A stretch of 64,000 nucleotides of DNA from Paracoccus sp. MA. Lineage in GTDB: Bacteria; Pseudomonadota; Alphaproteobacteria; Rhodobacterales; Rhodobacteraceae. The notes beneath the pieces were generated by a model, which was not told the origin of the DNA, searched no databases, and saw nothing but the letters and a program-made list of their open reading frames with translations. Each line of letters begins with the position of its first letter. The stretch's first letter is position 1. Of the stretch, positions 1 to 64,000 are shown piece after piece. A program made the translations under genes and the position numbers. Location: NCBI RefSeq assembly GCF_020990385.1, contig NZ_CP087598.1, forward strand, positions 850,001-914,000, read 5' to 3'.

Positions 1-774
1 CTGGAGGACATGGCCCGCGACACGCCGATGCGGCTGGGCCAGATCGACTGGAGCGCGGGCGCCGAGGCCGATCCCGACGGCATCGACGCCTATCCCGAAT
101 TCCGCCAGCGCGCGGCGCAACTGACCGAGAAGGACTTTCCCGAGCTGTTCGAAACCGAGGATGGCGGCGTCTTCGCCCTGCGGCTGGACGAGCTCGTGCC
201 GCCGGCGCTGATCCCCTTCGAGGAGGTGCGGGACCGGGTGGCCGAGGACTGGACCCGCAACGAGACGCATCGCCAGCTGCTGGCGCTGGCCGAGGAGCGC
301 CGCGTCGAGGCCGAGGCGGCCGCCGAGCCCGGCATCGGGCCGGCCCCGGCGGCGGCGACCGCGCCGGTCGCCCAGGCCCTTGGCGCCGCGGCGCCCGCCA
401 GCGGCGACGCCGAGGCCGCGGCCGCGGACAAGCCCGCCCCCGCACCCGGCACGCCGGCGCCGAACCTGTCCCGCGGCGGCTTCATCAACGGCGTGCCGCA
501 GGACGTGGTGGCCCAGGCCTTCGAAATCGCCGAGGAAGGCGCGACCGAGGTGGTCGATGCCGAGAACCGGGTCTTTCTGGTGACGCTGGACAAGATCCAT
601 CCCGCCGCGACCGATGGCGAGGAGGGCGCGCAGATCCGTGCCGGCATCTCGGCCCGGCTGGCGGATTCGCTGCGCCAGGACGTCTTCGACTATTTCGCCC
701 GCGCGCTTCAGGCCCAAGGCGGCGTCACCCTGAACCAGACCGCCGTGGATGCGGTGAACGCGCAGGTCCAGTGA
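1..774 (+). CDS. ppiD: PpiD/SurA-type peptidyl-prolyl isomerase, C-terminal part
   Basis: The frame is open at base 1, so the start lies outside the window; 257 residues are visible. The visible part carries the end of a parvulin-like region ('ALRLDELVPPALIPFEEV'), an Ala/Pro-rich linker at about residues 105-155, and a tail beginning 'GGFINGVPQDVVAQAFE', which resembles the C-terminal part of PpiD-family periplasmic folding factors. Such proteins are anchored in the inner membrane and assist outer-membrane and secreted proteins. The stop codon overlaps the trpE start (TGATG), and ppiD upstream of trpE is a gene order I associate with Rhodobacterales. The assignment is by motif and context, because the membrane anchor and catalytic core are off the edge. 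Confidence 0.8.
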   Translation: MEDMARDTPMRLGQIDWSAGAEADPDGIDAYPEFRQRAAQLTEKDFPELFETEDGGVFALRLDELVPPALIPFEEVRDRVAEDWTRNETHRQLLALAEERRVEAEAAAEPGIGPAPAAATAPVAQALGAAAPASGDAEAAAADKPAPAPGTPAPNLSRGGFINGVPQDVVAQAFEIAEEGATEVVDAENRVFLVTLDKIHPAATDGEEGAQIRAGISARLADSLRQDVFDYFARALQAQGGVTLNQTAVDAVNAQVQ

Positions 775-2276
775 TGGAGATCGCCCCCGATTTCGCCGCA
801 TTCGAACGCGGCTGGGCCCAGGGCCGCAACCAGTTGCTGACCATCCGGCTGGCGGCAGACCTCGATACGCCGGTCAGCCTGATGCTGAAGTTGGCCGAGG
901 CGGCGCCGAATTCCTTCATGCTGGAAAGCGTCACCGGCGGCGAGGTGCGCGGCCGCTATTCCTTCGTCGGCATGAAGCCGGACCTGATCTGGGAATGCCG
1001 CGACGGCAAGGCGCGCATCAACCGCAACGCCCGCTATTCGGACGAGTTCGCGGAAGACGACCGCCCGGCGCTGGACAGCCTGCGCGCCCTGATCGCGGAA
1101 AGCCGCATTGACATGCCCGAGGGCGTGCCGGCCGGCGCGGCGGGGCTTTTCGGCTATCTGGGTTATGACATGATCCGGCTGGTCGAGCGGCTGCCCGACG
1201 TGAACCCCGACCCCCTTGGCCTGCCCGATGCGATGATGATGCGCCCCTCGGTCGTCGCGGTGCTGGACGGCGTCAAGGGCGAGGTGGCTCTTTGCGCCCC
1301 CGCCTGGCATGACGCGGCCACGCCTGCCCGCGCCGCCTATGCCCAGGCGGCCGAGCGGCTGATGGAGGCGCTGCGCTCGCTCGACCGCCAGCCCAGCGAG
1401 CCGCGCGCGCTTGGCCACGACCTGAAGATCGGCGAATTGCGCAGCAATTTCAGCAAGGAATCCTATCTCGCGGCGGTGGAAAAGGCCAAGGACTACATCC
1501 GCGCCGGCGACATCTTCCAGGTGGTGCCCTCGCAACGCTGGGCGATGGATTTCCCGCTGCCGCCCTTCGCGCTCTATCGCAGCTTGCGGCGCACCAATCC
1601 CTCGCCCTTCATGTTCTTCCTGAACTTCGGCGGTTTCCAGATCGTCGGCGCCTCGCCCGAGATCCTGGTGCGGCTGCGCGAGGGCCAGGTCACCGTCCGC
1701 CCCATCGCCGGCACCCGCCCGCGCGGCGCGACCCCGGCCGAGGACGACGCGCTGGAGGCCGACCTGCTGGCCGACCAGAAGGAACTGGCCGAGCATCTGA
1801 TGCTTCTGGACCTGGGCCGCAACGATGTCGGTCGGGTGGCGAAGATGGGCACCGTCACGCCGACCGAGCAATTCATCGTCGAGCGCTATAGCCACGTCAT
1901 GCACATCGTCTCGAACGTCGTGGGCGAGCTGCGCGAGGGCGAGGATGCGCTTTCGGCGTTGCTGGCGGGGATGCCCGCCGGCACCGTCTCGGGCGCGCCC
2001 AAGGTCCGGGCGATGGAGATCATCGACGAGCTCGAGCCCGAGAAGCGCGGCGTCTATGCCGGCGGCGTCGGCTATTTCGCCGCCAATGGCGAGATGGACA
2101 TGTGCATCGCGCTGCGCACCGGGGTGATCAAGGACGGCCAGCTTTACATCCAGGCCGGCGGCGGGGTGGTCTATGACAGCGACCCCGAGGCCGAATTCAT
2201 GGAGACGGTGAACAAGAGCCGCGCCCTGCGCCGTGCGGCGGAAGAGGCGGCGCGCTTCGTGCGCGGGAACGGCTAG
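774..2276 (+). CDS. trpE: anthranilate synthase component I
   Basis: This 500-residue protein makes anthranilate from chorismate with ammonia or glutamine, the first step of tryptophan synthesis, working with TrpG, which is not in the window. The N-terminal domain has the usual regulatory fold start, and the C-terminal chorismate-binding half contains 'GRNDVGRVAKMG' and 'PAGTVSGAPKVRAMEIIDEL' at about residue 400, both typical of TrpE. I chose the ATG at 774, which overlaps the upstream stop as TGATG, over the GTG three bases earlier. Length matches the family. The overlap suggests translational coupling to the upstream ppiD gene. No leader peptide or attenuator can be placed, because the coding regions touch. 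Confidence 0.96.
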   Translation: MEIAPDFAAFERGWAQGRNQLLTIRLAADLDTPVSLMLKLAEAAPNSFMLESVTGGEVRGRYSFVGMKPDLIWECRDGKARINRNARYSDEFAEDDRPALDSLRALIAESRIDMPEGVPAGAAGLFGYLGYDMIRLVERLPDVNPDPLGLPDAMMMRPSVVAVLDGVKGEVALCAPAWHDAATPARAAYAQAAERLMEALRSLDRQPSEPRALGHDLKIGELRSNFSKESYLAAVEKAKDYIRAGDIFQVVPSQRWAMDFPLPPFALYRSLRRTNPSPFMFFLNFGGFQIVGASPEILVRLREGQVTVRPIAGTRPRGATPAEDDALEADLLADQKELAEHLMLLDLGRNDVGRVAKMGTVTPTEQFIVERYSHVMHIVSNVVGELREGEDALSALLAGMPAGTVSGAPKVRAMEIIDELEPEKRGVYAGGVGYFAANGEMDMCIALRTGVIKDGQLYIQAGGGVVYDSDPEAEFMETVNKSRALRRAAEEAARFVRGNG

Positions 2277-2287
2277 GGGCGGCGCCG

Positions 2288-3553
2288 GTGGCGCCGTCGA
2301 CCCGGCCGATCCTGCGCCCGCGCGGCCTGTTTCGGGCAGTCGGTGAAGGCACCCTTGCCGCCGGCGCGACCTTCCGCCGGTCCGCGACGGCCGCTCTCTG
2401 CCTTGCCCTGGCGCAGCCTGCCGCAGCCGCCGACCTGATCGGCTTCTGGGACAGTCCGCAGCCCGGGGCGAACGGCTTCAACGCCGCGCCGCAGGACCAG
2501 GCCTATTTCCGCGCCCTGGCCGGAACCGGGGCGACCTGGGTGCGGCTGTCCTTCAGCAAGTGGAAAGGCAAGGGCCGCGACTTCCTGATCGGCGATGCCG
2601 ACCGCTATGCCGGCCTTGTTCCCGAGGATCTCGCCACCCTGCGCCGGGTGCTGGACGATGCCCATGCGGCGGGGCTGAAGGTGGTGGTCGTGCCGCTGAG
2701 CCTGCCGGGTGGTCGCTGGTCGCAGCAGAACGGCGGCGCATACGACGACCGCATCTGGTCCGAGGCCGGCTATCAGGACCAAGCCGTCCGGTTCTGGGCC
2801 GATCTGGCGGCGGCATTGCAGGACCATCCGGCGGTCGCCGGCTACAACATCCTGAATGAGCCGGCGCCGGAAAAGCACGGCGGCCCGGCCGAGAACGGCA
2901 CGGAGCAGGCGCTGCGCTCCTGGCAGGCCGAACAGTCGGGCGGCCTGCGCGATCTGCCCGGCTTCTACGCCCGTACCATCGCGGCGATCCGTGCTGCCGA
3001 TCCGGTGACGCCCATCATGGTCGATGGCGGCTGGTTCGCCAATCCGCGCTCGCTGGCGGCATGGCCGGCGCCGCTGGCGGACGGCAGGGTGCTTTACGCC
3101 TTCCACATGTATGAACCCTATGCCGCGACCAGCGCCCCGAACCTGCAGCGCGACGCGCCGCTGCGCTATCCCGGCGCGGTGGCGGCCTATGCCGGGGGCG
3201 AGCGGGCCTGGGACCGCGCCGCCGTCGCCGCCCATATCGGCACGGCCTTCGACTGGGCCGCAGCGCAGGGCCTGCCGTCCACCCGCATCGTCGCCGCCGA
3301 ATTCGGCTGCATGCGGCGCTGGCCCGATTGCGGCGCCTATCTGACCGACGTCCTTGACGCCGTCGAGGCGCGCGGCGGCCATTGGGCCTTCTATTCCTTC
3401 CGCGAGGACGAATGGGAGGGGATGGATTACGAGCTTCCCGCCAGCCTGCCGCCCGGCCGGTTCTACTGGCTGACCGAAGAGGGGCGGGCGGATGAGCTGC
3501 CGCGCGACGGCGCGCTCATGGAACTGCTGCGGGACCGGATGCGGCGGCCATAG
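2288..3553 (+). CDS. secreted glycoside hydrolase family 5 (cellulase-like)
   Basis: A 421-residue protein with an N-terminal stretch that looks like a long signal peptide ending near 'AQPAAAADLIGFW' at about residue 47. The body has the hallmarks of GH5 glycosidases: 'GYNILNEP' with the acid/base Glu at about residue 191 and 'IVAAEFGCM' with the probable nucleophile Glu at about residue 338. Family members hydrolyse beta-glucans, mannans or glycolipids; the substrate cannot be told from sequence. The GTG start lies 11 bases after trpE and no good alternative start precedes the signal peptide, so the first 20-25 residues may be over-called. It follows trpE closely, but a functional link to tryptophan synthesis is unlikely. 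Confidence 0.85.
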   Translation: MAPSTRPILRPRGLFRAVGEGTLAAGATFRRSATAALCLALAQPAAAADLIGFWDSPQPGANGFNAAPQDQAYFRALAGTGATWVRLSFSKWKGKGRDFLIGDADRYAGLVPEDLATLRRVLDDAHAAGLKVVVVPLSLPGGRWSQQNGGAYDDRIWSEAGYQDQAVRFWADLAAALQDHPAVAGYNILNEPAPEKHGGPAENGTEQALRSWQAEQSGGLRDLPGFYARTIAAIRAADPVTPIMVDGGWFANPRSLAAWPAPLADGRVLYAFHMYEPYAATSAPNLQRDAPLRYPGAVAAYAGGERAWDRAAVAAHIGTAFDWAAAQGLPSTRIVAAEFGCMRRWPDCGAYLTDVLDAVEARGGHWAFYSFREDEWEGMDYELPASLPPGRFYWLTEEGRADELPRDGALMELLRDRMRRP

Positions 3554-3687
3554 GGCGGCCGCCCGCCCTGTCCATGAGCGATGCCGCACGCCGGTCCCGC
3601 CGGAAAACCCGGCAATCGGTGGCCAAGCGGGTGCTGGGGCCCCGGGCGGCTGTGCGGGACGCGACCCGCGCAGCCGTTGCGTGCCGC

Positions 3688-4185
3688 TTAGTCCTCGCCG
3701 CGATAGGGCTGGACGTATTGCAGCGCCATGTCCCAGGGAAAGAAGATCCAGGTATCTTGGCTCACCTCGGTCACATAGGTCTGCACCATCGGCCGGCCCT
3801 TGGGCTTGGCATAGACGGTGGCGAAATGCGCCTTGGGATACATCGTCCGCACATGTTCCAGCGTGCGGCCGGAATCGACCAGGTCGTCAATCACCAGGAT
3901 GCCGTCGCCGTCCAGCATCACCGCCGGGTCGGGGGCCTTCAGCACCTTGACCTCGCCGCGCTCCTGCCCGCCCTTGCCGTGATAGGATTTCACCGAGATC
4001 GTGTCGATGACGCGAATGTCCAGTTCGCGCGCGACGATCATCGCCGGCGCCAGCCCGCCCCGGGTGATGGCCAGGATCGCCCGCCATTCTCGGTCCTCCA
4101 GCCGCCAGGCAAGGGCGCGGGAATCGCGGTGGATCTGGTCCCAGCTGATGTGGAATCCGCGTTCATGGGGCAGGCGATCGTTCAT
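3688..4185 (-). CDS. gpt: xanthine-guanine phosphoribosyltransferase
   Basis: A 165-residue purine salvage enzyme that converts xanthine, guanine or hypoxanthine plus PRPP to the nucleotide. The PRPP-binding motif '[13 protein letters not shown]' is clear at about residues 96-108, and '[19 protein letters not shown]' near residue 40 is typical of the Gpt branch. Length matches bacterial Gpt. It is the last gene of a minus-strand group with the LysE exporter (9-base gap) and fabI. It converges on the GH5 gene across 134 bases that hold no recognisable gene. Confidence 0.93.
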
Positions 4186-4194
4186 GCTGGCTCC

Positions 4195-4797
4195 TTAACG
4201 GTTGACGATCAACAGCAGCCCCAGCAGCGCCATGGCAATGCTGGCGGCCCGGTCGATCCAGAACTTGGCGGCAAAATAGCGCGCGCGCATGATGGCTGTC
4301 GACATCAGAACCGCCACCAGCGCATACCAGAAAAGCTCGGTCGCAAGGCAGAGGCCGTAGATCAACCCCTGGCGCGCCGGGCCCATCGGCGCGGGAAAGA
4401 CCGACAGGATCAGCGCGGCATAGAACAGCGCCGGCTTGGGATTCGAGAGATTGAGCGCGATGCCGCCCCAGTAGCCCCTGGAGGCGCCGCCCGCCGCCTG
4501 CGGCAGCGGCCGGGTCGAGGCGCGCCACAGCGCCCAGGCGAACCACAGCAGATAGAAGCCGCCGAAGATCTTCAGCGCCGTGAACAGCGCCGGATGCAGC
4601 CGGAACAGCACCGCCAGCCCGGCCAGCGCGAAGAGGCACCAGAGCGAGGCCCCGGTGGCCAGCCCCAGCGCATAGGGCAGGGCGCGGGCGCGGCCATGGG
4701 CAAAGGCGGTCTGCACCGTGGCGATGATCGCCGGGCCGGGCGTCAGGATCGCCAGCGACAGCGCCGAGACAAGCGCGATGACTTGCTCGACGCTCAT
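4195..4797 (-). CDS. LysE/RhtB family amino-acid exporter
   Basis: A 200-residue integral membrane protein with about six hydrophobic segments. It has the LysE family N-terminal signature 'LSLAILTPGPAIIATVQTA', whose 'PGP' turn is typical. Family members export basic amino acids, homoserine, threonine or related compounds across the inner membrane; the substrate here is unknown. It sits between fabI and gpt with 9-base gaps on each side, so the three genes are probably co-transcribed although their functions are unrelated. Confidence 0.9.
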   Translation of the reverse strand: MSVEQVIALVSALSLAILTPGPAIIATVQTAFAHGRARALPYALGLATGASLWCLFALAGLAVLFRLHPALFTALKIFGGFYLLWFAWALWRASTRPLPQAAGGASRGYWGGIALNLSNPKPALFYAALILSVFPAPMGPARQGLIYGLCLATELFWYALVAVLMSTAIMRARYFAAKFWIDRAASIAMALLGLLLIVNR

Positions 4798-4806
4798 CGC
4801 CGGGGA

Positions 4807-5634
<828 letters not shown>

Positions 5635-5717
5635 GATGCTGCCCCTCGCGCTTCTTCGGTTTTCAGCAGGATTAGGACAACTGCAGGGAGGCATCAAGTG
5701 TCGGTGAGCAGGCAGCC

Positions 5718-6380
5718 ATGAGCGACCGCAGCGGAATTTTCGCGGGCGACGACCCTTTTGCCATCGCGCGCAGCTGGCTCGCCGAGGCGGAACGGACCGA
5801 GCCGAACGACGCCAGCGCCATGGCGCTGGCCACCGTGGACGCGGCGGGCCTGCCCGACGTGCGCATGGTGCTGCTGAAAGAGATCGAGGGCGCCGGCACC
5901 GAGGGCGCCTTCGTCTTCTACACCAATTTCGAAAGCGCCAAGGGCGTCGAGATCGAGGCCACAGGCGTCGCCGCATTCGTCATGCACTGGAAATCGCTGC
6001 GCCGGCAGATCCGCGTGCGCGGCCATGTCAGCCGCGTCGAGCCCGAGCTGGCCGATGCCTATTATGCCTCGCGGCCGCTGCAGTCGCGCATCGGCGCCTG
6101 GGCGTCGCGGCAAAGCCGGCCGCTGGCCAGCCGCGCCGCGCTGATGGCCGAGGTGGCGCGGCTGGGAATCAATCTGGGGTTGAATCCGCCGCGACCGCCC
6201 CATTGGGGGGGCTACCGAATCCGCCCGGTGCAGATCGAGTTCTGGGCCGATGGCGCCTTCCGGCTGCACGACCGCTTTCGCTGGACGAGAAGCGATTATC
6301 AAGGCGAAAACAGCGGATTGCCGCCAGATGGGCGGCAGTTTACGCAAAGTTTCTGGCAAGTGTGCCGTCTTAGCCCTTGA
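5718..6380 (+). CDS. pdxH: pyridoxamine/pyridoxine 5'-phosphate oxidase
   Basis: A 220-residue FMN enzyme that oxidises PNP or PMP to pyridoxal phosphate. The sequence carries the family segments '[11 protein letters not shown]', '[10 protein letters not shown]', '[17 protein letters not shown]' and '[13 protein letters not shown]'. The C-terminus is slightly unusual: after '[10 protein letters not shown]' there are about 20 extra residues before the closing 'WQVCRLSP', where many relatives go almost directly to a W-x-V-x-R-L-x-P end. The DNA encoding this insert is also less GC-rich than its surroundings. The closing motif is kept, so the protein is probably functional. Confidence 0.93.
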
Positions 6381-6432
6381 TGCGGGTCCGCGATTTATCC
6401 ATGGTATGGAAAACCTGACCAATCCGGCTCTA

Positions 6433-6457
6433 CCTTCGTTCAGTTGGGGATCGAAGG
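6433..6457. promoter_or_regulatory. weak inverted repeat in the cold-shock gene leader
   Basis: Between pdxH and the cold-shock gene, about 130 bases of lower GC contain a 6-bp inverted repeat (CCTTCG at 6433-6438 and CGAAGG at 6452-6457, 13-base loop). Cold-shock mRNAs often have structured leaders that affect translation. The repeat is short and could be chance. Confidence 0.25.
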
Positions 6458-6511
6458 ACGCGGAACCGGAGTTCGGGTTGTTTCTGGTTTTCTAACGGGT
6501 GACAGGACGAC

Positions 6512-7105
6512 ATGGAAGAAAACGACGAGCAACAGCGCAAGATTGCGGGCGTCGTGAAATGGTTCGATGGCAGCAAGGGCTTCGGTTTCCTGACCGATCC
6601 CGAGGGGGGCGCCGACATTCTTCTGCATGCCAATGTGCTGAGGAATTTCGGGCAGAGTTCGGTTGCCGAGGGCTCTCATGTCGTGGCGATGGTGCAGAAG
6701 ACGCCGCGCGGCATGCAGGCGGTCGAGGTGCTGGAGATCACGCCGCCGGCCAGCGAGCCGATGCCCGCCATCGCCGACCTGTGTTCGGCCACCCCCGAGG
6801 AGGTGGCGCAGCTGCCGCTGCTGCCGGCGCGGGTGAAATGGTTCGACAAGGCCAAGGGCTTCGGCTTTGCCAACATCTTCGCAGAGAAGGCCGATGTCTT
6901 CCTGCATATCGAGGTGCTGCGCCATTCGGGCTTTTCCGACCTGGCCGTGGGCGAGGCCATCGCGCTGCGGGTGGTCGACGGGCGGCGGGGGATGATGGCC
7001 GCGCAAATCCTTTCCTGGGAGAGAGCCGCGATCGAGGCGCGGCAGTTGCAACCGGGGGGAGCGGCCGCGCTCGCTAAATTGCGGCTGGTCGCGGGCGCGG
7101 TATGA
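6512..7105 (+). CDS. double cold-shock-domain protein
   Basis: A 197-residue cytoplasmic nucleic-acid-binding protein with two cold-shock domains in tandem. The first has 'GVVKWFDGSKGFGFLTD' (about residues 13-29) and 'DILLHANVL'. The second has 'ARVKWFDKAKGFGFANIF' (about 108-125) and 'DVFLHIEVL'. Both RNP-like motifs are intact in each domain. Tandem CSD proteins of this size are common in Rhodobacterales and are thought to act as RNA chaperones. The stop overlaps the next gene's start (ATGA), so the two are translationally coupled. There is no sequence sign of the temperature response itself. Confidence 0.92.
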   Translation: MEENDEQQRKIAGVVKWFDGSKGFGFLTDPEGGADILLHANVLRNFGQSSVAEGSHVVAMVQKTPRGMQAVEVLEITPPASEPMPAIADLCSATPEEVAQLPLLPARVKWFDKAKGFGFANIFAEKADVFLHIEVLRHSGFSDLAVGEAIALRVVDGRRGMMAAQILSWERAAIEARQLQPGGAAALAKLRLVAGAV

Positions 7106-7596
7106 AGTTGCGGGCCGTAACGGTTGTTCTAGCTCTTCTTATCACAAATCATTCTTCGGCCCTTGCGGCCACCTGCCACCCCGACCGGGCACTGTTCCTA
7201 GGTCGGGGCAAGCCGGTCGAGGTGCCGGTCGAGATCGCCGACAGCGGCGAGAAACGCGCGCGCGGGCTGATGTTCCGCCGCGACCTGCCACCGGGGCAGG
7301 GCATGCTGTTCATCTACGAATCGCCGCAGCCGGTCAGCTTCTGGATGCGCAACACGCTGATCGCGCTCGACATGATCTTCATCGACGCGCGCGGCGAGGT
7401 GCGCCATGTCCACCCGATGGCGCGGCCGCTGGACGAGACGGCCATTCCCGGCGCCGCGCCGGACGATCCCGCGCCCGAGCGGCTGATGGTGCTGGAGGTG
7501 CCGGGGGGCGATGCGGCGCGGCTGGGGATCCATCCCGGCATGGTGCTGTCCCATCCCCGCCTGCCGCAGGACGCGGCCTTGGCGCCCTGCGACTGA
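7102..7596 (+). CDS. DUF192 family exported protein
   Basis: A 164-residue protein with an N-terminal signal peptide ('[20 protein letters not shown]'). The DUF192 core includes '[19 protein letters not shown]', '[18 protein letters not shown]' and a C-terminal '[18 protein letters not shown]'. The biochemical role of the family is unknown; members are periplasmic or secreted small beta-rich proteins. Its ATG overlaps the stop of the cold-shock gene, a linkage that I associate with related genomes. The end of the coding region forms the left arm of a terminator hairpin. Confidence 0.9.
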
Positions 7597-7630
7597 GACC
7601 CGCCGCAGGGCGCGGTCAGTTTTCCCTTTC
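7582..7630 (+). terminator. Rho-independent terminator after the DUF192 gene
   Basis: A perfect 10-bp GC-rich inverted repeat (7582-7591 with 7604-7613) overlaps the stop codon of the DUF192 gene. It is followed by a T-rich stretch at 7620-7630 (TTTTCCCTTT). This would end transcription of the cold-shock/DUF192 pair before the tRNA gene. Confidence 0.7.
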
Positions 7631-7665
7631 CCCCCGCGCGGCCAGCCGCTAGATAGCCCCAGGTC

Positions 7666-7742
7666 CGGGGCGTAGCGCAGCCTGGTAGCGCGACGGTTTT
7701 GGGTACCGTAGGCCGGAGGTTCGAATCCTCTCGCCCCGACCA
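7666..7742 (+). tRNA. tRNA-Pro (anticodon UGG)
   Basis: A 77-nt cloverleaf. The acceptor arm CGGGGCG (7666-7672) pairs with CGCCCCG (7732-7738), followed by discriminator A and an encoded CCA (7740-7742). The anticodon stem ACGGT/ACCGT encloses the loop TTTGGGT, giving anticodon TGG. The T-loop GTTCGAATC is canonical. No duplicated 3' end was seen downstream, so there is no sign of an integrated element using it as an attachment site. Confidence 0.97.
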
Positions 7743-7966
7743 CTCTCATGCAGATTCGGGGACGGGCCGCTTGCCGGGCCGGTCTCCGGCGCGGCTTTCG
7801 CGGCGCCGCTCGGCGATCCGGGGGCGCTGTGCCGGCCCGGCCTGCCGAAAAAGCCAGCGTGACTTTCCTGCATCACCGCCGCTTCATGACTGGATGGGCG
7901 CCCAGCTGTTTTCCGGGCGTCACGTTCGTCTGATCGAAGGTGTTTTGATGAGTAAGTGAGGTTCTC

Positions 7967-8167
7967 ATGAACGCTTGGTGGAGCGCGTCCGTCTGCATCA
8001 ACCGGACACTTGGGGGACAGCAATCCGAGCCGCTTTGCTCGCGCGTCTATCGGCAGCCGCCATCCTTCTGGCGCAGCGCCTTCATGGCGCTGATGGACCG
8101 CGTCTTTGCCGAAACGGCGCATTGCGAGAGCATTCATAGCCGCTGGCGCGACCGCCGCGGCGCCTAG
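7967..8167 (+). CDS. small hypothetical protein
   Basis: A 66-residue open frame starting with ATG after a GTGAGG that could be a ribosome-binding site. It contains 'LGGQQSEPLCSRVYR' and a C-terminal 'HCESIHSRWRD'; the Cys/His/Trp-rich composition does not look like a random shadow. I do not recognise the family. It lies between tRNA-Pro and a minus-strand small gene, and the two stop codons overlap at a CTAG. The 224 bases between the tRNA and this frame hold nothing I can identify. Confidence 0.45.
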   Translation: MNAWWSASVCINRTLGGQQSEPLCSRVYRQPPSFWRSAFMALMDRVFAETAHCESIHSRWRDRRGA

Positions 8168-8361
8168 CGCCGGCCGGACAGGGTCCGTTCCAGCTCCTCC
8201 AGCGCGGCGATGGTGGCGTCGTAGCTGTCTCCGGCCTTGGGGAAACGCGCCCTGCGGCTGCGATAGAAGGCCAGCCATTTCGGCAATTCGTCCAGCGGAT
8301 AGGTGGCGGACCAGATCTTGCCGGTCAGGGTAAAGGTGGATTCGTCATGCGTCGCTTTCAT
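8164..8361 (-). CDS. conserved small hypothetical protein
   Basis: A 65-residue soluble protein ('KIWSATYPLDELPKWLAFYR', ending 'EELERTLSGRR'). The frame stays open upstream of the chosen ATG at 8361, but that part is low-complexity and ATG-poor, so the short form is preferred. It has an amphipathic helical look with no membrane segment or catalytic motif. It is divergent from lysC across 164 bases that contain the promoters for both. The function is unknown. Confidence 0.65.
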   Translation of the reverse strand: MKATHDESTFTLTGKIWSATYPLDELPKWLAFYRSRRARFPKAGDSYDATIAALEELERTLSGRR

Positions 8362-8525
8362 GCCCGCCTTTTGCGGTCCGGCGGCGGCCGTATCAAGATC
8401 CCGTCCGCCCCGGCGCATGGGCCGGCAAAATAATGCATGCGAAAGCCCCGGAAACACCTGCCGCCCCTTGTTCTTTCCCCGGCCCGCCCATAGAACGCGC
8501 CCCGGAAACTGCTGGGGGGCAAGGA

Positions 8526-9782
8526 ATGCCGCTTCTGGTGATGAAATTCGGCGGCACCTCGGTGGCCGACCTGGACCGCATCAAGAATGCCGCGCTGAAG
8601 GTTCAGCGCGAAGTCGAGCGCGGCTATGACGTCATCGTCATCGTCAGCGCCATGTCGGGCAAGACCAACGAACTGGTGGGCTGGGTCGAGGCGACCTCGC
8701 CGCTGTTCGACGCGCGCGAATACGACGCCGTCGTCGCCTCGGGCGAGAACGTCACCGCCGGGCTGATGGCGCTGACCCTGCAGGAGCTGGGCGTGCCCGC
8801 CCGCAGCTGGCAGGGCTGGCAGGTGCCGATCAACACCACCTCGCAGCACAGCTCGGCGCGCTTCGTGTCGATCCCGCGCGACAATATCGACCAGAAATTC
8901 GCCGAGGGCATGCGGGTGGCCGTGGTCGCGGGCTTCCAGGGGCTCGGCTCAGACAACCGCATCACCACGCTGGGCCGCGGCGGTTCGGACACCACCGCCG
9001 TGGCCTTCGCCGCCGCCTTCGAGGCCGAGCGCTGCGACATCTATACCGATGTGGACGGGGTCTATACCACCGACCCCCGCATCACTTCCAAGGCACGCAA
9101 GCTTGACAAGATCGCCTTCGAGGAAATGCTGGAACTGGCCAGCCTGGGCGCCAAGGTGCTCCAGACCCGCTCGGTCGAGCTGGCGATGCGTTACAAGGTC
9201 CGGCTGCGGGTGCTCAGCTCGTTCGAGGATACGGATGAGACCAGCGGCACCCTGGTCTGCGATGAGGATGAAATCATGGAATCGAAAGTCGTCAGCGGCG
9301 TCGCCTATTCCCGTGAAGAGGCCAAGATCACCCTGGTCACAGTCGAGGACCGGCCCGGCATCTCGGCGGCGATCTTCGCGCCGCTCGCCGATGCCGGCGT
9401 CAACGTGGACATGATCGTCCAGAACATCTCGGAACGCGATTACGAGGACCATCCCGGCGCGGTGACCGACATGACCTTCTCCTGTCCGGTGAACCAGGTC
9501 GCCCGCGCCAAGAAGGCGATGGAGGAGGCCAAGGCCGCCGGCACCATCGCCTATGACGAACTGGTCGTGGATACCGAGGTCGCCAAGGTCTCGGTGGTGG
9601 GCATCGGCATGCGCAGCCATGCCGGCGTCGCCGCGCGCATGTTCAAGGCGCTGGCCGACGAAAACATCAACATCAAGGTGATCTCCACCAGCGAGATCAA
9701 GATTTCGGTGCTGATCGACCGCAAATATATGGAACTGGCGGTTCAGGCGCTGCATGATGCCTTCGAGCTTGAACGGGCCTGA
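8526..9782 (+). CDS. lysC: aspartate kinase
   Basis: A 418-residue enzyme catalysing the first step from aspartate towards lysine, threonine and methionine. The N-terminal kinase domain begins 'LLVMKFGGTSVADLDRIKN' and contains 'TTLGRGGSDTTAVAFAAAFE' and 'DIYTDVDGVYTTDPRI'. The C-terminal third holds two ACT domains ('ITLVTVEDRPGISAAIF', 'VSVVGIGMRSHAGVAARMF') that bind allosteric amino acids. The ATG at 8526 is the family-consistent start. It is followed after 31 bases by ptsP in the same direction. No lysine riboswitch is recognisable in the upstream 160 bases. Confidence 0.96.
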   Translation: MPLLVMKFGGTSVADLDRIKNAALKVQREVERGYDVIVIVSAMSGKTNELVGWVEATSPLFDAREYDAVVASGENVTAGLMALTLQELGVPARSWQGWQVPINTTSQHSSARFVSIPRDNIDQKFAEGMRVAVVAGFQGLGSDNRITTLGRGGSDTTAVAFAAAFEAERCDIYTDVDGVYTTDPRITSKARKLDKIAFEEMLELASLGAKVLQTRSVELAMRYKVRLRVLSSFEDTDETSGTLVCDEDEIMESKVVSGVAYSREEAKITLVTVEDRPGISAAIFAPLADAGVNVDMIVQNISERDYEDHPGAVTDMTFSCPVNQVARAKKAMEEAKAAGTIAYDELVVDTEVAKVSVVGIGMRSHAGVAARMFKALADENINIKVISTSEIKISVLIDRKYMELAVQALHDAFELERA

Positions 9783-9813
9783 TCCCCGGCCCTCAGCCTG
9801 AAGCGGGAGGATC

Positions 9814-12057
9814 ATGCCCGAACGCAAGGACAGTGACTCGCGCAAGCTGCTGCGGCGGCTGCGCGAAACCTTGGCCGCCCCCGGTGGCGGCCAGGACCGC
9901 CTGGATCAGATCACCCATCACATCGCCGATTCGATGGGGACCGAGGTCTGCTCGATCTATCTTTTCCGCGACCCCGACACGCTGGAGCTTTGCGCGACCG
10001 AGGGGCTGAAGCCCGAATCGGTGCACCAGACCCGGCTGCGGCTGGGAGAGGGGCTGGTCGGCCGCGTCGCCCGCACCGGGCGGCACGTCAACACCGCCAA
10101 CGCCCCGGCCGAGCCGGGCTTCCGCTACATGCCCGAGACCGGCGAGGAGATCTTTTCCAGCTTTCTCGGCGTGCCGATCCAGCGCGTCGGCGAAAAGCTG
10201 GGCGTGCTGGTGGTGCAGTCCCGCGACGCCCGGCAGTTCAGCGAGGACGAGGTCTACGGCCTCGAAGTGGTCGCCATGGTGCTGGCCGAGATGGCCGAGC
10301 TGGGCGCCTTTCTCGGCTCGCAGGCCGACAGTCTGCCCTTGCAGCACCGCTTTCCGGTCATGTTCCGCGGCGGCACCGGCCAGGAGGGCTGCGCCGAGGG
10401 CCGCGTCTGGCTGCACGAGCCCCGCGTGGTGGTCACCAATCCGGTCGCCGACGATCCGCTGAAGGAAAAGGCCCGGCTGACCGAGGCCGTGGCCATGCTG
10501 CGCACCACGGTCGATTCCATGCTGGCCGCCACCGACATGGGTTCGGGCGATTCGGCCGAGGTCATGGAGACCTATCGCATGTTCGCCCATTCCCGCAGCT
10601 GGCTGCGCCGCATGGAAGAGGCGATCGAGCTGGGCCTGTCCGCCGAGGCGGCGGTCGAGAAAGAGCAGAGCCAGGCCCGCGCCCGGCTGGAAAGCGCCGC
10701 CGATCCCTATCTGCGCGACCGGCTGCACGACCTCGACGATCTGTCGAACCGGCTGCTGCGCATCCTGACCGGGCAGGGCCGCGATACCGGCGCCGAGATG
10801 CCCGAGGACCCGATCCTGGTTGCCCGCAACATCGGCCCGGCCGAACTGCTGGACTATGGCCGCAGGCTGAAGGGGGTGGTCCTGGAAGAGGGCTCGGTCG
10901 GCAGCCATGCCGCCATCGTCGCCCGGGCGCTGGCGATCCCGCTGGTGATCCATGCCGAGCGCGTCACCTCCGAGGCGCTGAACGGCGACCTGATCCTGGT
11001 CGACGGCGACATGGGCATGGTGCATCTGCGCCCCGAGGAAAGCGTCGCCAAGGCCTTCCGCGACAAGATGGCCATGCAGGCCGAGGCGCAGAAGCGTTAC
11101 GCCGGGTTGCGCGACCTGCCCGCCACCGCGAAATGCGGCGCCACGATCCAGCTTTACATGAATGCCGGGCTGATGGCCGACCTGCCCAGCCTGGAAAGCT
11201 CGGGCGCCGAGGGGGTGGGGCTGTTCCGCACCGAGCTGCAGTTTCTGACCCGCACCCGCGTGCCGCGCCGGGGCGAGCTGGCGGCGCTTTACGCCCATGT
11301 GCTGGACAATGCCCATGGCAAGCCGGTGATGTTCCGCACGCTGGATATCGGCTCGGACAAGGTGCTGCCCTACATGAAGCCGCAGGACGAGCCGAACCCG
11401 GCCATGGGCTGGCGGGCGATCCGCGTCGGCCTTGACAAGCGCGGCGTGCTGCGGATGCAGCTGCAGGCGCTGATCCGCGCCGCTGTGGGCCGCCCGCTGC
11501 ATGTCATGTTCCCCTTCATCACCGAGATGCAGGAGTTCGAGGAGGCGCACAAGCTGCTGATGGAGCAGCTGGCGCGCGAGCAGCGGCTGGGCCATGCCAT
11601 GCCCTCGGACATCCGCGTCGGCGCCATGCTGGAAACCCCGTCGCTGGCCTTCGCGCCGAAGAAGTTCTTCGAGATGTGCGATTTCATCTCGGTGGGCGGC
11701 AATGACCTGAAGCAGTTCTTCTTTGCCGCCGACCGCGAGAACGAGCGGGTGCGCCGGCGCTACGACACGCTGAACACCTCGTTCATCACGCTCTTGGACC
11801 AGATCGTGCAGCGCTGCGACGAGGCGCGGGTGCCGGTGTCTTTCTGCGGCGAGGATGCCGGCCGGCCGATCGAGGCGGTGACGCTTGCGGCGCTCGGCTT
11901 CCGGCGGCTGTCGATGCGTCCGGCCTCGATCGGGCCGGTCAAGCACCTGATCCGGCGGGTGGACCTGAGCGAGCTGAAGCGGGTGATCGACGACGCCCGG
12001 ACCCTGGGCGAGACGAACCTGCGGCGCTGCATCACCGAATGGCTCGCGCGGCAGTGA
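9814..12057 (+). CDS. ptsP: PTS-Ntr enzyme I (PEP-protein phosphotransferase, GAF type)
   Basis: A 747-residue cytoplasmic enzyme that takes phosphate from PEP and passes it to NPr in the nitrogen phosphotransferase system. The order is an N-terminal GAF domain (about residues 20-160), a PEP-utilising N domain, the phosphohistidine swivel with 'EGSVGSHAAIVARALAIP' (active His at about residue 365), and the PEP-binding barrel with 'EGVGLFRTELQFL', 'MFRTLDIGSDKVLPY' and 'FISVGGNDLKQFFFAADREN'. Length matches PtsP rather than sugar-type enzyme I. Its place just after lysC is common in Rhodobacterales. Confidence 0.95.
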   Translation: MPERKDSDSRKLLRRLRETLAAPGGGQDRLDQITHHIADSMGTEVCSIYLFRDPDTLELCATEGLKPESVHQTRLRLGEGLVGRVARTGRHVNTANAPAEPGFRYMPETGEEIFSSFLGVPIQRVGEKLGVLVVQSRDARQFSEDEVYGLEVVAMVLAEMAELGAFLGSQADSLPLQHRFPVMFRGGTGQEGCAEGRVWLHEPRVVVTNPVADDPLKEKARLTEAVAMLRTTVDSMLAATDMGSGDSAEVMETYRMFAHSRSWLRRMEEAIELGLSAEAAVEKEQSQARARLESAADPYLRDRLHDLDDLSNRLLRILTGQGRDTGAEMPEDPILVARNIGPAELLDYGRRLKGVVLEEGSVGSHAAIVARALAIPLVIHAERVTSEALNGDLILVDGDMGMVHLRPEESVAKAFRDKMAMQAEAQKRYAGLRDLPATAKCGATIQLYMNAGLMADLPSLESSGAEGVGLFRTELQFLTRTRVPRRGELAALYAHVLDNAHGKPVMFRTLDIGSDKVLPYMKPQDEPNPAMGWRAIRVGLDKRGVLRMQLQALIRAAVGRPLHVMFPFITEMQEFEEAHKLLMEQLAREQRLGHAMPSDIRVGAMLETPSLAFAPKKFFEMCDFISVGGNDLKQFFFAADRENERVRRRYDTLNTSFITLLDQIVQRCDEARVPVSFCGEDAGRPIEAVTLAALGFRRLSMRPASIGPVKHLIRRVDLSELKRVIDDARTLGETNLRRCITEWLARQ

Positions 12058-12210
12058 CGGGCTGACGGCCTGCCCCTGGCGGCACGCCGGGGCGGTCCGG
12101 CGGCCGGGCTTCGCGCAGGGAAGATATCGCGATCCTGCGTTACATGACCGGACGCAGCCGGTTGCGCCGGGCCCCACGTGGCAAACGCCCGCCCGCATTC
12201 ATTGAGGAAT

Positions 12211-12324
12211 GTGCGAGGGTGATGCCCGGACTCTCATGCGCTTCGGGCATTCGGGAGCAGCCGGTGGCAACCGAAGGCTGCAAGCCGGTCCTGGAAGAGG
12301 GACCGATTCAACGGAAAGTTTCCG
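12211..12324 (+). ncRNA. decayed group II intron, 5' RNA domain (candidate)
   Basis: Starting with GTGCG at 12211, the sequence folds into four consecutive short helices: 12222-12228 with 12244-12250, 12257-12262 with 12276-12281, 12286-12291 with 12300-12305, and 12312-12316 with 12320-12324. A GTGCG 5' end followed by dense helices is typical of group II intron domain I. About 170 bases downstream lies a reverse-transcriptase palm fragment. That combination is why I call it an intron relic; no domain V was found. Confidence 0.4.
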
Positions 12325-12454
12325 GAAGTGTTCAGATGCCACCGATACGTGACTCACTTCGTGCCGATACCCCCAAGCTTGGGATAGCTCGCGACCCAGC
12401 ACTTCCCCCCAGGTCATGCATTTGCAACCCATATTGTGGGAGGGTCGCGTATGA

Positions 12455-12620
12455 TTTCGGCCGCGGCTCGAAGTTGAAAGCCAACGGCTCTATCTCCGAT
12501 ATTCCGACGACATTCTGGTTCTCTGCGATCCGGCGCATGCGACAGCGGCTGCGATCATGGACTTCATCACAGCGGAGAGGCTGGAGGTTTCTCGCCACAT
12601 GACCGAGAGGACGGAGTTCA
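12455..12620 (+). pseudogene. reverse transcriptase palm fragment
   Basis: Translation of this frame gives 'RLYLRYSDDILVLCD' followed by an Ala-rich helix and 'MTERTEF'. The Tyr-Ser-Asp-Asp block is the catalytic motif of RNA-directed DNA polymerases, and the later Thr-Glu-Phe resembles the downstream K-T-E/K-T-x motif of intron and retron enzymes. The frame is closed just upstream (TGA at 12452-12454) and runs into unrelated sequence downstream, so only about 55 residues of the palm survive. It is most simply a relic of the intron-encoded protein of the upstream structured RNA. A defence-type reverse transcriptase relic is the alternative. Confidence 0.55.
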
Positions 12621-12798
12621 TGGGTACAGGCGCGCGTGTGGCAGGGAAAGCCGGGCAATGCCCTGCTTTGCGCTTCACGAAGCGGGCCCTCGGGCCGACC
12701 GTGGGCGCGCTTCTGCTCTTCATCGCCGGACAGTCCAGAACCTGGTCATGCGGACCGCGTTCGCCATCGCTAAGCTGGCGCTCGTCGCGCTGCTTTTT

Positions 12799-12825
12799 GG
12801 GGCGGTCAAATATGACCATTGCCCC
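12799..12825. repeat. hairpin-forming inverted repeat
   Basis: GGGGC-GGTCA (12799-12808) pairs with TGACC and GCCCC (12813-12825), with an AATA loop and a 3-base bulge. Neither strand follows it with a T run, so it does not look like a terminator. It marks the boundary between the reverse-transcriptase relic and the oxidoreductase relic and may be an old element end. Confidence 0.3.
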
Positions 12826-12844
12826 CTAAAAGCCGTTGGATGCG

Positions 12845-13000
12845 CGTGTCATTGGTGCGGGACAAGCCGGCCTCGCGACCGCCCGGCATCCGCAGCGCGC
12901 GGGCCGGAACTTCCTCATTCTGGAAGCTGACCGATAAGCCGGCGACCGTCTCTGACCGGTTCCCAGGAACGGTCCCGCGTATTCGCTTGGCCCCCGAATG
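12845..13000 (+). pseudogene. relic of a flavin-dependent monooxygenase, N-terminus
   Basis: The frame starting at 12845 reads 'VIGAGQAGLATARHPQRAG' and then 'FLILEADR', a clear FAD/NAD(P) dinucleotide-binding beta-alpha-beta unit of the flavin-containing monooxygenase type. It is interrupted by TAA and TGA within the next 15 codons, but continues with residues resembling the family's 'GDxW...PxRY' segment. Only about 50 codons remain. It is a decayed fragment with no plausible start or function. Confidence 0.6.
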
Positions 13001-13016
13001 ACGGTTCAGGCTGGTC

Positions 13017-13083
13017 TGTAAAATATTTACATATCGCATATCCATCCTGTCAATTTATTTACAAAATTCCCTTTATATATAAA
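13017..13083 (+). promoter_or_regulatory. AT-rich acs promoter region with TGTAAA-N3-TTTACA palindrome
   Basis: Directly upstream of acs the base composition drops sharply. A 15-base palindrome TGTAAA-ATA-TTTACA lies at 13017-13031, another TTTACA at 13058-13063, and TATA-rich candidates for a -10 at 13074-13083. The palindrome is probably an operator for a regulator of acetate metabolism. Which regulator binds cannot be told from sequence; in alphaproteobacteria short-chain-acyl-responsive regulators act on acs. Confidence 0.45.
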
Positions 13084-13204
13084 CACTTAACAGAATGGAG
13101 ATGTTCCGCTTAACATGGCGTCGGAGCTCTCTTGCGCCGGCCCGGGCAAACGATGCCGCAGCCGCAGGGGAGGGGGAATGATGCGATCGCTGTGAGGGGG
13201 AGCC

Positions 13205-15160
<1,956 letters not shown>

Positions 15161-15268
15161 ACCGGGCACGGAAGATGCCCCCGGCCCTTTTCCGCCGGGG
15201 GAACGGAGGGGCGCAACCACGCCGGAAAAGACGGAACGACATGTCTGAAAAAGGGAGGATTTAAGGAC

Positions 15269-15526
15269 ATGAGTGACAGACAATCGTCAAACGCCTATTG
15301 GCAGGCCAACCTGAGGCTGATCTGGCTGTGCATGATCATCTGGGCCCTGGTCTCCTATGGTTTCGGGATCATCCTGCGGCCGTTGGTGGCCGGCATCTCG
15401 GTGGGGGGAACCGACCTGGGGTTCTGGTTCGCGCAGCAAGGCTCGATCCTGGTCTTCATCGCGCTGATCTTCTTCTACGCCTGGCGCATGAACAGGCTTG
15501 ATGCCGAACACGGCGTGGACGAGTGA
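15269..15526 (+). CDS. DUF4212 small subunit of a sodium:solute symporter
   Basis: An 85-residue membrane protein with two hydrophobic segments (about residues 17-37 and 55-72), starting 'AYWQANLRLIWLCMIIWALV'. This matches the DUF4212 family, small partners encoded just before one subfamily of acetate/solute:sodium symporters. The large subunit starts 10 bases downstream, so the two are almost certainly co-translated. Confidence 0.9.
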   Translation: MSDRQSSNAYWQANLRLIWLCMIIWALVSYGFGIILRPLVAGISVGGTDLGFWFAQQGSILVFIALIFFYAWRMNRLDAEHGVDE

Positions 15527-15536
15527 GGAGCATCCG

Positions 15537-17348
15537 ATGAGCCAGTTCACCCTCAACCTTCTTGTCATCGGCGCGTCCTTCGCGCTTTACATCGGCATCG
15601 CGATCTGGGCCCGCGCCGGCTCCACGGCCGAATTCTATGCCGCCAACCGCGGCGTCAGCCCGGTCATGAACGGCATGGCCACGGCGGCCGACTGGATGTC
15701 GGCGGCCTCGTTCATCTCGATGGCGGGCCTCATCGCCTTCACCGGCTATGACAACTCGACCTATCTGATGGGCTGGACCGGCGGCTATGTGCTGCTGGCG
15801 ATGCTGCTGGCGCCCTATCTGCGCAAGTTCGGCAAGTTCACGGTGCCGGAATTCATCGGCGACCGCTTCTATTCCGGCACGGCGCGGATCATCGGCGTGA
15901 TCTGCCTGCTGATCATCTCGATCACCTATGTGATCGGCCAGATGACCGGCGTCGGCGTGACCTTCTCGCGCTACCTTGAGGTGTCCAGCTCGACCGGGCT
16001 GTGGATCGGCGCGGCGCTGGTCTTCGTCTATGCCGTGCTGGGCGGGATGAAGGGCATCACCTATACGCAGGTGGCGCAATACATCGTGCTGATCATCGCC
16101 TATACCATCCCGGCGGTGTTCATCGCGCTGCAGCTGACCGGCCATGTGCTGCCGCAGACCGGGCTGTTCGGCACGCTGAACGCATCGGACACCAAGTTCC
16201 TGGCGACGCTGGACCAGGTGGTCACCGATCTGGGCTTCCGCTCCTATACCGGGCATCACCAGTCGACGCTGGACATGGTGCTGTTCACCATGGCGCTGAT
16301 GATCGGCACCGCGGGCCTGCCGCATGTCATCATCCGCTTCTTCACCGTGCCGAAGGTGGCCGATGCGCGCAAATCGGCGGGCTGGGCGCTGGTCTTCATC
16401 GCGCTGCTCTATACCGTCGCGCCGGCGGTGGGTGCGATGGCGCGCTTCAACCTGACCGCGACCATGTGGCCGGGCGCCGAGACGGGCCAGACCTTCAGCC
16501 AGCCCGCCGTGTCGCTGGAAGACATCCAGAACCGCGAGGACCTTCACTGGATGCGCAACTGGCAGGTGACGGGCCTGCTGAACTGGGAGGACAAGAACGG
16601 CGACGGCCTGATCCAGTACTACAACGAGGCCGGGGCGGCGAACGACCAGCTGGCCGCGGTGATCGCCGAGCAGGGCCTGCAGGGCAACGAGCTGACCACG
16701 GTGAACAACGACATCATGGTTCTGGCCAACCCGGAAATCGCCAACCTGCCGGGCTGGGTCATCGCCATCGTCGCCGCCGGCGGCCTGGCGGCGGCGCTGT
16801 CCACCGCGGCGGGCCTGCTTCTGGCGATCTCGGGCGCGGTAAGCCACGACCTGATCAAGGGCGCGATCAATCCCGGCATCAGCGAGAAGGGCGAGCTGTT
16901 CGCGGCCCGCGTCTCGATGGCGGTCTCGATCCTGGTGGCGACGATCCTGGGGCTGAATCCGCCGGGCTTTGCCGCGCAGACGGTGGCGCTGGCCTTCGGT
17001 CTGGCGGCAAGCTCGATCTTCCCGGTGCTGATGATGGGCATCTTCTCGGCGCGCATGAACAAGGAAGGCGCGATCGCGGGGATGCTGGCCGGCGTCATCG
17101 CGACGCTGGTCTACATCTTCACCTACAAGGGCTGGTTCTTCATCTCGGGGACCAACATGCTGCCGGATACCGCGGATGCCTGGCTGTTCGGCATTTCGCC
17201 GGCCTCGTTCGGCACGGTCGGCGCGGTGATCAACTTCGCGGTGGCCTATCTGGTGTCCAGCGCCACCAAGGAGCCGCCCGCCGAGGTGCGCGACCTGGTC
17301 GAGTCGATCCGCATCCCGCGCGGCGCCGGCGGGGCGCAGGCCCACTGA
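15537..17348 (+). CDS. sodium:solute symporter, acetate-type (large subunit)
   Basis: A 603-residue protein of the SSS family with about 13 membrane helices. The early segments 'YIGIAIWARAGSTAEFYAAN' and 'TAADWMSAASFISMAGLIAF' are typical of ActP-like carriers. A loop insert near residues 320-400 ('DIQNREDLHWMRNWQVTG', then a 'DKNGDGLIQYYN' stretch) resembles a calcium- or metal-binding loop seen in the subfamily that pairs with DUF4212. Location after acs points to acetate or another short-chain acid as substrate. I chose the ATG at 15537 from the family start 'MSQFTLNLLVIGASFALYIG'. Confidence 0.93.
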   Translation: MSQFTLNLLVIGASFALYIGIAIWARAGSTAEFYAANRGVSPVMNGMATAADWMSAASFISMAGLIAFTGYDNSTYLMGWTGGYVLLAMLLAPYLRKFGKFTVPEFIGDRFYSGTARIIGVICLLIISITYVIGQMTGVGVTFSRYLEVSSSTGLWIGAALVFVYAVLGGMKGITYTQVAQYIVLIIAYTIPAVFIALQLTGHVLPQTGLFGTLNASDTKFLATLDQVVTDLGFRSYTGHHQSTLDMVLFTMALMIGTAGLPHVIIRFFTVPKVADARKSAGWALVFIALLYTVAPAVGAMARFNLTATMWPGAETGQTFSQPAVSLEDIQNREDLHWMRNWQVTGLLNWEDKNGDGLIQYYNEAGAANDQLAAVIAEQGLQGNELTTVNNDIMVLANPEIANLPGWVIAIVAAGGLAAALSTAAGLLLAISGAVSHDLIKGAINPGISEKGELFAARVSMAVSILVATILGLNPPGFAAQTVALAFGLAASSIFPVLMMGIFSARMNKEGAIAGMLAGVIATLVYIFTYKGWFFISGTNMLPDTADAWLFGISPASFGTVGAVINFAVAYLVSSATKEPPAEVRDLVESIRIPRGAGGAQAH

Positions 17349-17353
17349 CGAAC

Positions 17354-17382
17354 GGCCGCGCCCCCTGCGGGGCGCGGCCTTT
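17354..17382 (+). terminator. GC-rich hairpin between symporter and DUF294 gene
   Basis: A perfect 11-bp inverted repeat (17354-17364 with 17369-17379, 4-base loop) is followed by only three Ts. It could be a partial terminator or mRNA-stabilising hairpin that lets the downstream signalling genes be expressed at a lower level than the symporter. Confidence 0.5.
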
Positions 17383-17404
17383 CCGCCGATCGGCAGGGCA
17401 GGAC

Positions 17405-19216
17405 ATGAACGACATCGCCGCATTCATCGCTTCGGTTCATCCTTATGACAGCCTGCCGCAGGACGAGCTGGCGCGGGCGGCGGCGTCGTTCAGGCGCAGG
17501 ACCTATCCGGCCGGCAGCGTGATCTATCGCCATGGCGACCGGCTGGCGGGGCTTTACCTGATCGAGAGCGGCCTGGTCCGGGTCTCGGATGCCGCCGGGG
17601 ATTCCGTTTCGGAACTGGTGGCGCGCAATTCCTTCGGCGAAAGGGGGCTGCTGCGCGACGGGGTGGCGGTGACCACCGCGACGGCCGTCGAGGATGCGAC
17701 CGTGCTGATGCTGCCCCGCGCCGAGCTGATGCGGCTGATCGGCAGCCATCGCGCGGTGGCGCGCTTCTTCGACCGCAGCGGCCTGCCCGGCGGCCGCGAG
17801 AGCGATCTGGGGCTGCTCAAGGTCGGGGACCTGATCGGGCGGCAGGCGCCGCTGGCCTGCACGCCCGAAACCCCCGCCATCGAGGCGGCGCGCGCCATGC
17901 GCGACGCCCGCGTCAGCAGCATCGGCGTGCTGGACGGGGAGCGGCTGGTCGGGCTGGTCACCATCCGCGACATCTCGAACCGCATCGTCGCCGAGGGGCG
18001 CGACGTGAACGTGCCGGTCGCGCAGGTGATGACGCCCGATCCGATCACGCTTTCGCCCTCGGAGCTGGGCTATGACGTGCTGAACATCATGCTGGAGCGC
18101 CGCATCGGCCATCTGCCGGTGGTCGAGAAGGGCCGTTTCGTCGGCATGGTCAGCCAGACCGACCTGACGCGGGTGCAGGCGATCTCGGCCTCGGCGCTGA
18201 TCCGCGACATCGCGCAATCCGAGGATGTCGGCGGCATGGCGGCGGCGACCGCACGCATCCCCGAACTGCTGGTGCAACTGGTCAACGGCCATCACCGGCA
18301 CGAAACCGTCACCCGCATGATCACCGATATCGCCGATGCGGTGACCCGGCGCCTGCTGGTCATGGCCGAGGCGCGGCTGGGGCCGCCGCCCGGCCCCTGG
18401 CTGTGGGCGGCCTGCGGCAGCCAGGGACGGCAGGAACAGACCGGCGTGTCGGATCAGGACAATTGCCTGATCCTCGGCGACGATTGCGACCCGGACGATC
18501 CCTGGTTCGCCGAACTGGCACGCTTTGTCTGCGACGGGCTGAACGCCTGCGGCTATGTCTATTGCCCCGGCGAGATGATGGCCGTCACGCCGCGCTGGCG
18601 TCAGCCGCGCCGGGTCTGGCGCGGCTATTTCCGCGACTGGATCGCCCATCCCAGCCCCGAGGCGCAGATGCTCGCCTCGGTCATGTTCGACCTGCGCGCC
18701 ATCGGTGGCGAGGCGGCGCTGCTGGACGGGCTGCAGACCGAGACGCTGCGGATGGCGGCGAAGAACTCGATCTTCGTGGCGCATATGATCTCAAACGCGC
18801 TGAAGCACCGCCCGCCGCTGGGGCTGATCGGGGGCTTCGCGACCGCACGCACCGGCGAGCATCGCAACCAGATCGACATGAAGCTTAGCGGCGTCGTGCC
18901 GGTATCCGACCTGGCCCGCATCTATGCGTTGCAGGGGCAGCTGACGCCGGTCAATACCCGCGCCCGGCTGGTCGAGGCGCAGGGGGCGGGCATCATCTCG
19001 GGCAGCGGCGCGCGCGACCTGATCGCGGCCTATGACCTGATCCAGACCACGCGGCTGGAAAACCAGGCCGCGCAGATCCGCGCCGGCGAACGGCCGGGCA
19101 ACCACCTGTCCCCCGCCGCGCTGCCCGACTTTCAGCGCAGCCACCTGCGCGACGCCTTCGTGGTGGTGCGGGGGATGCAATCGGCGCTAGGCCACGGCAA
19201 GGGAATGTTGGGATGA
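17405..19216 (+). CDS. cNMP-binding/CBS/DUF294 nucleotidyltransferase-like signalling protein
   Basis: A 603-residue cytoplasmic protein. The order is a cyclic-nucleotide-binding domain (about residues 15-125, 'YPAGSVIYRHGDRLAGLYLI'), two CBS domains (about 150-265, 'VSSIGVLDGERLVGLVTIRD' and 'IGHLPVVEKGRFVGMVSQTD'), a GlnD-like nucleotidyltransferase domain with 'CGSQGRQEQTGVSDQDN' near residue 337, and a DUF294 C-terminal domain. Proteins of this architecture are commonly encoded next to acetate-type symporters and are thought to regulate them, but the ligand and the modification catalysed are unknown. The gene is in the same direction as the symporter and 7 bases ahead of the next gene. 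Confidence 0.9.
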   Translation: MNDIAAFIASVHPYDSLPQDELARAAASFRRRTYPAGSVIYRHGDRLAGLYLIESGLVRVSDAAGDSVSELVARNSFGERGLLRDGVAVTTATAVEDATVLMLPRAELMRLIGSHRAVARFFDRSGLPGGRESDLGLLKVGDLIGRQAPLACTPETPAIEAARAMRDARVSSIGVLDGERLVGLVTIRDISNRIVAEGRDVNVPVAQVMTPDPITLSPSELGYDVLNIMLERRIGHLPVVEKGRFVGMVSQTDLTRVQAISASALIRDIAQSEDVGGMAAATARIPELLVQLVNGHHRHETVTRMITDIADAVTRRLLVMAEARLGPPPGPWLWAACGSQGRQEQTGVSDQDNCLILGDDCDPDDPWFAELARFVCDGLNACGYVYCPGEMMAVTPRWRQPRRVWRGYFRDWIAHPSPEAQMLASVMFDLRAIGGEAALLDGLQTETLRMAAKNSIFVAHMISNALKHRPPLGLIGGFATARTGEHRNQIDMKLSGVVPVSDLARIYALQGQLTPVNTRARLVEAQGAGIISGSGARDLIAAYDLIQTTRLENQAAQIRAGERPGNHLSPAALPDFQRSHLRDAFVVVRGMQSALGHGKGMLG

Positions 19217-19223
19217 GGGGCAT

Positions 19224-19721
19224 ATGACCGGGATCGGGGTCGAACTGCTGGGCGTGATCGCGGTCGGCGTGGGCGCGGCGGCGCTGCTTTATGCCGGGAT
19301 GCATCTGCTGCGCAAGCTGGGGTGGACGCCGGCGCGCTGGCTGCTGCCGGCGGGCATCGGCCTTGCGATGGTGGCCTATGCGGTCTGGAACGACTACGCC
19401 TGGTATGACCGTGCGGTCGCCCGGCTGCCCGCGGATGCGCAGATCCTGCTGGTGGGCCGCGACAGCCAGCCCTGGGCGCCCTGGACCTATCTGGCGCCGG
19501 TGGTGATCCGCTTTGCCGCCCTTGATCCGGCCGGCATCTCGGAGACCGCCGAGGGCATCCGCCGGGCCGGGATCACGCTGGTCGAGCGGCGCGGCCCGAC
19601 GCTGGTCGTGCCGCAGGAATTCGATTGCGCGAAGGGTCTGGTCCGGCCGGCGCGCGGCGCATGGTCTGCGTCCGGCCCCTCGGATCCGGCCTATTCCGCC
19701 GTCTGCGGGGGAGGAGGCTGA
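19224..19721 (+). CDS. small membrane protein of the acetate-symporter cluster
   Basis: A 165-residue protein with two N-terminal hydrophobic segments (about residues 6-26 and 37-53) and a soluble domain ('DAQILLVGRDSQPWAPWTYL', 'VVPQEFDCAKGLV'). I do not recognise an enzymatic motif. It is flanked by the DUF294 protein (7-base gap) and overlaps the receiver gene's start (TGATG), so it is translated as part of this signalling unit. The soluble part may face the periplasm. The function is unknown. Confidence 0.75.
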   Translation: MTGIGVELLGVIAVGVGAAALLYAGMHLLRKLGWTPARWLLPAGIGLAMVAYAVWNDYAWYDRAVARLPADAQILLVGRDSQPWAPWTYLAPVVIRFAALDPAGISETAEGIRRAGITLVERRGPTLVVPQEFDCAKGLVRPARGAWSASGPSDPAYSAVCGGGG

Positions 19722-20092
19722 TGGCAAGGATCCTTGTGGTCGAGGATGAGGACAATATCGCCACCGCCCTGGATTTCCTGCTGTCGCGCGACGGCCATCA
19801 GCACCGCCGCATGGCCACCGGCGCCGGCGCGGTCGAGGAGATCCGCGCCAGCCATCCCGATCTGGTGCTGCTGGACGTGATGCTGCCCGACGTCTCGGGC
19901 TACCAGATCGTGCAGGACGTGCGCGCCGATCCGGCGCTGAACGACGTGCGGGTGCTTTTGATGACCGCGCGCGGCTCGGTGGTGGAACGGCGCAAGGGGC
20001 TGGCGCTGGGGGCGGACGGCTTCATCGCCAAGCCCTTCGAGCTGTCCGAGCTGCGCGCGGAACTGGCGCGGCTCTTGGGCGGGCGATGCTGA
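19721..20092 (+). CDS. stand-alone response-regulator receiver protein
   Basis: A 123-residue CheY-like domain with no output domain. The acidic pair 'VVEDED' near residue 7, the phospho-acceptor in 'DLVLLDVMLPDVSGYQI' at about residue 52, the Thr in 'LLMTARG' and the Lys in 'GADGFIAKPFELSELRAEL' are all present, so it should be phosphorylatable. It overlaps the upstream stop (TGATG), and its end overlaps the start of the sensor-exonuclease gene by 7 bases. It therefore probably works with that protein. Confidence 0.92.
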   Translation: MARILVVEDEDNIATALDFLLSRDGHQHRRMATGAGAVEEIRASHPDLVLLDVMLPDVSGYQIVQDVRADPALNDVRVLLMTARGSVVERRKGLALGADGFIAKPFELSELRAELARLLGGRC

Positions 20093-22059
20093 GGCGGCTG
20101 TCGCTGAGGGCCCGGATTCTGCTGATCTTTGCCGGGCTTGCGGGCGCCGTCCTCGCGGTCCTGGCGGCGGGGCTGTGGGTCGCGGGGGCAAGCCTTGCGG
20201 GCCGGGGCGTCGCGGTCCAGGCGATGCTGGACGCGCTGGCGCTTGCGGCGCTGATCGCGGGCTTCGGTGCGCTGGGGATGATCGTCTGGATCTGGTTCCT
20301 GTTCGACCGCAACCTGGCCCGCCCGATCGAACTGCTGGCCGGCGGCTTGCGCACCGGTCAGGCGCCCGAGATCGAGGAGGCCCGCTATCTTGCCGATCTG
20401 GGCCCCGCCGCGCGCGACGCCGCCGAGGCGCGGGCGCGTTCGGCCGAGGCGCTGGCCGATGCCGTCGCCGAACATGCCGCCGACCTGCAACGCGAGAAGG
20501 AGACGCTGGAATCCATTCTTGCCGATATCGGCGCCGGCGCGGTGATGACCGATCCGGCCGGGCGGGTGATGTTCTACAACGCCTCTGCCGCGCATCTTCT
20601 GCCCGGCATCGCGCTGGACCGCCCCATCGAGCGCCACCTGCCCGGCGGCGCGTTGGAGGCCGGCGCGGCGCGTCTGGCGGCGGGGGCGGCGGCGACGGAC
20701 CTGACCTGCCTGACCTCGGCCGGGCAGCGGCTTTGGGGGCGCATGCGGCGGGTCGATGGCGGCACGCTGCTGATCCTGAACGACCGCCCGCCGCAGCACC
20801 CCGCGCCGCGCGACCTGCTGGAGACTCTGCGCCGCCACGCTGCGACCCTGGTGCCGATGCTGGGTGCGTTGGAGGGGCCGATCCCGCCCGCGCTGGCCCA
20901 GGCGATCCAGAGCGAGGGGCAGGGCCTTGCCAATGTCCTGCGCGAACTGACCGAGGCGATGAGCGGCGACGCCCCGCGCGGAGGGGCGGGGCTGAACGAG
21001 CTGGCCGCCGGGCTGGACCTGGCGCCCGACCAGCCCCGGCTGGTGCTGAGGACCGACGCGGCCGGGGTGAACGGGCTGCTGCGCCATCTGGACCGCCGCC
21101 TGCGCGAGCAGGGCGCGGCCCCCCGCCTTGCCGCCGAGACCGAGGCCGGGGCCGAGGCGTCCGAGGCGCGGCTTTTGCTGCTCTGGACCGGGGCGCCGTT
21201 GCCCATGGACCGGCTGGAGGCCTGGCTGGCCGAGCCGCCCGACCCGGCCCAGCCCGAGCTGACCGGGCACGAGATCCTGGCCGCCCATGGCACCGGCATC
21301 TGGGCCGAGGCGCGGGACGGTCAGGCGCGGCTGGTCCTGCCGCTGCCCATCGCCCCGGGCCGGCCGGACAGCACCGGGCTGACCTATGATTTCGCCCTGT
21401 CGCGGCGCGGTGCGGCCTCGTCGCGGCTGGCCGACCTGACCTGCGTCGTCTTCGACACCGAGACGACCGGCCTTGACCCCGCTACCGACCGCATCGTGCA
21501 GATCGCCGGGCTGCGCATCGCCCGCGGCCGCCTGACCGGCGAGCGTTTCGACACGCTGGTCAATCCCGGCCGGCCGATCCCGCCCGCCTCGACCGCCGTG
21601 CATGGCATCACCGATGCGATGGTGGCCGACGCCCCCGACATGGTCGCAGCCCTGACCGCCTTTCACCATTTCGCCGAGGATACGGTGCTGGTCGCCCATA
21701 ATGCGCCCTTCGACATGGGCTTCCTGCGCCGCGCGGTGCCCGAGACCGGGGCGCATTTCGACAATCAGGTGCTGGATACGGTGCTGCTTTCGGCGATGCT
21801 CTGGGGCCAGTCGGCGCCGCATTCGCTGGATGCGCTGACCGAGCGGCTGGGCATCGTCATCCCGCCCGAGGCGCGCCACACCGCCATGGGCGACGCCCGC
21901 GCCACGGCCGAGGCCTATCTGCGGCTGATCGCGGCGCTGGAGGCCAAGGGGCTGGACCGGTTCGAGGACGTGCTGGCCGAGGCGCGCCGCCACCGCCGCC
22001 TGATCGACGACGCGAACAGGCCGGCGGGCGACGCCGCCTCCGGTCCGTCAGCAGGCTGA
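20086..22059 (+). CDS. membrane sensor-like protein fused to a DnaQ-type 3'-5' exonuclease
   Basis: A 657-residue protein with an unusual architecture. The N-terminus has two membrane segments (about residues 10-35 and 47-72), a HAMP-like and coiled-coil stretch, a PAS-like segment ('VMTDPAGRVMFYNASAAHLL', about 148-167) and a long degenerate region that resembles a sensor-kinase body without a convincing H-box or ATP-binding motif. The C-terminal 210 residues are a DEDDh exonuclease: 'VVFDTETTGLDPATDRIVQI' (about 454), 'LVAHNAPFDMGFLRR' (about 538) and 'HTAMGDARATAEAYL' (about 597). All four acidic residues and the His are present. How a membrane sensor and an exonuclease cooperate is unknown. 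Confidence 0.88.
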   Translation: MLRRLSLRARILLIFAGLAGAVLAVLAAGLWVAGASLAGRGVAVQAMLDALALAALIAGFGALGMIVWIWFLFDRNLARPIELLAGGLRTGQAPEIEEARYLADLGPAARDAAEARARSAEALADAVAEHAADLQREKETLESILADIGAGAVMTDPAGRVMFYNASAAHLLPGIALDRPIERHLPGGALEAGAARLAAGAAATDLTCLTSAGQRLWGRMRRVDGGTLLILNDRPPQHPAPRDLLETLRRHAATLVPMLGALEGPIPPALAQAIQSEGQGLANVLRELTEAMSGDAPRGGAGLNELAAGLDLAPDQPRLVLRTDAAGVNGLLRHLDRRLREQGAAPRLAAETEAGAEASEARLLLLWTGAPLPMDRLEAWLAEPPDPAQPELTGHEILAAHGTGIWAEARDGQARLVLPLPIAPGRPDSTGLTYDFALSRRGAASSRLADLTCVVFDTETTGLDPATDRIVQIAGLRIARGRLTGERFDTLVNPGRPIPPASTAVHGITDAMVADAPDMVAALTAFHHFAEDTVLVAHNAPFDMGFLRRAVPETGAHFDNQVLDTVLLSAMLWGQSAPHSLDALTERLGIVIPPEARHTAMGDARATAEAYLRLIAALEAKGLDRFEDVLAEARRHRRLIDDANRPAGDAASGPSAG

Positions 22060-22176
22060 CCGTGCGGCCCCTCCCGGACCATGGGGGGATGGATGTCCGC
22101 CAGCCGGGGTCGTGGGAACGGACGCGCCGGGCGTCCCCGTTCCGATGCGGCACTGCCGGGTCAGGCAAGCTTTCGC

Positions 22177-22255
22177 CGCTCTTCGATCGGGGCCCTTCAC
22201 GCTGGCGCCGCCGGGCGCCTGCCGGGCCATGGTGAAGGGGCCTGATCGAAGAGCG
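22177..22255. repeat. long imperfect inverted repeat in a convergent intergenic region
   Basis: The 24-base arms 22177-22200 and 22232-22255 are inverted copies with about two mismatches. They enclose a 31-base GC-rich loop that itself contains a GGCGCC-type repeat. A second, perfect 7-bp stem lies at 22312-22318/22324-22330. Together they occupy the 301 bases between two convergent genes (22060-22360), in which no gene is seen. It may be a bidirectional terminator or the relic of a small miniature element. Confidence 0.55.
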
Positions 22256-22360
22256 CCATGGTCCGCAAGGCCGCCACCCTGCCCGGCAAGAGCGGCATGG
22301 CGATGAGGTCCGTCGATTGCCGGAATCGACTGCCGGAAGATTTCCCGGCGGCCGTCGCGT

Positions 22361-23638
22361 TCAGTTCCGGCATTCGGCCACGGGTTGGACAAGGCCGTGG
22401 CCGAAGATCTCGTCCGGGCCGGCCTTGCCCAGGTCGCGCGCGGTTTCCTGCAATTGCGCCCGCACCTCGGCCGGGGTCAGGCCGGGCCGGGCTTGCAGGA
22501 TCAACGCTGCTGCGGCGGTCACGAAAGGCGTCGCATAGGAGGTGCCGGTCTTCGTCCGCGCGCCGCTGATCGAGGCCGCGGTCCAGACATTCACTCCCGG
22601 GGCCGCCAGGTCGATATGCTCGCCCCGGTTTGCGCGGCGATAGACCTGTTCGCGGCGGTCCACGGCAGTCACGGCGATCACGGGCGCGAAGGCCGCCGGG
22701 AAAGCCGGCTTGGCCGCCGGGCCGCCATTGCCCGCCGCCGCGACAAGCACGATGCCCTGCCGGTCCATGCGGCGGATCTGCTGGCCCAGGGCGGTGTTCC
22801 GGGGGCCGGCCAGCGACAGGTTCACGATGTCCACGTCCTGCGCCGCCAGATAATCCAGCGCCTCGATCAGGGCGAAGGCGTCGGCGCGTTCGTCCCCGCC
22901 TCGCTTGTGGAAGGCATCGACGGCGACGAGTTCGGCCCCTGGCACCAGGCCGGGCGTGCGGCTGTCCGCCCGCCCGACCAGAAGTGCCGCGATGGCGGTG
23001 CCGTGCAGCGCGTCCGAGGCGGCAAGCCCGTCGCCCGGATCCAGCCGGTGGACCCGGATGCGCGCGTCCTTCAAAACGGCATGATCCGCGTTCAGCCCGG
23101 TATCGACCATGCCGATGCGCACCGGCCCGCCGCATCCGGCCGTATCCTGGGGCCAGGCGATCATCTGCCGCGCCGGACAATCCGCACCGCGGCACGAGGA
23201 CGCGGCGGCGTTGCCGGGGCGGTAGAAATGGTTGAAATCCGCCGCCTCGGCCGAGCCCATCCGGCGCACCGTCTCGCGCGCCGCGTCCATCGTCATCGCG
23301 TCGGGCTTGCGCAGCCGGTGCAGCGGCCGGTCGGCGGCCAGCGTGACCTCTCGCAGCACGCGAAAGCCCGTATCCTCCAGCACGGTCAGGTCGGCTTCGG
23401 ACAGTCCGCGCGCAATGACCTCGTTCGGGGCGCGGGTGGGCAGGGGCGCGGGCTGGACCCGTGGCGCGCGTCGTCGGACCGGCGCGTCGTCGTCGTCGTC
23501 ATCATCGTCATCGTCGTCATCGTCGTCATCCGCCCATGCGGCGGATATCCCCCAGCCGGTCGCCTGCGGGCGCATGTCGGCCAGCAGGACGGCCAGGATC
23601 AGGGTCAGCAACACTATCGGCACGCGCATCGGCATCAC
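22361..23638 (-). CDS. subtilisin-like serine protease with an N-terminal poly-Asp tract
   Basis: A 425-residue S8 family peptidase. A hydrophobic N-terminus (residues about 6-20) suggests export. Right after it comes a run of 15 consecutive Asp residues (37-51) encoded by GAC/GAT codons, then a Pro/Arg-rich stretch. The catalytic triad is present: Asp179 in 'GMVDTGLNADH', His212 in 'DALHGTAIAALL', Ser367 in 'GTSYATPFV', plus the oxyanion region 'VAAAGNGGPAAKPAFPAAF'. It faces an ECF sigma factor/anti-sigma pair across 91 bases, which suggests that it is the target or the controller of that system. No separate prodomain is obvious. Confidence 0.9.
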   Translation of the reverse strand: MMPMRVPIVLLTLILAVLLADMRPQATGWGISAAWADDDDDDDDDDDDDDDAPVRRRAPRVQPAPLPTRAPNEVIARGLSEADLTVLEDTGFRVLREVTLAADRPLHRLRKPDAMTMDAARETVRRMGSAEAADFNHFYRPGNAAASSCRGADCPARQMIAWPQDTAGCGGPVRIGMVDTGLNADHAVLKDARIRVHRLDPGDGLAASDALHGTAIAALLVGRADSRTPGLVPGAELVAVDAFHKRGGDERADAFALIEALDYLAAQDVDIVNLSLAGPRNTALGQQIRRMDRQGIVLVAAAGNGGPAAKPAFPAAFAPVIAVTAVDRREQVYRRANRGEHIDLAAPGVNVWTAASISGARTKTGTSYATPFVTAAAALILQARPGLTPAEVRAQLQETARDLGKAGPDEIFGHGLVQPVAECRN

Positions 23639-23729
23639 CTTGCTATGAGACGGCTTCGGGACTTTCTACGCATTGCAGATTCCATTATTCCCTGCTCTGG
23701 TCAATTTTCCGACGCCGTGGAGAGGGTGA

Positions 23730-24221
23730 ATGGACGCAGGCTTCGCCGAGGCCATGATCGCATTGCTGCCCAACCTGCGGCGCTATGCCCTGTCGCTGAC
23801 CCGGCGCGGCGACCAAGCCGACGACCTGGTGCAGCAAACGGTCGAGCGCGCCATCGCCAACGCGGCCAGCTTCGACCGGGCGCAGCGGCTGGAGCCCTGG
23901 CTGTTCCGCATCATGCGCAACGCCTTCATCGACCAGACCCGCCGCCAACGCCGGGAAGGCACCAAGATCGACATCCACGAGATCCCCGAGGTCCTGCCGA
24001 CCGACCCCGGACCGGGGCTGGAAGCGCGGCTGATGCTGCAAAGCGTCGAGGCGGCGATGGCCGACCTGCCCCCCGACCAGCGCGAGATCCTGCACCTCGT
24101 CTGCGTCGAGGAGATGAGCTATGCCGAGACGGCGCGGATCCTGGACATCCCCATGGGCACGGTGATGAGCCGTCTGTCGCGCGCGCGGCTGGCCCTTTCG
24201 GAAAGATTGGGAATAAGATGA
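23730..24221 (+). CDS. ECF-type RNA polymerase sigma factor
   Basis: A 163-residue sigma-70 family protein of the extracytoplasmic-function class. Region 2 is visible in 'LTRRGDQADDLVQQTVERAI' and 'LFRIMRNAFIDQTRRQ'; region 4 in 'LPPDQREILHLVCVEEMSYA' and 'LDIPMGTVMSRLSRARLAL'. The stop overlaps the start of a downstream anti-sigma gene (ATGA). The pair lies opposite a secreted subtilase, so the signal is probably envelope- or protease-linked. Confidence 0.95.
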   Translation: MDAGFAEAMIALLPNLRRYALSLTRRGDQADDLVQQTVERAIANAASFDRAQRLEPWLFRIMRNAFIDQTRRQRREGTKIDIHEIPEVLPTDPGPGLEARLMLQSVEAAMADLPPDQREILHLVCVEEMSYAETARILDIPMGTVMSRLSRARLALSERLGIR

Positions 24222-24949
24222 CGCCGGGTGCGTATTCGGGGCAGGACCGCGACAAGGATGGGGCGATGCAGATCGACGACGAAACCCTGATGGCACTGGC
24301 CGATGGCGAGCTGGACCCCGCCCGCGCGGATGAGATCCGGCGTGCCGTCGCGGGCGATCCCGACCTGCAGGCCCGCCTGCATCGCTTTGAGGAGACGCGG
24401 CGCCTGCTGGGGGGCCTGCGCAAGGATGCCGCCGGCGAGGACCCGCTGGCCGCGATGATCCGCGCCGCCACCGCCCCCGCGCCCCATCCGGTGCCGGAGG
24501 CGCCGCGTCCCGCCAATCTCAACCGCAGGCCCTGGCTGGCCGCGGCGGCCTCGGCCGCCGTCGTCGCGCTGGGGCTTGGCTGGTGGCAATGGACGGATGC
24601 CCCCGCGCCGGGGATCGGCGCGGCGGAACTGGCGGCGCTGGAAAGCCTGCCCTCGGGCCAGGTCCAGCCGCTGGAGGATGGCGGCGAACTGGCCATGATC
24701 GCGTCCTTCCGCGCCTCGGACGGCAGGCTTTGCCGCGAATACGAGACCGCGCGGGACGAGGCGCTGCGTATCGTGCTGGCCTGCCGCGAAGGCGATGGCT
24801 GGCAGGAACGCTTTGCCGCGACCGCGCAGCAAGGCGGCGCGGACTATCGCCCGGCCTCGGGCGAGGGGTCCATGGACGCGGCGCTCGCCGCCATCGGCGC
24901 CGCCGATCCGCTGACGCCCGAGGAAGAAGCGGCGATGCTGCGGGAATAA
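24218..24949 (+). CDS. anti-sigma factor, transmembrane
   Basis: A 243-residue protein with an N-terminal cytoplasmic region ('DDETLMALADGELDPARADE'), typical of transmembrane anti-sigma factors, one membrane helix at about residues 105-122 ('WLAAAASAAVVALGLGWW') and a periplasmic tail. The ATG at 24218 overlaps the sigma stop. A second ATG at 24266, directly before 'QIDDETLMALADGEL', fits the family start better and may be the true one. It is expected to hold the ECF factor inactive until an envelope signal is received. Confidence 0.88.
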   Translation: MTPGAYSGQDRDKDGAMQIDDETLMALADGELDPARADEIRRAVAGDPDLQARLHRFEETRRLLGGLRKDAAGEDPLAAMIRAATAPAPHPVPEAPRPANLNRRPWLAAAASAAVVALGLGWWQWTDAPAPGIGAAELAALESLPSGQVQPLEDGGELAMIASFRASDGRLCREYETARDEALRIVLACREGDGWQERFAATAQQGGADYRPASGEGSMDAALAAIGAADPLTPEEEAAMLRE

Positions 24950-24998
24950 CCCGCCGGGGCTGTCGTAATCCTGTCATGGAAATGCACAGGAGAACGCC

Positions 24999-26681
24999 AT
25001 GACCGCCCGCAGCCTGTCCCCGCTTGCCGCCCTGCCGCAGCCAAGCCGGCGCCACCTTGCCGTCGCCGTCCTGGCCGCTGCCATCCCGCTGCTGGCCGGC
25101 CTGCCCCAGACGCTTTCGTCCGAGGGCCGGGTTGCCCTGGCCGTCTCGGGCCTCGCGATCCTTGGCTGGGTCGGCACGCGTCTGCCGGAATCGCTGGTGG
25201 CGCTGGCCGCCGTGCTGGCGCTGGTCCTTGGCGGCGTGCTGTCCGAGGCGCAGCTTTTCGCGGCCCTGGGCAGCGAGTTGATCTGGCTGCTGCTGTCGGC
25301 CTTCGTCATCGCCGCCGTGGCGAAAGAGGCGGGGCTGACGCAACGGCTGGTCGCGCCGCTGCTGGCGCGGGGGATGCGGGTCGTGCCCTTCTTCCTGTGG
25401 CTGACGCTGGCCATCGCCGGCACGGCCTTCGTGCTGCCCTCGACCTCGGGGCGGGCGGCGCTGCTGCTGCCGGTATTTGCCGCCATCGCGGCGGCCTTGC
25501 CCGATCCGCGCCTGCGCCGCCCGCTTGCCCTGCTGTTCCCGACGGTGATCCTGCTGTCGGCCGGGGCCTCGCTGATCGGGGCGGGGGCGCATCTTCTGGC
25601 GGCGCAGGCGATCCGGGGCGCGACCGGCATCCATCTTGGCTATGTGGAATGGGCGATGCTCGGCCTGCCGTTTTCGCTGTTGGCCAGCCTTGCCGGCGCG
25701 GGCCTGATCCTGTGCCTGTTCGTCCCGCGCGAGGCGCTGCTGGCGCCGTTGCCCCGCATCGTGGCGCCGGTGCCCGACCCGGCCACCCGCGCCCGCCAGC
25801 GCCGCATCGCGCTGGTGCTGGCGCTGGTCGTGGGCCTGTGGCTGACGGCCGGGCTGCACGGGACCGGCATGGCGCTGGTCGCGCTGATCGGGGCGCTGGT
25901 GCTGCTGACCCCACCCTTTACCAGCCGCAAGCCCAAGGAGATCTTCCGCGCTGTCGATACCGAGCTTTTGCTCTACATGACCGCGACGGTCCTGATGGCC
26001 GAGGCGATGGTCGCGACCGGCGCCGACCGCTGGCTGGCGGGGCAGGCGCTTGCCGCCTTGCCGCCCGGCCTGTCGGCCAGCCTGCCCGCCGTGGTGGTGC
26101 TGCTGTCGGCGGTGGCGGTGCTGGCGCATCTGGCGATCACCTCGCGCTCGGCCCGGGCTGCGGTGCTGATCCCGGCGGTGGCCCTGCCGCTGGCGGCGAT
26201 GGGGCACGACCCGGCGCTGATGATCACGGTTGCGGTGATGGGCACGGGCTTTTGCCAAAGCATGATGGCCTCGGCCAAGCCGGTGGCGATCTTCGGCCAG
26301 GCCGAGGAAGCGGGCTTCTGCCAGCGGGACCTGATCCGGCTGGCACTGCCGCTGGCGCCGGTCGTGACGGCGCTGCTGATCGGCTTTGCCCTGCTGGTCT
26401 GGCCCGCGCAATTGGCGCAGATGCGGGACGATGCGCAAGCGTCGCCCGTTCCAGCCCTTCCGACCATCTCTGCCGCCATGCTGGTCGCGCCTGCCGTGGC
26501 CTTGCCGCCCCCTGCCGCCCCGGTGGTCGAGGCAGCGCGGCCCTTGCCCCGACCCCAGCGGCTGGTCCAAGCCACCTCGCAAAAATCCTCGCCCAAGGTC
26601 CGCCAGTCGCGCCCCGAGCCCGGTTTGCGGGCGTTGAACCGCGTCCTGCGTCCTGCGGGCATCCGGTTCGTCATCCGGTAA
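24999..26681 (+). CDS. SLC13/DASS-type anion transporter
   Basis: A 560-residue inner-membrane protein with about 12 hydrophobic segments. The permease pattern is recognisable in 'LWLTLAIAGTAFVLPSTSGR' and the paired 'ITSRSARAAVLIPAVALP', the two hairpin-loop Ser/Thr motifs that bind substrate and sodium in the divalent-anion symporter family. The C-terminal 90 residues after the last helix are Pro/Ala-rich and unusual for the family. Substrates are usually dicarboxylates, citrate or sulfate; which one cannot be told. A strong terminator follows. Confidence 0.82.
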   Translation: MTARSLSPLAALPQPSRRHLAVAVLAAAIPLLAGLPQTLSSEGRVALAVSGLAILGWVGTRLPESLVALAAVLALVLGGVLSEAQLFAALGSELIWLLLSAFVIAAVAKEAGLTQRLVAPLLARGMRVVPFFLWLTLAIAGTAFVLPSTSGRAALLLPVFAAIAAALPDPRLRRPLALLFPTVILLSAGASLIGAGAHLLAAQAIRGATGIHLGYVEWAMLGLPFSLLASLAGAGLILCLFVPREALLAPLPRIVAPVPDPATRARQRRIALVLALVVGLWLTAGLHGTGMALVALIGALVLLTPPFTSRKPKEIFRAVDTELLLYMTATVLMAEAMVATGADRWLAGQALAALPPGLSASLPAVVVLLSAVAVLAHLAITSRSARAAVLIPAVALPLAAMGHDPALMITVAVMGTGFCQSMMASAKPVAIFGQAEEAGFCQRDLIRLALPLAPVVTALLIGFALLVWPAQLAQMRDDAQASPVPALPTISAAMLVAPAVALPPPAAPVVEAARPLPRPQRLVQATSQKSSPKVRQSRPEPGLRALNRVLRPAGIRFVIR

Positions 26682-26703
26682 TGCACTGCAAATGCGATGA
26701 AAG

Positions 26704-26727
26704 GGCGGCCCCGGGGCCGCCTTTTTT
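26704..26727 (+). terminator. Rho-independent terminator after the SLC13 gene
   Basis: A perfect stem GGCGGCC/GGCCGCC (26704-26710 with 26715-26721) with a 4-base loop is followed by six Ts (26722-26727). It is the best intrinsic terminator in the window. Confidence 0.9.
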
Positions 26728-26810
26728 CAGCGCCTGGGCGGAATTTTTCGCCCCTGCCGGGAATAAGGCAGGGCGCGCGGGCGTAATCCCATCAGACAAC
26801 CGGAAAGGAT

Positions 26811-27980
26811 ATGAAAATGTCTCTCACCGTCCTGATCGCGCCTTCGGGCTTCAAGGAATCGCTTTCGGTCCAGGATGTGGCCGAGGCCATCGCGCGGGGC
26901 GTCCGCCGCGCCGCCCCCCATGCGACCATCCTGACCGCGCCTATGGTGGATGGCGGCGAGGGCACGACCGAGGCGCTGGTCGCCGCGACCGGCGGCCGGC
27001 TGATGCAGGCCGGCGTGACCGGCCCGGTGGGCCAATCCGTGGACAGTTTCTGGGGGCTGATGGGCGGCGACGGGCCGCGCACCGCCGTGATCGAGATGGC
27101 CGCCGCTGCCGGGCTGTCGCTGGTGCCGCGCGACCGGCGCGACCCGACCCTGACCACCAGCCGCGGCGTGGGCGAGCTGATCCTGAAGGCGCTGGACCAC
27201 GGCGTGGACCGCATCCTGATCGGCTGCGGCGACAGCGGCGTCAACGATGGCGGTGCGGGCATGGCGCGCGCGCTTGGCGCCCGGCTGCTGGACGGCGAGG
27301 GGCGCGAATTGCCCGAGGGCGGCGGTGCGCTGGAGCATCTGGCGCAGATCGACGTCTCGGGGCTGGATCCGAGGCTGGCCGGAGTCCGGATCGACGCGGC
27401 GGTGAACTGGCACAACATGCTGCTGGGACCGCGCGGCGTGGCTCGCGTCTTCGGCCCGCAAAAGGGCGCGACCCCCGAGCAGGTCGAGCAGCTCGACCGC
27501 GGCATGACCCGCTATGCCAAGGCGATCATGGCGGCCACGGGCCGAGACGTGGCGCCGATGCAGGGCGCCGGGGCCTCGGGCGGGCTTGGCGCCGGGCTGG
27601 TCGCCTTTGCCGGCGCGGCGCTGCATCCGCGTTTCCAGGTCATGCTGGATTACCTGGATTTCGACCGGCTGCTGGGCCGCGCCGATCTGGTCATCACCGC
27701 CGAGGGTGCGCTGGACGCGCAAAGTCCCTTCGGCAAGGTCCCCTGCGAGGTCGCCCGCCGCGCCGACGCGATCGGCATTCCGACCGTCGCGCTGGCGGGC
27801 ACCATCGGCAAGGGGGCACGCCAGACCTATGAGCACGGGATCGGCGCCTATGCCTCGATCATGCGGCGGCCCTGCTCGCTGGAAAAGGCCATCGGCGAGG
27901 GCGCGAAACTGCTGCGCAACGCCGCCGAGAACACCATGCGGATGCTGCTGGTCGGCCAGCGGCTTGCCGCCCGTGCCTGA
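26811..27980 (+). CDS. glycerate kinase (type 1, GlxK/GarK family)
   Basis: A 389-residue kinase that phosphorylates D-glycerate, usually at the 2-position, feeding it into lower glycolysis. The start 'LTVLIAPSGFKESLSVQDVA' and segments 'APMVDGGEGTTEALVAATGG', 'LIGCGDSGVNDGGAGMARAL' and 'GASGGLGAGLVAFAGAALHP' are diagnostic of the GlxK/GarK fold. It follows a strong terminator and is therefore a separate transcription unit. No glyoxylate-carboligase or tartronate-semialdehyde reductase gene is next to it. Confidence 0.93.
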   Translation: MKMSLTVLIAPSGFKESLSVQDVAEAIARGVRRAAPHATILTAPMVDGGEGTTEALVAATGGRLMQAGVTGPVGQSVDSFWGLMGGDGPRTAVIEMAAAAGLSLVPRDRRDPTLTTSRGVGELILKALDHGVDRILIGCGDSGVNDGGAGMARALGARLLDGEGRELPEGGGALEHLAQIDVSGLDPRLAGVRIDAAVNWHNMLLGPRGVARVFGPQKGATPEQVEQLDRGMTRYAKAIMAATGRDVAPMQGAGASGGLGAGLVAFAGAALHPRFQVMLDYLDFDRLLGRADLVITAEGALDAQSPFGKVPCEVARRADAIGIPTVALAGTIGKGARQTYEHGIGAYASIMRRPCSLEKAIGEGAKLLRNAAENTMRMLLVGQRLAARA

Positions 27981-27993
27981 GGCACGACCCATT

Positions 27994-28025
27994 CCGCGCC
28001 CGGAGGAACCGGCAGCCGGGCGCGG
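27994..28025. terminator. GC-rich hairpin after glycerate kinase
   Basis: A perfect 10-bp inverted repeat (27994-28003 with 28016-28025, 12-base loop) follows the glycerate kinase stop by 13 bases. There is no T run, so termination would have to be stem-driven or Rho-aided. Confidence 0.45.
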
Positions 28026-28072
28026 ATCACGGTTCGATCATGCCGGTCCAAACCAAGTGACGGAGAGAAACC

Positions 28073-28810
28073 ATGGCCAGAATTCGTGGCAATGACGACG
28101 ACAACCGCCTGGTCGGCACCCAGTTCGCCGACCAGATCTGGGGCTTCTCGGGCGATGACCTGCTCTTGGGCCGCGCGGGCAACGACACGCTGGACGGCGG
28201 AGAGGGCAATGACCGCATCGACGCCGGCGCGGGCCACAACCGCATCCTCGGCGGCTCGGGCAATGATGTGATCACGGCGCTGGGCGGCAACGACTGGATC
28301 ACGGCGGGCGAGGGCAATGATGTCGTGCAAGCCGGGGGCGGCAACAACACGATCTCGCTCGGCTCGGGCAATGACCGCTCGGTCAGCGGCGGGGGTCGCG
28401 ACACCATCGCCGGCGGCGAGGGCAACGACACCATCCGCGCCGGGGGCGGCAACGACCTGATCCGCGGCGGCGAGGGCGACGACCGCCTGTTCGGCGAGGC
28501 AGGCCACGACCGCATCATCGCGGGCGAGGGCAACGACACCCTGAACGGCGGCCGGGGCAACGACACGATGACCGGCGGGGAAGGCGCGGATGTCTTCATC
28601 TGGAACGGCGGGCGCGACCGGATCACCGATTTCGACCATGACGACGACGTGATCGACCTGTCCTTCTATGGCCGCTTCGACAGCTGGGCCGATATCCGCG
28701 CCGCCGCCAGCCAGGTCGGCAACAATGTCGTCATCACAGCGGGCGCCGACCGGCTGGTGATCGAGGACACGCGCCTCAACCAGCTTCGCAGCGACGATTT
28801 CGACTGGTAG
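28073..28810 (+). CDS. RTX (hemolysin-type calcium-binding repeat) protein
   Basis: A 245-residue acidic protein made almost entirely of about 14 glycine/aspartate nonapeptide repeats of the GGxGxDxL type (for example 'GGEGNDTIRAGGGNDLIRGG') from residue 25 to 175. A C-terminal domain follows ('GADVFIWNGGRDRITDFDHD' and after), typical of type I secretion signals. Such repeats bind calcium and fold outside the cell. There is no catalytic domain in front, and no type I secretion genes are in the window, so it must use a secretion system encoded elsewhere. The repetitive frame gives good but spurious frames on the other strand. Confidence 0.9.
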   Translation: MARIRGNDDDNRLVGTQFADQIWGFSGDDLLLGRAGNDTLDGGEGNDRIDAGAGHNRILGGSGNDVITALGGNDWITAGEGNDVVQAGGGNNTISLGSGNDRSVSGGGRDTIAGGEGNDTIRAGGGNDLIRGGEGDDRLFGEAGHDRIIAGEGNDTLNGGRGNDTMTGGEGADVFIWNGGRDRITDFDHDDDVIDLSFYGRFDSWADIRAAASQVGNNVVITAGADRLVIEDTRLNQLRSDDFDW

Positions 28811-28824
28811 AAGCCGGAAGATCG

Positions 28825-28854
28825 CCGGGGCCGGCGTGGCAGCGCCGGCCCCGG
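28825..28854. terminator. perfect 12-bp hairpin after the RTX gene
   Basis: CCGGGGCCGGCG (28825-28836) and its exact complement (28843-28854) surround a 6-base loop just after the RTX stop. No T run follows on the plus strand. It is terminator-like in position. Confidence 0.5.
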
Positions 28855-29000
28855 GCTGCAAAGCCGCCGTCCCGGCCGGCCGCCATCCTCGTCGCCCGGA
28901 TCGTGATCGTCGCCTGTTGCGGCTGAAGCCCGCCGCCTTGCCGCGCCTCCTTCCGGGGTGCCGCAGCAGGGGCGTGATGGAACCGGCGGCAGGTCCTTGT

Positions 29001-29912
29001 TCAGCCTGCTGCATCGCTTTCGCAAAGCCGCATCAGCCCCGCGGCGAATGTGCTTGCGGCGGGGCCGAAGGGCTCGTCGAGGCGATGGGCGAGATAGCTT
29101 TGGGAGGTGACCTGGGCGTTGCGGCCAAGCGCGGCCGTATCCAGCCGGACCAGCCTGCCGGATCTCAGGTCATCCGCGACCAGCCAGGACGGCAGCCTGC
29201 CCCAGCCGACGCCCGACAGGATCAGCGCATGCTTGGCGCCCTGGGTGTTGACCCGGCAGGATTGGGGCGACAGCACGCCGAAATCCCGCCCCTCCGACAA
29301 GGGCGAGGGATCGGACAGCACGATCTGGACATGGTCGGCCAGATCCGGGATGCCGATCCCGCGCCCGGCGGCCAGAGGATGGCCGGCCGCCACCACCGCC
29401 ACCTGCGAGACGGGCGACAGGGCCCTGAAGCTGATGCGGGGGTCGCGGAAATCCTCGCCGACCATGATGGAAAGCGTGCAGCGCCTTTCGGTCAGCGCCT
29501 GCAACGGTCCGCCAAGCGGCTGGATGGCAAGCCTGACCGCTACCGAAGGATAGGTCCTGCGCATCTCGGCCAGCGCCGCGCCGACCAGCGGGATCGGAAA
29601 CAGCGTGTCGGCGGTGATGGACAGTTCCAGCTCGACGCCCTCGCCGAAGCCCCGCGCCCTGGCGCGCATCGCGTCGACCCGCAGCAGGATGTCGCGCGCA
29701 TCGGCAAGCAGCATCCTGCCCTCGGCCGTCAGGACCGGGCGGTGGCCTGAGCGGTCGAACAGCTGCACGCCCAGCTGGGCCTCCAGATTGGCCACGCTTG
29801 CGCTGACGCCGGATTGCGCCCGCGACAGGCTGCCCGCGCCGGCGCGAAAGCTGCCTTTGTCGGCGACCGCGACGAAGGTGCGGATCTGGTCGAGGGTCAG
29901 GGCGTCCAGCAT
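29001..29912 (-). CDS. LysR family transcriptional regulator
   Basis: A 303-residue DNA-binding regulator. The N-terminal winged HTH ('LDQIRTFVAVADKGSFRAGA', then 'SVANLEAQLGVQLFDRSGHR') and the C-terminal co-inducer domain are complete. It is divergent from wrbA across 96 bases and probably controls the wrbA-MFS pair. The effector is unknown. Confidence 0.93.
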   Translation of the reverse strand: MLDALTLDQIRTFVAVADKGSFRAGAGSLSRAQSGVSASVANLEAQLGVQLFDRSGHRPVLTAEGRMLLADARDILLRVDAMRARARGFGEGVELELSITADTLFPIPLVGAALAEMRRTYPSVAVRLAIQPLGGPLQALTERRCTLSIMVGEDFRDPRISFRALSPVSQVAVVAAGHPLAAGRGIGIPDLADHVQIVLSDPSPLSEGRDFGVLSPQSCRVNTQGAKHALILSGVGWGRLPSWLVADDLRSGRLVRLDTAALGRNAQVTSQSYLAHRLDEPFGPAASTFAAGLMRLCESDAAG

Positions 29913-29922
29913 GATCGCTTCA

Positions 29923-29938
29923 GATGATCGAAACCATC
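29923..29938. promoter_or_regulatory. possible LysR-type operator
   Basis: In the gap between the LysR gene and wrbA, GATG-N8-CATC (29923-29938) forms a small interrupted palindrome of the kind used by LysR regulators. It is one candidate among several AT-rich motifs and is not proven. Confidence 0.3.
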
Positions 29939-30008
29939 GGAATTATATCACTCCTGCCGGTCATCCGTCACCCCTATCCTGGACGCGACAGGAACAGGAG
30001 GGAAACCG

Positions 30009-30635
30009 ATGACCGATGTGCTGGTGCTTTATTATTCGTCCTATGGGCATGTCGAAACCATGGCCGCTGCGGTCGCCCAGGGCGCGCGCGAGGCGGGGGC
30101 GAGGGTCGCGGTCCGGCGCGTGCCGGAACTGGTGCCCGAGGCCGTCGCGGAAAGGGCGGGCTACAAGCAGGATCAGCGCGCGCCCGTCGCGACGGTGGGC
30201 GAGCTGGCCGATTACGACGCGATCATCATCGGCACGCCGACCCGCTTCGGCAACATGGCCTCGCAGATGAAGAATTTTCTGGACCAGGCCGGCGGGCTGT
30301 GGGCCGAGGACCGGCTGGTCGGCAAGGTCGGCAGCGTCTTCACCTCGACCGGCAGCCAGCATGGCGGGCAGGAGACGACGATCCAGTCCACCCATACGGT
30401 GCTGCTGCATCTGGGCATGATCGTGGTCGGCCTGCCCTACAGTTTCAAGGGCCAGATGCGCATGGACGAGATCACCGGCGGCTCGCCCTATGGCGCCTCG
30501 ACGCTGGCCGATGACGGCGATGGCGGCGACCGTCAGCCAAGCGCGAACGAGCTGGACGGGGCGCGCTTCCAGGGGCGGCATGTGGCGGAAATCGCCGCGG
30601 CGCTGGTCGCGGGACGCAAGCGCGAGGCGGCGTGA
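30009..30635 (+). CDS. wrbA: NAD(P)H:quinone oxidoreductase, WrbA type
   Basis: A 208-residue FMN flavodoxin-like enzyme that reduces quinones by two electrons. The FMN phosphate loop '[20 protein letters not shown]' and the segments '[20 protein letters not shown]' and '[14 protein letters not shown]' are characteristic of WrbA. Length is standard. The stop overlaps the start of the MFS gene (TGATG), so the two are coupled. The divergent LysR gene is the likely regulator. A role in quinone or oxidative-stress handling is the usual assignment. Confidence 0.93.
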
Positions 30636-31813
30636 TGGCGACGCGCTGGGGTGCCGTCGCGCTGATCGTGGCGGCGGGGATCGCCGCCGCCCTGCAGGTC
30701 GGCAAGGCGGCCATCGCCGCGCCGATGCTGCAGGCCGATCTGGGGCTGGGCCTGTCCGCCATCGGCTGGCTGACCGGGGTTTTCGCGCTTCTCGGGCTGG
30801 TCGGCGGCATTCCGGCCGGCGCGCTGGTCGCCGTCATCGGCGGGCGGCGCATCCTTGCCCTCGGCCTGCTGGCGACGGCGGCCGGATCGGCGCTTGGCGC
30901 GTCCGCCGGCGGCTTCGCCTCGCTTCTGGTCTCGCGCATCGTCGAGGGAGCGGGCTTTCTGCTGATCACCGTCGCCGCGCCGTCCATCCTGGAGCATGTG
31001 GCCCAGCGGTCGCGCCGCGACCTTGTCTTTGCGCTGTGGAGTTGCTTCATGCCCGCCGGCATGGCCATCGCGATGCTTGCCGGCCCGCTTTTCGACGGCT
31101 GGCGCGGCATCTGGTGGGCAGGTGCCGGGCTGGCGCTGGCGGTCGGGATCGCGGTCCCGTGCGTGCTGCCGCCGGACGGCCAACGCAGGCGCTGGTCGTG
31201 GCAGGGCCTTGCCGCGGACGCGACCGCCACCGTCAGGGCGGGCGGGCCGCTGGGCCTTGCCGCCGCCTTCGCGCTCTACAGCCTGATGTTCTTTGCGCTG
31301 TTCGGCTTCCTGCCGGTGCTGCTGATGGAGCGGATGCAGGTCACGCATCAGATGGCGGGCCTGCTGAGCGCGCTGGCGACGGCGGCCAATATCCTCGGCA
31401 ACCTGGCCGCGGGCCTGCTGCTGTCGCGCGGCGTCGGGCGCGGGGCGCTGCTGGCCGGGGCGAGCCTTGCGATGGGCGTGGCCGGGCTGGGGATATTCCT
31501 GCCGGTCTTGCCGGACATGCCGACCTTTGGGCTGTGCGTCCTGTTCTCGGCCGTCGGCGGGCTGATTCCGGCGGTGCTTCTGTCCTCGGCACCGCTGGCG
31601 GCGCCAACGGCCGGACTTGTTCCCGTCGTGCTTGGCCTGATGGTGCAGGGCAACAACCTGGGCCAGATCGCCGGGCCGGTCGCGGTCGGCAGCGCCATCC
31701 AGAGCCATGGCTGGACCGCGGCGGGGGTGATCGTCGGCATTGCCGCGCTGGCCGGCATGGCGATTGCCGTCACGCTTGGCCGCGCGCTGCGGCCCGCCCC
31801 TTGTCGGGCATGA
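30635..31813 (+). CDS. MFS transporter
   Basis: A 392-residue major-facilitator carrier with about 12 membrane helices. The loop 'GGIPAGALVAVIGGRRIL' between helices 2 and 3 is the family signature region. I took the ATG at 30635 that overlaps the wrbA stop rather than the GTG three bases before it. The substrate is unknown; coupling to wrbA suggests export of a quinone-like or toxic compound. Immediately downstream the sequence breaks down into transporter fragments. Confidence 0.88.
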   Translation: MATRWGAVALIVAAGIAAALQVGKAAIAAPMLQADLGLGLSAIGWLTGVFALLGLVGGIPAGALVAVIGGRRILALGLLATAAGSALGASAGGFASLLVSRIVEGAGFLLITVAAPSILEHVAQRSRRDLVFALWSCFMPAGMAIAMLAGPLFDGWRGIWWAGAGLALAVGIAVPCVLPPDGQRRRWSWQGLAADATATVRAGGPLGLAAAFALYSLMFFALFGFLPVLLMERMQVTHQMAGLLSALATAANILGNLAAGLLLSRGVGRGALLAGASLAMGVAGLGIFLPVLPDMPTFGLCVLFSAVGGLIPAVLLSSAPLAAPTAGLVPVVLGLMVQGNNLGQIAGPVAVGSAIQSHGWTAAGVIVGIAALAGMAIAVTLGRALRPAPCRA

Positions 31814-31830
31814 ACCGGTCTTGCTGGCGT

Positions 31831-32034
31831 GGCCTGCTGGCTCAGCCAGATGCTGGCGACCACGACCGTCGCGCCGATCATCTGCGATGCGGACAGCCCC
31901 TGGCAAGGATCGCCCAGCCAAGCAGGATCGCCGTCAGCGGGCTGAGAAACCCAGCGAGGACACTGCTGCCGGCTCCAGCCTCGCCACGCCGCGAAACCAC
32001 AGGATATAGGTCAGGGCGGTGAACAGAACGATGC
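31831..32034 (-). pseudogene. DMT (EamA) transporter, C-terminal relic
   Basis: On the minus strand three frames in succession give 'LTYILWFRGVARLEPAAVSS', 'FLSPLTAILLGWAIL' and 'QMIGATVVVASIWLSQ', which together are the end of an EamA-type drug/metabolite transporter. At least two frameshifts separate them (near 31945 and 31900). Where a Gly-Glu motif would be expected the sequence is scrambled. No N-terminal half is present. The relic starts exactly at an inverted-repeat junction shared with a second transporter fragment on the other strand. Confidence 0.65.
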
Positions 32035-32057
32035 GGGCGCTGGATATTCCAGCGCCC
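32035..32057. repeat. perfect inverted repeat at a rearrangement junction
   Basis: GGGCGCTGGA (32035-32044) and its exact complement (32048-32057) surround only TAT. The repeat lies precisely between two transporter fragments that point away from each other, so it probably marks the recombination event that joined them. Confidence 0.6.
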
Positions 32058-32058
32058 G

Positions 32059-32235
32059 ATGAACGTCTTCCTCTTGCCCGTCACGCCCTTCCGGTATGTG
32101 CGGCTGATCTTTGGGGTCGCGCTGGGTGTCCTTCTGTTCGGAGAGCGTCTCGCCACCCCGATGCTTCTCGGTTCGGCCATGATCGTCCTGTCCGGGCTGT
32201 TCATCATGTGGCGAAGCGGGTCCAAAGGGGCTTAG
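32059..32235 (+). pseudogene. second DMT (EamA) transporter, C-terminal fragment
   Basis: A 58-residue frame reads 'RYVRLIFGVALGVLLFGERL' and 'LLGSAMIVLSGLFIMWR', the last two membrane helices of an EamA transporter with the usual Phe-Gly-Glu motif. The other eight helices are missing. The ATG at 32059 is probably internal to the former gene. It is not in continuity with the minus-strand relic beside it. Confidence 0.6.
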
Positions 32236-32403
32236 ATTGCCGGAATCGCCGCATTGAGCATGAAACGTCGGTTCGGCGAACGGGCATCAGCGCCGTGCCT
32301 GGATGCCGCGTCGGTGCCGGGGGCCGCCGGTAATGAGGGCGCTTTCGCTTGACGGGCGAGGCCGGTCGCGCTTCCCTGCCGCGGCGCGGCACAGGAGGCA
32401 GGA

Positions 32404-33363
32404 ATGGAACAGAGACGGCTGGGCGACCGCAATGTCGGCGCCATCGGCTTCGGCACGATGAGCTTTGGCGGCATGTTCGGCGCAACGGACGAGGCGACTT
32501 CGCTGGCCTGCCTCGATGCGGCGATGGATGCCGGAATCAGCCATTTCGACACGGCCAATATCTACGGCATGGGCGTATCGGAACAGATCATCGGCCGCTG
32601 GGAGCGTCGCGACCTGCATCTGGCCACGAAATGCGGTATCGTCAACGGGCCGCCGCGCGCGGTGCGCAATGACGAGCCCTATATCCGTCGATGCCTCGAG
32701 GAATCGCTGCGCCGGCTGAAACGCGAGCACGTGGATCTTTACTATATCCACCGCCGCCAGCCCGACATCCCTGTCGAGGACGTGGCCGGGACGATGTCGA
32801 AGCTGGTGCAAGAGGGAAAGATCGGCGGCTATGGCCTGTCCGAGATCGCGCCATCGACCTTGCGCCGCGCCCATGCCGAATATCCCGTGACCGCGGTTCA
32901 AAGCGAATTCTCCCTCTGGACGCGGCTGCCCCAGCTGGGCCTGATCCAGGCTTGCCGCGAGCTTGGCGTCGCCTTCGTCGCCTTTTCCCCGCTGGGCCGG
33001 GGGATGTTCGGGCGCGAACCGCTGAAACGGGATTTCCGGGCCGGCATCGATTTTCGCGAAACCAACCCGCGTTTCATCGAGCCGAACTTCTCGGCAAATA
33101 TCGCCGCCATTGCGCCCTTCCGCGACTTCTGCGCCCAGCGGGGCTGGACGGTCCCGGGCGCGGCGCTGGCATGGGTTCTGGCGCAGGGGGATCACGTCGT
33201 TCCGATTCCCGCCACCCGGACGGCGGATCACCTTCGCGACTGGCAGGTTCCGGATCTTGCCGCTGCGGATATTGCGGAAATCGACCGTATCCTGCCTGCG
33301 GGGTTTGCCCATGGCGACCGCTATGGCGATCATCAGATGGCTTTCGTGGAGCGCTATTGCTGA
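32404..33363 (+). CDS. aldo/keto reductase
   Basis: A 319-residue NADPH-dependent oxidoreductase. The start 'RRLGDRNVGAIGFGTMSFGG', the catalytic Asp and Tyr in 'HFDTANIYGMGVSEQIIG', the 'LATKCGI' Lys and 'LKREHVDLYYIHR' are all in place, as is the C-terminal 'VVPIPATRTADHL' cofactor loop. It belongs to the broad-specificity AKR group that reduces aldehydes and ketones; the substrate is not deducible. It is intact although both neighbours are pseudogenes. The 117 bases after it encode a natural-looking but unplaceable fragment ('KAVGRARVCGISQ'). Confidence 0.92.
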   Translation: MEQRRLGDRNVGAIGFGTMSFGGMFGATDEATSLACLDAAMDAGISHFDTANIYGMGVSEQIIGRWERRDLHLATKCGIVNGPPRAVRNDEPYIRRCLEESLRRLKREHVDLYYIHRRQPDIPVEDVAGTMSKLVQEGKIGGYGLSEIAPSTLRRAHAEYPVTAVQSEFSLWTRLPQLGLIQACRELGVAFVAFSPLGRGMFGREPLKRDFRAGIDFRETNPRFIEPNFSANIAAIAPFRDFCAQRGWTVPGAALAWVLAQGDHVVPIPATRTADHLRDWQVPDLAAADIAEIDRILPAGFAHGDRYGDHQMAFVERYC

Positions 33364-33979
33364 ACTCGGCGCTGGCCTTTTTTCGCTGCGCGTGGGCCTG
33401 GTGGCAGGCGGCCAAGGCGCAGTTTCGCCACAAGGCCGAGCCGCTGGACCTGACCCAAGCGGCCGGCAAGGCGGTGGGGCGTGCCCGGGTCTGCGGGATT
33501 TCCCAGGCAGCCCCGCCACGCTGACTTCATCTTCGGGCTGGCGGACCACGCTGCCTTTGTCTTTGGCACCCAAACCGTCACCTATGGCGAATTGGTTGAT
33601 GAGGCGCGCCCGCTTGCCTCGGTGCTGCGCGACGCCGGGGTCGCAAAGGGCGACTGTGTGGCCGTGCTGTCGCCCAATCGGCCAGAGATTTTTTCGACCT
33701 ATCTGGGCCTGACCATGAATGGTGCGGCCATCGTTCCGGTGAACGCGGAGTTTGCGCCTCATGAAATCCGCTATATTCTTGAGCACAGCGGCGCAAGGAT
33801 GGTGGAAGGATGGTGGTCTGTGCGACCGAACTCGCCGATATCGTAGCAGAGGCGATTGGCTCCCTTGCCAGCCCGCCTGTGGTGGATGAATCTGGATGAG
33901 CTGACCTCTAGGCGGCGTCTTCATTTAAGGATTCCCATATTGCGTAAGTTCTGATTCAAGATCGAAAACGGAGGCGATC

Positions 33980-34348
33980 TTGAGCAGACGAACGCTGACT
34001 GACGCGCAATGGGAGCGGATCGGGCCTCTGCTGCCGGGCAAGGCCGGTGATCGAGGCCGCAGTAGCGCGGACAACCGGCTGTTCATCGACGCGGTGCTGT
34101 GGCTGGCACGGGGCGCCTCGCCCTGGCGCGACCTTCCGCCTGAACTGGGGCATTGGAAGAGCGTCTACACCCGGTTCCGCCGCTGGTCCCGCGCCGGGGT
34201 GTGGGGACGCCTTTTCAAGGAGTTGAGCGCCGATCCCGATTTCGAGTATGTGTTGATCGACGCGACCATCTCCAAGGTCCATGCCGATGCGACCTCGCAA
34301 AAAGGGGGCCTGAAGCTCACGCCATCGGCCGCTCCCGCGGCGGTCTGA
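33980..34348 (+). CDS. IS5-family transposase, first frame (OrfA)
   Basis: A 122-residue frame with the DUF4096-type N-terminus 'TLTDAQWERIGPLLPGKAGD' and 'ARGASPWRDLPPELGHWKSV', and the first catalytic Asp in 'YVLIDATISKVHADA'. It ends shortly after a run of five As and five Gs (34299-34308). At the A-AAA-G site ribosomes can slip -1 into the second frame, which continues the same protein. Confidence 0.92.
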   Translation: MSRRTLTDAQWERIGPLLPGKAGDRGRSSADNRLFIDAVLWLARGASPWRDLPPELGHWKSVYTRFRRWSRAGVWGRLFKELSADPDFEYVLIDATISKVHADATSQKGGLKLTPSAAPAAV

Positions 34349-34737
34349 CGACCAAGATCCATGCGGCTGTGGACGCGCTCGGCCTGCCGGTCCGGTTCGC
34401 GATCACGCCGGGCCATTGGGCCGACAGCCCGCAGGCCGAGGGGCTGATCCGAGACCTGGCGGGCGTCGGCCATGTTATCGCCGACGCCGGATACGACACC
34501 GAGGCGCTGCGCAGGTTCATCGCCGATGACCTGCACGCCACCGCCCAGATCAAGCGCAACCGCAGCCGCGCCGGAAGCCGGCCGCTGGATCGGGCGCTCT
34601 ACAAGGAACGCCATCTGGTCGAGTGCTTCTTCAACCGCATCAAACGGTTCCGCCGCATCGCGCTCCGCTGCGAGAAGACCGTCTCGTCCTTCAAAGCCTT
34701 CGTCGATCTCGCCTGCACTATGGCATGGATCGCCTAA
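34153..34737 (+). CDS. IS5-family transposase, second frame (OrfB, -1 frameshift product)
   Basis: This frame, entered by -1 slippage at 34299-34304, holds the rest of the DDE transposase: 'GGLTTKIHAAVDALGLPVRF', the second Asp in 'HVIADAGYDTEALRRF', and the Glu in 'ERHLVECFFNRIKRFRRIA'. The real contribution to the fusion begins at about 34300; the upstream part of the open frame is antiphase to OrfA and not expected to be used alone. All three catalytic acidic residues are present across the fusion. Confidence 0.85.
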   Translation: MEERLHPVPPLVPRRGVGTPFQGVERRSRFRVCVDRRDHLQGPCRCDLAKRGPEAHAIGRSRGGLTTKIHAAVDALGLPVRFAITPGHWADSPQAEGLIRDLAGVGHVIADAGYDTEALRRFIADDLHATAQIKRNRSRAGSRPLDRALYKERHLVECFFNRIKRFRRIALRCEKTVSSFKAFVDLACTMAWIA

Positions 34738-35837
34738 ATGAAGACGCCGACTAGGGCTTGGCAGTGTCCCATCTATACTGGGCCGCTGGCGGGGGGACGA
34801 CGATCTGGCGCTGTTGTGCTATACCTCCGGCACAACCTCGACGCTAAAGGGGGTGGCGGCAAGCCATGCCAACGAACTGGCCTCGGGCCTGGCCTATAGC
34901 GGGATGATGGGCATCAACCCGCAGGACCGGATGCTGGTCATGCTGCCCTTATCCTTCAGCTATGCTTCCACGCTGCGACATATGTCGCGCTGCCCAGTGG
35001 GGCGACGGTCCTGTTGGCCGCAAGGGTTCATCCGCGTCTGGCGCTAGAGGCCATCGAGCAGTTGAGGTCCATCGTGTTTCTTAGGGTGTCAACGATATAT
35101 GCCATGATGGCCGATGTCGCGTTGAAGAATGCGCGCCAATACGATACGTCATTCCTGCGCCTTGCAGCCTGCTCGGGCGCCGCGCTGCACGAGCAGGTCG
35201 TCACCGATTGCCGTGAGCGGCTGGGCTTTGTCGTCCGACCTTACTATGCCATGACTGAGGTGCGTCCCATCTTTTCCTTCGACCTGCGTGAGCAGCGCGA
35301 ACCTTCCACTGGCTCGGTCGGGCGGCTGATCGCCCCGACCGAGATGCGGCTGGTCACCGAGACGGGCGATGATGCGCCGAGGGCCAGATGGGCGAGCTTT
35401 TGGTGCGCGGTCCCAGCTTTGCCGGCGCCTACTACATGGACCCCCAGCGCACGGCCGATGCGGTCATCGACGGATGGTTCCGCACCGGCGATCTGGTGTC
35501 CCGCGATGCCGACGGCTATTATTTCATTGTTGGCCGGACCCGCGACCAGATCATTTGTGGCGGAGCCAAGATCGCCCCGATCGAGGTCGAGGATGCCTTA
35601 CTGACCCATCCCGGTATTGCCGCGGCGGCGGTCGTCGGCAGCCCGGTTCCCGTTTACGGTCAGGTCGTGAAAGGCGGTGATCGTAAAGGAGGATTCATCG
35701 CTGTCGGGGGAAGATGTTCTCACGTACTGCTCCGGGCGGATCGCCGAATACAAAGTATCGCGCATCATCACCTTCATGGATGCGCTACCCATTGCGCCGT
35801 CGGGGAAGATTCTCAAAACTGCACTGGTATAAAGGTC

Positions 35838-36573
35838 GTGGTCTCGGTTGTTTCAGATACCGGAGCAAGGATCCGTGGCGCGCTGGCCGGGCTAGCTGCC
35901 GCGACGATCTGGAGCGCATGGTATGTTCATGCCTGGCATGGTGTGACCGCAGGAGGTATGAACACCTATGATCTGGCCGCATTACGCTTTCTGGTAGCGA
36001 CCCCGCTTTTGATGCTGATCTTGCGGCTTGCTCCCTCGGCACAAGTTACCGCTCGCTATCAGAGCAATTGGTGCGGGACCAGCCTTTGTCATCGTGGTCG
36101 GCAGTGGCTTTCTGTGGGCTCCGGCGAATTTCGGCGGTGCCATGACCGCCGTGTCAGGGGTAGCGCTCAGCCTGGCAGGTGGCAGGTTCATCCTGCATGA
36201 ACGGCTGGGGCCGGTGCAGCAACTGGGAATGGTGATTGCCGTGGTCGGGCTGATCATTCTTGTTCTTGTTGCCGGGGCGAGCAGTCCCGGCCCCTTTGTC
36301 GCGGGCGGATTGCTGTGGGCGGCTTATGGTGTCGCCTTCAGGCTCAGTGGACTGTCCGCGCTTGAGGCCGTGACCTCGGTCGCCTTGCTGTCGGCGGCGA
36401 TCTATCTTCCCGCGCTTGGAGCGACAAAGGGGGCGCTGTTTCAAAGCCTGGTTCCTGCCTTCACGCTGCTCCTGTCCTTTGCGTTTCTGAACAAGAGGAC
36501 AGGAGGCGCCGAAATGATCGCCATCGGGATTATCCTGACCGGTGTGTATGCAGTCCTCAGGTTCTGCAGATAA
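35838..36573 (+). pseudogene. DMT (EamA) family transporter, frameshifted
   Basis: The N-terminal part reads 'RGALAGLAAATIWSAWYVHA' then 'YDLAALRFLVATPLLMLILR' from a GTG at 35838. After about 36045 the homology moves to another frame ('LLWAAYGVAFRLSGLSALEA', 'LVPAFTLLLSFAFLNKRTGG') and runs to 36573. Some sequence between the two parts is missing or scrambled, so the protein cannot be made whole. It lies directly behind the dead acyl-CoA synthetase and may once have been co-transcribed with it. Confidence 0.75.
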
Positions 36574-36622
36574 AAAGAGCTTTGGCCGCCGACAACAGGG
36601 TCGGTGAAAAGGGGAGAGGCCG

Positions 36623-37381
36623 ATGAAGCTCCTCGTGCCAGTGAAGCGCGTGATCGACTACAACGTGAAGGCGCGCGTGAAGAGCGACGGCTCCGGTGTC
36701 GATTTGGCGAATGTGAAGATGTCGATGAACCCGTTCGACGAGATCGCGGTCGAGGAGGCGATCCGTCTGAAGGAGAAGGGTCAGGCCGAGGAGGTGATCG
36801 CGGTCTCGATCGGCGTCAAGCAGGCGGCCGAGACGCTGCGCACGGCGCTGGCCATGGGCGCGGACCGGGCGATCCTGGTCGTCGCCGCGGACGACGTGCA
36901 TCAGGACATCGAGCCGCTGGCGGTGGCGAAGATCCTCGCCGCGGTGGCCAAGGCCGAGGGCACCGAGCTCATCATCGCCGGCAAGCAGGCCATCGACAAC
37001 GACATGAACGCCACTGGCCAGATGCTGGCGGCGATCCTGGGCTGGGCGCAGGCGACCTTCGCCAGCAAGGTCGAGATCGAGGGCGGCAAGGCCAAGGTCA
37101 CCCGCGAGGTCGATGGCGGCCTCCAGACCATCGCGGTCAGCCTGCCGGCGGTGGTCACCGCCGACCTGCGGCTGAACGAACCGCGCTATGCCTCGCTGCC
37201 GAATATCATGAAGGCGAAGAAGAAGCCGCTCGACGAGAAGACCGCCGGTGATTACGGCGTCGACGTCGCGCCGCGGCTCGAGGTGGTCTCGGTGCGCGAG
37301 CCCGAGGGCCGCAAGGCCGGCATCAAGGTCGGCTCGGTGGACGAGCTGGTGGGCAAGCTGAAAGAAGCGGGGGTGATCTGA
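36623..37381 (+). CDS. etfB: electron transfer flavoprotein, beta subunit
   Basis: A 252-residue subunit of the heterodimeric flavoprotein that takes electrons from acyl-CoA and other dehydrogenases to the ETF:quinone oxidoreductase. The start '[20 protein letters not shown]' and '[20 protein letters not shown]', '[10 protein letters not shown]' and '[18 protein letters not shown]' are typical. The stop overlaps the etfA start (TGATG). It is intact, unlike its upstream neighbours, which fits a housekeeping role. Confidence 0.96.
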
Positions 37382-38307
37382 TGGCTGTTCTGCTGCTTGG
37401 CGAAGTCACGAATGGCGAGCTGAACCGCGACGCGACGGCGAAGGCGGTGCAGGCGGTCAAGGCGCTTGGCGATGTGACGGTGCTCTGCGCCGGGGCCTCG
37501 GCGAAAGCGGCGGCCGAGGAGGCCGCGAAGATCGCCGGCGTGTCGAAAGTGCTGGTGGCCGAGGCCCCGCTCTACGGCCACCGCCTGGCCGAACCGACGG
37601 CGGCGCTGATCGTCGGCCTGGCCGGGGATTACGACCACATCGCCGCGCCGGCGACCACGGACGCCAAGAACGTCATGCCGCGGGTTGCGGCGCTTCTGGA
37701 CGTGATGGTGCTGTCGGACGTCTCGGCCATCCTCGACGCCGAGACCTTCGAGCGGCCGATCTATGCCGGAAACGCCATCCAGGTGGTGAAGTCGCGGGAC
37801 GCGAAGAAGGTCTTCACCATCCGCACCGCCAGCTTCGACGCGGCGGGCGAGGGCGGCGCGGCCAGCGTGGCCGAGACCGCCGCTGCCGCCGATCCCGGGC
37901 TGTCGGCCTGGGTCGCCGACGAGGTGGCCGAGAGCGACCGCCCCGAGCTGACCTCGGCCAGGCGCGTGGTCTCGGGCGGCCGCGGCCTCGGCTCGAAGGA
38001 GAGCTTCGCGATCATCGAAGAGCTGGCCGACAAGCTCGGCGCCGCGGTGGGCGCCAGCCGCGCGGCGGTGGATTCGGGCTACGCCCCGAACGACTGGCAG
38101 GTCGGGCAGACCGGCAAGGTGGTTGCCCCCGAGCTCTACGTGGCGGTGGGCATCTCGGGGGCGATCCAGCACCTGGCGGGGATGAAGGATTCGAAGGTGA
38201 TCGTGGCGATCAACAAGGACGAGGAGGCGCCGATCTTCCAGATCGCCGATTACGGCTTGGTCGGCGACCTGTTCTCCGTCGTCCCGGAACTGACCGGGAA
38301 GCTCTGA
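37381..38307 (+). CDS. etfA: electron transfer flavoprotein, alpha subunit
   Basis: A 308-residue FAD-binding subunit. The N-terminal domain starts '[20 protein letters not shown]'. The C-terminal FAD signature is present in '[20 protein letters not shown]', '[20 protein letters not shown]' and '[20 protein letters not shown]'. It is translationally coupled to etfB. Just downstream, a truncated acyl-CoA dehydrogenase start suggests that a dedicated electron donor gene was once next in line. Confidence 0.96.
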
Positions 38308-38333
38308 GTAGGTTGAATCAGAGGAGTGACTAC

Positions 38334-38420
38334 ATGAGTCAGGAGCCGACTCCCTTCTCGTGGTCGGACCCGCTCCTGCGAGAGGATCAGCTGACCGGGG
38401 AAGAGCGGTTAACCCGCTAG
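38334..38420 (+). pseudogene. N-terminal stub of a glutaryl-CoA-dehydrogenase-like gene
   Basis: A 28-residue frame with an AGAGGAG ribosome-binding site 8 bases upstream reads 'PFSWSDPLLREDQLTGEERL' and then stops. This matches the start of glutaryl-CoA and related acyl-CoA dehydrogenases. No continuation in any frame is seen in the following 140 bases, so the rest was deleted. Its place directly after etfA fits an electron-donating dehydrogenase. Confidence 0.6.
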
Positions 38421-38564
38421 ACTCCAGCGCAGATATTTCGGAAGTGGCCTCGGTTCCGATTGAGGGTGTCACGTTCGGAAGAGCCTGGCTCAGTCCTCAG
38501 TTCGATCTATCGATTTTTTATTCTCAGTAGAGAAAATGACGCTCTGCCGAAGCCCTTTAGCCTT

Positions 38565-40013
38565 TCAAACCGACAGGCAGATGTATTTGATCTCGAGATA
38601 GTCCCCGATGCCGTAATGGCTGCCCTCGCGGCCGAGGCCGGATTGCTTGACGCCGCCGAAGGGCGCCACCTCGGTTGAGATCAGGCCGGTGTTCACGCCC
38701 ACCATGCCGACCTCCAGCGCCTCGGCCACGCGCCAGACGCGGGACAGGTCGCGGGCGTAGAAATAGCCCGCCAGCCCGAATTCGCTGGCATTGGCCAGCG
38801 CCACCGCCTCGGCCTCGGTCTCGAAGCGCCAGACCGGGGCGACGGGGCCGAAGGTCTCCTCGCGCGCGATCTTCATCGAGGGCGTCATGCCGCACAGCAC
38901 GGTCGGCTGGAAGAAGCTGCCGCCAAGCGCATGGCGCGCGCCGCCGGTGGCGATGGCCGCGCCATGCGCCCGGGCGTCGGCGATGTGGTCCTCGACCTTG
39001 GCCAGGGCCGCGTCGTTGATCAGCGGGCCGATCGCGACACCGTCGGCCTGGCCGTCGCCGACCGCCAGCGCCGCGACGCGGGCCGCGAGCTTCTCGACGA
39101 AGGAGTCATGCACGCCCGCCTGCACATAGATGCGGTTGGCGCAGACGCAGGTCTGGCCGGCATTGCGGAACTTGGCGGCCATGGCGCCCTCGACCGCCTC
39201 ATCCAGGTCGGCGTCGTCGAAGACGATGAACGGCGCGTTGCCGCCCAGTTCCAGCGACAGCTTCTTGATCGTGTCCGCCCCCTGCCGCATCAGGATCTTG
39301 CCGACGCGGGTCGAGCCGGTGAAGGTGATCTTCGCGACCTTGGGATTGGCGCAAAGCTCGGCCCCCATGCCGGCGGCATCGAGGCCGGGCACGATGTTCA
39401 GGACCCCCACCGGAATGCCGGCGCGTTCGGCCAGCACGCCCAGCGCCAGCGCCGAAAGCGGCGTGAATTCCGAGGGCCGGGCGACCATGGTGCAGCCCGC
39501 CGCCAGGGCCGGGGCGATCTTGCGCGCCAGCATGGCATTCGGGAAGTTCCAGGGCGTGATCGCGCCGACGACGCCCACCGGCTGCTTCAGCACAATCAGG
39601 CGCTTGTCGGGCATGTGGCCGGTAATGGTGTCGCCGTAGACGCGCTTGGCCTCCTCGGCGAACCATTCGACATAGGATGCGCCATAGGCGATCTCGCCCC
39701 GCGCCTCGGCCAGGGGCTTGCCCATCTCGGCGGTCAGGATGCGGGCCAGGTCCTCCTGGTTGGCCAGGATCAGGTCGTGCCAGCGCCGCAGGATGGCGGC
39801 CCGGTCCTTGCCGGTGCGCGCCGCCCAGGGCTTTTGCGCGGCCTGGGCGGCGTCGATGGCCTGGCGAAGCTCGGCAATGCCCAGATCGGCTACCTGTGCC
39901 AGTTCCTCGCCGGTGGCCGGGTTCGTCACGCTGAAAACCTTGTCGGCCGAGACGTATGAGCCGTTGATGAAGGCGCTGCCGGTCAGCAGCGAAGGATCGT
40001 TCAGGTCAATCAT
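38565..40013 (-). CDS. gabD: succinate-semialdehyde dehydrogenase
   Basis: A 482-residue NAD(P)-dependent aldehyde dehydrogenase. 'GVVGAITPWNFPNAMLARKI', the Glu in 'LSLELGGNAPFIVFDDADLD' and the catalytic Cys in 'FRNAGQTCVCANRIYVQ' are in place. The pattern 'GMVGVNTGLISTEVAPFGGV' places it in the GabD branch, which converts succinate semialdehyde to succinate. I chose 'MIDLNDPSLLTG' at 40013. It is the last gene of the long minus-strand catabolic operon that begins at 48701, which suggests that the pathway's end product enters the TCA cycle as succinate. Confidence 0.93.
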   Translation of the reverse strand: MIDLNDPSLLTGSAFINGSYVSADKVFSVTNPATGEELAQVADLGIAELRQAIDAAQAAQKPWAARTGKDRAAILRRWHDLILANQEDLARILTAEMGKPLAEARGEIAYGASYVEWFAEEAKRVYGDTITGHMPDKRLIVLKQPVGVVGAITPWNFPNAMLARKIAPALAAGCTMVARPSEFTPLSALALGVLAERAGIPVGVLNIVPGLDAAGMGAELCANPKVAKITFTGSTRVGKILMRQGADTIKKLSLELGGNAPFIVFDDADLDEAVEGAMAAKFRNAGQTCVCANRIYVQAGVHDSFVEKLAARVAALAVGDGQADGVAIGPLINDAALAKVEDHIADARAHGAAIATGGARHALGGSFFQPTVLCGMTPSMKIAREETFGPVAPVWRFETEAEAVALANASEFGLAGYFYARDLSRVWRVAEALEVGMVGVNTGLISTEVAPFGGVKQSGLGREGSHYGIGDYLEIKYICLSV

Positions 40014-40065
40014 TGCGGTTTCCGCTGTTGGCCGGTGCGAGGTGAGATCCGGCGGTGTGATGCGT

Positions 40066-41154
40066 TCATTCCTTGGTAAACACATGCGCATCCTGCGGCT
40101 GCCAGCGCACATGCAGCTTGTCCCCGCGGCTGACGCTGCCCATCATCGGATGGCCGAAGTTCAGCCGGATATAAAGCGGATCACCCCAGCTGGTGCGGGC
40201 AGTCACGGCGCTGTTGTTGCCCAGGAAAGTCACGTCCTCGATGGTCACGGGAAGCGAAGCGCCCGGCGGGCCCACCGTATCAGACAGGTCGATCCGTTCC
40301 GGGCGCAGCATCAGTTCGGCCTTGCCGCCCCGCGCGCCCGCGCCGTGCATCGGCACGTCGGCCAGATGGGTGCCGTCGGTGAAACGCAGCGTCGCGCGGC
40401 CTTCCTTCACCTCGGCCAGTTCTCCGGTCAGGAAGGCGCTGTCGCCGATGAAATCGGCCACGAAATGCGTGGCGGGACTGGCATAAAGCTCGGGTCCGGT
40501 GCCGACCTGCTCGATCCTGCCGCGGTTGAAGACGGCGATGCGGTCGGACAGGCGCAGCGCCTCTTCCTGGTCGTGGGTGACGTAGAGGATGGTCACGCCG
40601 GTCTGCTGGTGGATGCGGCGGATCTCATACTGGATTTCCTCGCGCAGCTTCTTGTCCAGCGCGGACAAGGGCTCGTCCATCAGCAGGACCGGAGGATCGT
40701 AGACCAGGGCACGGGCCAGGGCGACACGCTGCTGCTGGCCGCCGGACATGTTGGCGGGCATCCGGTCCTCGAACCCGTCGAGGCGCACCAGCGACAGGGC
40801 GCGCTTGACCTTGGCGGCGATCTCGGCTTGCGGTGCGCGGCGCACGCGCAGGGGAAAGGCCACGTTTTCGCCCACCGAAAGATGCGGGAACAGCGTGTAG
40901 CGCTGGAAGACCATGCCGATGTTGCGCTTGTGGGACGGCGTTTGCAGAATGGACTTGCCGCGCAGCCTGATGTCGCCAGCCGTCGGATCCTGGAAACCGG
41001 CCAGGATGTAGAGCGTCGTCGACTTGCCCGAGCCCGAGGGGCCGAGGAAGGTCATGAACTCGCCTTCGCCGATTTCCAGCTCGACATGGTCGGTGGCAAC
41101 GACGTCTCCAAAGGTCTTGCGAATTCCGTTGATGTGCAGATAGGGGCTGGTCAT
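40066..41154 (-). CDS. ABC transporter ATP-binding protein, polyamine/POPT type
   Basis: A 362-residue ATPase of the PotA class. Walker A '[12 protein letters not shown]', the signature '[16 protein letters not shown]' and Walker B '[19 protein letters not shown]' are complete. A C-terminal TOBE domain ('[12 protein letters not shown]') follows. It energises the two permeases and the binding protein encoded just upstream. The gabD start is 52 bases downstream. Confidence 0.95.
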
Positions 41155-41951
41155 CGGGATTTGCCTTTGCGGATCAGGGCGGCCGCGATCATCAGGACCA
41201 CGGTCAGCAGGACGAGGAGGGTCGAGGCGGCGGCGATCACCGGCGTCAGGTCCTGGCGCAGCGTGGTCCAGACCTTGACCGGCAGGGTCTGCAGCGTAGG
41301 CGAGGCCATGAAGATCGCCAGCACCACCTCGTCCCAGGAGATCAGGAACGAGAAGATCGCGGCCGAGAACAACCCGTGGCTGATCGCGGGCAGGGTGACG
41401 CGGAAGCGTGCCTCCCAGGGGCTGGCGCCGCAGAGGATCGCGGCGTCCTCGATGGAGGGGTCGAAGGTTTCTAGCGCGCCCGAGATGGTGATGATCGAGA
41501 AGGGCAGGGCGACGATCAGATGCGCGATGACGAAGCCCACCAGCGTGCCGTTCAGACCCAGCCGCAGGAAGGCGGCGTAAAGCGCGACGGCGATGATGAC
41601 CACCGGCAGGACCATCGGGGTCAGGAAGAATCCGCGCAGCACCGCGCGCCCGCGGAACCGGCCGCGCACCAGCGCCAGCGAGGCCAGCAGGCCGATGGCG
41701 ACGGAGAGCACCATGACGATGGCGGCGATCTTGGCCGAGGTGAAGGCGGCCTGCAGCCAGCGCGGATCGGCGAAAAGCTCGCCATACCATTTCAGCGTCC
41801 ATCCCGGTGGCGGAAAGATCAGCCAGCGCGAATTGCCGAAGGACAGCGCGACGATGAACAGGATCGGCAGCAGCAGGAACAGCGCCATCAGCGCGCAGAT
41901 ACCGGACAGGATCCAGCGCCAGGCGCCCAGCTTGTCGAAATTCATCAGCAT
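41151..41951 (-). CDS. ABC transporter permease, PotC type
   Basis: A 266-residue inner-membrane permease with six hydrophobic segments. It carries the EAA-type cytoplasmic loop in 'EDAAILCGASPWEARFRVTL'. Its start overlaps the stop of the other permease and its end overlaps the ATPase start, so the transporter genes are translationally coupled. It is the PotC-like half of a polyamine-type importer. Confidence 0.94.
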   Translation of the reverse strand: MLMNFDKLGAWRWILSGICALMALFLLLPILFIVALSFGNSRWLIFPPPGWTLKWYGELFADPRWLQAAFTSAKIAAIVMVLSVAIGLLASLALVRGRFRGRAVLRGFFLTPMVLPVVIIAVALYAAFLRLGLNGTLVGFVIAHLIVALPFSIITISGALETFDPSIEDAAILCGASPWEARFRVTLPAISHGLFSAAIFSFLISWDEVVLAIFMASPTLQTLPVKVWTTLRQDLTPVIAAASTLLVLLTVVLMIAAALIRKGKSR

Positions 41952-42787
41952 CAGCGGGCCTTTCCTTCGAACAGGCGCAGTTGCAGGGCATAAAGCGCCA
42001 GGGTGACGACCAGCAGGATGAAGGCGGCGGCGCCCCCCATGCCCCAGTTCAGGAGGCTCTGCACCTGCTGCACGATCAACTCGGCCAGCATCATGTTGGC
42101 GGTGCCGCCCAAGAGCGAGGGGGTGACGAAATAGCCCAGCGACATGACGAAGACCATCAGCGCCCCCGAGGCGATGCCGGGCGTGGCCAGCGGCAGCAAC
42201 ACCCGCCGTAACGCCTGCCCCTTGGTCGCACCGCAAAGCGCGGCGGCCTGCAGGATCGCGGGGTCGATCTTCTTGATCACGCCGTAGAGCGGCAGGATCA
42301 TGAAGGGCAGCATGATATAGACCATGCCGATGGTGACGCCGATCAGGTTGTTGGTCAGCTGCAGCGGTTGGTCGATGATGCCGGTGGCCATCAGCATCCG
42401 GTTGACCAGCCCGGTCTGTTGCAGAAGCACCATCCAGGCGTAGGTGCGCGCCAGCAGGTTCGTCCACATCGACAGCAGGATGATGGCGAAGACCACGGCC
42501 GCGACGCGGGACGGCATGATCGCCAGTGCCCAGGCCACCGGAAAGGCAATGAGCGCGGTGATCAGGGTGACGAGGCCCGAAACCAGGAAGGTGTTGAAGA
42601 ATATCCTCAGATAGGTGGCCGAGCCGAGCAGGGTCTCGTAATTCTGCAGGCCCGGCACCGGTTCGGTCACCGAACGGCTCAGAAGCGCCGCGACCGGGAT
42701 CACGAAGAACGCCAGAAGCAGCAGCAGGGCGGGCATGGCCATGCCAAGACCCGATCCTCGCCGGGCGGGTGTCAGGAAGGACAGCAT
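41951..42787 (-). CDS. ABC transporter permease, PotB type
   Basis: A 278-residue permease with about six membrane helices. The conserved loop is 'LQAAALCGATKGQALRRVLL'. It is the PotB-like partner of the next permease. Its gene follows the binding-protein gene by 67 bases. Confidence 0.94.
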   Translation of the reverse strand: MLSFLTPARRGSGLGMAMPALLLLLAFFVIPVAALLSRSVTEPVPGLQNYETLLGSATYLRIFFNTFLVSGLVTLITALIAFPVAWALAIMPSRVAAVVFAIILLSMWTNLLARTYAWMVLLQQTGLVNRMLMATGIIDQPLQLTNNLIGVTIGMVYIMLPFMILPLYGVIKKIDPAILQAAALCGATKGQALRRVLLPLATPGIASGALMVFVMSLGYFVTPSLLGGTANMMLAELIVQQVQSLLNWGMGGAAAFILLVVTLALYALQLRLFEGKAR

Positions 42788-42854
42788 CGGTCACCTCAGC
42801 AGAAAGAGACGGGATGGCGCAGCCCGCGAAAGCGGACTGCGGCGGGGCGACGGG

Positions 42855-43868
42855 TCATTCCGCCTGCCAGGCATACCAGCGGTTGCCGATCTCATCGCGA
42901 TGCTCGGCCCAATAGGCCATGTCGGCATTGATCTGGTTGGCGGTCTGCGCGTCGGGCAGGGTGGCGCGCAGATCGGCCTCCATCAGCGCCGGCGAGTCGA
43001 GATTGATCGGGGCGTAGCCGGTCTTGGTTGCGAAATCCGCCTGCGCCTTGGCGCTGGTCGCCTCGGCGATGAAGGCCATCGCGGCCTCCTTGTTCCTGGC
43101 GCCCTTGGGCACGACCAGGGCATCGGCGGCGGTGATGTTGTCCTGCCAGCTGATGCCGACCGGCATTCCATCCGCTTGCAGCGCGGCCAGGCGGCCGTTC
43201 CAGAACAGCCCGATCGGCGCCTCACCCGAGGCCAGCAACTGCTGGCTTTGCGCGCCGCCTTCCCACCAGATGATGCTGGACTTGATCGTGTCCAGCTTCT
43301 TGAAGGCGCGGTCGAGGTCCAGCGGATACAGCTGGTCGGCCGGCACGCCGTCGGCCAGCAGCGCCGCCTCGATCACGCCCGGGGCGGACCATTTGTAGAA
43401 GGTGCGCTTGCCGGGGAATTTCTCGGTATCGAACAAGTCGGCCATGGTCTGCGGCTGGCTGTCGCCGGAGAAGTTCGCCGGGTTCCAGCCGATCACGAAG
43501 GAATAATAGAACGATCCCACCGCGTAATCCGACACGAAGCGCGGGTCCAGCTTGGCCTTGTCGATGACGTTGAAGTCGAGCGGTTCGAGCAGCCCGGCCT
43601 TTCCGGCCTGAAGCGCCCAGTCGAATTCGGTGTCGACGACGTCCCAGGCGACGGCGCCGGCCTCGACCATGGCCTTGATCTTGCCGTAGTCGGTCGGCCC
43701 GTCCTGAAGGACGGCGGTGCCGGATTTTTCGGTAAAGGGCGCGGCCCAGAACTCCGTCTGCGCATCCTGCGTCGTGCCGCCCCAGGAGGTGAAGACCATC
43801 TGCTGGGCGTTGGCTGCACTGGCCGCCATGGCGACGAATGCGACTGCGAGAAGCGATTTCATTTGCAT
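42855..43868 (-). CDS. extracellular solute-binding protein, polyamine type
   Basis: A 337-residue periplasmic protein with a clear signal peptide ('SLLAVAFVAMAASAANAQQ'). The mature start 'MVFTSWGGTTQDAQTEFW' and 'AWDVVDTEFDWALQAGKAGL' match the PotD/spermidine-putrescine family. Related proteins bind cationic amines, but also opines, aromatic amines or sugars. Acidic residues near the start of the mature protein would fit a positively charged ligand. It delivers substrate to the downstream permeases. Confidence 0.93.
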   Translation of the reverse strand: MQMKSLLAVAFVAMAASAANAQQMVFTSWGGTTQDAQTEFWAAPFTEKSGTAVLQDGPTDYGKIKAMVEAGAVAWDVVDTEFDWALQAGKAGLLEPLDFNVIDKAKLDPRFVSDYAVGSFYYSFVIGWNPANFSGDSQPQTMADLFDTEKFPGKRTFYKWSAPGVIEAALLADGVPADQLYPLDLDRAFKKLDTIKSSIIWWEGGAQSQQLLASGEAPIGLFWNGRLAALQADGMPVGISWQDNITAADALVVPKGARNKEAAMAFIAEATSAKAQADFATKTGYAPINLDSPALMEADLRATLPDAQTANQINADMAYWAEHRDEIGNRWYAWQAE

Positions 43869-43923
43869 TGTCAGTCTCCACTGTTGGTTGGTTGCGATTG
43901 TTGCCCGGCTTGTCCGGGTTCGT

Positions 43924-45390
43924 TCAGCGCATCACGAAAGGGTCGGGGATCGGATCGTCCGAGGTTCGCAGCCACACCGTCTTGACGGTCGTATAGTCCA
44001 GCGCCGCCGCCAGCCCGCCCTCGCGTCCATGCCCCGACAGCCCATGCCCCCCAAAGGGCGCGATGGGCGAGACTGCGCGATAGGTGTTGACCCAGACCAC
44101 GCCGGCGCGGATGCCGCGGATCATCCGGTGCGCTCGCGTCAGGTCGCGGGTAAATACGCCCGAGGCCAGGCCATAGGGCGTGCCGTTGGCGATGCGCAGC
44201 GCGTCTTCCTCGGTGTCGAAGCCGACGACGGAAAGCACCGGGCCGAACAGCTCTTGGGTTACGCAGGGCGCATCGGGCACGGCGCTGCAATCAAGGATCG
44301 TTGGCGGGTAATAGAAGCCCTCGCCCTCTGGCGACTGCCCGCCGGTGATCAGCCTGGCCCCGATGGCGACCGATGCGGCGACGATCTCCTCGATCCGGGC
44401 GCGCTGGCGCAGGGTGCAAAGCGGCCCGACCTCGGTGGATATGTCGCCCGGGGCGCCGATGCGCACCGCCTCGGCCTTGGCCTTGAGCCGCGCCAGCATC
44501 TCGTCCTTGATGCCGTTCTGCACCAGAAGGCGCGAGCCGGCGACGCAGCTTTGGCCGGTCGCGGCGAAGATGCCGGCGACCTGGGCATTGGCGGCACTGT
44601 CCAGATCGGCGTCGTCGAAGACGATAAAGGGCGATTTGCCGCCCAGCTCCAGCGAGGTGCGCGACAGGTTCTCGGCCGAAGCGCGCACGATATGGCGCGC
44701 GGTTTCCGGCCCGCCGGTGAAGGCGATATGGGCGACCAGCGGATGCGTGGTCAGCGCCTTGCCGGCCTCGGGTCCGCCGGTCAGGATATTGACGACTCCC
44801 GGCGGAAAGCCTGCCTGCTGGACCAGCCGCGCGAATTCCAGCAGCGGCGCGGGCCCGTCCTCGCTGGCCTTCAGCACCGCCGTGCAGCCGGCGGCCAGCG
44901 CCGGCCCCAGCTTGACCGCCGACAGGAACAGCTGACTGTTCCAGGGCACGATGGCGGCGACGACGCCGACGGGTTCACGCCGGAGCCAGACCTCCATGTC
45001 GGGCTTGTCGATGGACAGGTGGGCGCCCTCGATCTTGTCCGCCAGACCGGCATAATAACGATAATACTCGGCCACATACGCGATCTGCGCGCTGGTCTCG
45101 CGGATGATCTTCCCGGTGTCCCGGGTTTCCAGCTCGGCAAGGTGCGGAGCCGCCTCGGCCACCAGATCGGCCAGCCGCAGCAACAGCTTGCCGCGCGCGC
45201 TGGCGGTCAGCCCCGCCCAGTCCGGCGCGTGAAAGGCGCGATGGGCCGCGCGCACGGCGCGGTCCACATCCGCCGCGCTGGCATCGGGCATTCTGGCCCA
45301 GGGCGCACCGGTGGCGGGGTCGAGGCTGTCGAAGCTGCTCGCGCCGTTCTCGAAGGCGCCGTCGATATAATGCTGGAACCGTTCCATCAC
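43924..45390 (-). CDS. aldehyde dehydrogenase family protein
   Basis: A 488-residue NAD(P)-dependent aldehyde dehydrogenase of the betaine/aromatic-aldehyde group. It has 'GVVAAIVPWNSQLFLSAVKL', 'SLELGGKSPFIVFDDADLDS' and the catalytic Cys in 'FAATGQSCVAGSRLLVQ'. It starts 'MMERFQHYIDGAFENGASSF', and its start overlaps the stop of the LLM monooxygenase gene. In the operon it probably oxidises an aldehyde formed by the monooxygenase step, before the later GabD step. Confidence 0.93.
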   Translation of the reverse strand: MMERFQHYIDGAFENGASSFDSLDPATGAPWARMPDASAADVDRAVRAAHRAFHAPDWAGLTASARGKLLLRLADLVAEAAPHLAELETRDTGKIIRETSAQIAYVAEYYRYYAGLADKIEGAHLSIDKPDMEVWLRREPVGVVAAIVPWNSQLFLSAVKLGPALAAGCTAVLKASEDGPAPLLEFARLVQQAGFPPGVVNILTGGPEAGKALTTHPLVAHIAFTGGPETARHIVRASAENLSRTSLELGGKSPFIVFDDADLDSAANAQVAGIFAATGQSCVAGSRLLVQNGIKDEMLARLKAKAEAVRIGAPGDISTEVGPLCTLRQRARIEEIVAASVAIGARLITGGQSPEGEGFYYPPTILDCSAVPDAPCVTQELFGPVLSVVGFDTEEDALRIANGTPYGLASGVFTRDLTRAHRMIRGIRAGVVWVNTYRAVSPIAPFGGHGLSGHGREGGLAAALDYTTVKTVWLRTSDDPIPDPFVMR

Positions 45391-46424
45391 GCGAAGGCCG
45401 GCATGACGTCGCCAAGGAAGCGTTCCAGCGAAGCGCGCTTGCGCTCGAAGCTCATCCCGCTGTCGATCCAGAAGCTGAACTCGTCATAGCCAAGCGCCTC
45501 GTAGGATTTGATACGCTCGATGACCTCCGGCGCTTCGCCGACGATCTGGTTCTTGCGCATTGCCTCGGGCGAATAGAAGGGGTGCTTCGCGGCCTCGGCG
45601 GGGGTGATCGTCTCGATCAGGCCCATCGAAATCGGCTTCTCGTTTTTGAACCAGGCACCGAAATAGTTGTAGAACATGTTCAGCTCTTCGGCGCCGCGCT
45701 GCGCATCCTCCTCGCTGTCGGCGACATAGGTATGGCGCAGGACCATGATCTTCGGGCGGGGCCGGCCGGAATGCTTTTCGCAGGCGGCGTTGAAACGCTC
45801 CATCAGGCTGACGACCTCCTCGTCGCCCTGATGCAGGGGCGTGACCTGGACGTTGCAGCCGTGCTCGACGGCAAACTCATGGCTGTTCGGATCGCGTGCC
45901 GCGACCCAGATCGGCGGATGCGGCTGCTGCACCGGCAGGGGCGAGGAGGTGGTCCTGGGAAATTGCCAGAATTCGCCCTGATGTTCGTAATCGCCCTGCC
46001 AGAGCTTCTGGATCGCGGGGATCAACTCGCGCATCCGCTGACCCGCGCCCCAGGCATCAAGCCCCGGCAGCATCCGCTCATATTCGAAGCTGTAGGCGCC
46101 GCGGGCGATGCCCAGGTCCAGCCGCCCTCCGGTGATGAGATCGGTCATCGCTGCCTCGCCCGCCAGCCGGATCGGATGCCAGAAGGGCGCGATCACCGTC
46201 CCGGTTCCAAGACGGACGTTCTTGGTCTGCCGGGCGATGTCGACCAGGTTCAGGAACGGGTTCGGAGAGATGGTGAAGTTCATCCCGTGATGTTCGCCCG
46301 TCCAGATGGCATGCATTCCGCCTTCGTCGGCGATACGGCAAAGCTCCAGCATCTCCTGATAGAGCTTCTTCTGGTCCTCGTCCGGCGAGACGCGCTCCAT
46401 ATGGATGAAGAGTGAGAATTTCAT
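45387..46424 (-). CDS. LLM-class flavin-dependent monooxygenase
   Basis: A 345-residue luciferase-like enzyme. The barrel begins 'MKFSLFIHMERVSPDEDQKK' and includes 'MHAIWTGEHHGMNFTISPNP', 'NVRLGTGTVIAPFWHPIRLA' and 'GGRLDLGIARGAYSFEYERM', all typical of bacterial luciferase-type FMNH2 monooxygenases. These use reduced flavin made by a separate reductase; here the reductase domain is encoded immediately upstream, with a 4-base overlap. Such enzymes cleave C-N, C-S or ring bonds of heterocycles, amines and sulfonates. The substrate is unknown. Confidence 0.93.
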   Translation of the reverse strand: MKFSLFIHMERVSPDEDQKKLYQEMLELCRIADEGGMHAIWTGEHHGMNFTISPNPFLNLVDIARQTKNVRLGTGTVIAPFWHPIRLAGEAAMTDLITGGRLDLGIARGAYSFEYERMLPGLDAWGAGQRMRELIPAIQKLWQGDYEHQGEFWQFPRTTSSPLPVQQPHPPIWVAARDPNSHEFAVEHGCNVQVTPLHQGDEEVVSLMERFNAACEKHSGRPRPKIMVLRHTYVADSEEDAQRGAEELNMFYNYFGAWFKNEKPISMGLIETITPAEAAKHPFYSPEAMRKNQIVGEAPEVIERIKSYEALGYDEFSFWIDSGMSFERKRASLERFLGDVMPAFA

Positions 46425-48127
46425 GCCCCTGCTCCCTGTTTATGCGTGACCTGACCTTCGATATGCGATCCGAAATAGACGCCGTAATTGCCAAGCCGTG
46501 ATTCCGCCGCCAGCCGATCCAGCATCGACCGGGTGGCTGGATCGCTGACGGATTTCAGATGATCCGATTCCAGCGGGACAAAGCGTCCCTTCCGCGCATC
46601 GGTCGAGGTCGCCGGGCAGCGGAAGGCGATGTGCTGGCGGCCGGGCGCCGCGCCGTCGTAGACGGCATAGATCTCGCCCGGCGCGGCGTCGGGGGCGCTA
46701 TCGCGCAAAAGCTGTGTCAAGGCGGCTTGCACGCCCTCGCGCCCGACCCGAGCTTCGGGCAGCGCCAGCCCGCCCTGTCCGTCCTCGACCAGCAGGACTT
46801 CACCCCAGGCCTCGACGATGGCGGCTATCATCACGTCAGGGCCGGTCGGCAGTTGCGCTGCGGTCTGCGCAGGCGTGATATAGGCGCCGCGGTAATATCC
46901 CAGGCCGGGCTCTTGCGAGGCGGCGAAGCCTTTGATCTCGCCGATCAGGATGGCGTGATCGCCCGCTTCGACCAGTTGCGAAAGCCGGCAGTCGAACCAG
47001 GCCGAGACGCCCGAGAGCACCGGCGACCCTGCCGGGCCGGGCGACCACTCCACCGTAGCAAAGCGATCCTCGACCGGGCGGGCGAAAGTGCCCGAGACAT
47101 CCTTCTGGCTTTCCGCCAGCACGTTGATCGCGAAATGGCCCGCATTCACGAAATGCCCGAAGTTGCGCGATGTCCTGGCGATCGAAACCAGCAGGAGCGG
47201 GGGATCCAGCGAAACCGAAGAAAAGGAGTTGGCGGTGAAACCCAGCGGCATGCCTTCCGACGTGGTGGTCACGACCGTCACACCCGTCATGAAGCAGCCG
47301 AAGGCGTCGCGCAGCGCGCGGGGATCGAATGGCGTCATATTGGTTTCGTCCCATCTGAGCCAGTTTGTCAGGGCATCGTTCACGATGTAGGGTGCCGTCA
47401 TGTTCACCATATGGCGATGCCCGGCGACGATCAGCGCACGGCCCAAGGGGATCGCATCGGCCATCTCGTGGCTCATCTGCGCGCTGGAGTTGCGGTCGCC
47501 GTCACCGGTCAGCACCAGCGTCGGGCAGGCGATTTCAGCCAGTCGGTCGGCATAGATCGTATCGCCCTCGGCAAAGGCGCGGTAAGCAGTGGCGTAACCC
47601 TGCGGGTCGATACCGTCCAGCCAGTGCGCCACCTTGTTGCGGATGGCGACCTGATTGGGGCCGAACCAGCGGATCAGCGGTGCTTCGTTGTCACCTTCGC
47701 CGCGGGCGATCTCGTCGGCGCGGGCCAGGACGGCGGCGCGAGCCTCGGGCGAGCGGCGATGGACCGCGTTGAGCAGTGCCAGGCGCCGGACCAGGTCGGG
47801 ACGCTCGACCGCCAGGCCAGCCGCGACCAGCGCCCCCATGGAATGGCCGGCCAAATTGACCGGCCCAAGTCCCAGCGCCTCGACCAGACGCGCCGCCCAA
47901 GCGACGAAATCTGGCAGGTGCGCGTCTGCCGGCAGCGGGGACGAGGCACCATGTCCCGGCATGTCCACCGCGATGACATGGTGATGGGCGGACAGAGCAT
48001 CTATCTGCGGCTCCCAGGCCTCGGCCCGCATGCCGACGCCATGGATCAGCAGCAAGGGCTCACCGCGCCCGGCCTCGATCAGCCGGACGGTGGCGCCGTC
48101 AGACAGCGGCAGGGTTCGAGACATCAT
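46421..48127 (-). CDS. alpha/beta-hydrolase fused to a flavin reductase
   Basis: A 568-residue two-enzyme fusion. Residues 1-265 are an alpha/beta-hydrolase: oxyanion 'LLLIHGVGMRAEAWEPQI', nucleophile Ser in 'GPVNLAGHSMGALVAAGLA', and late His in 'VAGHRHMVNM'. Residues about 270-430 are a flavin reductase of the FMN-binding split-barrel type: 'FGCFMTGVTVVTTTSEGMPL', 'GFTANSFSSVSLDPPLLLV', 'HFAINVLAESQKDVSGTFAR'. About 130 further residues follow with no motif that I recognise. The reductase would supply FMNH2 to the overlapping LLM monooxygenase, and the hydrolase would cut the oxygenated product. The start overlaps the AA_synth gene by 29 bases. The junction reads through without a stop. Confidence 0.9.
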   Translation of the reverse strand: MMSRTLPLSDGATVRLIEAGRGEPLLLIHGVGMRAEAWEPQIDALSAHHHVIAVDMPGHGASSPLPADAHLPDFVAWAARLVEALGLGPVNLAGHSMGALVAAGLAVERPDLVRRLALLNAVHRRSPEARAAVLARADEIARGEGDNEAPLIRWFGPNQVAIRNKVAHWLDGIDPQGYATAYRAFAEGDTIYADRLAEIACPTLVLTGDGDRNSSAQMSHEMADAIPLGRALIVAGHRHMVNMTAPYIVNDALTNWLRWDETNMTPFDPRALRDAFGCFMTGVTVVTTTSEGMPLGFTANSFSSVSLDPPLLLVSIARTSRNFGHFVNAGHFAINVLAESQKDVSGTFARPVEDRFATVEWSPGPAGSPVLSGVSAWFDCRLSQLVEAGDHAILIGEIKGFAASQEPGLGYYRGAYITPAQTAAQLPTGPDVMIAAIVEAWGEVLLVEDGQGGLALPEARVGREGVQAALTQLLRDSAPDAAPGEIYAVYDGAAPGRQHIAFRCPATSTDARKGRFVPLESDHLKSVSDPATRSMLDRLAAESRLGNYGVYFGSHIEGQVTHKQGAGA

Positions 48128-48701
48128 GGCCCAGATCCTTCAGATCCTGATAGCGGTCTCCGATGCGGTGATGCGGGCGCCCGCCGATCGAGGCACCAAG
48201 CGCGACGACGATCTCGTCGGCGGCCGGGGCATCCGGGATCGCGAACTGGATCGTCAGATAATGCGAGCGGCGGCCCTCGTCGTTCTTGTCCATCAGCGGG
48301 ATCATGATCGGGGCGTTCGCCGGGCCGCGGGTGTTGGTGAAGGCCAGATAGGATTTCGCCCCCACCGCGCTGCGGTAATGGTTGCCGAAGCGCAGCGTGT
48401 GGATCAGCGCGCTGGCATGCTCGACCTCGCCATCGAGGCCGACCACGGCGGCCTTGCCATAGGCTTCGACCTTGCCGCCGCCGCCGGCGGCCTCGATCAC
48501 CATATCGGTCAGCAACTCGCCGAGGATGGGGGCGACGGCGTGGATTTCCGGCTTGAGGTCGTCGACATAACCGCGCCCCGCCCAAGGGTTCTTCAGCACG
48601 GCGGCGGCAGTGATCAGCTTCAAAGGCTGCGGCGCGGCGCGACCGCCTTCGATCAGCGTGGTCTCGATATTCAGCAAGGTCTTGCGGATTTCCGCTGTCA
48701 T
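48099..48701 (-). CDS. amino acid synthesis family protein (AA_synth, DUF1185)
   Basis: A 200-residue cytoplasmic protein. The start 'EIRKTLLNIETTLIEGGRAA' and 'LKLITAAAVLKNPWAGRGYV', 'YGKAAVVGLDGEVEHASALI' and 'IMIPLMDKNDEGRRSHYLTI' match the AA_synth/DUF1185 family. The family name comes from an old proposal; the real activity is not settled. It is first in the operon, next to the divergent regulator, so it is probably a pathway enzyme acting on the monooxygenase product or on the substrate before it. Confidence 0.88.
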   Translation of the reverse strand: MTAEIRKTLLNIETTLIEGGRAAPQPLKLITAAAVLKNPWAGRGYVDDLKPEIHAVAPILGELLTDMVIEAAGGGGKVEAYGKAAVVGLDGEVEHASALIHTLRFGNHYRSAVGAKSYLAFTNTRGPANAPIMIPLMDKNDEGRRSHYLTIQFAIPDAPAADEIVVALGASIGGRPHHRIGDRYQDLKDLGHDVSNPAAV

Positions 48702-48734
48702 GGCAGCCCCCAGAGCGATTCGATGATCGGAAGA

Positions 48735-48744
48735 TGGTATACCA
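48735..48744. promoter_or_regulatory. GntR/FadR-type operator TGGTATACCA
   Basis: A perfect 10-base palindrome in the 101-base gap between the divergent operon and the GntR gene. The TGGT-N-ACCA layout is the usual form of operators bound by FCD-type GntR regulators. Its location would let the regulator control both directions. Confidence 0.65.
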
Positions 48745-48802
48745 ACATGTCATATGTCAATATGAGATTGTATTGGCATTCCAGCTGCGCTAGTCTCGCA
48801 CC

Positions 48803-49510
48803 ATGACAAATGAACAACCCGCCAGCCTGCGCATCGAGCATGTGCCCCAGACGCTTCGCGAGCTTGCGGTGGAGCGCTTGCGCGCCGCGATCATGTCGGG
48901 GCGCTTTCCGTCCGGTTACCGGCTCGTCGAACGGACGCTGGTCGATCAGCTGGGCGTCTCGCGATCCGTCATCCGCGAGGCGATCCGCTATCTGGAGGCC
49001 GAGGGCCTGGTCGAGATCCGGCCCCGGCAAGGGCCGATCGTCGCGACCCTCGACTGGGACAAGGCCCGGCAGATCTATGACATCCGCCTGCGGCTGGAGG
49101 CGGCGGCGGCGGCGGATTGCGCCAGGCTTCTCGACGCGTCTGCCCGTGCCGATCTGCAGGCCGCGCTTCAGCGCCTCAAGGAAGCCTTTCTATCCGACGA
49201 TCCTCAGGTGCTCTATGATGCGACGACGCGGTTTTACGAGGTTATCTTCGTCACCGCCGGGCATCACATCGCCTGGGAGATCGTCCAGCGCCTCAACGGG
49301 CGCATTTCGCGACTTCGGGCGCTGACACTGGCCTCGACCGACCGGCATGTATCGGGGCAGGCCCGGATGCAGCGCATTGCCGAGGCGATTTTCGCGCAAG
49401 ATCCGGACCGGGCAAGCGAAGCCGTGCGCGAGCATCTGACCGAAGCCGCGGAAATCGCGAGCAAACTGCTGCATGTGGCCAATGAGGGCGCTCGAAGGAC
49501 GGGGCAATGA
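48803..49510 (+). CDS. GntR family regulator, FadR/FCD subfamily
   Basis: A 235-residue regulator. The N-terminal winged HTH contains 'LVERTLVDQLGVSRSVIREA' and 'IRYLEAEGLVEIRPRQGPIV'. The C-terminal FCD domain has 'IYDIRLRLEAAAAADCARLL' with the metal-binding His/Asp pattern spread over residues 100-220. Such proteins usually repress catabolic operons until the substrate or an intermediate binds. It faces the catabolic operon and overlaps the next gene by 4 bases, so it is co-transcribed with the DUF1330 and CMD genes. Confidence 0.94.
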   Translation: MTNEQPASLRIEHVPQTLRELAVERLRAAIMSGRFPSGYRLVERTLVDQLGVSRSVIREAIRYLEAEGLVEIRPRQGPIVATLDWDKARQIYDIRLRLEAAAAADCARLLDASARADLQAALQRLKEAFLSDDPQVLYDATTRFYEVIFVTAGHHIAWEIVQRLNGRISRLRALTLASTDRHVSGQARMQRIAEAIFAQDPDRASEAVREHLTEAAEIASKLLHVANEGARRTGQ

Positions 49511-49806
49511 GTGCATATTGGATCGCCCACGTGACTGTTCACGACCCGGCGGCCTATGCCGGGTATCAGGCGCTGGCTCCCAAGGCCTTCGCGAAGTTCG
49601 GTGCAGAGTTCCTGGCTCGCGGCGGCGCATCCGAGACCTTGGAAGGTCCCGTCCTCCAGCGCCATGTCGTGATCCGGTTTCCCGATCTGGCCCGTGCCCG
49701 CGACTGCTTTTATTCTCGGGAATATCAGGAAGCACGTGCTTGCCGCGATGGCGCATGCGAAGCGCATGTCGTGATTGTGGAAGGCGCTTCGGACCCGTCG
49801 TCCTGA
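49507..49806 (+). CDS. DUF1330 family protein
   Basis: A 99-residue protein of the ferredoxin-like dimeric alpha/beta-barrel type: 'YWIAHVTVHDPAAYAGYQAL', 'EGPVLQRHVVIRFPDLARAR' and 'EYQEARACRDGACEAHVVIV'. The biochemical role is unknown; relatives often sit in catabolic clusters. It overlaps the regulator stop (ATGA) and is 51 bases ahead of the CMD gene. Confidence 0.9.
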   Translation: MSAYWIAHVTVHDPAAYAGYQALAPKAFAKFGAEFLARGGASETLEGPVLQRHVVIRFPDLARARDCFYSREYQEARACRDGACEAHVVIVEGASDPSS

Positions 49807-49857
49807 TGCGGGTTGGCTTGGAAGCCGGTGAATGACCAAGTGAGAAGGGATAGCGCG

Positions 49858-50265
49858 ATGGCCGAAGATCAGGAACTGTTCGACAAGGGCCTGCCGATCC
49901 GGCGCGAGGTGTTGGGCGCGGACTATGTCGACAGTTCGATGCAGCGGGCGGACGACTTCATGATGTCGTTTCAGCGGGCGACCACGGCTTGGGCCTGGGG
50001 CTGGGCCTGGGGCGATCCGACCCTGGACCGCAAGACGCGCAGCCTGCTGAACCTTGCCATGCTGACCGCGCTAGGCCGCACCCCCGAGATCAAGCTGCAT
50101 GTGCGGGGTGCACTGAACAACGGCGTCACCGTGGACGAGATCCGCGCTACATTGCTGCATGCCACGGCTTATTGCGGCATCCCGGCCGGCCTTGATGCCT
50201 TCAAGGCGGCGCATGAGGTCCTGTTGGCCGAAGGGGCCGTTCCCAAGCCGGATGCAGGCGAGTAG
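49858..50265 (+). CDS. carboxymuconolactone decarboxylase family protein
   Basis: A 135-residue protein of the CMD/AhpD-like fold. The start 'LFDKGLPIRREVLGADYVDS', then 'LDRKTRSLLNLAMLTALGRT' and 'EIKLHVRGALNNGVTVDEIR' and 'LLHATAYCGIPAGLDAFKAA' are typical of 4-carboxymuconolactone decarboxylase relatives. There is a Cys and His in the last motif but not the CxxC pair of AhpD. It is the last gene of the regulator operon and may act on a lactone or enol intermediate. The sequence after it, up to the IS66 element, holds only a broken frame. Confidence 0.9.
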   Translation: MAEDQELFDKGLPIRREVLGADYVDSSMQRADDFMMSFQRATTAWAWGWAWGDPTLDRKTRSLLNLAMLTALGRTPEIKLHVRGALNNGVTVDEIRATLLHATAYCGIPAGLDAFKAAHEVLLAEGAVPKPDAGE

Positions 50266-50366
50266 TATGCATCATGTTTCCCGCCCGCAGCCGAGTATCT
50301 CGCCAGTCCCTGCGGAGCGATAAAGAATCTTTCCCTCTCCCCCTCCCTTTGGTACGTCCATTTTGA

Positions 50367-50558
50367 TTGTTGGTGATGGATTGGACGTCCCGGCAGTATC
50401 GTTGTGTCAAGGTAGGTGTTGACGATCTGCCTGCGACCCTTTCTGGAGTCGGCGCCGGCGTCCTGATCGTCGGTGTGCTTACGCTTGGCTTCTATGTCGC
50501 ATCCGAGTTTCTGGGCGGACCCAAGGACCAGATGGTCAGCTATTTCGTCTCATCCACC
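50367..50558 (+). pseudogene. gene start truncated by IS66, membrane protein
   Basis: A frame open from about 50367 encodes one strong membrane segment ('GVGAGVLIVGVLTLGFYVAS') and is cut off at 50558, the left end of the IS66 element. The reading frame continues only into IS sequence. I do not recognise the family. The missing part is not found on the other side of the IS. Base composition drops just upstream (T/C-rich around 50320-50360). Confidence 0.4.
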
Positions 50559-50578
50559 GTAACCGTCCGGCCTGACCG

Positions 50579-52077
50579 CTACCCGTTCCATCGCCAGGGC
50601 AGCAGGTCGTCGACCTTGGTGATCCTGTAGTCTGGGATGCGGGCGATGGTGTCGGCGAGCCAGGCGTGGGGATCGATTGCGTTGAGCTTGGCGGTTTCGA
50701 TCAGCGTGTAGGCGATGGCAGCTGTCTTGCCGCCCGCTTCTGATCCGAAGAAGAGGTAGTTCTTCCGCCCGAGGGCTATGGCGCGCATTGCGCGTTCGGC
50801 GGCGTTGTTGTCGAGCTCGAGGATGCCGTGATCAAGGTAGGGGGCAGGCGCTCCATGCGAGTTAGCGCATAGCGGATGGCGGCCGCGAGTGGGGATTTAC
50901 CCGAGATCGTGGTGAGCTGCATGGCCAGCCAGACCTCGAGATCGTCGAAGACCGGGGCGGCATGGGCGCGGCGGAGTTGCGCGCGAGGGTCAGGCGGCGA
51001 GCCTCGGGCCTCCTTCTCGACGGCGTAGAGCTGGGCGATCCGGGCGATGGCCTCTTCGGCGATGGGGGACGCCTGCGACCGGTGGATGTCGACGAACTTG
51101 CGCCGGACATGAGCCATGCAGGCAACTTCGCGGATGGCTCCGGAGCGATAGAGGTCCTCGAACCCGGCATAGCCATCGGCATGCATCCAGCCGCGGAACC
51201 GGGCGAGGTGATCCTTGGGGTGCTGGCCCTTCCGGTCGCCGGAGAACCGATACCATGCCGCTGGTGGAGCATCCCCGCCCCAGGGGCGCTCGTCACGGGC
51301 ATAGGTCCAGAGCCGCGCGGTCTGGGTCTTGCCGGTGCCCGGCGCCAGCATCTGAACGGGCGTGTCATCCACGAAGATCGCTTCGGCCGACAGGACATGG
51401 CGCCCGATGGCCTCGGACAGCGGTTCCAGCAGGGCGGTGGTCTTGCCGACCCAGTCCGCCAGAGTAGAGCGGTCGAGGTCGATACCTTCGCGCTCGAAGA
51501 TCTGGCTCTGGCGATAGAGGGGAAGATGGTCGGCATATTTACTGGCCAGGACATGGGCCAGCAGGCCAGGCCCGGGACGGCCGCGCTCGATGGGGCGCGT
51601 CGGCAGCGGGGCCTGGACGAACCGTTCGCAGCAGGCGCAGGTCAGCCGGGGCCGCACGATCCGGTTCACGATGAAGCGTCCCGGCACATACTCCAGCTCT
51701 TCGGTCACATCCTCGCCGATCCGGCGCAGCCGCCCGCCGCAATCGGCGCAGGCCTCGGCGCCCGGGGTCAGTTCCACTTCCATCCGCGGGATGTGATCCG
51801 GGATCGGCCGGCGCTTGGGGCGGTCCTTCTCCTCGATGTCCGGCAGCTTCATCCGCGCCGTCATCGCGGCAGCGGCGATCTCGCTGGTCTCGAGCGCCAG
51901 TTGCAGCTGCTCGGCCGTCTCCGACGAGGCTCCGAACCGCTGCGCCCGGTGCCCGGCCAACTGGTGGCGCAGCTTCTCGATCAGGATCGCCTGCGCCTTC
52001 ACCTCGGCCAGAAGCCGCGCGGTGAAGCTGCGAAGCTCCTCGGGGTCGTCCGGCAAGGTCAGGGTGTGATCGAGCAT
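50579..52077 (-). pseudogene. tnpC: IS66 transposase TnpC, frameshifted near its end
   Basis: The first 420 or so codons (52077 down to about 50800) are a complete IS66 transposase core with 'LRHQLAGHRAQRFGASSETA', the zinc-type 'CADCGGRLRRIGEDVTEELE', 'GYAGFEDLYRSGAIREVACM' and 'HVRRKFVDIH'. Near 50805 a single-base loss shifts the frame. The proper end is found in the next frame ('DHGILELDNNAAERAMRAIA', 'RKNYLFFGSEAGGKTAAIAY'). The catalytic Glu region lies after the break, so the protein as read would be inactive unless the shift is a sequencing error. Confidence 0.88.
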
Positions 52078-52136
52078 GGGAGAAGTCTATCTCACGGGAT
52101 TCCTTGTGGGAATCCTGCGATTGCATGCCCCTTGGA

Positions 52137-52484
52137 TTAGCCTGCCGCCAAGGGCCTCCAGGTCCGCTCCGGCGCGCGCCAGTCGATCCCTTCCAGGAGC
52201 ATCGACAGCTGCGCCGGCGTCAGCGCCACCTTGCCTTCCTTCGCCGAGGGCCAGACGAACCGCCCCTTCTCCAGCCGCTTCATGAACATGCAAGCCCCTT
52301 GCCCGTCCCACCAGATGACCTTCACCAGATCGCCACGACGGCCCCGGAACACGAACAGATGCCCGGCGAACGGGTCCTGCTTCAGCACGGCCTCGGCCTG
52401 CGCCGCGAGCGCTGCAAAGCCCTTGCGCATGTCCGTCACCCCGGCCGCCAGCCAGACCCTCGTAGTGGCCGGAACCGGGATCAC
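52137..52484 (-). CDS. tnpB: IS66 accessory protein TnpB
   Basis: A 115-residue protein with '[20 protein letters not shown]', '[20 protein letters not shown]' and '[20 protein letters not shown]', the standard IS66 TnpB pattern. It is required with TnpA and TnpC for transposition. The start overlaps the tnpA end by 4 bases. Confidence 0.96.
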
Positions 52485-52876
52485 GCCGTGAGACCCCGGA
52501 TCAGCCGCGCCAGCGCCTCGGGATCATAGCTCCCGCTGATCCGCATCCGGTGACCGCCGGCCAGCTCGATCTCGATGCGGTTCTCGGCGACAGGCGCTGC
52601 CGCAGGTGCTTGCTCTTCCGCGACTATCTCTACCGGCAAAAACCGCGCCTCCTCCGACGAGGCCGGAACCGACGCCGGGTCGGGCGCAAAGCGGGGATCG
52701 CGCAACCACTTGAAGATCAGGTTCGCATTGACCGCGTAGCGTCGCGCCACCTGCGCTACCGAAACGCCCGGCGCAGCCGTCTGGAAACAGATCGACCGCT
52801 TCTCCTCATCCGTCCAGAGCCGCTTCGTCCGACGCGCCACGCCATCACCATAGTGTCCACTATCGATGGTGGACAC
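52481..52876 (-). CDS. tnpA: IS66 accessory protein TnpA (HTH)
   Basis: A 131-residue protein with a helix-turn-helix start ('[20 protein letters not shown]', then '[11 protein letters not shown]'), and a C-terminal '[20 protein letters not shown]' domain typical of IS66 TnpA. It begins 28 bases inside the right end of the element. Confidence 0.95.
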
Positions 52877-52924
52877 TATCCCGCACCCTCAGCACGCGGC
52901 AGGGCGGTCAGGCCGGACGGTTAC

Positions 52925-53290
52925 CCGCGGCATGATGATGCGCCCGGATTACTGTGCTGTCGACCATCTGCAGCTTGTCCGGCGCAGTCCCCGCGTGGTT
53001 CGAGCCGCATCCAGGATATCCTCCCACAGCTCCGCCAAGGTCCAGCGGTGGAACTGACGGTAGACCGACGACCACTTGCCGAACTCCTGGGGCAGGTCGC
53101 GCCAAGGCGCGCCGGTTTGTGTTCGGCATGGCCTCGGACCGGTGGCGGCTCACGCCTCGCTCCAGAAAATCCCGTCCAGAACAAGACGATGATCCGCAGG
53201 CTTCCGCCCATTCGGCTGCCGGACGGCATGAATGAAGCCCTCGAAGAAGGCACCCACCACCGGGCGGTCAGAATACAGACGGATCCGTCA
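52925..53290 (-). mobile_element. relic of a second IS5-family transposase
   Basis: On the minus strand, successive frames read 'GRKPADHRLVLDGIFW', 'WRDLPQEFGKWSSVYRQFHR' and 'DKLQMVDSTVIRAHHHAAG', which are parts of an IS5-family transposase (N-terminal domain to the first catalytic Asp). Frameshifts and stops separate them. The relic is cut exactly at the right end of IS66 (52924/52925). Its C-terminal half is missing. It differs from the intact IS5-type element at 33912-34750. Confidence 0.7.
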
Positions 53291-53299
53291 GCGCCGGGC

Positions 53300-53405
53300 C
53301 GGTGAAGAAGACATGCGGTCTTACTTTGTTACCCAGTGCAAGAAGGGCCGCGGCCGCGCCGGCGGCCTGAAGCATCGCCCGACGGCTTATTGCATTCATG
53401 GTCAT
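53300..53405 (-). pseudogene. truncated gene start with Tat signal peptide
   Basis: Downstream of the tctA homologue an ATG at 53405, preceded by AAGGAG, opens a frame reading 'MNAISRRAMLQAAGAAAALL' after two extra residues. The twin Arg with hydrophobic core is a Tat signal peptide. After about 32 residues the frame runs into IS-derived sequence and stops. The gene's body is gone. It was probably the last gene of the tricarboxylate-transporter operon and encoded an exported cofactor enzyme or hydrolase. Confidence 0.6.
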
Positions 53406-53466
53406 GCAAGCTCCTTCCGAGCGATTGGAATGGAAACGGCCGGAGGCGTCTGCGGCCGTTGCGATT

Positions 53467-54975
53467 TCACGCCTCTTCCTCCTGGAAGGCCTCTTCGCGC
53501 TTCTTGCGGAAGCCGGGCAGGATCATCAGCGCCAGCAGGATCGCGGTCGCGATCAGCATCACCAGGCTGATCGGACGCTCGACGAAGATGCTGGCGTCGC
53601 CCTGGGTGATCAGCATGGTGCGGCGCAGGTTCGATTCCAGCAGCGGACCAAGGACGAAGCCCAGCAGCAGCGGACCCGGCTCGCATTTCGCCTTGCGGAA
53701 GGCATAGCCCAGCAACCCGAAACCGGCCGCCAGCAGCACGTCGAAGATGCGGTTGTTCATCGAATAGACGCCGACGCAGCAGAACAGCAGGATTGCCGGA
53801 TAAAGCAGGCGGTAGGGCACGGTCAGCAGCTTTACCCACAGTCCGATCAGCGGCATGTTGATGATGACCAGCAGCGCGTTGCCGATCCACATGCTGGCGA
53901 CCAGGCCCCAGAAGATCTCGGGCTGGTTGGTCAGCACGCTGGGTCCGGGCGTGATGCCGTGGATCATGAAGGCCGACAGCATCATCGCCATCATGTTGTT
54001 GGACGGGATGCCCAGCGTCAGCAGCGGGATGAAGGACGATTGCGCGGCGGCGTTGTTGGCGGCCTCGGGCGAGGCGACGCCCTCGACCACGCCGGTGCCG
54101 AACTTTTCCGGCGTTCTCGAGACCTTCTTTTCCAGCGAATAGGCGCTGAAGGACGCCAGCGTGGCGCCACCCCCCGGCAGGATGCCGAGGAAGGTGCCGA
54201 CGCCGGTGCCGCGCAGCACTGCGGGCCAGGCGCGGCGGAAATCCTCGCGCGTCGGCCACAGCCGGGTCAGGCGGGCAACCGTCACGCCGGCCGAGCCGCT
54301 GCGTTCCAGGTTCGCGATGATCTCGGAAAAGCCGAACAGGCCGATGGCGATGACGGTGAACTCGATTCCGTCGAACAGCTCCAGCGATCCGAAGGTCAGG
54401 CGCTCGGCCCCGGTGGCCTGATCGGTGCCGACCATGCCGAACAGCAGGCCGATCAGGATCATGCCGATGGCCTTCAGCACCGGGCCGCTGGCCAGGATCG
54501 TCGCGGCCAGCAGGCCGAAGATCATCAGCGAGACATATTCGGCCGGCCCGAAATTCAGCGCAAAGCCTGCCAGTATGGGACCGGCGATGGCGATGCCGAA
54601 GGTCGCGACCGTGCCGGCAAAGAACGATCCCAGCGCCGCGACGGCCAGCGCCGATCCCGCCCGGCCCTGTCGCGCCATCTGGTAGCCGTCCAGCGTCGTG
54701 ACCACGGCCGAGGCCTCTCCCGGCAGGTTCACCAGGATGGCCGTGGTCGAGCCGCCGTATTGCGCGCCGTAATAGATGCCCGCCAGCATGATGATCCCGG
54801 CAAGGGGCGGCAGGAAGAAGGTGATCGGCAACAGGACCGCGATGGTCGCGGTCGGGCCGATCCCTGGCAGCACCCCGATCAGCGTGCCAAGAAGCGCACC
54901 GATCAGGCAGAACCCGAGGTTTGCGGGGCTCATCGCCTCGGAAAACCCCAGCAACAGAAGATCAAAGATTTCCAT
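53467..54975 (-). CDS. tripartite tricarboxylate transporter, large permease (TctA)
   Basis: A 502-residue inner-membrane protein with about 11-12 hydrophobic segments. The start 'LLLGFSEAMSPANLGFCLIG', 'GTLIGVLPGIGPTATIAVLL' and the second inverted 'GVGTFLGILPGGGATLASFS' are diagnostic of TctA. It pairs with the small membrane subunit 15 bases upstream and the binding protein before that. The family imports citrate, tricarballylate, phthalate, terephthalate and related acids. Confidence 0.96.
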   Translation of the reverse strand: MEIFDLLLLGFSEAMSPANLGFCLIGALLGTLIGVLPGIGPTATIAVLLPITFFLPPLAGIIMLAGIYYGAQYGGSTTAILVNLPGEASAVVTTLDGYQMARQGRAGSALAVAALGSFFAGTVATFGIAIAGPILAGFALNFGPAEYVSLMIFGLLAATILASGPVLKAIGMILIGLLFGMVGTDQATGAERLTFGSLELFDGIEFTVIAIGLFGFSEIIANLERSGSAGVTVARLTRLWPTREDFRRAWPAVLRGTGVGTFLGILPGGGATLASFSAYSLEKKVSRTPEKFGTGVVEGVASPEAANNAAAQSSFIPLLTLGIPSNNMMAMMLSAFMIHGITPGPSVLTNQPEIFWGLVASMWIGNALLVIINMPLIGLWVKLLTVPYRLLYPAILLFCCVGVYSMNNRIFDVLLAAGFGLLGYAFRKAKCEPGPLLLGFVLGPLLESNLRRTMLITQGDASIFVERPISLVMLIATAILLALMILPGFRKKREEAFQEEEA

Positions 54976-54990
54976 GATGTTTTCCTCGGC

Positions 54991-55419
54991 TCAGAACGGC
55001 CAGATCGTCATCTGGACGCCAAGGCCGTAGATGAAGACCAATGCGCCAAACAGGGTCAGGCCGCCTGCCAGCAGCAATGTCGTGCGCCACCGCCCGCCGG
55101 GATCGGCCAGCGATCCGGCGATGATCAGCCACAGCGACGCGACGACGAAACCGGCATGTTCGGCAAGATAGGCAAAGCCGACGATCGACAGCACGATCAC
55201 CGCCAGCGGCCGCAGCTTCATCGCCTCCAAGGGCTCGCCCTGGCGATGCAGGGCCGAAAAACCGATGACGGCGCCCAGGACGATCAGTCCCCCGCAGACA
55301 ACGCGGGGCAGAAAGCCCGGCCCCATCTGCGCCAGCGTTCCCTGATCCAGCGGCCGCGAAAGCCACAGGCCGAGCACGCCGAATCCGATGAATAGCGCCG
55401 CCGTCAGAAGATCGGGCAT
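54991..55419 (-). CDS. tripartite tricarboxylate transporter, small membrane subunit (TctB)
   Basis: A 142-residue protein with four hydrophobic segments, beginning 'LLTAALFIGFGVLGLWLSRP'. It is the TctB partner of the following TctA gene. I chose the ATG at 55419 because a strong purine-rich site lies just upstream. An alternative ATG at 55452 overlaps the TctC stop and would add 11 residues. Confidence 0.9.
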   Translation of the reverse strand: MPDLLTAALFIGFGVLGLWLSRPLDQGTLAQMGPGFLPRVVCGGLIVLGAVIGFSALHRQGEPLEAMKLRPLAVIVLSIVGFAYLAEHAGFVVASLWLIIAGSLADPGGRWRTTLLLAGGLTLFGALVFIYGLGVQMTIWPF

Positions 55420-55451
55420 GTCCCCCCTTTTCGTCGCGCCCGGCCCGGCCA

Positions 55452-56408
55452 TCACTGTCCCTCTTTGATCAGCGCGAAGATATCGCGGTAGCGGTCCAGC
55501 CGTGCAGGCATGGCTTCCCTCCACTCGGCGCCCGACTGGAACGCCAGGGGCAGGGATTGCTGCTTGGCCTGGGCCTGGAATTCGGGGTTGGCCAGGGCCG
55601 CGTCGACGGCCTCGGCCAGGCGGGCGCGGATTTCCTCGGGCACTTCGCAGCGCGCGGCAAGGCCACGCTCGGAGGACATGATGACGTCGAAGCCCTGTTC
55701 CTTGGCGGTCGGCAGATCCTCGGCCAGGACCGAGCGTTCCTCGGCGAACTGGGCCAGCGCGCGCATCGCGCCCTTGTCGGCGGTGGCGTATTCGCCGACA
55801 TTCAGTCCGATGGCGGTGATGTGGCCGCCCAGAAGCGCGGTCTTGGCCTCGTTGGCGCCGGCAAAGGGAACCGCCGTCAGGTCCACGCCCGCCGAACGCT
55901 CCAGTTGCAGCATCGCCAAATGCTCGTCGGTGCCGACGCCGGTGGTGCCGATGGACACGGCACCCGGATTTTCCTTGGCATGGGCGACGAGATCCTCCAG
56001 CGTCTGGAAGTCCGAGCCCGCGGGAACGATGAAGGTGCCGGGGTCCTCGACGATGCGCGCGATCGGGCAGATCTCCTCGGGGTCGAAGCGCGGCTTGCGG
56101 TCGATCTGCATGGTCAGGAAGCCGGGCGTATTCAGCGACGAGACGGTGTAGCCATCCGGCCGCGCCTGCGCCAGCGCGGTATAGGTGATCTCGCCTGCCG
56201 CCCCGGGACGGTTCAGCACCGGAAACTGCGTACCCAGTTCCGCCTCAAGATAGGGAGCAAGGGTGCGCAGCATGATGTCGGTGCCGCCGCCGGGAGCGAA
56301 GGCGACGATCATCTCGATCGGTCGATCAGTCGGCCAATCGGCATGGGCCATGGTCGCGGCCGATGCGAACAGCGCCGCAGCAAGCGGCAGACTCGTTTTA
56401 GCGGACAT
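55452..56408 (-). CDS. tripartite tricarboxylate transporter substrate-binding protein (TctC)
   Basis: A 318-residue periplasmic binding protein with signal peptide ('LPLAAALFASAATMAHA'). The mature start 'RPIEMIVAFAPGGGTDIMLR', with the Gly-rich loop that binds carboxylates, and 'VLNRPGAAGEITYTALAQAR' are typical of the Bug/TctC family. It is the first gene of the transporter set. The ligand is probably an organic acid that the neighbouring aldolase and dehydrogenase handle. Confidence 0.95.
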   Translation of the reverse strand: MSAKTSLPLAAALFASAATMAHADWPTDRPIEMIVAFAPGGGTDIMLRTLAPYLEAELGTQFPVLNRPGAAGEITYTALAQARPDGYTVSSLNTPGFLTMQIDRKPRFDPEEICPIARIVEDPGTFIVPAGSDFQTLEDLVAHAKENPGAVSIGTTGVGTDEHLAMLQLERSAGVDLTAVPFAGANEAKTALLGGHITAIGLNVGEYATADKGAMRALAQFAEERSVLAEDLPTAKEQGFDVIMSSERGLAARCEVPEEIRARLAEAVDAALANPEFQAQAKQQSLPLAFQSGAEWREAMPARLDRYRDIFALIKEGQ

Positions 56409-56440
56409 AGGTTTCCTCCCTTTGGTCCTGGCTGTTGGAC

Positions 56441-57124
56441 TTAGATCCCTTCAGGGATCTCGCAGCCCAGTTTCTTCAGTGCGGCATCAACCCAGGAACG
56501 GTCGTTCGTCCCGGCCTCGATCGCCGCCATCTGCTTGGTTTCGGCGTCCTGCTTGGCGCTGGTCCTGGCATAGACCTCTTCCACGATGTCGAAGGGGACC
56601 GCCAGCACGCCGTCGCTGTCGCCCAGGACCAGGTCGCCCGGCTCGATCACCATGCCGTCGATGGCGATGGGCACGTTGATCTCGCCCGGGCCGTCCTTGT
56701 AGGGACCGCGATGGGTCACGCCTGCGGCAAAGACCGGCAGGTTGGTGGAAAGGAACGCGTCCGCATCGCGGATCGCGCCGTTCAGCACGAAGCCCGCCAC
56801 GCCGCGCTTGACCGCATAGGCCAGCATCAGCTCGCCCATCAGCGAATTGGTCAGGTCGCCGCCCGCATCGACGACGATGACGTCGCCGGGCCGGGCCATG
56901 TCGATGGCCTTGTGCAGCATCAGGTTGTCTCCCGGGCGGGCCTTGACGGTGATGGCCGGGCCGGCAAGCTGGCCGTCGCGGTGCATCTTGGTCAGACGCG
57001 GCCCGGCGGCGGTCATGCGGTGCATGCTGTCGCTGACATTGGCGACGGGCAGTTTCAGAAAACGCCGCACCACGTCGGCGGAAACGGCGCGTTCGCGTTT
57101 CAGGACACGAAATCCGGTTGCCAT
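56441..57124 (-). CDS. RraA-family aldolase-like protein
   Basis: A 227-residue protein of the RraA/HMG-aldolase family. It has 'ANVSDSMHRMTAAGPRLTKM', 'AITVKARPGDNLMLHKAIDM', 'GDVIVVDAGGDLTNSLMGEL' and 'GFVLNGAIRDADAFLSTNLP', where the last includes the Arg and Asp residues that bind metal and substrate in 4-hydroxy-4-methyl-2-oxoglutarate/4-carboxy-4-hydroxy-2-oxoadipate aldolases. The genomic setting (organic-acid transporter, D-2-hydroxyacid dehydrogenase) favours an aldolase over the RNase-E-inhibitor role that gave the family its name. Confidence 0.9.
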   Translation of the reverse strand: MATGFRVLKRERAVSADVVRRFLKLPVANVSDSMHRMTAAGPRLTKMHRDGQLAGPAITVKARPGDNLMLHKAIDMARPGDVIVVDAGGDLTNSLMGELMLAYAVKRGVAGFVLNGAIRDADAFLSTNLPVFAAGVTHRGPYKDGPGEINVPIAIDGMVIEPGDLVLGDSDGVLAVPFDIVEEVYARTSAKQDAETKQMAAIEAGTNDRSWVDAALKKLGCEIPEGI

Positions 57125-57136
57125 GAAAATGTCTCC

Positions 57137-58123
57137 TTAGACGCTGATCTTCAGTTCTGCGCGGTTGATGATGCGCGCTTCGGGCACGGGACGGCCCTCC
57201 AGCATGTCCACGATGCCCTGCGCGGCCTCGACCCCGACGCGGATGTTCGCGGCTTCGGTGACGCCACCGATATGCGGGCTGAGGACAAGGCGCGGCTCTG
57301 TCCAGAACGGATGTTCGGCGGGGGGTGGCTCTTGTGCGAAGGTATCAAGCCCGGCGCCGGAGATCCGGCCGCTTGCCAGTGCTTCGGCCAGCGCGGGCTC
57401 GTCGATCAGCCCGCCCCGCGCGGTGTTGATGATGATGGCGCCCGGTTTCATCCGCGACAGGCGCTGTGCGTTGACCATGTTCCTTGTCATGGGCGTCAGC
57501 GGGCAATGCAGGCTGATGATGTCGCAACTGGCGAACAGCTCGTCCAGGTCATCGACCCGCTCGACCCCCTCGGCCGCAAAGGCCTCCGTCGGCGAGAACG
57601 GATCGTGGGCGCGAACGCTGATGCCGAGCCCCTTGGCAAAGCGCGCGGTCTGGCGAGAGATGGCGCCGAAGGCCACCAGCCCCATGACCGAGCCCGCCAG
57701 TTCGCGGCCCTGGAAGCCCGGCTTCTCCCAGCGGCCCTCTCGGATGCCGCGATCGAGCGGGATGATCCTCTTTGCCACGGCGAAGAGCAGCGCCATGGCC
57801 TGCTCCGCCACCGAGACCGCATTGGCTCCCGCCGCGTTCAGCACCGGGATGCCCCGTGCCGTGGCGGCCTCGACGTCGATATTGTCCACGCCCGCACCGT
57901 GCTTCGAAATCACGCGAAGCCGGGGCGCCGCCGCGAACACGGTTTCATCGATCCGACCCATGCGCGCCAGGATGCCGACCGGATCGGCCATGCGCACGAC
58001 CTCGATCAGACCCTCGCCGTTGGTATAGGGCGGAACGTAGACCGGAACATAACCCGCTCGCGTCAGCACATCTGCGGCGGCGGGTGCCAAGCTTGGCCCC
58101 GTGATCAGGATATTCTGTGACAT
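57137..58123 (-). CDS. D-2-hydroxyacid dehydrogenase
   Basis: A 328-residue NAD-dependent dehydrogenase. It contains 'RVISKHGAGVDNIDVEAATA', a cofactor-binding fold with the Gly-rich loop ('LAGSVMGLVAFGAISRQTAR'), 'CDIISLHCPLTPMTRNMVNA', the catalytic Arg in 'IIINTARGGLIDEPALAEAL', and Glu/His in the last third ('LVLSPHIGGVTEAANIRVGV'). It interconverts a 2-keto acid and the D-2-hydroxy acid. It is first in the minus-strand operon and divergent from a LysR gene across 111 bases. Confidence 0.93.
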   Translation of the reverse strand: MSQNILITGPSLAPAAADVLTRAGYVPVYVPPYTNGEGLIEVVRMADPVGILARMGRIDETVFAAAPRLRVISKHGAGVDNIDVEAATARGIPVLNAAGANAVSVAEQAMALLFAVAKRIIPLDRGIREGRWEKPGFQGRELAGSVMGLVAFGAISRQTARFAKGLGISVRAHDPFSPTEAFAAEGVERVDDLDELFASCDIISLHCPLTPMTRNMVNAQRLSRMKPGAIIINTARGGLIDEPALAEALASGRISGAGLDTFAQEPPPAEHPFWTEPRLVLSPHIGGVTEAANIRVGVEAAQGIVDMLEGRPVPEARIINRAELKISV

Positions 58124-58182
58124 GATCCTCCGTGTGCCACACCCCGTGGCAGCTCCTCGGCTTGGAATTTATCATTTGAATA

Positions 58183-58221
58183 TCTGAATGAAAGCGGATA
58201 ATACTGTTTTGTATATTCAGA
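58183..58221. promoter_or_regulatory. spaced inverted repeat in a LysR divergent promoter
   Basis: Seven-base arms TCTGAAT (58183-58189) and ATTCAGA (58215-58221) lie 25 bases apart in the AT-rich gap between the dehydrogenase and the LysR gene. They are candidates for the two half-sites of a LysR tetramer. A -10-like TATATT lies by the right arm. Confidence 0.4.
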
Positions 58222-58234
58222 AAAACTGCATGAA

Positions 58235-59122
58235 ATGGATACACGCCAGCTAAAGACACTTCTCGCCATTGTGGAAACCGGCAGCTTCGCCCGTGCCGCG
58301 AACCGCGTTGCGCTGACGCCCTCGGCAGTCAGCCAGCAGATCCAGGCCCTTGAAAACGAAGTCGGAGCTTCGCTTTTCAACCGCGAGAACCGCCCGCCGA
58401 CGCTGACCGCGGCGGGACAGCAGATGGTCGAGGCGGCGGCAGAGTTGGTCAGGGCGGCGGAAAACGCCATCGATGCGATTTCAGGCCGCCGGATCGTGGG
58501 AAAATTCGTCATCGGCTCGGTTCGCACCAGCGCGATAGGGCTGCTGCCGCAAGCGGTATCGCGCGTCGTGGCGAATCATCCCGGCCTCAAGATCCGGCTT
58601 CTGGTCGGGAACTCGGAAAACCTGGTCCAGGATGTCTATGCCGGCAGGCTGGACGCCGCGATCATCGCCGAGAACAGCCTGTCCTCGCGCGATCTCGACT
58701 GGTCGCCCTTTATCCGCGAGCCGCTGTTCCTGATCGCGCCACCGGGAACCCCGGTCGTTGATGTCCGGCAGGCGTTGTCGGCGCTTCCCTACGTGCGGTT
58801 CCGCAGCAACGTGCCCCTGGCGCGGCTGATCGAAACCGAGCTGGGCCGGATGAACCTGCCGCTGAACGACATCGCCGAGATGGACACGATTTCAGCGGTG
58901 ACCGCCTGTGTCGAAAACGGGCTCGGGGTGTCGATCGTTCCGCGGATCGCCGCGATCGAGCGCGGGGTGGACCTGGTCATGCTGCCCTTCGGCGATCCGC
59001 CGGTCTTTCGCCAGATCGGGCTGCTGCAACGCCCGAAAGGGCCTCGTGCCGGGCTGATCGCCGAATTGCACGAGCAACTGGCCCAGGTCAGCGGCGAGTA
59101 TGGGGTCAAAAAAACCGCCTAA
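58235..59122 (+). CDS. LysR family transcriptional regulator
   Basis: A 295-residue regulator with N-terminal HTH ('LKTLLAIVETGSFARAANRV', 'LTPSAVSQQIQALENEVGAS') and a complete effector domain. It is divergent from the D-2-hydroxyacid-dehydrogenase/RraA/Tct operon and is its likely activator. The effector is probably the imported acid or the keto acid derived from it. Confidence 0.94.
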   Translation: MDTRQLKTLLAIVETGSFARAANRVALTPSAVSQQIQALENEVGASLFNRENRPPTLTAAGQQMVEAAAELVRAAENAIDAISGRRIVGKFVIGSVRTSAIGLLPQAVSRVVANHPGLKIRLLVGNSENLVQDVYAGRLDAAIIAENSLSSRDLDWSPFIREPLFLIAPPGTPVVDVRQALSALPYVRFRSNVPLARLIETELGRMNLPLNDIAEMDTISAVTACVENGLGVSIVPRIAAIERGVDLVMLPFGDPPVFRQIGLLQRPKGPRAGLIAELHEQLAQVSGEYGVKKTA

Positions 59123-59460
59123 AGCCTTCCTGTTCTAACATCCTGCGGCCTTGGTGAAGGTTCGTGCGCCTATCCTGCGCATGTGAGGGATGGGCAATAC
59201 GGTTGCTGCATCACCTGCCGCTCGGATCGGACCGAAATAGTACAGGGGCTGACGCCACAGGGCCGAGCGGTCCGGAACCACAGGCGAGGGCATCGGCCAC
59301 GCGGCTTCTGTCCTTTTAGAAGACTTGGCTTACCCGGGATCGCCTCGGATGAAACTTCGGCCTTTGGCGAAAGCCTTGATCTGCGGGGCGAAAATAATCC
59401 GCGGCGATGTTAATGCACGAAGCCGCATCGCATTGGTCCCTTCAGGCCCGAAACCCGCGG
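59123..59460. other. intergenic stretch with no recognisable gene
   Basis: The 338 bases between two convergent LysR genes contain several short open frames, but none has a convincing start, family motif or codon pattern. No repeat or RNA structure stands out. Confidence 0.6.
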
Positions 59461-60345
59461 CTAACGCGGACATTTCAATACCGACAAGGCCAGTTCGAGC
59501 GCGGGCGAGACAGTGGCGGAACGCATCCATGTCGCGCCGATTTCGCGCGTCATGGTGAAATCCTCGATGGCCAGGGGCGCGATCCGATCCCTGAGCGCAG
59601 GCAGCTCCATCTTCAGCCCCGAGATGAAGCTCAGATAGTCCGTCCCTGCGATCAGTTCCTCCAGGATGGCGATGGAGGACGTCTCGACATGCGGCTCCGG
59701 CGGCGCATAGCCCCGAGCAAGGAAAGCCGCGTCGAACCACTGGCGCATCGCGACCCGTTGCGAGGGCAGCACCCATTTCTGCGGCAGCACCTCCTCCAGG
59801 CCGACCTTTCGTCCCTGCAGCGGATGATGTGTCGCGGCGACGATCCGAACGCGGTCCTCCGCCAGGACATGGCATTCGGCGGCGGCAGGATCGCTCCGGT
59901 CGATCACCCCCAGCACCATGTCGATCTCACCGACGCGGAGGGCCCGGTGCAGGACATCGTTCATGCCGTTGACGATAGAAACGCGAAGATCCGGATGCGC
60001 GGAGGTCAGGCGGCGAAGGAACGAAGGCAGGTAAATGGCGGCCATTGTCGCCGCCACGCCCAGCCGGACGTGTCCGTGCCGCCCTTCGCTTACATCCCTG
60101 ACCTGCCTGCGGATGATTTTCAGCTGCTCCACGACCCCCATGGTCCGTTCGGCAAGAAAGATCGCGGCCTCTGTCGGCTCGACGCCCCGGCCGACGCGCG
60201 TGAAGAGGGCAGCGCCCAATTGATCCTCCAGCCGTCGCACCGCCTTGGTCAGCGCGGGCGGGGTGCGCCCGACGGCGTCCGCCGCCGAGGCTACGCTGCC
60301 TTCGCGAATGATCGCGTGCAGATAGGCCAGATCCCGCACATCCAT
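59461..60345 (-). CDS. LysR family transcriptional regulator
   Basis: A 294-residue regulator. The HTH is 'LAYLHAIIREGSVASAADAV' and 'TPPALTKAVRRLEDQLGAAL'; the effector domain is complete ('HVRLGVAATMAAIYLPSFLR'). It lies divergent from the transporter/CoA-transferase/lyase operon across 76 bases and probably regulates it. Two CTGAAT direct repeats in the gap resemble the arms of the repeat by the other LysR gene. Confidence 0.93.
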   Translation of the reverse strand: MDVRDLAYLHAIIREGSVASAADAVGRTPPALTKAVRRLEDQLGAALFTRVGRGVEPTEAAIFLAERTMGVVEQLKIIRRQVRDVSEGRHGHVRLGVAATMAAIYLPSFLRRLTSAHPDLRVSIVNGMNDVLHRALRVGEIDMVLGVIDRSDPAAAECHVLAEDRVRIVAATHHPLQGRKVGLEEVLPQKWVLPSQRVAMRQWFDAAFLARGYAPPEPHVETSSIAILEELIAGTDYLSFISGLKMELPALRDRIAPLAIEDFTMTREIGATWMRSATVSPALELALSVLKCPR

Positions 60346-60421
60346 GACAGCGTCCCAGAAGTTTTCTTTTCCTGAATATAACTGAATTTTCTGATCCTGT
60401 CTTCTCTGTCATGTTCCCACC

Positions 60422-61738
60422 ATGGAGGAGACTGGAATGCTGTCATTTGCCGGCTTCGCCATGATCGCGCTGTTTCTGGGGCTGATCATGACGAGAAGAC
60501 TTTCCGCACTTGTCGCGCTGGCGCTGATCCCGGTGCTGTTCGGCCTGGTCATCGATCCCGCCGGTCTGGGCGAGATGATGCGCGAGGGTTTGGTCAAGCT
60601 TGCGCCCACCGGCGCCATGCTGATGTTCGGCATCCTGTTCTTCAGCATCATGACGGATGCGGGCCTGTTCGATCCGCTGATTTCCCGGGTGCTGCGAGTG
60701 GCCAGGGGCGATCCTCTGAAGATCCTCGTCGGCACGGCTGTGATCGGCACCTCGGTCGCCTTGGACGGCGACGGGGCGACCACCTACGTCATCTGCGTCA
60801 CCGCGCTGCTGCCGATCTATCGGGCGATCGGTTTGCGCCCGCAATACATGGCGACGCTGCTGCTGATGTCGATCGGGATCATGAACATCCTGCCATGGGG
60901 CGGCCCCACGGCACGCGCGGCCTCGGCAATGCATGTGGACGTGGCGGATGTCTTCGTGCCGCTGATCCCGGCGATGGCGGTGGGCTTCGGCTACCTGCTG
61001 ATCGTCGCCACCCTGTTCGGCTTGCGGGAGAGGCGGCGCGTCGGTGTCCTTTCCCCCGATCGGGAAGCCGCGCTGGAACATGACATGGAAGAAGCGCCCG
61101 CCTATCGCCGTCCGAAGCTGATGCCTGTCAATCTGGCGCTGACGGGTGGCCTGCTTGCCGGGCTGATCACCGGCATCCTGCCGCTGCCGATCCTGTTCAT
61201 CCTCGCGACCGCGCTCGCCCTGGCAATCAACTACCCGACCCTCGCGGAGCAGCGCGAGCGGATCCAGGCGCATTCCTACAACATCGTCTCCGTCGTCGGC
61301 CTGATCTTCGCCGCCGCCATCTTTACCGGCGTGCTGTCGGGAACCGGGATGGACGATGCCATGTCGCAAAGCCTGCTGGCGATCATGCCCGACAGCCTCG
61401 GCCCCTACATGGCGCCGGCCACGGCGCTGTTCAGCGCCGCCGCGACCTATGCGGTGACGAACGACGCCTTTTACTTCGGAATGCTGCCGATCCTCGCCTC
61501 GACCGCCGAGGTCTATGGCATCAGCGGGGTCGAGATGGCACGCGCCTCGCTGATCGGGCAGCCGATCCATCTGCTCAGCCCGCTGGTCGCCTCCACCTAC
61601 CTGCTCGTGAACCTTGTCGGTGTCGAATACGGCGACAACCAGCGTGCCTCGATCCTGTGGGTTGCAGGACTGGTTCTGGCGATGCTGGCCGGCGCCCTGG
61701 CCTTCGGCATCATCCCTCTTGCCGGAGCAATCGCATGA
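60422..61738 (+). CDS. CitMHS-type citrate/organic-acid transporter
   Basis: A 438-residue inner-membrane protein with about 11-12 helices. It has 'MREGLVKLAPTGAMLMFGIL', 'GTSVALDGDGATTYVICVTA' and 'GIMNILPWGGPTARAASAMH', motifs of the CitMHS family of metal-citrate:proton symporters. The C-terminal half repeats the pattern ('YMAPATALFSAAATYAVTND'). Its stop overlaps the CoA-transferase start (ATGA). Together with the downstream genes, the substrate is probably citrate or a close analogue. Confidence 0.92.
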   Translation: MEETGMLSFAGFAMIALFLGLIMTRRLSALVALALIPVLFGLVIDPAGLGEMMREGLVKLAPTGAMLMFGILFFSIMTDAGLFDPLISRVLRVARGDPLKILVGTAVIGTSVALDGDGATTYVICVTALLPIYRAIGLRPQYMATLLLMSIGIMNILPWGGPTARAASAMHVDVADVFVPLIPAMAVGFGYLLIVATLFGLRERRRVGVLSPDREAALEHDMEEAPAYRRPKLMPVNLALTGGLLAGLITGILPLPILFILATALALAINYPTLAEQRERIQAHSYNIVSVVGLIFAAAIFTGVLSGTGMDDAMSQSLLAIMPDSLGPYMAPATALFSAAATYAVTNDAFYFGMLPILASTAEVYGISGVEMARASLIGQPIHLLSPLVASTYLLVNLVGVEYGDNQRASILWVAGLVLAMLAGALAFGIIPLAGAIA

Positions 61739-62964
61739 ACGCGCAAACGGACATCACCTTGGGAAAAACCACCATGAAACCGCTGAACGGCATCCGTGTG
61801 CTGGATCTGACGAACGTCCTGGCCGGTCCCTTCTGCTGCCACCAGCTTGTCCATTTCGGGGCCGAGGTCATCAAGGTCGAAGCTGCCGGTCGCGGAGATC
61901 TGGCCCGCAACCTCGGCGCCGATGCCGCGCTGAACAAGGCCGGGATGGGCGTGTCCTTTCTGGCGCAGAACGCCGGCAAGAAATCGGTCACCGTCAATCT
62001 CAAGCACCCCGAAGGCAAGGCGCTGCTGAGGCGCCTGGTCCGGACGGCCGATGTGCTGGTCGAGAATTTCCGCCCCGGCGTGATGGACCGGCTGGGCGTC
62101 GGCTACGAGGTGCTGAAGGCCGAGAATCCCCGGCTGATCTATTGCGCCATCTCGGGCTTCGGCCAGGACGGGCCGTGGCGGGACCGCCCGGCCTATGACC
62201 AGATCATCCAGGGCGCGTCGGGGGTCATGTCGATCACCGGCGACAAGGACAGCGCGCCCCTGCGCGTCGGTTATCCGCTGGCGGATACGGTCGGCGGGCT
62301 GACGGCGGCCATGGCCATCGCGGCGGCGCTGAACGCGCCGGAGCGCGGCGGCTTCATCGACGTCTCGATGCTCGAAGCGGTGGTGGCGACGATGGGATGG
62401 GTGGTGTCGAACTATCTTGTCGCCGGTGTCGAGCCGCAGGCGAACGGCAACGAGAACGTCACCTCTGCCCCCTCGGGCGCCTTCGAGACGGCGGACGGCC
62501 CGATCAACATCGCCGCCAACAAGGACGAGCAGTGGCAGAGCCTGGCCAGCTACCTGGGCCGCGACGACCTGCTGGACGATCCGGATTTCGCGACGCGAGA
62601 GCTGCGCAAGGCCAATCGCATCCGCCTGCGCGGCGAGCTGGAAAAGACGCTGGCGACCCGCGGCGCCGAGGAATGGGCCGCGGACCTGAACCGCATCGGC
62701 GTTCCGGCCGGTGCGATCCTGACCGTGCCGCAAGTCCTGTCCGCCCCGCAGATCGCGGACCGGGGATTGCTGGCCACCTATCCCGCACCGGAAGGGGTCG
62801 GGCGCGACATCACCGTGGTGCGGACCGGGGTCAAGCTGAACGGCGCAGCGCCGGTGGTGGACAGCCCTCCGCCGCGGCTCGGGGCCGATAATGACGACAT
62901 CTATGCCGCGCTGGGGATGTCCCCCAAGGACATCGCGCGGCTGAAATCAGAAGGGGTGATCTGA
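61735..62964 (+). CDS. CaiB/BaiF-type (class III) CoA transferase
   Basis: A 409-residue CoA transferase. 'GIRVLDLTNVLAGPFCCHQL' and 'FGAEVIKVEAAGRGDLARNL' at the start, then 'NLKHPEGKALLRRLVRTADV' and 'LVENFRPGVMDRLGVGYEVL', are class III signatures. The catalytic Asp is expected in the 'YDQIIQGASGVMSITG' segment. It would attach CoA to an organic acid using another acyl-CoA as donor. The ATG at 61735 overlaps the transporter stop; a second ATG at 61774 is closer to the family start. The stop overlaps the lyase gene. Confidence 0.93.
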   Translation: MNAQTDITLGKTTMKPLNGIRVLDLTNVLAGPFCCHQLVHFGAEVIKVEAAGRGDLARNLGADAALNKAGMGVSFLAQNAGKKSVTVNLKHPEGKALLRRLVRTADVLVENFRPGVMDRLGVGYEVLKAENPRLIYCAISGFGQDGPWRDRPAYDQIIQGASGVMSITGDKDSAPLRVGYPLADTVGGLTAAMAIAAALNAPERGGFIDVSMLEAVVATMGWVVSNYLVAGVEPQANGNENVTSAPSGAFETADGPINIAANKDEQWQSLASYLGRDDLLDDPDFATRELRKANRIRLRGELEKTLATRGAEEWAADLNRIGVPAGAILTVPQVLSAPQIADRGLLATYPAPEGVGRDITVVRTGVKLNGAAPVVDSPPPRLGADNDDIYAALGMSPKDIARLKSEGVI

Positions 62965-63776
62965 TGGGCGACGACCGGAAACTGGCCGAGGACTGGTGGG
63001 CGACATCCATCATCAAGATGCGCCCCGGCGAAATCCGGATGCGCGGCTATGCCGTCGAGGATCTGATCGGGCGCGTCACCTATCCGCAGATGGTCTGGCT
63101 GATGACCCGCGGCGAACTGCCGACCGAGGCGCAGGCCCGGCTGCTTGAGGCGGCGATGGTGGCGGGCGTCGACCATGGCCCGCAGGCGCCCTCGATCGCG
63201 ATCTCGCGCATCGCGGTGACGGGGGGCGTCGGGATCAACGGCGCGATGGCCTCGGCGATCAACGTGCTCGACGATGTCCATGGCGGCGCGGGCGAGCAGG
63301 CGGTGGAGCTTTATCACGAGATCGACGCGGCAGGCGGCCCCGAGGCGGTGCCGGAAGTGCTGGCGCGACAGGCGGCGGCCGGCATGAAATACTTGCCCGG
63401 CTTCGGCCACCGCTTCCACCCGGTCGATCCGCGCGCGCCCCGGCTTTTGTCGCTGATCGACGATGCCGTGGCGGCGGGAACGGTCGAGGGGCGCTTTGCC
63501 GCCATCGCCCGCGCCATCGACGCGCATCTGCGCCGGACGAAGTCGCGCCCCGTGCCCATGAACATCGACGGGGCCACGGCCGCGATCTATGCCGAGCTCG
63601 GCTTTGCGCCGCCGCTCTGCCGGGGGCTGTTCATCTTGTCCCGCTCGGTCGGGATCCTGGCGCATGCCTATGAACAAAGCCTGGGGTCGCAGCGCAACAA
63701 GGGGCCGATCCCCCGGCAATGGCTCTGGACCTATGAGGGTCCCGAGAACCGCAAGCTTCCGGGCGACGGGGACTAG
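62964..63776 (+). CDS. citryl-CoA lyase-like protein (citrate synthase family)
   Basis: A 270-residue small member of the citrate-synthase superfamily. 'YAVEDLIGRVTYPQMVWLMT', 'GVGINGAMASAINVLDDVHG' and the catalytic His in 'YLPGFGHRFHPVDPRAPRLL' are visible, as are the later 'PVPMNIDGATAAIYAELGFA' and 'FILSRSVGILAHAYEQ'. It lacks the N-terminal helical part of citrate synthase. Relatives of this size cleave citryl-CoA (or a methylated analogue) to acetyl-CoA (or propionyl-CoA) and oxaloacetate (or pyruvate). It follows a CoA transferase with a 1-base overlap, which fits. Confidence 0.88.
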   Translation: MGDDRKLAEDWWATSIIKMRPGEIRMRGYAVEDLIGRVTYPQMVWLMTRGELPTEAQARLLEAAMVAGVDHGPQAPSIAISRIAVTGGVGINGAMASAINVLDDVHGGAGEQAVELYHEIDAAGGPEAVPEVLARQAAAGMKYLPGFGHRFHPVDPRAPRLLSLIDDAVAAGTVEGRFAAIARAIDAHLRRTKSRPVPMNIDGATAAIYAELGFAPPLCRGLFILSRSVGILAHAYEQSLGSQRNKGPIPRQWLWTYEGPENRKLPGDGD

Positions 63777-63813
63777 TCGCGCGGGACCGCACCTTCAGGG
63801 AGGAGAAGAGACC

Positions 63814-64000
63814 ATGAACCGCAGAAACTTCATGATGACGACCGGCGCCATCGGCCTGATGGCGGCCATGCCGACCTTGACGCTGGCGCAAGAAATCGGC
63901 TCGCTCGAGATCTTCGTGCCGGCGGCGCCGGGCGGCGGCTGGGACCAGACCGCGCGCGTGATGGACCAGATCCTGCGCGGCGAAGGGCTGATCGGCTCGG
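63814..64000 (+). CDS. tripartite tricarboxylate transporter substrate-binding protein, N-terminal part
   Basis: The first 62 residues of a TctC/Bug-family protein, running off the window. It has a signal peptide with a twin-Arg-like start ('NRRNFMMTTGAIGLMAAMPT') and the mature start 'GSLEIFVPAAPGGGWDQTAR' with the ligand-binding Gly loop. It begins 37 bases after the lyase with a good GGAGGAG site. A complete Tct transporter probably follows beyond the window, so this operon may have two uptake routes. Confidence 0.92.
   Translation, partial: MNRRNFMMTTGAIGLMAAMPTLTLAQEIGSLEIFVPAAPGGGWDQTARVMDQILRGEGLIGS

Follow-up and report, generated by a model that had tools for sequence, protein, structure and literature searches.

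Trigonelline (N-methylnicotinate) is a common plant betaine. The tgn pathway for its degradation in Acinetobacter baylyi ADP1 was reportedly described by Perchat in 2018 and, judging by its title, a study by Goldmann from 1991 is said to have located trigonelline genes within the symbiotic region of pSym. TgnA/TgnB opens the ring, and Ruegeria pomeroyi grows less effectively on homarine than on trigonelline (PMC8269262); TgnF, a DUF1185 homologue, is described as stimulating the TgnE-dependent oxidation (PMC7913881). The trigonelline content of coffee is high, and the compound has been detected in Medicago nodules.

A second group of described systems is connected with GABA. The Gts system of Rhizobium leguminosarum transports GABA, and a more complex GABA precursor is said to have once been proposed for the gts operon. 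The sensor iGABASnFR, used to follow GABA in living brain tissue, is built on the binding protein Pf622. For Atu4243 of Agrobacterium, specific binding of GABA and a structure with GABA bound have been described (PMC6829864, PMC12999171).

Organization of the cluster

In the window (the 64,000 nt of Paracoccus sp. MA DNA analysed here), nine coupled minus-strand genes run from an AA_synth gene to a succinate-semialdehyde dehydrogenase (SSADH) gene and diverge from the gene for a GntR regulator, with TGGTATACCA in between (Table 1). The coordinates, overlaps and short gaps confirm this layout, which had been read from the sequence in the original prediction. The AA_synth gene overlaps that for the fusion protein by 29 nt, the fusion/LLM and LLM/aldehyde dehydrogenase (ALDH) overlaps are 4 nt each, and within the importer genes the two permease genes overlap by 1 nt and the permease and ATPase genes by 4 nt. 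Gaps of 55 and 67 nt flank the binding-protein gene, and 52 nt precede the likely SSADH start (40013, Met34 of the 515 aa ORF 38565–40112). An ORF at 48124–48753 was rejected as the AA_synth gene as it is in the wrong frame and has no family match.

Table 1. Features of the trigonelline-type cluster in the window
Feature	Position	Strand	Basis
tgnF-like, AA_synth/DUF1185	48099..48701	-	PF06684, E 2e-69
Predicted tgnD-tgnA fusion	46421..48127	-	Abhydrolase and Flavin_Reduct domains
tgnB-like LLM flavin monooxygenase	45387..46424	-	PF00296, E 1.5e-59
tgnC-like ALDH	43924..45390	-	PF00171
Substrate-binding protein, Atu4243/Pf622 type	42855..43868	-	Identity to Atu4243 and Pf622
ABC permease 1	41951..42787	-	PF00528
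ABC permease 2, start inferred	41151..41951	-	PF00528 inside ORF 41151–42794
ABC ATP-binding protein, start inferred	40066..41154	-	ABC_tran and TOBE_2
tgnE-like SSADH	38565..40013	-	TIGR01780, 704 bits (cut-off 646)
TGGTATACCA, putative operator	48735..48744	.	Between divergent units
GntR/FCD regulator	48803..49510	+	PF07729, PF00392
DUF1330 protein	49507..49806	+	PF07045, E 5e-33
CMD-family protein, likely start 49858	49813..50265	+	PF02627, E 1e-23

In the fusion protein, the alpha/beta hydrolase occupies approximately residues 1–260, and the flavin reductase and C-terminal domain approximately residues 263–568. The tgnF-like protein is the only AA_synth match in the whole genome, and the LLM protein is the sole genome match at E 1e-60 or better.

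Relationship to the tgn pathway

The cluster is very probably a tgn operon for the use of trigonelline. The suggestion in the original prediction that the substrate might be undescribed does not hold, because close relatives of these proteins belong to the described tgn pathway. The reference set was that of Acinetobacter sp. PK01 rather than ADP1; its plasmid record names tgnA, tgnB and tgnC, a presumably automatic annotation in which TgnC acts on a formamido-methylene-hydroxybutyrolactone, and the names for D to F were assigned here. The LLM protein shares 75.7 % identity with PK01 TgnB over its full length (345 aa), and the ALDH 70.8 % with TgnC. The AA_synth protein is 72 % identical to its PK01 and 81 % to its S. 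meliloti counterpart, the hydrolase and reductase (TgnA) halves of the fusion are 56 and 52 % identical to those of PK01, and the SSADH is 55 % identical to that of PK01 and 66 % to that of S. meliloti. On the regulator side, the values against PK01 are 57 % (GntR), 55 % (DUF1330) and 49 % (CMD). Three aligned hydrolase sequences agree in the Ser, Asp and His residues that motifs mark as the putative catalytic ones. By orthology, the LLM protein is predicted to be TgnB, the reductase half TgnA, the hydrolase half TgnD, the ALDH TgnC, the SSADH TgnE and the AA_synth protein TgnF; a close analogue of trigonelline may also fit these sequences as the substrate. The expected LLM oxygenase and flavin reductase of the kind that opens N-heterocycles are borne out at the level of sequence.

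All six catalytic or helper proteins are common to the window and PK01, as are the core order AA_synth-hydrolase-reductase-LLM-ALDH and the divergent GntR and DUF1330 genes, and a CMD gene is present in PK01. The window differs in that the hydrolase and reductase are fused, the CMD gene is on the regulator side and a four-gene ABC importer is found where PK01 has a cytosine-permease gene. The operon of S. meliloti pSymA, where it is flanked by noe and nif genes, and of Rhizobium johnstonii pRL10, which we take to be gts (pRL100242-252), has the same genes in the same order, importer and SSADH included, and the S. meliloti counterparts of permease 1, permease 2 and the ATPase are 77, 73 and 67 % identical to those in the window. 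In contrast to the window, the hydrolase and reductase are separate, a NIPSNAP gene lies between those for the ALDH and the binding protein, and the GntR gene is on the same strand. A search of the megaplasmid of R. pomeroyi, a species reported to grow on trigonelline, gave no match.

The structure 3rh7, a stand-alone reductase listed in the PDB as 'Hypothetical oxidoreductase' with no function in its name, differs at a single position, out of 311 aligned (310 identical), from the TgnA-like protein encoded in the S. meliloti operon and matches residues 261–560 of the window fusion; its function is likely that of TgnA. The DUF1185 structures 3byq and 2qtp were also compared, at 36–38 % identity.

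Two other assignments were weighed. The Arthrobacter pyridine pathway, with its LLM oxygenase, reductase, aldehyde dehydrogenase, amidohydrolase and SSADH, resembles the set, and there are divergent second clusters, one in Caballeronia (L063, whose two LLMs are 61 % identical) and others at L158–L161 (LLM identity 47–50 %), which suggests that not all members of the family need share one substrate; given their low LLM identity, the latter and L139 (only 38 %) may act on other compounds. For the window cluster itself, degradation of a different pyridine or pyridinium compound (pyridine, homarine or nicotinate) by the same enzyme logic is improbable in view of the close match of its LLM protein to annotated TgnB, and homarine is judged an improbable substrate of TgnA/TgnB in PMC8269262. 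A sulfonate/sulfone or polyamine utilization operon would be in keeping with the LLM and PotD-like superfamilies in general, but is scarcely credible, as the scores for SsuD (34 bits of 518), SfnG (48 of 383) and PotD (46 of 582) are all below the cut-off. An SsuD/SfnG-type oxygenase was rejected on these NCBIfam values. By the PotD score, the label 'polyamine-type' originally proposed for the importer is correct at the superfamily level only, and a polyamine-like importer is not borne out, since the nearest relatives of its binding protein are of the Atu4243 'GABA' type.

The importer and its ligand

Over the parts compared, the binding protein is 71.8 % identical to Atu4243 (4eq7/4euo) and 64.8 % to Pf622 (6dgv/9d57). 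Both are described as GABA receptors, whereas the window gene sits in a trigonelline-type operon. That the importer of this operon falls into a family so far regarded as GABA-binding suggests that such proteins may really be trigonelline receptors, and we lean slightly towards the view that the natural ligand for uptake by the Atu4243/Gts/Pf622 family is trigonelline or a closely related pyridinium betaine, with GABA as a mimic that has similarly spaced charges. Among the matches listed, with subscription journals mostly outside, we found no paper tying the Atu4243 GABA-binding protein to trigonelline; an earlier remark may exist.

The competing explanation, that this is a true GABA importer and trigonelline enters by another route, appears rather unlikely. 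Breakdown of either compound leads to succinate semialdehyde, which would account for a GABA importer in a tgn operon. Specific GABA binding is described for Atu4243 (PMC6829864, PMC12999171), and the GABA-contact positions are conserved: the window protein has W, T, F, Y, W, R, D, Y at these eight positions, all as in Atu4243, and the Pf622 pocket departs from these by an F at position 102. The transport of GABA by Gts points the same way. Many tgn clusters are also without this importer: it is complete, on the same strand and within 8 kb in 13 of the 71 loci with enough downstream DNA, a count that leaves out Burkholderiaceae copies on the other strand, and some clusters have a cytosine-permease-like transporter. 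Against a GABA importer, 42 of the 43 regions fetched for an Atu4243-type binding protein carry tgn-type genes, among them those of one 95 % Atu4243 homologue and two 96 % Pf622 homologues. Speaking against the link to trigonelline, the remaining region (L140, binding protein 59 % identical) has no tgn-type gene within approximately 9–10 kb on either side, and the clusters at L139 and L158–L161 may have other substrates, as noted above. One genome (G462), covered by a 2.3 kb stretch (L137), was left out of this count. Moreover, the aminotransferase needed for GABA use is not among the nine window genes and is listed in none of 11 annotated regions, four of which (Shinella L142, Mesorhizobium L131 and L144, and Pararhizobium L147) also list no SSADH, the gene tables being incomplete.

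An apparent orphan pathway is assigned to known degradation of a plant betaine, and the new part is the importer link, the trigonelline pathway itself being already known. If the importer family does bind trigonelline, what has been described as GABA uptake in plant-associated bacteria would have to be reinterpreted, trigonelline would be the more complex GABA precursor proposed for the gts operon, and this dietary compound could give a response in iGABASnFR. We know of no test of this sensor against trigonelline.

Proposed route to succinate

Trigonelline would be imported by the ABC system. By analogy with Acinetobacter, from which the enzymatic steps are transferred by orthology, the TgnA half of the fusion would supply reduced flavin to TgnB, which would cleave the N-methylpyridinium ring, and the product would close to a formamido-methylene-hydroxybutyrolactone. 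Oxidation of the latter by TgnC would be followed by cleavage by the TgnD half to CO2, formate, methylamine and succinate semialdehyde, and TgnE, helped by TgnF, would then form succinate. As far as sequence goes, the linked importer and the end of the pathway in succinate are as originally foreseen. The methylamine may enter an N-methylglutamate-type pathway encoded elsewhere in the genome, an available route being suggested by genes on contig 3 (approximately 619–630 kb) for a GMAS-type ligase (645 bits, cut-off 470), glutamate-synthase-like, sarcosine-oxidase-like and FolD proteins.

Distribution and the TgnD-TgnA fusion

Upstream gene content was counted in the 79 loci whose upstream DNA extends for 3 kb or more. 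An AA_synth gene lies upstream of the LLM gene in all 79, and AA_synth, hydrolase and reductase genes precede it in 75; in four, the reductase gene is absent from this position. An ALDH gene follows the LLM gene in 83 of 83 loci. The search for the same gene set in other genomes, advised at the outset, thus found that it recurs; Paracoccus aminovorans also carries the cluster. TgnD and TgnA are fused in the window and the LLM tree requires five changes of fusion state; the fusion has been gained or lost several times.

Candidate operator

The conserved TGGTATACCA beside the GntR gene was also correctly picked out, and is found exactly in 68 of 80 loci, 37–53 bp ahead of the AA_synth gene. Elsewhere in the 1.58 Mb of these loci it occurs at three sites and the reversed pattern at none. 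Because the gene set recurs in relatives and TGGTATACCA sits before AA_synth in so many loci, the cluster is beyond chance. A promoter scan gave no signal above chance. The GntR protein would repress from TGGTATACCA until released by the substrate or an intermediate. In the Paracoccus genome alone the 10-mer is unremarkable, with two occurrences against four for the reversed control, and the second copy lies within a permease ORF.

Identity of the operon

The window cluster appears from its sequence to be a member of the known pathway for trigonelline degradation (tgn), with a fused TgnD–TgnA and an importer of the Atu4243 type. When a plasmid collection was searched with the window LLM protein (1193 records), a gene on a plasmid of Acinetobacter sp. 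PK01, annotated tgnB (the oxygenase of flavin-dependent trigonelline monooxygenase), was found to encode a protein sharing 75.7 % full-length identity with it. The PK01 order is DUF1330, GntR / AA_synth, hydrolase, tgnA, tgnB, tgnC, cytosine permease, hypothetical protein, SSADH, CMD, and identities between the window and PK01 are 72 % (AA_synth), 56 % (hydrolase), 52 % (reductase), 76 % (LLM), 71 % (ALDH) and 55 % (SSADH). The original prediction of a pathway perhaps lacking a described substrate is not upheld, as six window enzymes match the PK01 tgn set at 52–76 %. The PK01 region includes a cytosine permease gene, whereas the window has the Atu4243-type importer.

The tgn pathway should release methylamine; one of its intermediates is cleaved to CO2, formate, methylamine and succinate semialdehyde. 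Contig 3 of the window genome carries, in a row, genes for a GXGXG protein, a glutamate-synthase-like protein, a type III ligase (645 bits, cut-off 470), here taken for one of the GMAS kind, sarcosine-oxidase-like subunits and FolD. The direct neighbours of the tgn genes include glnT and glutamate-synthase-like genes in Aquabacterium olei, and folD together with sarcosine-oxidase-like genes in PK01. The trigonelline ring is opened by TgnA/TgnB (PMC8269262), and TgnF, a DUF1185 homologue, is stated in PMC7913881 to boost TgnE-dependent oxidation of succinic semialdehyde; a role is therefore described for the AA_synth gene too.

The genome (4.47 Mb) is in three contigs and the window lies within the 2.39 Mb contig. 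The predicted run of nine closely coupled minus-strand genes facing GntR was confirmed. Overlaps occur at five of the eight joints; the binding-protein gene is flanked by gaps of 55 and 67 nt, and a gap of 52 nt precedes SSADH. GntR, DUF1330 and CMD run in the opposite direction. IS66-type transposase genes lie near the CMD end, and an electron-transfer-flavoprotein pair is convergent with the SSADH end. The nearest named loci by LLM are in Paracoccus sp. MKU1 (100 %) and P. aminovorans (98 % identical).

Features of the window and of related regions
Region	Feature	Position	Strand	Place
Window	AA_synth	48099–48701	minus	first of nine-gene run
Window	SSADH	38565 to about 40013	minus	last of nine-gene run
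Window	putative operator TGGTATACCA	48735–48744		between AA_synth and GntR
Window	IS66-type transposase genes	50776–52876		
Window	electron-transfer-flavoprotein pair	36623–38307		
L063	second Caballeronia cluster	about 3186–8224		
L090	NIPSNAP small-protein gene	12516–12842		between ALDH and binding protein
L139	variant cluster	2933–13699		
L140	importer region	9891–13631		

Conservation of the gene set and the putative operator

The same gene set was sought elsewhere using 83 loci, namely the best 80 of at least 563 relatives from a genome scan and three plasmid regions. ALDH lies behind LLM in all 83, and the 79 loci with at least 3 kb upstream include AA_synth (79/79), hydrolase (78/79), reductase (75/79) and a divergent GntR (70/79). 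An exact TGGTATACCA is present in 68 of 80 upstream regions. In 11 of the remaining 12, a site differing at one base lies within 200 bp, though in three cases far off (−133 to −136); the last region (L059) has neither an exact nor a one-mismatch site in that range. The whole locus set holds three further exact sites versus none for the reversed pattern, and the window's own genome has two places versus four for the reversed control.

Among 125 Paracoccus genomes, 13 include LLM (E 1e-60 or better), all with AA_synth, which is found in 17 overall. In one of the 13 (G091, loci L105/L106) LLM is in two frames, which reflects either misassembly or a genuine change.

Hydrolase and reductase form a single open frame in the window and in 11 of the 77 loci where both were found, the other six of the 83 being left out because one was missing. 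The fused state requires five changes, gains or losses, on the LLM tree (84 rows), and well-supported branches force these. Outside this count, the single frame is also present in two Mesorhizobium regions and, in addition, in L162 and L163. The S. meliloti protein encoded in this operon shares 310 of 311 residues with PDB 3rh7, to which the reductase half of the window fusion aligns over almost its full length.

The importer: GABA or trigonelline

The original prediction of a PotD-like (polyamine-type) importer is not supported, as the binding protein scores 46 bits against the PotD model, below the cut-off of 582. Its closest solved relatives are Atu4243 from Agrobacterium fabrum (4eq7/4euo; 71.8 % identity) and Pf622 from Pseudomonas fluorescens (64.8 %), the scaffold of iGABASnFR. 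The GABA site comprises W9, T13, F100, Y102, W202, R205, D228 and Y264, Y102 being engineered from an original F (PMC12999171). With positions mapped by alignment and the numbering offset fitted to residue letters, the window protein and Atu4243 agree at 8/8 positions. The same eight are found in 46 of 50 aligned rows (at least six entered twice, one incomplete) and in 21/21 additional binding proteins, with F at position 102 in Pf622, L020 and L140. Such conservation could be read as specificity for GABA, but an N-methylpyridinium carboxylate may likewise be accommodated by the five aromatics, the arginine and the aspartate, and the pocket alone therefore cannot separate GABA from trigonelline.

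Gene company was examined in regions picked by binding protein, independently of LLM, and tgn-type genes were present in 42 of the 43 fetched. Twelve plasmid regions were hand-picked from 231–232 records, each genus being represented once or twice, and 12/12 contain AA_synth, hydrolase, reductase, LLM and ALDH within the stretch; in Caballeronia L143 the tgn core is about 10 kb off on the opposite strand. In genome samples, which may include strains close to the plasmid hosts, tgn-type genes were found in two of three regions from a class sample (385 genomes; three of four positives besides the window's own taken), in 7/7 new positive genomes of a phylum sample (398 genomes), and in 21/21 regions from a single family, taken for Rhizobiaceae (297 genomes; 21 of 38 positives, selected by strand plus the best match). 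In one of the last (L215), the binding protein shares 95 % identity with Atu4243 and the genes are arranged as AA_synth-hydrolase-reductase-LLM-ALDH-binding protein-permeases-ATPase-SSADH. In the phylum sample, 96 % Pf622 homologues (L158 and L159) lie near a distant LLM (47–48 %) accompanied by AA_synth, hydrolase, ALDH, reductase and CMD. The gene tables of 11 annotated importer regions, which are incomplete, contain no aminotransferase. In the opposite direction the association is loose: many tgn clusters have no Atu4243-type importer, and a cytosine-permease-like gene occurs in some.

From this gene company and the shared pocket, we infer that the 'GABA' binding proteins may be trigonelline receptors. 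The R. johnstonii pRL10 region is presumably the gts operon, whose transporter was reportedly described for GABA, though its discoverers are said to have suspected a more complex GABA precursor; trigonelline fits. A literature search of incomplete coverage found no paper joining Atu4243, GABA, binding protein and trigonelline.

Variant clusters

The sole importer region of the 43 without tgn-type genes, L140, has an adjoining 2OG-Fe(II) oxygenase gene. A second cluster, arranged back to back, is found in three Caballeronia loci (L063, L066 and L071). It has separate AA_synth, hydrolase, reductase, LLM and ALDH genes, the two LLMs of L063 being 61 % identical, and may serve a different pyridinium compound. 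L158–L161 are variant clusters with 96–83 % Pf622 homologues, LLM at 47–50 %, flavin reductase matches of 30–34 %, AA_synth, hydrolase, ALDH and a GABA-type importer. Another variant (L139), also beside an importer of this type, combines LLM at 38 % and AA_synth at 58 % with a PucR-type regulator. The NIPSNAP gene of L090 occupies the same place in L129, L130, L132, L142 and L147; it is present in rhizobia and Aquabacterium and absent from the window, which has DUF1330 beside the regulator.
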